Virus record (IMG/VR): IMGVR_UViG_3300020474_000109
Span: 1 to 23,999 of that record
Origin: a virus
Length of the DNA: 23,999 nucleotides
Reading direction: 5' to 3' (one strand)
The translations under genes and the position numbers were made by a program. Positions 1-23,999 of the stretch are shown here, piece after piece. Positions within the stretch are counted from its first letter, which is position 1, and each line of letters starts with the position of its first letter. Below the pieces are notes generated by a model that had not been told where the DNA came from, did no database searches, and saw nothing but the letters and a program-made list of their open reading frames with translations.

Positions 1-35
1 ATCACAGCTTGTGTGATATAAGAAGGTTGATTCAT
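1..35 (-). CDS. 5' end of next early/middle gene, truncated by window edge
   Basis: An ATG at 33-35 overlaps the endonuclease I stop codon in an ATGA junction. Reading continues off the left edge of the window as M-N-Q-P-S-Y-I-T-Q-A-V. Only about 11 codons are visible, so no product can be named. In T7-like phages the genes after endonuclease I are usually replication genes, such as primase/helicase, but that is context only. A 6-bp inverted repeat, ATCACA/TGTGAT with a 5-nt loop, lies inside it at 1-17. Confidence 0.4.
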   Translation of the reverse strand, partial: MNQPSYITQAV

Positions 36-376
36 CGGAGCCAGTCAACTGGGATTGCATAGTAAGCACACCAAGGGAAACCGTTTTTTTCTGCCCATTT
101 TGCGTATGTAGTTTTAGAGCGTTTAGAAATTTTATTATTAGGTGATTGAAATATAATACGAATGTCTAAGTTTGGATGAGATTCTTTAACAGCCTTCATC
201 TTACGCCTCTGATCTGGAGGAAAGTAACCTTTAGCTTCGAGATATATATCCCCAACCTTGAAGTCAGGGATGTAGTTTGCCTCGATAAGATAAGGTAGTT
301 TCTCAGATTCATACTGATAAGGCACTTTCATCTGATCTAACAAGTCAGCAACTTGTTCTTCTAAATGACTACGCAT
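32..376 (-). CDS. Endonuclease I (T7 gp3-like Holliday-junction resolvase)
   Basis: This 114-aa protein matches the T7 endonuclease I family. The enzyme resolves branched DNA and helps degrade host DNA. The catalytic set is recognisable: E6 near the N-terminus, D38 in the IPDF motif, and E47 and K49 in LEAKG. These correspond to T7 E20, D55, E65 and K67. The following HPNLDIRIIFQ matches T7 HPELDIRIVFS. It is shorter than T7 gp3 (149 aa), mainly because it lacks the basic C-terminal tail and some N-terminal residues. Its ATG overlaps the SSB stop by one base (TAATG), so the two are probably co-translated. Identification is from motif recall and is strong. Confidence 0.95.
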   Translation of the reverse strand: MRSHLEEQVADLLDQMKVPYQYESEKLPYLIEANYIPDFKVGDIYLEAKGYFPPDQRRKMKAVKESHPNLDIRIIFQSPNNKISKRSKTTYAKWAEKNGFPWCAYYAIPVDWLR

Positions 377-960
377 TAGAAGTCGTCAACCTCTACTGAG
401 GCGGGTGTACCAGCTGCTTCCACGTTAGGGTCTTCAACCTTAAAACCACTGGTAGCACCAAATAGATCGGCTGCATCTTCAACTGACATGTCTCCATTAT
501 CAACTACACCAGCTCCATTGTTAAGACTAATAACTTGGACTGCCTTTAGTTTCAATGATGTACCAATGTCACCGCTTGGAAGAACATAAGGTTTTTGGAA
601 GAAAGCTATCTTAACTTTACTACCGCTGTATATTGGTGTATCTTTATCTTTAATCTGTGTTCCTTCTGTGTCAACAACAACAGGGATAACCTTGTCGCCA
701 TCTCTCCAGCTGAAACGTATGTGGTATGTACCTTTAGTATTGTCAAGCTCTTCCCAAGGCTCAGGCTTTACAGTAACCCTCTTAGGATTCTTTGCCTTGC
801 TTCTCGCCCATTCTAAGGCAGAGATACGCTCCTCTTCAAGTTGAGATACAAGCTCTTCTTTAACAAGAGCTGATAGTTTGTAGCCCCATTCCCCTGCTTT
901 TAAGATGGCTTGGAAGCCGTCTAAGGTTACAGGTTCGGGTGTTACATAAGTGTGGGCCAT
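376..960 (-). CDS. ssDNA-binding protein (T7 gp2.5-like)
   Basis: This 194-aa protein sits between RNA polymerase and endonuclease I, where T7-like phages encode gp2.5. It should coat single-stranded DNA at the phage replication fork and contact the polymerase and helicase through its tail. The C-terminus supports this: an acidic stretch ends in VEVDDF, and a terminal aromatic after acidic residues is the gp2.5 hallmark. The body has alternating beta-strand patterns such as YHIRFSWRDGDKVIPVVVD, as expected of an OB fold. It is somewhat shorter than T7 gp2.5 (232 aa). The ATG at 958-960 lies 2 nt after the RNA polymerase stop, so it belongs to the same operon. Confidence 0.85.
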   Translation of the reverse strand: MAHTYVTPEPVTLDGFQAILKAGEWGYKLSALVKEELVSQLEEERISALEWARSKAKNPKRVTVKPEPWEELDNTKGTYHIRFSWRDGDKVIPVVVDTEGTQIKDKDTPIYSGSKVKIAFFQKPYVLPSGDIGTSLKLKAVQVISLNNGAGVVDNGDMSVEDAADLFGATSGFKVEDPNVEAAGTPASVEVDDF

Positions 961-962
961 GT

Positions 963-3341
963 TTAACAGAAAAAATAGGTGGAATTTGAAACAACTTTAG
1001 GGTCTAATGTTCCAACGATTGGTGGTGGCTCCGAGGCGTTGATGGTTTTTGCAAACTCTGACAGCCAACACTTCTCGGAAAAGATATTGGAGTAGGTTTC
1101 TCGCACAAGGCGATTGAGTGTTCCCATGTCTCCTGCTCTGCAAAGAACTGAGTCATGGATAACTGTGAATGGTTCATCAAATTGATTAAAAGATCTGTGA
1201 AGGATCGAAGCATCGAATGAATGTATATAATTGGGGGCAGTACTAGACTTATGTTTGATAGGACTAGGTGTAGATTTACCAGTAGGTATTCTTACTTGAG
1301 TCCTGCCTAACAGCTGTAGTTCCATGATCTGTGTCTCAATGTCATCTCTTTTTTGATTGACTGTGAAACCAGATGGTGTTACCCACTCAACTTCTTTAGC
1401 ACCATTTCTGATGTAAAGTCCGACATGCTTTTTTATCCATCGCATCACATTCATTGGGCCAGGCACGATACTGTCCATACTACTGTAAATAGCATTGACA
1501 ACCTGTGTTAACTCATCCTTTGTAGGATTGATACCCTTTTCAAGTAATGCCTCACGTATGTACTTGCGACTACTATCCTTAGTAGCATTGTAGGGAATTG
1601 TCATCACGGTGCGTTTGCACACGGAACGATTCATCCACGAGTGCATGTAATCTGGGAGAAACTGTTTAGCATTTTCAGCTACTGCTCTGTAAGCATCACT
1701 AGGTTTTTCACTAGGTACTACATTAACAAGTTCAGCTGTGCTCTTGTCTGCTGCCAAAGCTGCAAGGATCTGTAATCCTGAGCACGTGGCATCAACAGCC
1801 ACCATTAGACCTGTAGTAGGTTTATCTTTAGCAATACAACAGTGGTAGTATTCATGACAGCTTGACATAAATTGCCAAGGCTCATCTACCTCTTCCCATT
1901 CAGACAAATATCTAACTGGGTCAGTAGCAACTTTAGTGATAAGCTCGATATTCTCAGACACCCATTGATGTCTGTCCTCTAGTGTGCTTTTATCTAAACC
2001 ATAAGTTGTGGCTACTTGAAAAGACAACCATAACTCTGCTTCATCTGTCACACTAGACTCATCAGCGAAGTTTAAAATAGCTTTACCAAAGTCTGTATCT
2101 TGAGGTGTGAGGAAGGCTGGGATGGGGTATGCTCTTCCCCTGTAGTCGAATGACCAACATAGGTAGAACGACTCATCTTTAAATTTCTCAGCTGCCTCTA
2201 ATTGTGTTCTGGTTCTGACTGATCTTTTAAAATTGATACGGTCAGCATTGTAAGCCTCAGCCATAGATCTTCTCCATGACAAGTTAGACTTAGCATCATC
2301 ATCAGCATCAGCAGGACGTGATGGTTTGTAAGCTGGAGCTATAGGTATAAATTTACCTATTACTCTACCTCTTAACCTCATCTCCTCTGCTACTTCCAGT
2401 ACATGACGATTTACACAGTACTTCACCCGCTGTAACTTGTTTAAAAAGTTAATTGGTGCTTCCCCGTGTTTAATGTAGGGGTTAGATTTTCTAGTCAAAT
2501 CGTGACCTCTCATCATACGATTAGTCAAGTAACCACCATAGATGATACTACCCTCCTCATCATAGCCCCAATCGTCTGGTACGACTAGCATTGGCCAAGG
2601 TATTCCAGAGAATAGTTCAGCTGTTTTAATCAGCTCGTCACGTTTTGCCTCGAACTCAGGTGTGGGTACAACTTTGTACTCATAGCGTTTGCGGTGGGTT
2701 TTGCGTTTGTTGATGGTGAACCATCCTGTGGACTCCATAACTGCAGTCAAACCCCATCTACCAAGAGATACCTTTGTCTTTGTACCCCATGCTGGCCATC
2801 TTATGTCATGCTCACCAAATTTCTTGCTGGCAATAACTTGTTTCTGCATTGTGCCACAGGCATCATGAAAATACTTGTCACTAATATAGTGCATAAGTCC
2901 TGGGTAATTATGCTTATACCATCTAAACTTACATTCTGTCTCAAGTGCAGATCCAATGGCAGACATAGTTGGAACGAGTATGTTAGCCTGTCTTTTAGTG
3001 CTGAATACCCTGTCAAATGTCACCTTCAATAGGATAGTAGCAATAGCCAACGGCTCCAGCTCGTCAAGGTGCAGTGAGATCTCTTTATAGAACTTACCTG
3101 CTTGTCCTTTACTCAGTCGGTAAAAGGTATCCTCAACGGTCTTGATTAAGTACGGTAGTGCTTCTCTGATTGATGACACCCCGTACACGCTTGCGGAAGC
3201 GTAGGATTTCCCTTCTAGTTTCTCTAAAGAATCGTGAAGTCTTTGCTTCCCACAGTTGATTGCCTCCTGCTCTAGGAGAAATTGTCGGTGTAGGTTTGTA
3301 TGCGTCACCATAAGCGAGAAAGAGTGAGTATTCGTAGTCAT
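963..3341 (-). CDS. T7-like single-subunit RNA polymerase
   Basis: This 792-aa protein (counted from the ATG at 3339-3341) is a single-subunit DNA-directed RNA polymerase that transcribes middle and late phage genes. Visible motifs: DYRGR at about 399-403 (T7 DWRGR), motif A VAVDATCSGLQ with catalytic D517 (T7 D537), motif B CKRTVMTIPYNA with K576 and Y584 at the same 8-residue spacing as T7 K631/Y639, and motif C VIHDSV with D730 (T7 D812). It is shorter than T7 RNAP (883 aa), and its C-terminus is TYFFC rather than FAFA. The start is uncertain: the frame also opens at TTG 3353 and at ATG 3311, and none has a good Shine-Dalgarno. Homology to the T7 N-terminus begins only at NLHRQFLLEQEA, which favours 3311 or 3341. 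A near-identical 27-bp repeat lies inside it at 2459-2485. Confidence 0.96.
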   Translation of the reverse strand: MTTNTHSFSLMVTHTNLHRQFLLEQEAINCGKQRLHDSLEKLEGKSYASASVYGVSSIREALPYLIKTVEDTFYRLSKGQAGKFYKEISLHLDELEPLAIATILLKVTFDRVFSTKRQANILVPTMSAIGSALETECKFRWYKHNYPGLMHYISDKYFHDACGTMQKQVIASKKFGEHDIRWPAWGTKTKVSLGRWGLTAVMESTGWFTINKRKTHRKRYEYKVVPTPEFEAKRDELIKTAELFSGIPWPMLVVPDDWGYDEEGSIIYGGYLTNRMMRGHDLTRKSNPYIKHGEAPINFLNKLQRVKYCVNRHVLEVAEEMRLRGRVIGKFIPIAPAYKPSRPADADDDAKSNLSWRRSMAEAYNADRINFKRSVRTRTQLEAAEKFKDESFYLCWSFDYRGRAYPIPAFLTPQDTDFGKAILNFADESSVTDEAELWLSFQVATTYGLDKSTLEDRHQWVSENIELITKVATDPVRYLSEWEEVDEPWQFMSSCHEYYHCCIAKDKPTTGLMVAVDATCSGLQILAALAADKSTAELVNVVPSEKPSDAYRAVAENAKQFLPDYMHSWMNRSVCKRTVMTIPYNATKDSSRKYIREALLEKGINPTKDELTQVVNAIYSSMDSIVPGPMNVMRWIKKHVGLYIRNGAKEVEWVTPSGFTVNQKRDDIETQIMELQLLGRTQVRIPTGKSTPSPIKHKSSTAPNYIHSFDASILHRSFNQFDEPFTVIHDSVLCRAGDMGTLNRLVRETYSNIFSEKCWLSEFAKTINASEPPPIVGTLDPKVVSNSTYFFC
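2459..2485 (-). repeat. 27-bp dispersed element, copy A (inside RNA polymerase gene)
   Basis: The plus strand reads CTTCCCCGTGT, then T-T-A, then ATGTAGGGGTTAG. It matches copy B at 8739-8765 at 25 of 27 positions. On the transcribed minus strand it begins CTAACCCCTACAT and ends ACACGGGGAAG. A run of G preceded by an AC-rich stretch is a reasonable start context for a phage single-subunit polymerase. Here it also codes for the KSNPYIKHGEA segment of the polymerase, which has no clear counterpart in T7. Function is inferred. Confidence 0.6.
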
Positions 3342-3381
3342 CAAGACGGTCAATTTGGCGTTGTGTCAAATTAGTCATCAT
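3133..3381 (-). other. Out-of-frame ORF overlapping the RNA polymerase 5' end (possible small gene or frameshifted N-terminus)
   Basis: An 82-codon frame starts at ATG 3379-3381, overlapping the upstream gene's stop by 11 nt like other genes here. It runs into the polymerase gene in the frame one base away. Its first ~27 residues (MMTNLTQRQIDRLDDYEYSL and on) look protein-like. The later part is arginine-rich and reads like a shadow of the polymerase sequence. It could be a short real gene, or the original N-terminus of the polymerase separated by a +1 shift. No Shine-Dalgarno is visible. I cannot decide between these. Confidence 0.3.
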
Positions 3382-3649
3382 AAAGTTTGCATTGTTGTTC
3401 GTAAGGAAATACTTTACAGTACTCCTCCATGCTACTGAAGCATTGCCAGTTGGGTAAATAGAACCCTAACTCATATGCTGCATTGCGTTTGGTAATTAGC
3501 TGGCCTTGCGAGGCTAGAGTAACTAAGAACTTATCTATAGATGGTGGGCCACATGGGTCAAGCTCTATAAAAACTTCCCCTGTCTCATCATCTATGTAAT
3601 AGCCTAGTCGATCTAAACATTCTGATAGGTCATGTGGGTTTAGTGTCAT
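3371..3649 (-). CDS. Hypothetical early protein, 92 aa
   Basis: This is a 92-residue acidic protein I do not recognise. It starts MTLNPHDLSECLDRLGYYID and ends EYCKVFPYEQQCKLYDD. It has five cysteines, but they are scattered and no zinc-binding pattern is visible. The DDETGEVFIELD stretch looks like a beta hairpin. No signal peptide or membrane segment is present. Its ATG overlaps the preceding gene in an ATGA junction (3646-3649), so translation is probably coupled. It sits directly ahead of the RNA polymerase gene in the early operon, where T7-like phages keep small host-takeover proteins. No function can be assigned. Confidence 0.75.
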   Translation of the reverse strand: MTLNPHDLSECLDRLGYYIDDETGEVFIELDPCGPPSIDKFLVTLASQGQLITKRNAAYELGFYLPNWQCFSSMEEYCKVFPYEQQCKLYDD

Positions 3650-3942
3650 AAGATGTCAGATAAGGTGTCCAGTATTGCATTACCTGTCATGACTACATAA
3701 TCGTGGTCATTTACAAGTAAGTTTTTCATGTACCGTTTAGCTGCATTAGCTTGGCGATATGCTCGCTCCTCAATCTTGCCGTCAGTCTTCATTGCCCTGA
3801 CGACACAAACATACGAGGCGGGCAAATCCCAGGTGAGGGCTGCTTCATGGCCCATATCAAAGGAGACTTGAGTTAGCTCGTCAGTGGCTTTCCACTTGTT
3901 GAGTTCACGTATTCTATTTTTAAATGGGTCTGGTTTAGCCAT
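3646..3942 (-). CDS. Hypothetical early protein, 98 aa
   Basis: This is a 98-residue protein of unknown function. It opens with a basic, probably helical segment (MAKPDPFKNRIRELNKWK). The middle contains MGHEAALTWDLPASYVCVVR, followed by a second helical lysine/arginine-rich part (EERAYRQANAAKRYMKNLL). No known motif or membrane segment is visible. The ATG at 3940-3942 has no clear Shine-Dalgarno and lies within the end of the preceding small membrane-protein frame. Its stop overlaps the next ATG by 4 nt. Coding character is good and it fills the operon without gaps, so I consider it real. Confidence 0.7.
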   Translation of the reverse strand: MAKPDPFKNRIRELNKWKATDELTQVSFDMGHEAALTWDLPASYVCVVRAMKTDGKIEERAYRQANAAKRYMKNLLVNDHDYVVMTGNAILDTLSDIL

Positions 3943-4058
3943 GATAATGAGTTTCTAAAAGAATCTGATGGGTTGTCACGTGTAACAGCTGCGATGATGG
4001 AGAAAAAGCTCAAAGGAATAACCCAGAATAGAATTAGATCTTCATAAGTCTGTCTCAT
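3873..4058 (-). CDS. Small early membrane protein, 61 aa
   Basis: The frame starts at ATG 4056-4058, with a GAGGAG ribosome-binding site at 4064-4069, five bases upstream. It also makes an ATGA overlap with the 42-aa gene before it. Residues about 8-25 (LILFWVIPLSFFSIIAAV) form one likely transmembrane helix. The tail is polar and ends at 3873, so it overlaps the next gene by 70 nt, which is unusually long here. The strong initiation signal and the otherwise empty 110 nt argue that it is translated. A role in the host inner membrane is possible, but nothing more specific can be said. Confidence 0.55.
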   Translation of the reverse strand: MRQTYEDLILFWVIPLSFFSIIAAVTRDNPSDSFRNSLSWLNQTHLKIEYVNSTSGKPLTS

Positions 4059-4183
4059 ACAAGCTCCTCATCAAACCGCTTCATAGCGATCTCAGCTTGC
4101 TTGTCCTCATCATAGTAAGGGAAGGCTGCCTTGACTTCTTCAAAGATAGTTTCAAGGCGTTCTTGTGCGTGTGGTGTACTCAT
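4055..4183 (-). CDS. Small early protein, 42 aa
   Basis: This short gene starts at ATG 4181-4183, 2 nt after the stop of the preceding 68-aa gene. It ends in TGA at 4055-4057, overlapping the next start as ATGA. The product is about 42 residues, beginning MSTPHAQERLETIFEEVK and ending FDEELV. It is strongly charged and predicted helical, with no membrane segment. The gapless fit between two neighbours, and a GAGGAG motif at its 3' end that serves the next gene, support it. I do not recognise a family. Confidence 0.65.
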   Translation of the reverse strand: MSTPHAQERLETIFEEVKAAFPYYDEDKQAEIAMKRFDEELV

Positions 4184-4185
4184 AA

Positions 4186-4392
4186 TTAACAAATAAAGTG
4201 TCCGCTACAGGAGAATGACCATCTGAATGGATACATGTCACCGTATTCTTTGGCAACACGTTTGTCTATGATCTGTGCTATTGCGTCCCTGTCTTGATAT
4301 GTCAGGCAGTCGGCAACATTGATGTCCTTGGTACGGTGGAGCTGCTTGTTATGCTCCTCCGCTTGTTTCATGAGGTCATCGTACTCAGTCAT
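4186..4392 (-). CDS. Hypothetical early protein, 68 aa
   Basis: This 68-residue protein begins MTEYDDLMKQAEEHNKQLHR, a charged helix, and ends PFRWSFSCSGHFIC with two cysteines in the last eight residues. The centre (LTYQDRDAIAQIIDKRVAKE) also looks helical. The start is well supported by an AAGGAG ribosome-binding site at 4398-4403, five bases before the ATG, and by an ATGA overlap with the upstream 39-aa gene. Function is unknown. It is one of a run of tiny early genes ahead of RNA polymerase. Confidence 0.7.
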   Translation of the reverse strand: MTEYDDLMKQAEEHNKQLHRTKDINVADCLTYQDRDAIAQIIDKRVAKEYGDMYPFRWSFSCSGHFIC

Positions 4393-4508
4393 TCTTTCTC
4401 CTTGTCAGTAAATAAAAGATGTACTGATTCGCAGTAAGCGTCAACAACATCAAACTCAAATGGACAATCGTTATCGAGTAGCCATTCTGTTAGTTTTGAT
4501 TGATCCAT
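4389..4508 (-). CDS. Small early protein, 39 aa
   Basis: This very short gene starts at ATG 4506-4508, sharing one base with the stop of the upstream gene (TAATG). It ends at TGA 4389-4391, overlapping the next ATG (ATGA). The product begins MDQSKLTEWLLDNDCPFEFD and ends HLLFTDKEKE. It is acidic and compact, with no membrane segment. Precise junctions on both sides and a filled gap make it credible despite its size. It resembles the short acidic proteins often found in early regions of T7-like phages, but I cannot name it. Confidence 0.65.
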   Translation of the reverse strand: MDQSKLTEWLLDNDCPFEFDVVDAYCESVHLLFTDKEKE

Positions 4509-4774
4509 TAGTTGAGATCCTCCTCTTGCTTGAGTGTCCTGAGATTGTGTACCATAATCTTAAACTCTTCGTCAGCGTGAGGTCTATCCATCATGCGGTT
4601 GAGTCTACATAATGCAGATTCTTTTGTGTCAAAGATACCTACAATTATAGTCTCAAAGCTGTAAGGACTTACACGTTGGATTGAGTAAACAACAGGATCG
4701 TCAGTAACATCAAAGGTCTTGATGTATTTGTCAGTTGTTGGTTGGGTGATGTTTGTTTTGATGGAATTAGCCAT
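4508..4774 (-). CDS. Hypothetical early protein, 88 aa
   Basis: I place the start at ATG 4772-4774, giving 88 aa (MANSIKTNITQPTTDKYIKT onward). The frame stays open upstream to 4834, but those residues read as a shadow of the endonuclease gene, and this ATG gives the 8-nt overlap (ATGGCTAA) seen at other junctions here. The middle, VYSIQRVSPYSFETIIVGIF, looks like paired beta strands. It is followed by a helical DTKESALCRLNRMMD segment, a layout typical of a small alpha/beta fold. No known family is recognised and no catalytic motif is visible. Confidence 0.7.
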   Translation of the reverse strand: MANSIKTNITQPTTDKYIKTFDVTDDPVVYSIQRVSPYSFETIIVGIFDTKESALCRLNRMMDRPHADEEFKIMVHNLRTLKQEEDLN

Positions 4775-5111
4775 GTGATTGGAGCCAGTTGAGTGAGCGT
4801 TGCATAGTGGATGAGTCATCGTCAAACTTGCCAAAGGCTACGTTGCATGAGTCGCAGATGTAACCTCTAAACTTGTCAGTCTTATGGTCATGGTCAAGAA
4901 CCCATTTGGTGGTATGCCTACCACACGCAGGGCAGTCGCCAGCTGCAGGTACAGGATGGTTGCGTCTCAGTCTGCGTCTGACTGTCGCTTGTTTGTTGGA
5001 GCAATGTTTGCAAGTATTCTTGCGACCTGCTCCCTGAGTGCTGAATAGTGGAAACTCTTCCAGTAGTTTGGTTTCTCCACATTCTTTGCATTTTTTAGAG
5101 ACATTCTGCAT
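4767..5111 (-). CDS. Recombination endonuclease VII-like HNH nuclease
   Basis: This 114-aa protein carries a typical endonuclease VII (T4 gp49-type) core. A zinc site is formed by C60-x2-C63 and C86-x2-C89. Between them is the catalytic DHDH motif at 73-76, followed by RGYICDSCNVAFGKFDDD with N90 after the last cysteine. Ahead of it is a second cysteine set, C8-x2-C11 and C34-x2-C37, which probably forms an N-terminal zinc ribbon for DNA binding. Such enzymes cut branched DNA or act as free-standing homing-like nucleases. Endonuclease I also occurs here, so two junction-type nucleases coexist. The start overlaps the preceding gene by 17 nt. Confidence 0.88.
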   Translation of the reverse strand: MQNVSKKCKECGETKLLEEFPLFSTQGAGRKNTCKHCSNKQATVRRRLRRNHPVPAAGDCPACGRHTTKWVLDHDHKTDKFRGYICDSCNVAFGKFDDDSSTMQRSLNWLQSHG

Positions 5112-5307
5112 AGTAGTTGGTGTAGATTACCTCATCTGATAGGTGGCCAAGGCCAGCATCTTCGAGTATGTCGTAGATGTCTCTACCATCTTGGTCAAAT
5201 TCTACAGTAACAGTGTTGTTAGCTGCTGGGTTGTAGTTGTACCCTGCCTCCAATATGGAGGAGGATACAGACTTGTCGAATGTAACAGTCATTGTGTGGC
5301 TAGACAT
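5095..5307 (-). CDS. Hypothetical early protein, 70 aa
   Basis: I start this gene at ATG 5305-5307, giving 70 aa. The open frame extends to 5415, but the added residues overlap the KTSC gene and look non-native, while this ATG makes the recurring 8-nt overlap (ATGTCTAG). The product begins MSSHTMTVTFDKSVSSSILE. A middle NNTVTVEFDQDGRDIYDILE looks like a strand followed by a helix. It is acidic, with no cysteine motif or membrane segment. A later in-frame ATG at residue 6 (MTVTF) is an alternative start. Function unknown. Confidence 0.65.
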   Translation of the reverse strand: MSSHTMTVTFDKSVSSSILEAGYNYNPAANNTVTVEFDQDGRDIYDILEDAGLGHLSDEVIYTNYYAECL

Positions 5308-5590
5308 TAGGGAGTACAGGTTGTTGTAAGACTCGCACCTTGGCAAGCTTGTGTTTGTAGATAGAGACTGGTGTAATCTCTTTGCACTTGACACTCTTGA
5401 GTTTGCAGTTGGCATTGACCCAGAATCCTAAGCTCATGTTAGGCTGTGCAAGTAGGTTGGCGATAGCTCTACGAGATACGTTGGTGTACTCATAGCGTGT
5501 ATCTGTCAAGAACTCAACGATAGCTGTGCCTGATAATGGGTCTACGTCAATAGACTTAACACATGTTGAAGTACGTGATTTTGGTTGCAT
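5300..5590 (-). CDS. KTSC-domain protein
   Basis: Counted from ATG 5588-5590, this is a 96-aa protein whose first two thirds resemble the KTSC domain, a small domain of unknown biochemical role found in phage and bacterial proteins. The pattern is visible: SRTSTCVKSIDVDPLSGTAI is the first strand pair, VEFLTDTRYEYTNVSRRAIA gives the aromatic Y-x-Y-x-x-V core, and SLGFWVNANC is the usual closing motif. The basic tail ends KLAKVRVLQQPVLPNV. An earlier in-frame ATG at 5632 would add 14 residues that do not look like part of the domain. There is no Shine-Dalgarno at either start. The domain call is from pattern recall. Confidence 0.65.
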   Translation of the reverse strand: MQPKSRTSTCVKSIDVDPLSGTAIVEFLTDTRYEYTNVSRRAIANLLAQPNMSLGFWVNANCKLKSVKCKEITPVSIYKHKLAKVRVLQQPVLPNV

Positions 5591-5615
5591 ACGGTTGATA
5601 ATGATGGTGAAACAG

Positions 5616-5630
5616 GAGGGTGAGACCCTC
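5616..5630 (-). other. Short hairpin ahead of the KTSC gene
   Basis: A perfect 6-bp inverted repeat (GAGGGT/ACCCTC) with a 3-nt loop lies in the gap between the methyltransferase gene and the KTSC gene. There is no U-tract, so it is unlikely to be a terminator. It could be an RNA-processing or translation-control stem. The evidence is structural only. Confidence 0.35.
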
Positions 5631-5662
5631 ATCCAACATTGTAGTCATGCTGGAGGAGAACG

Positions 5663-6262
5663 TCAACCCCATTGTGCTGCCATAGCATCGGCAATACCTT
5701 GGAATGTGGTAGAACGTAGTTTCCATCTGTCTTTTGACGGAGGTAGATAATGTAGACGTTGGCGTACTTTGTTAGGTAATCCTGACACATCTACGTAGTC
5801 TGTAGGTTCTAGCTTGGGTAAACCACGCAGCCATAGCCCAGTCTTTTTCTGTTCTGAATGTCCGAACATGTACGGCTGGACATACTGGCTGGCCTTGCCT
5901 AGCTTGGAACGTGATGACAACGCACCAACAGGATTCTCTATACATAGCTTGACACCTGTGGCATCATGCAAGTCCCAGATACGCTCAACAAACCGTATAG
6001 CTGCAGGTTGTCGGCCATCTTTGACCTTCTCAGCCCATCGAGCTGCACCGCTGACGCTAAGGTGCGTACATGGTGGATGGGCTATGATGAGATCCCAGTC
6101 ATAAACATTGTGCGGGTATATGAGATCGAACATATTGCCTTGGTAATGTTTACCGTCAGGTCTGTCCGATGGCAGGAAGTCACAGGATGTAGCATCATGG
6201 CCACGCTTGGTAAATGCGTCACGTACTACACCGCTGTACTCACATGCTACGAGTACTTTCAT
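5663..6262 (-). CDS. C5-cytosine methyltransferase-like protein
   Basis: This 199-aa protein looks like the catalytic part of a DNA cytosine-5 methyltransferase. The N-terminus MKVLVACEYSGVVRDAFTKR fits the SAM-binding motif I. The catalytic Pro-Pro-Cys is at 63-65 in IIAHPPCTHLS, and the motif VI-like CIENP is at about 107-111. At 199 aa it is much shorter than a typical C5 methylase (300 aa or more), and no target-recognition domain is evident. Its specificity is unclear, and action on a free nucleotide or a different base cannot be excluded. Expressed early and with no partner restriction enzyme in the window, it could protect phage DNA from host restriction. Confidence 0.78.
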   Translation of the reverse strand: MKVLVACEYSGVVRDAFTKRGHDATSCDFLPSDRPDGKHYQGNMFDLIYPHNVYDWDLIIAHPPCTHLSVSGAARWAEKVKDGRQPAAIRFVERIWDLHDATGVKLCIENPVGALSSRSKLGKASQYVQPYMFGHSEQKKTGLWLRGLPKLEPTDYVDVSGLPNKVRQRLHYLPPSKDRWKLRSTTFQGIADAMAAQWG

Positions 6263-6280
6263 GGGCGTGATGATTGAGAA

Positions 6281-6430
6281 TTAACAGTGTGGATGTTTGT
6301 GGCGTAGTCGCCTGTATTCTAAGTATTGGATAGCTCTACGCACATCGTCTGGGAGTACGTGAGAGTCCTTTGACGGTATCGAAATACCATCGCTCGACTT
6401 CTTGGCTGGGGAATTGGTAGTGTCTGTCAT
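6281..6430 (-). CDS. Hypothetical early protein, 49 aa (overlaps next gene out of frame)
   Basis: Counted from ATG 6428-6430, this frame gives 49 residues ending PDDVRRAIQYLEYRRLRHKHPHC, which looks like a genuine helical basic C-terminus. The frame is open back to 6478. It overlaps the 69-aa frame at 6336-6545 by 95 nt, far more than other junctions in this genome, and it lies in the frame one base away. Either it is a separate overlapping gene, or it is the true C-terminus of the upstream gene joined by a +1 shift. No Shine-Dalgarno is visible. Confidence 0.45.
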   Translation of the reverse strand: MTDTTNSPAKKSSDGISIPSKDSHVLPDDVRRAIQYLEYRRLRHKHPHC

Positions 6431-6545
6431 GTAAATCTGTAAGAACGGATAAGAGTACGGGATCATTGACGGCATCACACATGATGCTGTGATCAGTCAT
6501 GACGGAATCGTCAAGGAATGGCATGAGAGTTAATTGTTTAGACAT
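6336..6545 (-). CDS. Hypothetical early protein, 69 aa
   Basis: The start at ATG 6543-6545 is supported by the recurring 8-nt overlap with the upstream stop (ATGTCTAA). The product begins MSKQLTLMPFLDDSVMTDHS. A convincing middle, VLTDLHDRHYQFPSQEVERW, is likely helical with an aromatic end. The last dozen residues (VKGLSRTPRRCA) are less protein-like, and at that point the neighbouring frame looks better, which hints at a frameshift. No membrane segment or known motif. Function unknown. Confidence 0.55.
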   Translation of the reverse strand: MSKQLTLMPFLDDSVMTDHSIMCDAVNDPVLLSVLTDLHDRHYQFPSQEVERWYFDTVKGLSRTPRRCA

Positions 6546-7161
6546 TGTGAATACGTTTGTGTGTCACCCATGTTATAGCTTGGATGTCAGCGGCTGTAAA
6601 GGATTCGTTAAGCTCTTCATTGATAAAGCTAGTCGCATCAACATAATCATCCTTGATTTGTTGGCGTAACTTCTTACCAATGTTAGGCACTTGCTTCATA
6701 GTTAGACGTTGACCGAACCAGACACTATAGGCGTGACCGTCAATACATACGTCATTGAGAGCTGAGTTAGTGATGCAGTTGAAGAACTCGATGATTTTAG
6801 GGCCGTTGAGAATCTCAACTATTGAATGACCCCATCTTAGGATGTCAAGTGCTTTCTCTTGCATTTTCGTGTAGGTACAAACCTTCACGGCCAGGATGTC
6901 CTCATCTGTACCGCCTGCGGCCCAACATTTGATGATGGCCTCAGCGTCTATGATGTTACGCTCCCAGCGATTGTTTGGCGATAATGCAGCGATGACACCT
7001 GCAGCAACTTCGGGACGTAGACCGTACTTGTTAGCAATACGGCAACTGATTTGGAAAGCTGATGCATACCAGTCACAACCGAGCTGTACTTCTTGCGATG
7101 TAGCTAGTGTAAACTTGGCGACTATCTCTCTTGCATTAACGCTCAACTGAGCGTATGTCAT
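6538..7161 (-). CDS. First early gene: conserved phage protein of unknown function, possibly glycosylase-fold
   Basis: This 207-aa protein starts at ATG 7159-7161, behind an AGGAGG ribosome-binding site at 7175-7180. The spacing is rather long at 13 nt. The frame runs on to a TTG at 7227, but that codon is part of the promoter's TTGACA box, so the extension is not used. Recognisable features are WYASAFQISCRIANKYG, GVIAALSPNNRWERNIIDAE and the later VCIDGHAYSVWFG. The combination LSPxxxWxxN plus D-G-H-A recurs in a phage family of unknown function that may adopt a helix-hairpin-helix glycosylase-like fold. That assignment is from memory and weak. It is the first gene made after infection. Confidence 0.75.
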   Translation of the reverse strand: MTYAQLSVNAREIVAKFTLATSQEVQLGCDWYASAFQISCRIANKYGLRPEVAAGVIAALSPNNRWERNIIDAEAIIKCWAAGGTDEDILAVKVCTYTKMQEKALDILRWGHSIVEILNGPKIIEFFNCITNSALNDVCIDGHAYSVWFGQRLTMKQVPNIGKKLRQQIKDDYVDATSFINEELNESFTAADIQAITWVTHKRIHNV

Positions 7162-7174
7162 GAGTAGTAATAAA

Positions 7175-7180
7175 CCTCCT
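7175..7180 (-). promoter_or_regulatory. Ribosome-binding site AGGAGG of the first early gene
   Basis: A perfect AGGAGG lies 13 nt before the ATG at 7161. Most genes here have no Shine-Dalgarno, so this leader site stands out. It decides against the longer TTG-started frame, whose start would lie upstream of it. Confidence 0.6.
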
Positions 7181-7199
7181 TGATGTTTGACTTGATTTA

Positions 7200-7227
7200 A
7201 ATCTAGCAAATCATTTTTATTTGTCAA
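7200..7227 (-). promoter_or_regulatory. Early host-type promoter 3 (TTGACA-16-TAGATT)
   Basis: A perfect -35 TTGACA at 7222-7227 is followed after 16 bp by TAGATT at 7200-7205, a 4/6 match to the -10 consensus. It points into the first early gene, and transcription would start just before the AGGAGG site. With the two promoters upstream it resembles the T7 A1-A2-A3 cluster used by host RNA polymerase. Confidence 0.6.
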
Positions 7228-7304
7228 GTATCAATTTATTTGTCTTTAAGTTTTGACTGATTGAGTGACTTGATTAATAAGTTTGTGATTTGTTCGATGA
7301 CCTA

Positions 7305-7333
7305 ACAATATCAACTATCAATGGCACTGTCAA
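7305..7333 (-). promoter_or_regulatory. Early host-type promoter 2 (TTGACA-17-TATTGT)
   Basis: A perfect -35 box at 7328-7333 is followed, at the optimal 17-bp spacing, by TATTGT at 7305-7310, a 4/6 match to the -10 consensus. It faces the early genes. It is about 105 bp upstream of promoter 3 and about 235 bp downstream of promoter 1. Confidence 0.6.
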
Positions 7334-7541
7334 CCATAAAACTAAAAGATGAGTATAAATACTTAGTCAGTCCTTTTTACATATATATAGAGTAATTCGA
7401 TTCGGGCCAATGATAGTGAATTTTTATTTATAGCTATGGTCTAGAATGTAACGGTAAGAGAATTGGCATGTGACAATCTAATAAGTGTAACTGTGGAATA
7501 TGTAACATTGCTTAACATTCTGAAATCTTTATATATAACCT

Positions 7542-7569
7542 ATTAAAACTTATAAACAAATAGTGTCAA
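7542..7569 (-). promoter_or_regulatory. Early host-type promoter 1 (TTGACA-16-TTTAAT)
   Basis: A perfect -35 TTGACA at 7564-7569 is followed after 16 bp by TTTAAT at 7542-7547, a 5/6 match to the -10 consensus. The surrounding DNA is very AT-rich. It is the outermost and best-scoring of three promoters directed at the early operon. Confidence 0.65.
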
Positions 7570-7680
7570 GACTTTAGTCATAGACAGATGTCTGGCCATT
7601 TACATAAAGTAATATAGCCCCGCAATCATCCCCGCTAACACAGTTCAAAGTGTTGTCAATATGATTGTGAGCATACCAGC

Positions 7681-7744
7681 AAAAATAAAAAGTCCCCGCA
7701 AGATAGGTATAAATACTCTTGACAGTACGTCAGTACTAGCGGGG
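7681..7744 (-). terminator. Probable late-transcript terminator
   Basis: On the minus strand a CCCCGC arm (7739-7744) pairs with GCGGGG (7694-7699). The roughly 39-nt interior contains a further small stem, AGTAC/GTACT. The 3' arm is followed by AC, then five Ts, A, and five Ts. The long loop makes it non-classical. However, a GC-rich arm followed by a T-tract, placed just after the last late gene and before the early promoters, is where a late terminator is expected. Confidence 0.45.
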
Positions 7745-7755
7745 CATGAGGGGGG

Positions 7756-7914
7756 TCACCGCAAATCGCATAGCGGTATATCCCTACAAACAATTTTGTC
7801 AAAATTTAAGGAGACATCTTTTCCCCTATTTCTGTGCCACACATATCCTGCAAGGCTGAGAGGAGCAGCCACACGTAGTATAAGTAATACTAATATAACT
7901 TTTTTAACATTCAT
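7756..7914 (-). CDS. Small secreted or membrane-anchored protein, 52 aa
   Basis: This short gene starts at ATG 7912-7914, overlapping the preceding stop by 11 nt (as at two other late junctions), and ends at TGA 7756-7758. The 52-aa product begins MNVKKVILVLLILRVAAPLS and continues L-A-G. This is a textbook signal peptide: basic N-region, hydrophobic core, small residues at the cleavage site. The mature part is about 30 residues, basic, with cysteines in IVCRDIPLCDLR that could form a disulfide. It is the last gene before the terminator. No family is recognised. A lysis or envelope role is possible, but only from its export signal and position. Confidence 0.6.
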   Translation of the reverse strand: MNVKKVILVLLILRVAAPLSLAGYVWHRNRGKDVSLNFDKIVCRDIPLCDLR

Positions 7915-8446
7915 TAAACTCAGAAGCCATGTTTCCTCCTATCTTACCACCTTCTCTCTGTGCTGTATTAGTAGCAAAGCCAGCTAAGAACCACCCTATC
8001 ATAGGAACATTAGCTAACGATGTTGTCAATCCTGTTCCTGTAGCCACTGATGTACCAATAAGCTTACCTGTAGATTCACCTTTAGCCTTTTCCTCTATAC
8101 ACGCAATCTGTTTTGCTGTTAGATCACCATTAGTTACAACGGTTATATCTTTTTCTCCAGCTATTCTTTGTGTTTCTTTCATTACTGTAGCTTTACTACC
8201 ACCTAAAAAACCTGCTGGTTTCTTGCTAGTTTCTATTGATCCAATAATTTTAGGATCATGCATTTTATGCCTTATCTTATAGCCTTTTTTACTAGCTTCT
8301 ATTTCATAAGTAGAGTATTTACTAACAGGTAGGTTAAACATAGGTAAGTTTGGTTTCTTACTTAATAAACTAATTGTATAAAAGTTAGAAACAACAAAGA
8401 TAGTACCAAGTCCTGCTGATACCCCTTTTATAATATTATTATTCAT
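7904..8446 (-). CDS. Hypothetical membrane protein, 180 aa
   Basis: This 180-aa protein has an N-terminal hydrophobic helix (about 5-28, IIKGVSAGLGTIFVVSNFYT) and a second long glycine/alanine-rich hydrophobic stretch at about 129-160 (GTGLTTSLANVPMIGWFLAG). Between them is a polar, lysine-rich domain that includes VVTNGDLTAKQIACIEEKAK. Two membrane segments enclosing a soluble domain suggest an inner-membrane protein, perhaps involved in lysis or in late membrane events. It follows the large terminase, where T7 carries its Rz-like and gp19.5 genes, but no sequence similarity to those is apparent. The ATG overlaps the previous stop as ATGA. Confidence 0.75.
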   Translation of the reverse strand: MNNNIIKGVSAGLGTIFVVSNFYTISLLSKKPNLPMFNLPVSKYSTYEIEASKKGYKIRHKMHDPKIIGSIETSKKPAGFLGGSKATVMKETQRIAGEKDITVVTNGDLTAKQIACIEEKAKGESTGKLIGTSVATGTGLTTSLANVPMIGWFLAGFATNTAQREGGKIGGNMASEFNEC

Positions 8447-8601
8447 CTGGTTTTCAACATACGGTTAAGTTTTTGTTTTTCTAACTCAATCTTCATTTGT
8501 TTTTGGGTTAAGGTAGGCCAGCGATCTAGTAACAAACTTCGTCTGAAGTTTTTGTACCATTTACTTCTCTTCACTCTTAACCATACTTGTTGTATTGTCA
8601 T
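8443..8601 (-). CDS. Small basic protein, 52 aa
   Basis: From ATG 8599-8601 this gives 52 residues, beginning MTIQQVWLRVKRSKWYKNFR and ending LEKQKLNRMLKTR. It is strongly basic with several tryptophans and is predicted to be helical, which could suit nucleic-acid or membrane-surface binding. The frame is open upstream to a GTG at 8655, but that part overlaps structured leader sequence and looks non-coding. There is no Shine-Dalgarno. The ATGA overlap with the next gene supports the stop and the frame. Function unknown. Confidence 0.6.
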   Translation of the reverse strand: MTIQQVWLRVKRSKWYKNFRRSLLLDRWPTLTQKQMKIELEKQKLNRMLKTR

Positions 8602-8664
8602 GGTTGTACTGTACGTAGGTGCTAGAGAGTAGTAGAAGGAGGTTATATATAGCACGAAAGTAAT

Positions 8665-8730
8665 CTCGTGTTAGAAGAGGGGGAGGCTTTTAGACCTCTC
8701 ACCCTCTTGACCGCTGTTTCCACCCACGAG
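8665..8730 (-). other. Large stem-loop element after the large terminase
   Basis: An inner hairpin pairs AAGAGGG (8675-8681) with CCCTCTT (8702-8708) and continues with GAGG/CCTC (8683-8686 with 8695-8698). An outer pair, CTCGTG (8665-8670) with CACGAG (8725-8730), encloses it. A competing stem, CACGA/TCGTG (8653-8657 with 8666-8670), is also possible. There is no U-tract, so an RNase III-type processing stem or a structured leader is more likely than a terminator. It lies directly downstream of repeat copy B in the direction of transcription. Confidence 0.55.
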
Positions 8731-8738
8731 GAGCACCA

Positions 8739-8765
8739 CTTCCCCGTGTCTTATGTAGGGGTTAG
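8739..8765 (-). repeat. 27-bp dispersed element, copy B (after large terminase)
   Basis: The plus strand reads CTTCCCCGTGT, then C-T-T, then ATGTAGGGGTTAG. It is 25/27 identical to copy A at 2459-2485, in the same orientation. It begins 2 nt past the terminase stop codon, in the longest intergenic gap of the late region, and is followed by a strong RNA hairpin. The position resembles that of the T7 phiOR promoter near the right genome end. A role as a phage RNA polymerase promoter is inferred, not shown. Confidence 0.6.
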
Positions 8766-8766
8766 C

Positions 8767-10494
8767 TTACATCCAAGTGTGTGTATGGCTTTTGGTAGAT
8801 CCTCTAGCCTCTCTTCTTTGGTCTAAATCCATCCCCATAACCATATGGTTGGCTTCTGCTTGAGGATCATCCATCCAAGCCTCTAGGTGGTCTATCCACT
8901 CTTGTTGTCTTCTGTCTTTTATTTGTTCTGTTGCTGAGAGTGCTAAGGCATCTGTATACCATTTAACGCCTTGGGCGAGGGCATCGATTCTGTCATCGTG
9001 TCTAACAGCTCCTTTTTCTCGGCACATTCTGCTGATTTGGTAAGCAAGCATATATTGGAATCTATTTTCAGTCGCCTCATCCTCATTACTTTTATAATCC
9101 CATTTAATGACGGCAGGATCCACAACAAGCCTATGCTGATTAAAGACAGGTTCAAGGCTACTAATAATACGATCTTCTTTCCTGACATTTGCTCTGGTTT
9201 CCTCTATGTTGATGTGTGTTTTGGTCGTTTGACAGTGTTTTTTGAATAGCTCTGATACAATACCATCGCCAAAGTTACTCTCGATGAGCAATGTACTCGC
9301 ACCATACTTCTTACACCTCTTTAATATGTTTAATAATGTATTGTCGCTGTAACCGTCTCTAGTAGCGTATACTTCGTGTAGGTATATGAATCCATTCAAC
9401 TGTGATAGGAAGCATGCTACAGTCTCATCTGAGCCCCTTCCAGAGGGGTCTACGCTACAAATGGTCTCGCTATATTCTTTCCACTCTCCCTGCACCTGCA
9501 TTGGCTTATAATAATAGTCCCCTGGAAGCCCCGCACACGGCAAGTCTTTGACCATGTTTTCTGGGTTAGAGCACCATATTATGTTTTCGGGTGCGTGTGT
9601 TGGATTAACAGGGTTAATTATTAGGTCTGCAAACTTTAACGGGAACTTTTCTGCGTCAGATAAGGTAGTATCTAGCATAAACTGCAACATAAAGTTACTA
9701 CGCCCCATAGATGCCTCTCTTTCGAGTAGATCACCTTCTTTAAAACGTGTATCTGTAGGTTCCCATGCTAAATTATTTTTGTCTAAGTCTGCTTGTAGCT
9801 GAGGTGCTAACAATCCGTCATACATAGCAGTTTTGCGGGGGTATCTAGCTGGCCATACAAATGGTCTGTAGCTACGTTCCCTTAGCTTGTTATATACAGT
9901 GAATGTCGTCTGAGGAGTGCCGAGAAACATAATACGAGAGTCACGTTTAGGAGTAAGAATAGACTCACATTCAGTAACAAGCTGTAAAAGTTTTTCACGT
10001 TGTAGCTCCGTCATACTATTGTTTGGTACTTCTACGTCATCGAGTACCATTAGATCTGCCCTAGAACCAGTTAGCTGTCCTGTAATACCTACAGACTTAA
10101 CTGAGGGGGCTTGATGCGGGGCTGCTGGCCCTACGTCAAATGATATACGTGACCATCTCTGATCATCGTTCTTAGGCTTTAGCTGTGCCATCCAAGGCAC
10201 TTCTAGTATTAGTCGTTGGCAGAATATGGAGAAACTGTCAGCTCTATCTTTAGATGCCGATACAACCATGATCTTTTTATCAGGGTCGTTAAATAACGTC
10301 CAAAGAACGAAAGCAGCAGTAATCCAAGATTTACCGACACCACGAAAGGCTTGGATTTGTAGTCGTTTTGGGCCATTTTGGAGATACTCCGCTATACATA
10401 ACTGTGCTCTTGTAGGAGCTGGTAAGCTAAGGTGTGTCCACACAGCAGTTAAAAAGTATCTAAAATCCTCATGAAGTTTTGATTCAATACCCAT
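8767..10494 (-). CDS. Terminase large subunit (T7 gp19-like, ATPase and nuclease)
   Basis: This 575-aa protein is the DNA-packaging motor and maturation nuclease. The ATPase has a Walker A-like QAFRGVGKSW at about 48-57 and Walker B LMVLDDVE with D152/D153, followed by the coupling stretch IMFLGTPQT. The nuclease domain begins ICSVDPSGRGSDE with D349, continues through LLIESNFGDG, and ends with the metal-binding DDRIDALAQ (D504). Length matches the T7 family (586 aa). I chose ATG 10492-10494, which overlaps the endolysin gene by 11 nt, rather than a TTG three codons earlier. It works with the small terminase encoded nearby. Identification is secure. Confidence 0.97.
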   Translation of the reverse strand: MGIESKLHEDFRYFLTAVWTHLSLPAPTRAQLCIAEYLQNGPKRLQIQAFRGVGKSWITAAFVLWTLFNDPDKKIMVVSASKDRADSFSIFCQRLILEVPWMAQLKPKNDDQRWSRISFDVGPAAPHQAPSVKSVGITGQLTGSRADLMVLDDVEVPNNSMTELQREKLLQLVTECESILTPKRDSRIMFLGTPQTTFTVYNKLRERSYRPFVWPARYPRKTAMYDGLLAPQLQADLDKNNLAWEPTDTRFKEGDLLEREASMGRSNFMLQFMLDTTLSDAEKFPLKFADLIINPVNPTHAPENIIWCSNPENMVKDLPCAGLPGDYYYKPMQVQGEWKEYSETICSVDPSGRGSDETVACFLSQLNGFIYLHEVYATRDGYSDNTLLNILKRCKKYGASTLLIESNFGDGIVSELFKKHCQTTKTHINIEETRANVRKEDRIISSLEPVFNQHRLVVDPAVIKWDYKSNEDEATENRFQYMLAYQISRMCREKGAVRHDDRIDALAQGVKWYTDALALSATEQIKDRRQQEWIDHLEAWMDDPQAEANHMVMGMDLDQRREARGSTKSHTHTWM

Positions 10495-11065
10495 ATCTGT
10501 CAATTACATAAGGGCTATACTTTGATACAGGTTTTTGTCTAGTAATTTTATAAGGTTCATTAAATAAATCTATTTCTGCATTACGTCTGTTTACTAAACC
10601 TTCAGACTCACTGTAACCTCTTGGGTCATTTTTGTCTTCTACGTTTACGTAAAGAGGAAATGCTTCCTGTATACCTTTAACATCATTTTTATTTATAGCT
10701 TTAGTCATAGTGCCAAAACCTTCTTTATCATCCATAAAGTTAGCTCCAAAATTATAACCAAAAGATACAATAGCATCTCGTTGATTAGGATTTAATTTGT
10801 CATATCCTGGCATTTGGCTAATACGACTTTCTACTTGCCCTACATAATTATTAAGTAGTTCAGTAGCACGTTCCTCTGTTATTGCAGAATCTTCCATTGT
10901 TACAGGAGTACCATCGTCATAAAACCTATTACCATAACCTATAGTTGGTAACCCAGCTTGATCTAAGTAAGGTTCTGGTCTAAATCCTTCAGATTCTTTT
11001 AAAAAATCAGTTAATCGGTTGTTTTTATTATATGTCGCAGTCGGAACTGTTGGGGTTTGTGTCAT
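10484..11065 (-). CDS. Endolysin, GH24 (T4-type) lysozyme
   Basis: This 193-aa protein is a glycoside hydrolase family 24 muramidase that cuts peptidoglycan for lysis. The triad E26 (KESEGF), D35 (YLDQAG) and T41 (PTIGYG) has exactly the E11-D20-T26 spacing of T4 lysozyme. The usual QRDAIVSFGYNFG and GLVNRRNAEIDLF motifs follow. There is no signal peptide, so export would need a holin; the two-helix protein at 13166-13486 is a candidate. The C-terminal ~25 residues, ending KYSPYVIDRYGY, extend past the core. Its start overlaps the preceding gene by 38 nt. T7 itself uses an amidase (gp3.5), so a GH24 enzyme beside the terminase is a difference from T7. Confidence 0.93.
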   Translation of the reverse strand: MTQTPTVPTATYNKNNRLTDFLKESEGFRPEPYLDQAGLPTIGYGNRFYDDGTPVTMEDSAITEERATELLNNYVGQVESRISQMPGYDKLNPNQRDAIVSFGYNFGANFMDDKEGFGTMTKAINKNDVKGIQEAFPLYVNVEDKNDPRGYSESEGLVNRRNAEIDLFNEPYKITRQKPVSKYSPYVIDRYGY

Positions 11066-11339
11066 AATTTACATTAATACTCATGTCTTGTAAACCCTTC
11101 ACGTCAGAAGGGATAACTTTAACACTAGGTTCATTACGCCATTCTTCACAAAAATCACATAGTTTATGGTAATCTTCAAGAGCGTCATCTACAGCTTTTC
11201 TGGCTTTGTAGTCCACGTATTGAGGTTCTACCCATAATAAAAACCACACCATAGCCCAACGTAAGGGCTTAGGTGTAGCTTGTGCTATGTCTTTGAGTTC
11301 CTGTAATAATAACTTGTTAGGGTTAAATAATTTATTCAT
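11028..11339 (-). CDS. Hypothetical late protein, 103 aa
   Basis: This is a 103-aa protein of unknown function between the HNH nuclease and endolysin genes. It has a short tryptophan-rich hydrophobic stretch at about 26-40 (PLRWAMVWFLLWVEP), perhaps an amphipathic or membrane-interacting helix. A charged helix with LCDFCEEW (two cysteines) follows, then a polar asparagine-rich tail ending PNSSDCDI. The hydrophobic part is short for a full transmembrane span, so a holin role is possible but poorly supported. The ATG overlaps the HNH stop as ATGA. Confidence 0.7.
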   Translation of the reverse strand: MNKLFNPNKLLLQELKDIAQATPKPLRWAMVWFLLWVEPQYVDYKARKAVDDALEDYHKLCDFCEEWRNEPSVKVIPSDVKGLQDMSINVNYDTNPNSSDCDI

Positions 11340-11665
11340 TTAATCCAATTTAAGATTAGGTTTTCTCTAAATGGGTTTGGTGGGAAGTTATCCCTAAACC
11401 ACGTTAACCAGTTGTTACTTCCTTTTTGTTGATTACATCGTCTACAGGCGGGAACACAGTTGCAAGTATTGGTATCACCTCCCAAACTTCGGGGATGTAC
11501 ATGGTCAATGGTAAGATCATATTCATGATGTTTTTGTCCGCAATAGATACATTCATAGTTGTTTGCCTCCTTAATAGCTTTTCTCCATAACCGTTTAGCG
11601 TCTGCTGATGTCATGACTATTAAGTTTTGTGTGTAATGTTTATAAGTAGGAAGTACTGGTGTCAT
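11336..11665 (-). CDS. HNH endonuclease
   Basis: This 109-aa protein has a complete HNH nuclease motif. C39-x2-C42 (ECIYCG) forms half of the zinc site, LTIDHVHPRSLGGD carries the catalytic D54-H55, N69 follows, and C74-x2-C77-N78 (CRRCNQQKGS) closes the site. HNH proteins beside terminase genes are common in phages and can assist DNA cleavage during packaging. Free-standing homing-type activity is the alternative. Start and stop both make ATGA overlaps with neighbours, so it is firmly part of the late operon and does not look recently inserted. An internal ATG at residue 18 (MTSADAKRLW) could be the true start. Confidence 0.9.
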   Translation of the reverse strand: MTPVLPTYKHYTQNLIVMTSADAKRLWRKAIKEANNYECIYCGQKHHEYDLTIDHVHPRSLGGDTNTCNCVPACRRCNQQKGSNNWLTWFRDNFPPNPFRENLILNWIK

Positions 11666-11925
11666 TTTTTGCTTCGATTTCTAGCTCTGTTTTTAGAAGG
11701 GGATTCTCGTACTAATCTTCCTGATTTAGTGTGTGAAAAATCTTTACCCCCTTTGCCATACTCACCCGCTTTTCTACGAGCTTTATTGAGTTCAGCACGA
11801 TATTGTTTGTTTTCTGGGCTTTTGTTGAGCTTTCGTTGAGCTGCATTTTTCTTCGCCCTTGACTTAGGATTATCACGGTAAAATCGTGCAGTTTTTTTTG
11901 GGTTTTTAGCTGTTTTAGGAGCCAT
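11662..11925 (-). CDS. Very basic Lys/Arg-rich protein, 87 aa
   Basis: This 87-aa protein is extremely basic. It begins MAPKTAKNPKKTARFYRDNP and ends SPSKNRARNRSKK, with almost no hydrophobic core. The central GEYGKGGKDFSHTKSGRLV segment recurs, in my recollection, in small proteins of marine phages. The charge and late expression suggest DNA or RNA binding, perhaps in the virion or during packaging, since it sits between the small terminase and an HNH nuclease. No enzymatic motif is present. The ATG overlaps the small terminase stop by 11 nt. Confidence 0.8.
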   Translation of the reverse strand: MAPKTAKNPKKTARFYRDNPKSRAKKNAAQRKLNKSPENKQYRAELNKARRKAGEYGKGGKDFSHTKSGRLVRESPSKNRARNRSKK

Positions 11926-12178
11926 GTTTAATTACCGATTTCTGGACTGTATCAAAATCGACACTAGGCATAATGTCGGCTAGTTGTGACAATGGTGATG
12001 TGTCAAATGCCACACCTGTAATGTCGTTCTTGTATAACCAGTCAGAAGCAGCTTTTAAGTCAGCAGTAGTGGCTTCACCACTGCGTATTCTTGCAATGAG
12101 TTCGGTTGTAACTAACTTATGTAGTTCATTAAACTCATCTTCCCCAGCTCTGCGGGGTATACGTTGAACTTTACTCAA
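11915..12178 (-). CDS. Terminase small subunit
   Basis: This 87-aa protein begins (TTG start) with SKVQRIPRRAGEDEFNELHK and includes LVTTELIARIRSGEATTADL and KAASDWLYKNDITGVAFDTS. The helical DNA-recognition-like N-half and the KNDITGVAF motif fit the small terminase proteins of cyanophage T7-like viruses, similar in size to T7 gp18 (89 aa). It would recognise the concatemer and hand it to the large subunit. The TTG at 12176-12178 is preceded by GAGG about 8 nt upstream and makes the recurring 8-nt overlap (TTGAGTAA), so I accept the non-ATG start. Gene order, between tail fibre and large terminase, agrees. Confidence 0.8.
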   Translation of the reverse strand: MSKVQRIPRRAGEDEFNELHKLVTTELIARIRSGEATTADLKAASDWLYKNDITGVAFDTSPLSQLADIMPSVDFDTVQKSVIKHGS

Positions 12179-12329
12179 CTTTTAATCCTCGTTTAATAAA
12201 TTCTACTGCCTTGTCATCAAGGTCATTATCGCTTTCTTTGGATAACTTTTCTAATAAATCAACAACAAATAATTTAAATTTGTCACTTTTTAAGAAAGTT
12301 AAAACGATTGGTTTTAGTAGTGCTAACAT
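12171..12329 (-). CDS. Small late protein, 52 aa
   Basis: This short gene lies between the secreted protein and the small terminase, starting at ATG 12327-12329 and ending at TAA 12171-12173. The product begins MLALLKPIVLTFLKSDKFKL and continues with DLLEKLSKESDNDLDDKAVE, ending FIKRGLKVE. The amphipathic N-terminal half and acidic C-terminal half resemble a small protein I recall near the lysis and tail genes of cyanophages, whose function is unknown to me. It overlaps the upstream gene by 47 nt and the terminase start by 8 nt. Membrane association is possible, but no full transmembrane helix is clear. Confidence 0.7.
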   Translation of the reverse strand: MLALLKPIVLTFLKSDKFKLFVVDLLEKLSKESDNDLDDKAVEFIKRGLKVE

Positions 12330-12861
12330 TTGGTTTGGGTAATAATGATTGAATAGGTACTACGTCTGAGCACATGTGTGCAACACGGGTCTCAGGTCTA
12401 AAGGTAAAACCTTTTTGTTGTAGTTCGGCACATTTAAGAGCACGTACCAGCTCATGATCTAACCTCATCTTCTCTTCTTGTCTTGCAGCAATTCTTCTGC
12501 ATTGCTCTAAACCACGTTTATCAAGAGGAACCATAAAGCTAACTTGAAAACCCCAGTTCTCATTTAACTGATAACTAGATGGGTGTAGTCCATTAAGACC
12601 TTCTTTTTCAGAATATGGATTGACATGGTTTCCCATGTAAAAGGGTGAAAAAGTCATAGTCGCCCCGTTACATGAGATACCACTGCCATAATTCTGTCTT
12701 GACGAAGTTCCATTGTTCTGGAATTGCACCGCACTGTTGGTCACATTTCCCGTTGCAGCAGCTACGGGGTTGGAGTGATTTGTAACTTCTGGTTCTTCTG
12801 CTAAAACAGGACTTATTGTGAGAAGACTGATAAGGATGTAGTAGTAGTATTTATAGTCCAA
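12283..12861 (-). CDS. Secreted late protein, ~192 aa
   Basis: The real protein begins near 12861 (TTG at 12859-12861) with DYKYYYYILISLLTISPVLA followed by EEPEV, a signal peptide with an A-x-A-like end. The mature part contains SRQNYGSGISCNGATMTFSP, later WGFQVSFMVPLDKRGLEQCR, a helical MRLDHELVRALKCAELQQKG, and a closing VAHMCSDVVPIQS. I recall this pattern from a cyanophage family of unknown function with conserved cysteines. The frame stays open back to 13161, but that part is a shadow of the neighbouring gene. No ATG fits, so TTG is the best start, and no Shine-Dalgarno is visible. It overlaps the previous gene by 49 nt. Confidence 0.75.
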   Translation of the reverse strand: MDYKYYYYILISLLTISPVLAEEPEVTNHSNPVAAATGNVTNSAVQFQNNGTSSRQNYGSGISCNGATMTFSPFYMGNHVNPYSEKEGLNGLHPSSYQLNENWGFQVSFMVPLDKRGLEQCRRIAARQEEKMRLDHELVRALKCAELQQKGFTFRPETRVAHMCSDVVPIQSLLPKPNVSTTKTNRFNFLKK

Positions 12862-13169
12862 TCTGTTGTTGCGTCTATCTGTTCTACTAGTCCAGCAGCT
12901 CTTGTTACTACTTCCATGTTCCAAGGTTTGGTTACGTCTTTGACGGAAAATGTTGTATCTGCTGCTGTAATGTTTGAAGAAGGTTCGACATTGCTTCCAG
13001 ACCAACTTTTGACTGCTGATCCAAAGGTTTGTGTTTTTTTGACTTCTTTTACAGTTTGGGTTGTTGTTGTCGTACTGTTCATACTCCCCTGGGTAAAGTT
13101 GGGGGTTATTGTGTTTGCTCTTGCGACTGCGGGTGCAAGCAGAGCTAAGAGAAGAATCCATTTCTTCAT
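12813..13169 (-). CDS. Secreted late protein, 118 aa
   Basis: This 118-aa protein has a clear signal peptide: MKKWILLLALLAPAVARA, then NTITPNFTQG. The mature chain is rich in threonine and serine (SMNSTTTTTQTVKEVKKTQT) with strand-like alternation, suggesting an extended beta or envelope-exposed protein. There is no lipobox cysteine, so it is not a classical outer-membrane spanin. It forms a pair with the following secreted protein, overlapping in a different frame. Its ATG overlaps the holin candidate's stop as ATGA. A role in lysis or in the host envelope is a positional inference. Confidence 0.78.
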   Translation of the reverse strand: MKKWILLLALLAPAVARANTITPNFTQGSMNSTTTTTQTVKEVKKTQTFGSAVKSWSGSNVEPSSNITAADTTFSVKDVTKPWNMEVVTRAAGLVEQIDATTDWTINTTTTSLSVFSQ

Positions 13170-13486
13170 TGTTTTGGTTTAGTTGTTGTTGGTTTTGCCA
13201 TTGGGCAATTTGTTGGGGTTTTGTTAGACCCGTTTTTTCCAGTCGTCAAGCCAAATGTGGCGAGTGCTCCTGTAAATACGCTGGCCACAAAAGTAATATC
13301 TGAGTTACCAGATTTCTTTACCATTGGAATATCAACGTAGTTCATCGTAATGATAAAACCAGACCAGACAACAACGCCTAGTCTGACTACTGTTCCAAGA
13401 AATTCTATCTGGTGTTCTTTATCTTCAGCTATATCTTTTACTTTACCTAAGAAACCTTTGGTTTTGGTTGTCTTATCTTCTTCCAT
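13166..13486 (-). CDS. Two-helix membrane protein, holin candidate
   Basis: From ATG 13484-13486 this gives 106 aa. A charged N-terminal part (MEEDKTTKTKGFLGKVKDIA) is followed by two membrane segments, about 30-50 (FLGTVVRLGVVVWSGFIITM) and about 64-82 (ITFVASVFTGALATFGL). The tail is polar, basic and proline/threonine-rich. Two helices, small size and a basic tail fit a class II holin, which would release the GH24 endolysin encoded downstream. In T7 the holin gene (17.5) also follows the tail fibre gene. The frame opens further upstream to 13525, but this ATG gives a shorter, 40-nt overlap. Holin function is inferred from topology and position. Confidence 0.6.
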   Translation of the reverse strand: MEEDKTTKTKGFLGKVKDIAEDKEHQIEFLGTVVRLGVVVWSGFIITMNYVDIPMVKKSGNSDITFVASVFTGALATFGLTTGKNGSNKTPTNCPMAKPTTTKPKQ

Positions 13487-13845
13487 GTTGTTTTTAATAT
13501 TGGTTTCATAGCTGTAACTAACCATTTAAAAACTGCGGTAGCAGTAAGAGTGGCAGCTACAGAAATTACTGCTGTAGTTCCAGCTGTAATTAATATTTCA
13601 CTTTCAGGCACAGGCATTTGGACATTAATAATGGGTATATCTACCTGCTTTATACCAGCTGTTTGATTGGTATTAGTTTCTGCTTCAGATTCAGCTATAG
13701 TTTGAGATTTAACTCCTTCTGGTGCTCTTAAATCACTAGGTGGAACTACTAAAGGAGTATACTGTGGTATTTCTCCTATAGGTAATTCAAACTCAAAGTT
13801 TGGAAAGTCATAAGCATCAGGTAAATATAGAACTGGTAGTTCCAT
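13447..13845 (-). CDS. Hypothetical late membrane protein, 132 aa
   Basis: This 132-aa protein starts directly after the tail fibre stop with no gap. The N-terminal half is rich in proline and aromatics (MELPVLYLPDAYDFPNFEFE and following), probably extended. One transmembrane helix lies at about 84-107 (ILITAGTTAVISVAATLTAT), and the short C-terminus is strongly basic (KKIRQPKPKVS). That arrangement suggests a single-pass inner-membrane protein with a cytoplasmic basic tail. It might belong to the lysis set with the neighbouring two-helix protein, or be a minor virion protein. I do not recognise the family. Confidence 0.7.
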   Translation of the reverse strand: MELPVLYLPDAYDFPNFEFELPIGEIPQYTPLVVPPSDLRAPEGVKSQTIAESEAETNTNQTAGIKQVDIPIINVQMPVPESEILITAGTTAVISVAATLTATAVFKWLVTAMKPILKTTWKKIRQPKPKVS

Positions 13846-16800
13846 TTAACCAGCCTCTAATGCAGCTACTTTTGTTTCTAAAGTTTCTACTTTTGTAATT
13901 AACTCTTGTATAGCTTTAGCAGATACAGTCATAAATTTTACAGGAACAAGTTGTGTTTTTCCTAGTTCGTCAGTTATTGGATCTTTACTCTGAAATGTAA
14001 AACTATTATCTAGTGTTTCGACTTCTTGTGCAATAACACCACAAGTCTCTCTTTTAGTAGTATCAAATCCACTGTCTTCTTTCCAATCAAAATCTACAAA
14101 TCTTAGATTTTTAATTACTGAAGTTGCATCATATGTTGTATCAGTTATATTTTGTTTTAGTGTTGCATCAGATACGTTATAGTACACACCAAATCCACCA
14201 GAAGTTGTACCAACGTGTAGGTAATTACCTCCATGAGCAAGGTCATGTACACTATTACTAGAAGAATATACTAAACCATAACTAGTACCATTTCTATAAG
14301 TAGCATAGTCAGATACATTTGCGTGTGCTACAGCCGAAGTAACTTGTGCTCCAGTGTGAGTATGACTGGTAGCTGCATATGAGTGATTATGAGATGATCC
14401 TGCATAGGAACTGTCATGATTATGGGAAGTACCTGAGTAACCAGAGTGACTGTGACTTGTTGCAGCATAACTATGGCTATGGCTTGTTGCAGCATAACTA
14501 TGGCTATGGCTTGAAGCAGCATAACTGTGAGTGTGACTCGTAGCAGCATAACTGTGACTATGGCTACTTGATGCATACGGATGACTATGAGCTGTAGCAT
14601 AGTAAGAACCATGTTGACCGTCTAGTAAATCTGCATCTAATCCACTACTTGCACCATCTACAGTTTTAACAAGTGTAAGTATTTCAGAAGCAGTTTGGTC
14701 TTGGGTAGCATTACTTTCAATATTATCAAGTTTGTCGTGGTGCGTTGCAGACATAACTCCAGCAGCAGTACTGTTTGCCTCACCTATGATTGCATTGCTT
14801 CCTGAGCTACTTTGTACTGTAACATCAGTTGTACTAGTAGTAGCGACTAAATTTGTAGTTGTGTTAACTGAGTTTGTACTTGCACTTGTAATACGACCTT
14901 GAGCATCAACTGTAAGAGCAGGTATAGCTGTAGATGATCCATAACTACCAGCAGTAACAGTCGTATCAGCAAGTTTGTCAGCAGTTACTGCATCATCAGC
15001 AATATTTCCTTCAATAATAGTGTCATTTGCTATTTCTAATGCTGTAACTGCATTTGCAGCAATATGTGCTGACCTAACAGCATTGTCAGCTATTTCAGTA
15101 TGATCTACTGCATCAGCACCTATTTTGTCGTTTGTAATCGCATCATTAGCAATTTTTCCTGTAGTAACATTTAGGGCAGCTATCTTAGCTGTTGTTACGT
15201 TTGCATCTGCTATTTTAGCTGTTGTTACGTTTGCATCTACGATAGAAGCTGTTACGACTGCACTACTAGCTAATTGATCCGCACCAACTGCATCATCTGC
15301 AATCTTAGCTTGTGTAACTGCATCATCTGCAATCTTAGCTGTAGTAACTGCATCATTAGCTATTGTTAAAGATGTAGCACCTGTAACGTCACCTGTGTGG
15401 GTAGCGTTGGTTACTTTAGCTGTGTTAGCTGCAACATCTGTAGCTATGTCTATACCGTCAACTGTACCAGATACAGTGATATTACCTGTTACACCTATAC
15501 CACCAGATTGTACTTCTAGTTTTGTATTACCACCAGTTTGTATTTTTAAGTTACCTGTACCAGTATCATTAATTATTGAATCACTAGCATTATGGAATAT
15601 TTCTAAGTCTGAACTTGTACCAAGTTTTAATTTAGCATTATCATTATAAACATTATCACCAGTAAATGTATTACCAGTTGAAACTGCAAAGTTACCACTA
15701 GCTGTTACACCACCTTGCCAAGCACCACCATTATAAACTTTAAGTTCGTTAGCAGTACTATTAAAATACAAATCTCCTTCTACCAAACTTGAACCATCAG
15801 CTCTAGTTGATGGGTTGCTAGTAGCAATTTGGTAGACATCAGCAAAATTGTTGACATCACTAATATTAGTTGAAACATTAGTAACATCAGTAATATTACT
15901 AGCAACAGTATTAACATTTGCTATTGAATTTCCAGTGTTATTAACATTTGTAATATTTGTAGCAACTACATCAACACGGTCATCAACAACAGTAATAGTA
16001 GTACCCATAGCATTGCCATGTATTCCACAATAATACTTTAATGAACTAGGAGCGTTGTCTGCAACAACAATAGTTACGGTAGCACCCGAACTACCAGCTG
16101 TACCACTTGTTGTAACTCCTGTAGTGTAAGCTGCATCTGATGCATTTTTAAATAATAAAGGATGGTTAGTATTAGTATTATCAGCTAAATTAAATATATA
16201 TGTTGAGCCTCTAGCTAAAAATAAAACAGGAGTCTGTACACCGTCAATAAAATACTTATTACTACCACTGACATTTTGTACAGTAACTGTAAATGTCTGT
16301 GTAGAATCTAAAGCATTTGCTACACTGTTTACGTTTGTTATGTTTGTAGCAACAGTATTAATATTAGTAGCATTACTTACAGCAGAGTTAATATTAGTAG
16401 CATTACTTACTGCTGAGTTAATATTTGAAGCATTACTAACAGCAGCATTTATATTTGATTCATTGCTAACCGCTGAGTTAATGTTAGAAGCATTACTTAC
16501 AGCAGAATTAATATTAGACGCATTGCTTACAGCAGAGTTAATATTTGAAGCATTATTTGCAACTGCATTTATATTAGTTATATTACCAGCTACAGTTGTA
16601 ACTTCTGTTGCTTTTGGTACTAATCTGTGAAACGTATATGTATGCAGTGTGCTTGTAGATTCTACTAAAAATCCAAAATCTTGAGGTATGGTAGATGTTA
16701 CACCAGTTATAGTAATATTAGCATTGTTTGCTAAGTTACCATTAGATATTGTTACTGTTGTACCACTAGGAGTCAACGCTGTACTAGCTGCTTTAATACT

Positions 16801-18396
16801 TAATACAGCTGCCGATCCAGCCTGTCCTTGTGGATTAGAGTTTGGAAAACTTTGTTCATCAGCTAGAATGTCAAAACCACCGACATCATTTACAATGTCA
16901 ATAATTCTATCGTTGATAGCTGCAGTTGTTGCAATCGTAGTATCGTTATCAGGAAACGTATCACCATCTTTAATGGTTTCTCCAGAACTTATGTTAAAAT
17001 ATCTAGCGTCTGATTCTGTTTCAGTAAAGTATCTACCATCAAGAGCACCACCAGTTAATTCACTTTCAGTAAAGTATCTACCATCTAATGTACCTGTAGC
17101 TATCTTAGCATCTGTTATAGCATTTGCTGCAATTTTTGCTGTAGTTACGTTAGAATCTGCAATCTTTGCTGTTGTGACTGCATCATCAGCTATCTTTGCT
17201 TCTGTTACAGCAGAATCAGCCATGTCTCCTGCTACAATAGTGTTGTCTGCTATTTGCGTAGAAGTGACTGCATCATTAGCTATTTTTGCTGTAGTAACAT
17301 TTGCATCTGCAATCTTGGCTGTAGTTATACTACCATTACCAAATTTAGTAGAAGTTACAGCATTATCAAGAATTTTAGCTGAAGTGACTGCATTATCAGC
17401 TATTTTTGCTGTTGTAACTTGTGAGTCAGCTATATGAGCTGTATCTATAGACCCATCAACATAGTGTTCTGAGTTAATAGAATCATCAGCTATATTATCT
17501 CCATCTACTACATCATTAGCTAAATGTTCATGATCTATAGAGCCATCTACATAATGCTCTGAATTTATACTGTTGTCAGCTATTTTTGTGCCATTAATAG
17601 CATCTGCTGCAATTTTAGCAGTAGTTACTTGACTATCTGCAATATGCTCAGTATCTATAGAACCAGCTGCATAGTGTTCAGAGTTAATAACATCATCTTG
17701 TATGTTATCACCATCTATACAGTTGTTTGCTAAATTACCATGTTGAACTTGTCCAGTCCCAATATGCTGCGAGTCTATACTACCGTCAACATAGTGCTCT
17801 GAATCTATTTGGTCATTTGCTATTTTAGCGTTAGTTATAGCATCGTTTGCTATATCAGTTGTTTGTATTGAACCGTCAACTATATTATCTGAAGTAATAT
17901 AATTAGAAGATATTGCATCTCCATCAAACAGTGCTCCTTCTATTTCTAATGCTTTATTTCTAGCTTCTTGTGCTGTAAAATTCGATTCTTGTGCTGAGTT
18001 GTTAAGATCAATAGATCTAATTGTACTACCACTGGCAAAGCTTGTATATGTACCGTCTTCATCTCTTGTTCTACGTTCACAAAATACTACTGCCCCACTA
18101 GGTAGTGCAGAGTTAAATGTAATTGTATTATTATCGCTGGATAGTGTGTAGTTGTATAAAGTTGTATTTGCTGAAACTGCAGGGAAGTATAATCCATCTG
18201 TATTATTCACCTGTGGGTGACTAGATTGTGCAGTACTACCAGTAGACTGGCGTAGCTGTAGCACTCTAGTACCACCCGACAATGTGACATAAACATCTAG
18301 ATCATCTTGGTTATTCAGTTGTATGCTGACTGGCGTAAATACAGTTGTAGTTGCATTAGACGTAGCAGCGAAAGTTTTTTTAGTTGTAACTGCCAT
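13846..18396 (-). CDS. Tail fibre with T7 gp17-type N-terminus, cupredoxin-like domain, HxH repeats and S74 chaperone
   Basis: This 1516-aa protein should recognise the host surface. Residues ~1-150 fit the T7 gp17 attachment domain, including GSTIRSIDLNNSAQESNFTA and QEARNKALE. Residues ~170-440 and ~1008-1145 are short degenerate repeats of the VTTAKIADDA type. Residues ~605-690 repeat NINSAVSNA. Residues ~690-800 form a cupredoxin-like domain with H745, C790, H793 and M797. Residues ~1265-1352 carry nine HxH motifs. The C-terminus is an S74 intramolecular chaperone with a likely self-cleavage site S1409-D1410 (VSDATLKQNI) and a GVIAQEVE motif, ending in a short coiled coil. It is far longer than T7 gp17 (553 aa). 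A 26-nt spacer precedes it. Confidence 0.92.
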   Translation of the reverse strand: MAVTTKKTFAATSNATTTVFTPVSIQLNNQDDLDVYVTLSGGTRVLQLRQSTGSTAQSSHPQVNNTDGLYFPAVSANTTLYNYTLSSDNNTITFNSALPSGAVVFCERRTRDEDGTYTSFASGSTIRSIDLNNSAQESNFTAQEARNKALEIEGALFDGDAISSNYITSDNIVDGSIQTTDIANDAITNAKIANDQIDSEHYVDGSIDSQHIGTGQVQHGNLANNCIDGDNIQDDVINSEHYAAGSIDTEHIADSQVTTAKIAADAINGTKIADNSINSEHYVDGSIDHEHLANDVVDGDNIADDSINSEHYVDGSIDTAHIADSQVTTAKIADNAVTSAKILDNAVTSTKFGNGSITTAKIADANVTTAKIANDAVTSTQIADNTIVAGDMADSAVTEAKIADDAVTTAKIADSNVTTAKIAANAITDAKIATGTLDGRYFTESELTGGALDGRYFTETESDARYFNISSGETIKDGDTFPDNDTTIATTAAINDRIIDIVNDVGGFDILADEQSFPNSNPQGQAGSAAVLSIKAASTALTPSGTTVTISNGNLANNANITITGVTSTIPQDFGFLVESTSTLHTYTFHRLVPKATEVTTVAGNITNINAVANNASNINSAVSNASNINSAVSNASNINSAVSNESNINAAVSNASNINSAVSNATNINSAVSNATNINTVATNITNVNSVANALDSTQTFTVTVQNVSGSNKYFIDGVQTPVLFLARGSTYIFNLADNTNTNHPLLFKNASDAAYTTGVTTSGTAGSSGATVTIVVADNAPSSLKYYCGIHGNAMGTTITVVDDRVDVVATNITNVNNTGNSIANVNTVASNITDVTNVSTNISDVNNFADVYQIATSNPSTRADGSSLVEGDLYFNSTANELKVYNGGAWQGGVTASGNFAVSTGNTFTGDNVYNDNAKLKLGTSSDLEIFHNASDSIINDTGTGNLKIQTGGNTKLEVQSGGIGVTGNITVSGTVDGIDIATDVAANTAKVTNATHTGDVTGATSLTIANDAVTTAKIADDAVTQAKIADDAVGADQLASSAVVTASIVDANVTTAKIADANVTTAKIAALNVTTGKIANDAITNDKIGADAVDHTEIADNAVRSAHIAANAVTALEIANDTIIEGNIADDAVTADKLADTTVTAGSYGSSTAIPALTVDAQGRITSASTNSVNTTTNLVATTSTTDVTVQSSSGSNAIIGEANSTAAGVMSATHHDKLDNIESNATQDQTASEILTLVKTVDGASSGLDADLLDGQHGSYYATAHSHPYASSSHSHSYAATSHTHSYAASSHSHSYAATSHSHSYAATSHSHSGYSGTSHNHDSSYAGSSHNHSYAATSHTHTGAQVTSAVAHANVSDYATYRNGTSYGLVYSSSNSVHDLAHGGNYLHVGTTSGGFGVYYNVSDATLKQNITDTTYDATSVIKNLRFVDFDWKEDSGFDTTKRETCGVIAQEVETLDNSFTFQSKDPITDELGKTQLVPVKFMTVSAKAIQELITKVETLETKVAALEAG
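14340..14600 (-). repeat. HxH repeat array in tail fibre
   Basis: The coding DNA carries about eight near-repeats of the SHSHSYAAT type, giving nine His-x-His motifs at residues ~1265-1352. In T4 gp37 similar HxH motifs bind iron along a trimeric needle, so this section probably forms a metal-stabilised intertwined fibre. Confidence 0.85.
14960..15370 (-). repeat. AKIADDAVTT-type repeats, block 2, in tail fibre
   Basis: About a dozen degenerate copies of a roughly 9-12-residue unit (for example DAVTTAKIADDAVTQAKIAD, then ANVTTAKIA) encode residues ~1008-1145. The DNA copies are close enough to allow slippage or recombination. They are probably a triple-stranded beta shaft. Confidence 0.8.
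16338..16580 (-). repeat. NINSAVSNA repeats in tail fibre
   Basis: Around nine tandem copies of a 9-residue unit, NINSAVSNA with variants such as NINAAVSNA, are encoded as roughly 27-bp DNA repeats at residues ~605-690. They sit just before the cupredoxin-like domain and probably form a regular coiled or beta-helical spacer. Confidence 0.85.
17080..17890 (-). repeat. EHYVDGSID / TTAKIAD repeats, block 1, in tail fibre
   Basis: Two interleaved repeat types, the INSEHYVDGSID-type unit and the VTTAKIADDA-type unit, alternate over residues ~170-440. They form the first shaft segment after the attachment domain. Sequence variation between copies suggests long-standing duplication and divergence. 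Confidence 0.8.
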
Positions 18397-18408
18397 TGAT
18401 AATCAATG
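18394..18408. promoter_or_regulatory. Perfect inverted repeat at the tail fibre start codon
   Basis: CATTGAT and ATCAATG flank a single A, giving a 7-bp perfect inverted repeat that includes the tail fibre ATG. It lies in the 26-nt spacer between two very large genes, where nearly all other junctions overlap. It could be a binding site for a regulator or a stem that limits initiation. No function is shown. Confidence 0.4.
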
Positions 18409-18422
18409 TATAGGATTGGTGC

Positions 18423-21400
18423 TTATTTTGGAAAATCTTCAATCAAATATTTAATAGTGTCATAATTACCTAAAGCTCCAGAACGTCTTTTACGCTCTTG
18501 TTCTTTTAACTTGTTAGCTATTTCACTGTTCTCTTGCTTCATTCTTGTATATGCTTCTTTCTTTGCTTTCCTAAATTCTTTTTGTATCATCTTATAAAAC
18601 TTCTGGTCTTCCACTCTATACCCAGCTCGTCTTGTTAACCCAAGAGCTTTAAACTCTTTATATCCTGTTTGGAATGAGCCATTAGGATCTAGCATAATTC
18701 TTTCAAGATTCTTACGTAAACTACTCATAGATATATATTTAGACATCATAGACCTTTCAGTCGATGTTAAACGTAAACCTTTGTATGTTTTAGTAACCTC
18801 TGGTAAGTTATATCCTATTTCATATAGCATAGTTTTTACAGGATCACCTGATGTATTAGTAACAGCTACAGGGGATAATAGATTAAATGTTCTCATCAAA
18901 GGATTAGCTCCAGGCATCTCTAACTTCTTGCCAGATCTATCTTTTGCTAACATATCATACTTAGGAGGTATGGTAGATTTAAACATTGCATCACGTCTTA
19001 TCATCATTTCCCACATATTATTAGCTTCTTTCTGGTTAGCATCTAACACATCACCCATACTACCTAGTAAACCTGAGTAAGGTAATGCAGATCTAAGGGT
19101 TTTAGAAACTAATCTACCACCTTTATTAGCTAATCCTTCTGGATCTAATACAGCTGCTAAGTCTTCTACACCTGCAAGCATAGATTTATCTACAAGAGTT
19201 GCAGCTGCCATAAAACTAAGAGTCTCAAACATCTCAGTTCTTATGTTTTCATCTAACGCATGCTGATAATTAGCAAGGTTTGCTGCTGTAGCTATAATAG
19301 TGTTAAAAGGTTCGAGGTCTCTATAGGAAAACATAGTATTACCAATACGCATAGTATGTGGTCTGATACCTTCCATCTTCCATAAGTCTCTCATCTCTTT
19401 ATCACGAGGGACATCTCCATAAATACTACCTGTCATAGCACCTATAAACGCCATACTTGCTATAGTAGATCCCATAGCAATTCGTCCGTCTTGTAATGCC
19501 CTTTCAGCTGGTAAATCAGCTGCTGTGAGTCCATATTTCTCTAGATTGACACCATCTCTAATGTCTTTAAACCTTCTTTGCATCATTTCTAGAGGTGTGT
19601 GTTGTACTGTTAAACGTACAGCGTTATATCCAGTTCTTACAAACGGGAAAAACAACATACCTACTGGATTAGATGATAAAGATTCAAAGGCTTTAGCCCA
19701 ACCTTCTACATCTTTTGTCATAGTAGCTTCTCGACCAGCCATTAATGCTGCACCATCAGTTACTACATACTGATTATCTTTATCTAATTGGAAAATTTGG
19801 TCAATAAATCTCTGTTCTTGTGATTTTGCATAGTCAGTTAAGTTATCAAGAGGTATACCTTTATCTATTCCTTCTTGTGCAGCTCTGATACGAGCAGTAA
19901 AACGCCCTATAACATGCCTTGCAGCAGCATCACCTGCCCCCATAATGTTCTGTGAGTAACGCATAAAGGGGTTTGTGTTTAGTCTAACTAACCTATTAAT
20001 GACTTGATACATAGTCTTTTCACTATCAGTACCAAATTCTTCTGCATATTTACCTAATCTCTGAAAATTTTTCAAGTCATTTGGCAGGTCAAAACGTCCT
20101 GTGTATGATAACCGTTGATTATGTACACCTTGATCCCAGTTATGTTTAAAAATCTTCCAACTTTCAGAATAAGCTTTACCAATACCATCAATAACTGCAG
20201 CAGCTAAAGCTGATTGTTCTCTATTTACTCTACCTGGCAGATTGGCTCCAGCCCACATTTGGAATGGTCGGAGTACAGTTATAAGGTTTGTACCTACAAC
20301 AGCTCTTATAGGCGTTTTAGGTGAGCTTAGAATAGAACTATAGTAAACAGAAGACAACTCTCGTAACAGTTGTGAATTAATCTTATTACCATCAACTACA
20401 CCACCAAAACCAAACCTAGCTTTTAGATAGGATTGCATCATGCTAAGAGATCTTACATTACCATCGGTAATAGCATATATCTCAGATAGTTGTCTAGCTC
20501 CTCTTTTATCACCTTTTTCTAGTAAATCTTTTAAATTTTGTGTAAAAGTTTTTTCTTCTTGTTTAATCTGTTTTAGACGTTTAATGTGCCTAGCTCTAGC
20601 AGCTTGTGGAAATATACCATCTCCACGTTGTGCTTGCAAAGCATTACCTGTCATATAAGATATGTTCTTTAACTCAACCATTGCTATCTGTAAATGGTCA
20701 AGTATATTAATAGCTTGTCTAGTTGCGTTAGCACCTTTAGGAAGCATTGTAACTCCTGTACCAATATCAGCTGCTTTCCGTAGATTATAATGTATAGCTA
20801 TAGTCAAAGCATTTTTCATTTGTGGAGTTATAGTAACTATTTTTTCTCCGTCAAAATCCCAAAAAATAAAGTTTTTTCTACCAGTTATATCATCAACCTT
20901 AAGGTTAGTTTTACCACTTAAATCTGCATTAAGATAACGTCTTAAAGCTCTAAGACCTTCTTCTCCACCAACACCTATTATATCATTTATTTCTTTAGCT
21001 TTTTGAAATATAGTATCTAAGTGGTCAGACCAAGGTTGAGCATTATCAATTTGCCTAAATGATGATTCAACTGTGTTGTCCATTATCTCTGTAATAAACT
21101 TACGTAGAGAACGGTCATCATTTGTCATCCTTCTTATAGAAGGTTCAGTAGCCATAGTAGTAGAACCAACAGGTCTGCGACCAGCCTTTCTATTTAATGT
21201 AGCTTCGTTTAAATTTTCTGCGTAAATATTCTTACTGTCAGTATCAATACGCTCTGTAGCTTTTTCTGATTCACCAAATTTATTAGGGTTAACAGCAGGA
21301 TCTGGTTTACGTAACCTATCAACTGCATCTTGTTTACTACTTTTACCTAATTCTGGTAGCCAAGTATCGCCTCCAGCTTTACCTTTAGCTAATGCAAGAT

Positions 21401-23312
21401 CAATATAATCTTGTAATGTAGCTGTTTCAGTAGATGTTTTACCTAATTCAATTTGATTTCTAGGATCCCAATATATTTGTACTTGGTGCATACGCTTACC
21501 TTTACCAGCATACAAGCCACCTTGATGTGTATATCCACCAAATCCTGATTTTTGTAATCTTTGTTGAATTTCCTCTAAAATATACTCAGCATGTTCCCAC
21601 GCATCCATATCATAGTCTTCCCAAGCAATTTTACGACTTGTTCTAATAAAATCAGCTAACGAACCATCTCTACCTACAAGGTCTAAAGTGTCACTAAAAA
21701 TATTACTCATGTCACCATCAACGTCATTAGCTGAAACTTTAGCTATTTGTTCATCTATCCATTTAAGAGCTTCATTCATACCGAATGGAGCAGTCTTCGT
21801 CATAGGGACATCAAGATCATAAAATTTTACATCTTGTAATTTCCTAGTTTGATAGATTAAAGGATTACTTAACTCAGCTTCTACTTTCTTTCTTTTTTTA
21901 TTTTTATATTTATTAGCTGTAATTATATCATCTGTAGTATAAAAACCATATCCAAATAATCCTGGGCCACCTTCTTGATAATAGTTAGCATCTGTAGGGC
22001 CATCTAACCTATCTATTTCTACTGATGTACCATGAAAATATGTACCTTTACCACGAGTATCTACAATACGATCTTGTTCTTTAATAGTTCTATCTGGAAA
22101 ACCTTCTGCAGGATCACCTTTAATTACTACATCTCCTTTTAGTTTTTCTCCCGCAAGTAACCTTTGAGCTTCCTCATAGTCACCTTCATGTAAATACTTT
22201 CTTAAATATAGATCTAAATAATCTACATCAGCACGTACACCTTTACCTTCATTATAATTAAAATCAGCTAATTCTTTGTTATGAATCCCATCCTGATCTA
22301 TTTGTTTTCTAATATACTTTTGAGCTACTGCAGTACCTTCGTTGTTAGCTCTATTGATAACATCTGCATAAAAATCTTTAATAACAAAGCCTTTACCTAA
22401 CGCATCTGTACCACCTTTTAATAATTTAGGGTCAGAACCACTTAGTAACTTTTGCTCTTCTATTAATTCTTTAGCTCGTTTCTTAGCAAATACTTTACCT
22501 TTAAGAAAACCTACTAAAGCATGCCCTACTAAGTTAGCTCCAGCTCCAGCTGTAACTGACTTAATTCTAGCAAACCAAGGGTTGTCCTCTTCATTAATTT
22601 GTAATGCTTCAGAAAAAGGTATCATAGGAGCATACTGATTCACGAGATTAGCTATGTTAGCTTCTTCAGAATCATTCATTATAAAATCAGCTACAGCACC
22701 CTCACCTGCTATCTTACCAATTTTTTGCATTTTAGGACTGGTTAAAAACTGAATAGGTCTACTACCAGCTTTAAACTTAGAAGCCATACTTAATAGCTTT
22801 GTACCAGTACCTGTAGCTTTTACAGCTCCCCCAAGGGCTGGGGCTAAAGCTCCACCAGTTGCTGATGTAGCTACAGCTAATAAACCAAACTCACCTAGAC
22901 CTCTAAGTAATTTACCCAAACCTGATTTAGTCTCAGGTGTAAATCTATCTGGTATATCTATCCAGTTACCTTTTTTATAATTTTTAGCAAATGGGTTTTC
23001 TTCATCTGGTTGTCCATATCCAAATAATGTATTAGCAGCAGTTGTAAAGGTATCACCGCTAAGATCTAGAAATGATCCTACACTCTCTACCGCATCCACA
23101 GCTGCACCTAAAGGTACTGATACTACATCTTGTAGAGCCTGTGCGGGGTTGTCTGCTAACATTCCAACATCTGGTACTTGTTGAGATGCTTGTTCTAGTT
23201 GTTCTACTAATCTGTTTTGTTGTAGAAAATCTTTACCAGTATCAAGTATCTCCTTAAACGTGTCATCAGTGGGTTCGTCCATAGAACGAAGAGGATTTGC
23301 TGAATCAGTCAT
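18423..23312 (-). CDS. Large internal virion/ejection protein (T7 gp16-like position) with ADP-ribosyltransferase-like domain
   Basis: This 1629-aa protein lies where T7 encodes its internal core protein gp16 (1318 aa), just before the tail fibre, and should be ejected into the host with the DNA. Hydrophobic segments suited to a membrane channel occur at ~141-160 and ~1277-1298. Residues ~420-620 look like an ADP-ribosyltransferase: GTYFHGTS with H427, GLFGYGFYTTDD with Y458, and a closing HQVQIYWDPRNQI with Q612 near where such enzymes usually carry Glu. I see no lytic transglycosylase motif like that at the N-terminus of T7 gp16. Residues ~990-1400 (YYSSILSSPKTPIRAVV onward) look like the polyvalent-protein regions of phage virions. 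The C-terminus is basic and coiled. Its ATG shares one base with the upstream stop. Confidence 0.85.
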   Translation of the reverse strand: MTDSANPLRSMDEPTDDTFKEILDTGKDFLQQNRLVEQLEQASQQVPDVGMLADNPAQALQDVVSVPLGAAVDAVESVGSFLDLSGDTFTTAANTLFGYGQPDEENPFAKNYKKGNWIDIPDRFTPETKSGLGKLLRGLGEFGLLAVATSATGGALAPALGGAVKATGTGTKLLSMASKFKAGSRPIQFLTSPKMQKIGKIAGEGAVADFIMNDSEEANIANLVNQYAPMIPFSEALQINEEDNPWFARIKSVTAGAGANLVGHALVGFLKGKVFAKKRAKELIEEQKLLSGSDPKLLKGGTDALGKGFVIKDFYADVINRANNEGTAVAQKYIRKQIDQDGIHNKELADFNYNEGKGVRADVDYLDLYLRKYLHEGDYEEAQRLLAGEKLKGDVVIKGDPAEGFPDRTIKEQDRIVDTRGKGTYFHGTSVEIDRLDGPTDANYYQEGGPGLFGYGFYTTDDIITANKYKNKKRKKVEAELSNPLIYQTRKLQDVKFYDLDVPMTKTAPFGMNEALKWIDEQIAKVSANDVDGDMSNIFSDTLDLVGRDGSLADFIRTSRKIAWEDYDMDAWEHAEYILEEIQQRLQKSGFGGYTHQGGLYAGKGKRMHQVQIYWDPRNQIELGKTSTETATLQDYIDLALAKGKAGGDTWLPELGKSSKQDAVDRLRKPDPAVNPNKFGESEKATERIDTDSKNIYAENLNEATLNRKAGRRPVGSTTMATEPSIRRMTNDDRSLRKFITEIMDNTVESSFRQIDNAQPWSDHLDTIFQKAKEINDIIGVGGEEGLRALRRYLNADLSGKTNLKVDDITGRKNFIFWDFDGEKIVTITPQMKNALTIAIHYNLRKAADIGTGVTMLPKGANATRQAINILDHLQIAMVELKNISYMTGNALQAQRGDGIFPQAARARHIKRLKQIKQEEKTFTQNLKDLLEKGDKRGARQLSEIYAITDGNVRSLSMMQSYLKARFGFGGVVDGNKINSQLLRELSSVYYSSILSSPKTPIRAVVGTNLITVLRPFQMWAGANLPGRVNREQSALAAAVIDGIGKAYSESWKIFKHNWDQGVHNQRLSYTGRFDLPNDLKNFQRLGKYAEEFGTDSEKTMYQVINRLVRLNTNPFMRYSQNIMGAGDAAARHVIGRFTARIRAAQEGIDKGIPLDNLTDYAKSQEQRFIDQIFQLDKDNQYVVTDGAALMAGREATMTKDVEGWAKAFESLSSNPVGMLFFPFVRTGYNAVRLTVQHTPLEMMQRRFKDIRDGVNLEKYGLTAADLPAERALQDGRIAMGSTIASMAFIGAMTGSIYGDVPRDKEMRDLWKMEGIRPHTMRIGNTMFSYRDLEPFNTIIATAANLANYQHALDENIRTEMFETLSFMAAATLVDKSMLAGVEDLAAVLDPEGLANKGGRLVSKTLRSALPYSGLLGSMGDVLDANQKEANNMWEMMIRRDAMFKSTIPPKYDMLAKDRSGKKLEMPGANPLMRTFNLLSPVAVTNTSGDPVKTMLYEIGYNLPEVTKTYKGLRLTSTERSMMSKYISMSSLRKNLERIMLDPNGSFQTGYKEFKALGLTRRAGYRVEDQKFYKMIQKEFRKAKKEAYTRMKQENSEIANKLKEQERKRRSGALGNYDTIKYLIEDFPK

Positions 23313-23999
23313 TATTTAATACCAAGATACTCTTTTGCTTTTTCTCGTAAATGTTCATCTTTTTGTTTATTTAATTGTTGAATTGTTTTCTTATTAGCAC
23401 CAATATATTTATCCCCATGTTGTTCCATCCATGAGTTGTTTATGGTGTAGAAAGGTGTATTAAATAAATCTACCTCATTACCAGTTTGTTTACCAGTTTT
23501 ATCAAATCTGTATTGACGAGACAAGATGTTTAATAAATAAGTCCTATTAGGTCTAGTTTCAAAACTCTTACCTTTTCTCAAATCATCATACACACCTTTA
23601 ACAGTTCTAAGAGTCTCAACTCTTTTTTCCCAGTCATTATATATTGGGTTATATTTAAAGGAGTGACCCATAGCATGTTTAATTTTAATAAATTTCTCTG
23701 GTTTAATATCAGGATTTTCTAATATTGCTAATTGAGCATCAATTCCTTCTATATCTTTATAGTCAATAATGTCATTTTTAAGAATGTTTTCTACAACAAA
23801 ATTAGGTTTAATATCTAGTCGTTGTTCAGTTTTAGTCAAACCTCTAGTACTAGATGAAACAAGACTATTATTACTATAAGTATTTATAAGTTTAGAAGTA
23901 TCACCTGAGTAATAACCATCAAGTACTGCAAAAGCATAATCTGATTTTTGATTATTAATACTATCATGAATACTGCCTTCACTATAATCCATCATAGAT
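23312..23999 (-). CDS. C-terminal part of an upstream internal virion protein
   Basis: The frame is open to the right edge, so at least ~227 residues of a longer protein are visible. It ends KAKEYLGIK with a stop that overlaps the next ATG (TAATG). The visible part is polar and mostly helical, including GYYSGDTSKLINTYSNNSLV and NRTYLLNILSRQYRFDKTGK, with a charged coiled-coil-like end. By position, before the gp16-like gene, it may be the counterpart of T7 gp15, but I see no sequence proof. The ATG at 23993-23995 is probably internal. Confidence 0.6.
   Translation of the reverse strand, partial: SMMDYSEGSIHDSINNQKSDYAFAVLDGYYSGDTSKLINTYSNNSLVSSSTRGLTKTEQRLDIKPNFVVENILKNDIIDYKDIEGIDAQLAILENPDIKPEKFIKIKHAMGHSFKYNPIYNDWEKRVETLRTVKGVYDDLRKGKSFETRPNRTYLLNILSRQYRFDKTGKQTGNEVDLFNTPFYTINNSWMEQHGDKYIGANKKTIQQLNKQKDEHLREKAKEYLGIK

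Follow-up and report, generated by a model that had tools for sequence, protein, structure and literature searches.

Both copies of a 27-bp element that occurs twice in the window are, on comparative evidence, almost certainly promoters for the phage's own T7-like single-subunit RNA polymerase (RNAP). The window, the whole stretch of DNA analysed here, is a 23,999-bp viral contig that is kin to the T7-like phages of Prochlorococcus, and its nearest named relatives are NATL2A-133, P-SSP10 and 9515-10a. One copy (A) lies within the RNAP gene and the other (B) just after the large terminase gene, terL. Phage promoters had been proposed for these sites by the sequence-only reading, and the proposal holds because changes in the element go along with changes in the promoter-reading residues of the RNAP encoded by the same phage and because the promoter of phage Syn5 is found at the same two places.

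A repeated element in the RNAP gene and after terL

Copies A and B are identical at 25/27 positions and lie on the same strand (Table 1), so that the coordinates, orientation and match count given by the sequence-only reading were all reproduced. When up to three mismatches were allowed, two matches were found in the window compared to none in 100 dinucleotide-preserving shuffles. The repeat is far beyond chance, as had been claimed, because the copies also stay matched to each other across relatives while their sequence changes. The minus strand carries the genes for endonuclease I, an SSB-like protein, RNAP and terL. On this strand, copy A makes up the RNAP ORF codons S-N-P-Y-I-K-H-G-E, and the first base of copy B is the second base past the terL stop, in agreement with the earlier placement of this copy beside that stop.

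No third site with up to five mismatches to the 20-nt core was found in the 24-kb window, which is a partial genome. An absence of further copies had been put forward as grounds for rejecting the promoters; the argument does not apply, since two copies per genome are the rule in this phage group. Scans of positions 2000-9000 for sigma-70-like and terminator-like signals gave results at about the level of shuffled sequence. Apart from the element, the window contains a long tail-fibre-like ORF (13846-18396), in which a 27-nt repeat block and numerous in-frame repeats of 30 nt are found.

Table 1. Coordinates in the window of the element copies and associated features.
Feature	Position	Strand	Remarks
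Copy A, predicted phage-RNAP promoter	2459..2485	-	inside RNAP gene, codons 290-298
Bases of copy A	-8 = 2477, -7 = 2476, predicted +1 = 2469		+1 from Syn5 alignment
Copy B, predicted phage-RNAP promoter	8739..8765	-	just after terL
Bases of copy B	-8 = 8757, -7 = 8756, predicted +1 = 8749		+1 from Syn5 alignment
T7-like single-subunit RNA polymerase gene, predicted reader	963..3353	-	first codon TTG of listed ORF; true start may be further in
Codon 676 (Ile), specificity loop	1326..1328	-	covaries with base -7
Codon 686 (Gln), specificity loop	1296..1298	-	covaries with base -8
Large terminase gene terL	8767..10503	-	ends just before copy B
Hairpin at predicted 5' end of B transcript	8725..8748	-	CACGGGGA / loop AGTGGTGC / TCCTCGTG
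Conserved tail after hairpin, GGTGGAAACAGCGGTCAA	8707..8724	-	no Rfam family

Covariation of the element with the specificity loop

Viral contigs were scanned with the RNAP and with terL, and 80 loci were fetched for each. Many close relatives have both elements in place, with letters that vary at positions 9 and 10 (bases -8 and -7) of CTAACCCC[9][10]CATNNNACACGGGGAAG. Copies A and B of the same contig agree at these variable bases in 27/28 contigs, the exception being L025; the 28 contigs correspond to 29 rows, since L090 and L050 come from the same contig, and include only contigs whose copy B fits one fixed pattern. The upstream half of the element is quite different in P-SSP10, yet that phage's own two copies are alike at 25/27 positions.

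For comparison with the protein, a set of 76 RNAP genes was obtained from 88 rows by leaving out four in which the element was not alignable by the same codons (L003, L004, L133 and L137), L090 as the same contig as L050, and then exact DNA duplicates. The RNAP gene of NATL2A-133 (L004), at 37817-39931, is unannotated in its record, as it is in several others. Base -7 follows residue 676 in 75/76 of these relatives (Ile with A, Gln with T, Arg with C), and base -8 follows residue 686 in 73/76 (Gln with T, Ser or Cys with A, Arg with C). When codon 293, which is part of the element itself, was left out, each of the two residues ranked first for its base among 350 variable columns; normalised MI was 0.94 for -7/676 and 0.71 for -8/686, and reached about 0.25 at best in columns outside the loop. 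In a reverse scan of 1246 variable nucleotides of the gene, the best nucleotide for residue 686 was base -8 and the best for residue 676 was base -7.

Shared descent was controlled for with a tree from which the loop and the element had been left out; on this tree the two bases change 18 and 16 times. Phylogenetically independent pairs were concordant (e.g., 12/12 for T at -7 with Gln, p = 0.0005), with on average no opposite pair in the six classes tested; the class of A at -7 with Ile had only four independent pairs, too few to reach significance. The three sequences that break the code (L030, L080 and L083) and the contig with mismatched copies (L025) may be recombinants, chimeric assemblies or phages caught during a switch of specificity.

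The -8 base in a second clade

A second clade, MPP-A, was assembled from 160 loci fetched with the RNAPs of P-SSP7 and S-CBP1 together with five reference phages; these 165 loci gave 153 unique sequences, and bases were read at the homologous codon. Base -8 again followed the same loop position. The pairings predicted from the first clade were seen in 50/50 sequences with Gln (T) and 44/48 with Arg (C), and rules read off the second clade itself covered Lys (A, 24/25), Asn (T, 17/18), Glu (G, 6/6) and His (C, 3/3). Exceptions were confined to 5/153 sequences in the Arg and Lys classes and one with Asn. In tree-controlled pairs, T accompanied Gln or Asn in about 22.6/24 (median p = 2e-7), C accompanied Arg in about 13.8/18 (median p = 1e-4), and C at -9 accompanied Arg at loop residue G+1 in about 5/6 (p = 0.06).

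Other bases of the element also pointed to particular residues. Over the 511 variable columns of this clade, -9 was linked to G+1, -10 and -11 to G-5, -5 to the residue aligned with T7 G238, which we take to belong to the intercalating hairpin, and -4 to the residue aligned with T7 K206. The homologous polymerase of T7 reads bases -8 to -11 with the equivalent loop region, and the available part of PMC5937735 assigns -8 to Q758, -9 to R756 and -10/-11 to N748. The register of the loop relative to T7 is ambiguous, residue 686 being aligned with either R756 or Q758 depending on the alignment. The rule linking -7 to G-7 fails in MPP-A, where Arg is found with C in only 22/38. Pairs involving base -2 (L478 and V302) scored as high as some of the links above, probably through the shared descent of nine sequences. 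An apparent link between -12 to -14 and the AT-rich-loop region was dropped as not specific in the reverse scan.

A fixed pattern gave candidates for copy B in 34/153 MPP-A contigs, and 25 of these agree with copy A at -9 to -7 (10.5% between contigs). Among the nine that do not, L175, L266, L326 and L332 share at most 4/11 bases and represent either a wrong register or the lack of a true copy B; in the case of S-RIP1 (L175), the true copy was found elsewhere in the record. The two copies differ in at least five MPP-A contigs (L238, L243, L235, L322 and L314). Taken over both clades, base -8 probably follows a code in which Gln and Asn specify T, Arg and His specify C, Lys and Ser specify A, and Glu specifies G.

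Identity of the variable bases within a genome would also be expected if the copies were partners in recombination or gene conversion, such as the core of a site-specific recombination system, kept identical through mutual pairing. Recombination partners, however, would not be predicted to carry bases that follow two RNAP loop residues in two clades, nor would the Syn5 precedent be predicted, and we regard this explanation as very unlikely.

Layout of the predicted promoter pair in cyanopodoviruses

A two-promoter layout is already known from Syn5, and the predicted promoters of the window are a further member of it. As described in the accessible portion of PMC3950665, the Syn5 RNAP uses a 15-bp promoter present in two copies per genome, one of them inside the RNAP gene, and one promoter serves over 37 kb. 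We located the Syn5 copies at 4929 (codon 270) and 44797 (6 nt after terL). The copy in the RNAP gene is thus at a homologous place in the two phages (codon 270 in Syn5, codon 290 in the window), the second is just after terL on the same strand in both, a hairpin with loop AGTGGTGC follows the terL copy in both, and Syn5 has exactly two copies, as does the window in its 24 kb of a partial genome. The Syn5 promoter, however, is ATTGGGCACCCGTAA, the two RNAPs are only 36% identical, and promoter activity has been demonstrated for Syn5 whereas that of the window is predicted. The window element matches neither the Syn5 15-bp sequence nor the T7 consensus, as the sequence-only reading had stated, and it belongs with Syn5 by layout, not by sequence. 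Syn5 itself has Arg at the loop position linked to -8, yet A and not C at that base; the portion of PMC6395800 at hand gives the A(-8)C promoter an activity comparable to wild type.

The pair within the RNAP gene and after terL is present in 13/13 cyanopodovirus genomes, namely Syn5, the window, P-SSP10, NATL2A-133, 9515-10a, P60, SS120-1, S-CBP42, P-SSP7, S-CBP1, NATL1A-7, S-RIP1 and S-TIP37, and the conservation of copy B that had been called for is therefore seen throughout. With up to four mismatches allowed, two copies each were found in 12/12 reference or window sequences and also in S-CBP42; among 12 related viral records, several of which are fragments, eight had two copies, three had one and one had none. 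The copies occupy the same two places and match within each genome, and the upstream sequence differs from lineage to lineage. A pair in the RNAP gene and after terL that exceeds shuffled sequence was absent from both pelagiphages examined, HTVC019P and HTVC011P, and the layout is therefore not shared by all Autographiviridae.

T7 differs from this arrangement in several respects. Its element is unrelated to that of the window, it uses about 15 promoters (PMC3950665, in the part available) compared to only two in the window with one inside the RNAP gene, and its first annotated promoter after gene 1, phi1.1A, is downstream of the gene and not inside it. The statement that copy A lacks a T7 counterpart is correct for T7 itself, but Syn5 does have a counterpart inside its RNAP gene.

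In all 13 genomes copy B lies close behind terL, a position that would also suit a right-end signal for packaging, for the terminase or at a concatemer junction, copy A then being a by-product. Copy A, however, is equally conserved and constrained, and the letters of the element follow the RNAP loop, which makes a packaging signal highly improbable as the explanation of the pair. Copy B could be a promoter and packaging-related at once. No report of the covariation or of the family-wide layout was found in the titles and abstract openings of the open-licence literature, and both the conservation across the family and a polymerase-promoter code that can be read look new (further sources, in the parts available: PMC11477551, PMC13029058, PMC4646655, PMC10134795, PMC5082946 and PMC8776855).

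A hairpin after copy B

To place the start site, Syn5 (+1 = G of GCAAGAG) was aligned with the window through the hairpin common to both. The alignment puts the predicted +1 at the A of ACACGGGG. This base precedes the G-run by 4 nt, and the G-run that had been suggested as the start is probably not the start site. A transcript of copy B from the predicted +1 would fold as CACGGGGA-AGUGGUGC-UCCUCGUG. Over 28 distinct stems, 192/224 cells pair compared to a shuffled maximum of 157, and in MPP-A, whose members have the loop AAGGGTGGA in place of the window's AGTGGTGC, 254/344 cells pair compared to a shuffled maximum of 208; the stem sets comprise every match to the loop pattern, chance ones included, and relatedness among the sequences is lost in the shuffle. 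The hairpin, with one or the other loop, is followed by a tail, GTGGAAACAGCGGTCAA, and this arrangement occurs after the post-terL promoter at 8707-8748 of the window and in 13 cyanopodovirus genomes. A search of 8400-9000 against Rfam returned one match, with an E value of 1.3 and below the gathering score, and thus no known RNA family. The hairpin and tail are a candidate for a new structured RNA.

A hairpin with compensatory changes directly after copy B might indicate that the two copies function at the RNA level, for instance as a regulatory sequence or one bound by a protein. Copy A, however, lacks the 3' arm and does not fold into the hairpin of copy B, and the part of the element that varies is located upstream of this hairpin and tracks the RNAP loop. 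An RNA element is thus extremely improbable as an account of the two copies.

Constraint on the coding sequence at copy A

The element within the RNAP gene is constrained at the DNA level. In MPP-A its synonymous constraint is the strongest among 736 seven-codon windows, and its codons R, I and Q rank 2, 1 and 3 of 744. In the clade of the window, four codons of the element show no synonymous change, although the whole stretch ranks only 31/732. The protein sequence varies with the promoter as well, RNAP residue 293 being Y, I, T, L, F or S according to promoter type. Chance or a protein-coding coincidence, which has only copy A being coding sequence in its favour, retains virtually no probability in view of this constraint, the 0/100 shuffles and the pair in 13/13 genomes.

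These data suggest that each cyanopodovirus RNAP gene carries a copy of the promoter recognised by its product. We consider it likely that the data contain a natural code from loop residue to base and reflect repeated switches of specificity, with residue 293 dictated by the promoter and not by the protein.

Proposed mode of transcription and implications

In T7, early RNA, including that for the polymerase, is made by the host RNAP, and the same is probably true here. The phage RNAP would then read about -11 to -4 of the element, with specificity-loop residue 686 reading base -8 and residue 676 reading base -7. By analogy with Syn5, promoter A may start one very long transcript that covers most of the genome. 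Transcripts from A would begin at about codon 290 of the RNAP gene, so that they would not include a full-length polymerase mRNA and the enzyme would not amplify itself. Promoter B might fire at the right end and be used for the genes located there, for an origin or in the processing of concatemers; phiOR of T7 is said to serve the right genome end in this way, as an origin or in concatemer processing. RNA from B would begin with the conserved hairpin. Two conserved proteins of unknown function, encoded at 6538-7227 (DUF7178/phrog_3842) and 7904-8446 (phrog_605), lie between copy B and the RNAP gene, in the path of the predicted B transcripts. We speculate that the frequent switches in specificity may reflect competition between co-infecting phages.

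The analysis assigns predicted promoters to an entire group of ocean phages. Among them is the model phage P-SSP7, for which no phage-RNAP promoter appears in the parts of the literature available; the element positions in its genome (NC_006882.2) put the predicted starts at 6866 and 43833. The pair suggests a way for such phages to run a genome of about 45 kb from two start sites, and it suggests a simple safeguard against self-amplification of the polymerase, in which the promoter is too deep in the gene to remake the enzyme. If every cyanopodovirus RNAP gene carries a promoter that is read by its own protein, each metagenomic gene records both sides of a protein-DNA interface, and the phages together would form a large natural data set on promoter choice by single-subunit RNA polymerases, in which matched polymerase-promoter pairs can be read from sequence.

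What the first reader, a model, noticed from the sequence alone, without database searches (positions are those of the whole stretch)
21420..22060. ADP-ribosyltransferase-like domain embedded in a T7-type ejection protein
Residues ~420-620 of the 1629-aa virion protein carry the layout of an H-Y-[E/Q] class ADP-ribosyltransferase: YFHGTS (H427), then GLFGYGFYTTDD (Y458), then a C-terminal strand QVQIYWDPRNQI. T4 injects the ART Alt with its DNA to modify host RNA polymerase. A podovirus core protein that doubles as a DNA-ejection channel and an injected NAD-dependent effector would be a distinct solution. The same protein shows no transglycosylase motif where T7 gp16 has one. The expected catalytic Glu appears to be Gln (Q612), so the domain may be active with another residue or may be degenerate.
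Basis: partly seen in the sequence, partly recalled or inferred. Interest (0 to 1): 0.82.

Follow-up and report, generated by a model that had tools for sequence, protein, structure and literature searches.

The report
ADP-ribosyltransferase-fold domain in phage ejection protein
A marine short-tailed phage carries, inside the large protein it ejects into its host along with its DNA, an extra domain folded like enzymes that tag proteins with ADP-ribose, so the phage may deliver a host-modifying enzyme as part of its DNA-delivery machine.

Summary
Confirmed, with corrections. The 1629-aa protein (18423-23312, minus strand) is a phrog_6651 internal virion protein, matching cyanophage gp16-type core proteins. 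Residues ~397-642 are a discrete insert, absent from Tangaroavirus relatives (1363 aa) but present at the same site in 28 other IMG/VR contigs. In 24 aligned inserts (down to 19% identity) H427, Y458, Y487, H609, Y614, W615, Q620 and the glycines are invariant. Three ART-clan Pfam families recur as weak hits. An AlphaFold model (pTM 0.72) best matches a domain of the cyanophage A-4L pre-ejectosome protein (PDB 9k3a, Z 11.4), then catalytic domains of diphtheria toxin, cholix and PARPs. So the ART fold is well supported. Corrections: Q612 is not the catalytic position (Arg in 21 of 24). The third-motif residue is most likely 610 (Gln/Asn/Lys) beside invariant H609; no acidic residue is conserved there, so catalysis is unproven. 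Precedents: polyvalent-protein ARTs, an N4-like RNA polymerase-ART fusion, and A-4L/Pf-WMP3 (H-Y-D). New here: this lineage, the mid-protein insertion, the acid-less third motif, and a sister clade adding a zincin-like HELWH domain. Best reading: an ejected ART-fold effector, plausibly cytoplasmic; activity and target unknown.

The parts
18423..23312 (-). internal virion (gp16-type ejection) protein, 1629 aa
   Evidence: ORF; phrog_6651 'internal virion protein' E 9.7e-241 over residues 26-1619; tblastn to cyanophage internal virion proteins incl. P-SSP7 gp16
21387..22124 (-). ART-fold insert, residues ~397-642
   Evidence: absent from P-SSP10/9515-10a, whose matches break at 396 and resume at 643; Pfam DUF3990 E 0.0039-0.0068, ART-PolyVal E 0.04; AF2 pLDDT 71.2, pTM 0.72; structural matches to ARTs
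22026..22040 (-). motif 1 YFHGT, residues 425-429, H427 = ART b1 His
   Evidence: H427 and G428 invariant in 24/24
21933..21962 (-). motif 2 GLFGYGFYTT, residues 451-460, Y458 = ART b2 Tyr
   Evidence: G454, G456, Y458 invariant in 24/24
21453..21488 (-). motif 3 HQVQIYWDPRNQ, residues 609-620; 610 is the likely third catalytic position (Q/K/N in the family), H609 invariant
   Evidence: columns 609-620; comparison with H-Y-D motif 3 of A-4L (DTTLVINP) and Pf-WMP3 (DTVAIYNP)
23067..23126 (-). hydrophobic segment, residues 63-82
   Evidence: Kyte-Doolittle
22821..22898 (-). hydrophobic segment, residues 139-164
   Evidence: Kyte-Doolittle
22503..22559 (-). hydrophobic segment, residues 252-270, before the ART insert
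   Evidence: Kyte-Doolittle
18426..21377 (-). conserved ejection-protein body, residues 646-1629, with hydrophobic segment 1278-1297
   Evidence: 36% identity to P-SSP10
23312..23998 (-). C-terminal part of the upstream gene (gp15 position; orthologues 1092-1096 aa in L007/L002), cut by the window edge

Best explanation
Residues ~397-642 form an ADP-ribosyltransferase-fold domain of the H-Y-x (diphtheria toxin/PARP/polyvalent) kind, inserted into the internal virion protein of a T7-like marine podovirus. Shown here: the insert, its conservation at one site across three deep clades, the invariant His and Tyr motifs, and an ART-like predicted fold. Inferred from the parent protein: the domain is packaged in the capsid and ejected with the other core proteins. 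It lies after the N-terminal hydrophobic segments and before the conserved body, so on the T7 gp16 model (first membrane region, then cytoplasmic hub) it would end up at the cytoplasmic side of the inner membrane, where NAD+ is available, before any phage gene is expressed. Inferred and uncertain: it binds NAD+ and mono-ADP-ribosylates an early host target such as RNA polymerase or a defence factor (or hydrolyses NAD+). The acidic residue of motif 3 is replaced by Gln/Asn/Lys next to an invariant His, so the chemistry must differ from H-Y-E/D enzymes, or the domain only binds NAD or another nucleotide.
For: Fold: AF2 pTM 0.72; best PDB match 9k3a_B residues 1421-1604 (Foldseek E 5.9e-4, prob 1.00; Z 11.4 over 172 residues), identified as the 1717-aa A-4L protein; next diphtheria toxin Z 7.5, cholix, RES toxins, PARPs; BFVD hits include ART-PolyVal-like and polyvalent proteins and Pf-WMP3_26. 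Sequence: DUF3990 in 12/24, ART-PolyVal 7/24, PARP 2/24 members. H427 and Y458 in 24/24. Constraint: ART dN/dS 0.09-0.56. Accessory insert at one site, at least 3 gains or losses. A sister clade adds a HELWH...DEWFAE zincin-like domain after the ART, the effector-stacking style of polyvalent proteins (PMC5512222). Topology: with the T7 layout from PMC8954989.
Against: All Pfam scores are below gathering cut-offs. No acidic residue at motif 3; position 610 varies Q/K/N. Mean pLDDT is only 71, and Z under 8 (every row but A-4L) can be a common arrangement (note). The profile does not find A-4L or Pf-WMP3 by sequence. T7 gp16 itself is not detectably homologous, so topology is by analogy. Many related phages lack the domain, so it is not needed for ejection. 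Presence of this protein in virions has not been shown.
Confidence: 0.6

Rival explanations
1. Degenerate ART: the fold is kept as a structural, DNA- or ligand-binding module of the ejectosome (NAD or nucleotide binding at most), with catalysis lost together with the motif-3 acid.
For: No E/D at positions 609-612 in 24/24; Gln, Asn and Lys all tolerated at 610, while A-4L and Pf-WMP3 keep Asp there. Higher dN/dS than the body in the few pairs where both were measured.
Against: H427, Y458, Y487, H609, Y614, W615 and Q620 are invariant down to 19% identity, which points to a kept pocket; the H-Y-[EDQ] clade includes Gln, and human PARPs with non-acidic third residues are listed as mono-ARTs (PMC7955679).
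Confidence: 0.3
2. The insert is a structural spacer with an unrelated fold that only resembles an ART.
For: Sub-threshold Pfam scores; modest pLDDT.
Against: Structure match Z 11.4 to the A-4L domain, which itself carries ART-like motifs HGT...GTYFS...GVDAL...D; Pf-WMP3_26 residues 1156-1432 match phrog_832 'RNA polymerase ADP-ribosylase' (E 2.9e-24); three ART-clan families recur among the top weak hits.
Confidence: 0.07

Closest known systems
Anabaena phage A-4L ORF27L (PDB 9k3a_B, cyanopodophage pre-ejectosome) and Pf-WMP3_26 (Saffermanviridae)
   Same: ART-like domain in the large core protein encoded next to the tail fibre gene; for A-4L seen in the packaged pre-ejectosome
   Different: different phage family and unrelated body; ART near the C-terminus; motif 3 has Asp (H-Y-D); no sequence-level match to our profile
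Polyvalent-protein ARTs (ART-PolyVal / Tox-ART-HYD2), e.g. Roseovarius Plymouth podovirus 1 N4-like RNA polymerase fusion (PMC5512222)
   Same: ART in a giant virion protein predicted to be injected; His and Tyr motifs; some relatives of the window add a zincin-like domain
   Different: H-Y-D active site there, Q/N/K here; below the Pfam cut-off; parent protein is a T7-like internal virion protein rather than a vRNAP or typical polyvalent protein
Phage T4 Alt
   Same: would be a virion-packaged, injected ADP-ribosyltransferase
   Different: R-S-E clade ART and a head-packaged protein that is not part of an ejection channel (PMC5512222)
T7 gp16
   Same: gene position between gp15 and the tail fibre, size class, hydrophobic segments flanking a large central part; T7 gp16 also carries an enzyme domain (transglycosylase)
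   Different: no transglycosylase found here; enzyme-like insert is mid-protein; no detectable sequence homology

Membership tests
ART superfamily, H-Y-[EDQ] class | ART fold, with b1 and b2 carrying the His and Tyr motifs | tested here: met
   AF2 model and PDB/BFVD matches; prediction, not a solved structure
ART superfamily, H-Y-[EDQ] class | His in b1 (HG[ST]-like) and Tyr in b2 | tested here: met
   H427-G428 and Y458 invariant 24/24, on predicted strands 26-29 and 58-61
ART superfamily, H-Y-[EDQ] class | E, D or Q as third catalytic residue | tested here: inconclusive
   Q610 in the window fits, but N or K in relatives; register 609/610 is not certain
ART superfamily, H-Y-[EDQ] class | NAD-dependent transferase activity | not testable with these tools
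   needs an enzyme assay
ART-PolyVal (PF18760) / Tox-ART-HYD2 | score above curated cut-off | tested here: not met
   15.0-15.1 bits against 31.2
ART-PolyVal (PF18760) / Tox-ART-HYD2 | H-Y-D active site (PMC5512222) | tested here: not met
   no Asp at 609-612 in 24/24
DUF3990 (PF13151) | score above curated cut-off | tested here: not met
   17.2 bits against 32.2
Alt/VIP2 (R-S-E) ARTs | Arg, Ser, Glu active site | tested here: not met
   His and Tyr motifs instead
phrog_6651 internal virion protein (cyanophage gp16-type) | full-length profile match | tested here: met
   E 9.7e-241, residues 26-1619
T7 gp16 | sequence homology to T7 gp16 | tested here: not met
   hhalign finds none; the link is via P-SSP7 gp16, itself assigned by synteny and size
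T7 gp16 | N-terminal lytic transglycosylase | tested here: not met
   no SLT hit in Pfam
Polyvalent proteins | several effector domains in one virion-delivered polypeptide | tested here: inconclusive
   window has one such domain; 10 relatives have ART plus a HELWH domain

The most novel reading that the evidence does not exclude
A subunit of a T7-like DNA-ejection machine doubles as an injected, cytoplasm-facing NAD-dependent enzyme whose active site works without the usual motif-3 acid (H-Y-Q/N/K with an adjacent invariant His), in some relatives paired with a metallopeptidase in the same ejection protein.
Probability: 0.35. Interest if true: 0.75.

Novelty: new variant of a known kind. Interest (0 to 1): 0.52.

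Why it matters
It would show that T7-like podoviruses can use the ejection channel itself to deliver enzymes at the first moment of infection, at a defined insertion site that comes and goes between relatives and can carry stacked effectors. It gives a bounded domain (about 245 aa) with clear invariant residues that can be expressed and assayed, and a solved structural precedent (A-4L) makes packaging of such a domain plausible.

Tried and rejected
Domain alone by tblastn in 'phages': nothing useful. Domain alone in viral contigs with a single sequence: nothing; with a two-row alignment, two loci; reaching the rest needed the whole protein. Domain in genome contigs: no relative, so no bacterial donor identified; that search only reaches sequences sharing short conserved peptides. 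NCBIfam and PHROGs gave no useful hit on the domain. PDB sequence search gave sub-significant hits only, Chelona toxin and PARP16 among unrelated T-cell receptors (repeated once by mistake). A second AF2 job on the ART+zincin segment of L048 failed (pLDDT 44.6) and was not searched. Considered and rejected: Q612 as catalytic residue; D616 as catalytic Asp (D/N/E/T/F in the family); T4 Alt-type ART. The paper on A-4L (Hou et al. 2025, PNAS, cited in PMC12810830) is not held, so whether its authors recognised the ART-like domain is unknown to me.

Full report
The gene. The window is an IMG/VR virus record of 23,999 bases. The minus-strand ORF 18423-23312 encodes 1629 aa. It matches phrog_6651, 'internal virion protein', along its whole length (E 9.7e-241), and by tblastn the internal virion proteins of Prochlorococcus and Synechococcus podoviruses, including P-SSP7 gp16. 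It lies between a gp15-position gene (1092-1096 aa in the relatives L007/L002; cut by the window edge here) and a tail fibre gene (13846-18396). A direct profile comparison with T7 gp16 finds nothing, and P-SSP7 gp16 was named 'by synteny and size', so 'gp16-type' rests on position, size and the cyanophage link.

The insert. Matches to P-SSP10 and 9515-10a (1363 aa) break at residue 396 and resume at 643 (alignment). The segment between is an insert of about 245 aa. Among gp16 homologues fetched from viral contigs, a profile of the insert finds it in 28 contigs other than the window, all in the same gene at the same site, at E 1e-61 to 1e-88, and finds nothing else in the fetched DNA below E 0.3. 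Some contigs are near copies. The scan used two short conserved peptides, so it is not a random sample.

Conservation. In 24 distinct inserts (identity to the window down to 19%) the invariant residues are H427, G428, G454, G456, Y458, Y487, V495, G590, G592, G593, H609, Y614, W615 and Q620. These include the [FY]HG and G-[FL]-Y motifs of H-Y type ADP-ribosyltransferases. Position 610 is Gln in 14, Lys in 7, Asn in 3. No acidic residue is conserved at positions 609-612.

Fold. Pfam gives sub-threshold hits to DUF3990 (best E 0.0039) in 12 members, ART-PolyVal in 7 and PARP in 2; they rank first, second and fourth by number of members matched, and DUF3990 is in Pfam's ART clan (PMC7955679). An AlphaFold2 model from the 24-sequence alignment has pLDDT 71.2 and pTM 0.72, with the His on strand 26-29 and the Tyr on strand 58-61 of the model (add 399 for protein numbering). 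The best PDB match is 9k3a_B, 'Cyanophage A4 pre-ejectosome', residues 1421-1604 (Foldseek E 5.9e-4; Z 11.4, rmsd 4.4 over 172 residues). The rows that follow are ARTs or ART-fold toxins: diphtheria toxin, cholix, exotoxin A, RES toxins, PARPs (Z 5.6-7.5). Z below 8 alone could be a common arrangement; the agreement with motifs and Pfam is what carries it. Among viral models, ART-PolyVal-like and polyvalent proteins and Phormidium phage Pf-WMP3_26 appear.

The A-4L precedent. 9k3a_B is the 1717-aa product of A-4L ORF27L. Its matched region carries LYHGT (H1426), GSGTYFS (Y1448) and GVDALTDGDTTLVINP (D1586); Pf-WMP3_26 has FHGT (H1201), TAIYLT (Y1229) and GIDGVSSADTVAIYNP (D1364), and its residues 1156-1432 match phrog_832 'RNA polymerase ADP-ribosylase' (E 2.9e-24). 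Both thus look H-Y-D, as described for polyvalent ARTs (PMC5512222). Aligned on the 'NP/DP' after the strand, their Asp falls on residue 610 of the window; the neighbour H609 cannot be excluded because the loop before it has gaps. The window family has therefore probably replaced the acid by Gln, Asn or Lys beside an invariant His.

Evolution. On a tree of the conserved body, the ART occurs in three deep clades and needs at least three changes; truncated fragments were set aside. One clade of ten has a further ~300 aa after the ART with HELWH...DEWFAE, a zincin-like motif; Pfam's best guess there is SprT-like at E 0.034. Zincin-like metallopeptidases are recurrent partners in polyvalent proteins (PMC5512222). 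Pairwise dN/dS of the ART is 0.09-0.56, so it is under purifying selection, though looser than the body in the three pairs where both could be measured (body 0.05-0.11). The domain is accessory, not needed for ejection as such.

Likely mechanism. T7 gp16 is packaged, ejected, and modelled as periplasmic N-terminus, first membrane region (243-410), cytoplasmic DNA-binding part (411-1118) and second membrane region (1119-1290) (PMC8954989). In the window protein the hydrophobic segments lie at 63-82, 139-164, 252-270 and 1278-1297; the ART insert follows the first set. By analogy it would sit at the cytoplasmic mouth of the channel, where NAD+ is present, at the first moment of infection. This step is inference. 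My estimates: ART fold 0.92; NAD or nucleotide binding 0.7; catalysis 0.5; cytoplasmic exposure 0.6. The main rival is a degenerate ART kept for binding or structure.

Novelty. ARTs in virion-delivered phage proteins, including a podovirus N4-like RNA polymerase fusion, were predicted in 2017 (PMC5512222), ARTs were reported in about 3% of podoviruses (PMC9503650), and an ART-fold domain in a podovirus pre-ejectosome is in the PDB. In the papers that could be searched, I saw no title or abstract describing an ART in a T7-like internal virion protein. The finding is a new variant: new phage lineage, mid-protein insertion at a recurrent site, acid-less motif 3, and an ART-plus-zincin sister form.

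Noticed in passing
L048, L061, L062, L064, L067, L068, L072, L083, L084, L085 (e.g. L048 protein residue 710 onward): The same ejection protein in one clade (1866-1894 aa where complete) carries a second extra domain after the ART with HELWH and DE[WFY]FAE, a zincin metallopeptidase-like motif.
   Followed up: partly
L066:7637-8356 and L069:7925-8434: Homologues without the ART have a different insert of about 110-120 aa at the same site, without a convincing Pfam match.
   Followed up: partly
L019:8675-8677: Single G-to-T difference from L018 gives a stop just after the ART. Sequencing error or real truncation.
   Followed up: partly
window 13846-18396: Tail fibre gene full of 30-base tandem repeats encoding TTAKIADxAVT-like units; the opposite-strand ORF of 249 aa at 16688-17437 is probably spurious.
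   Followed up: no
window 4767-5111 and 11336-11665: Two small endonuclease VII/HNH genes.
   Followed up: no
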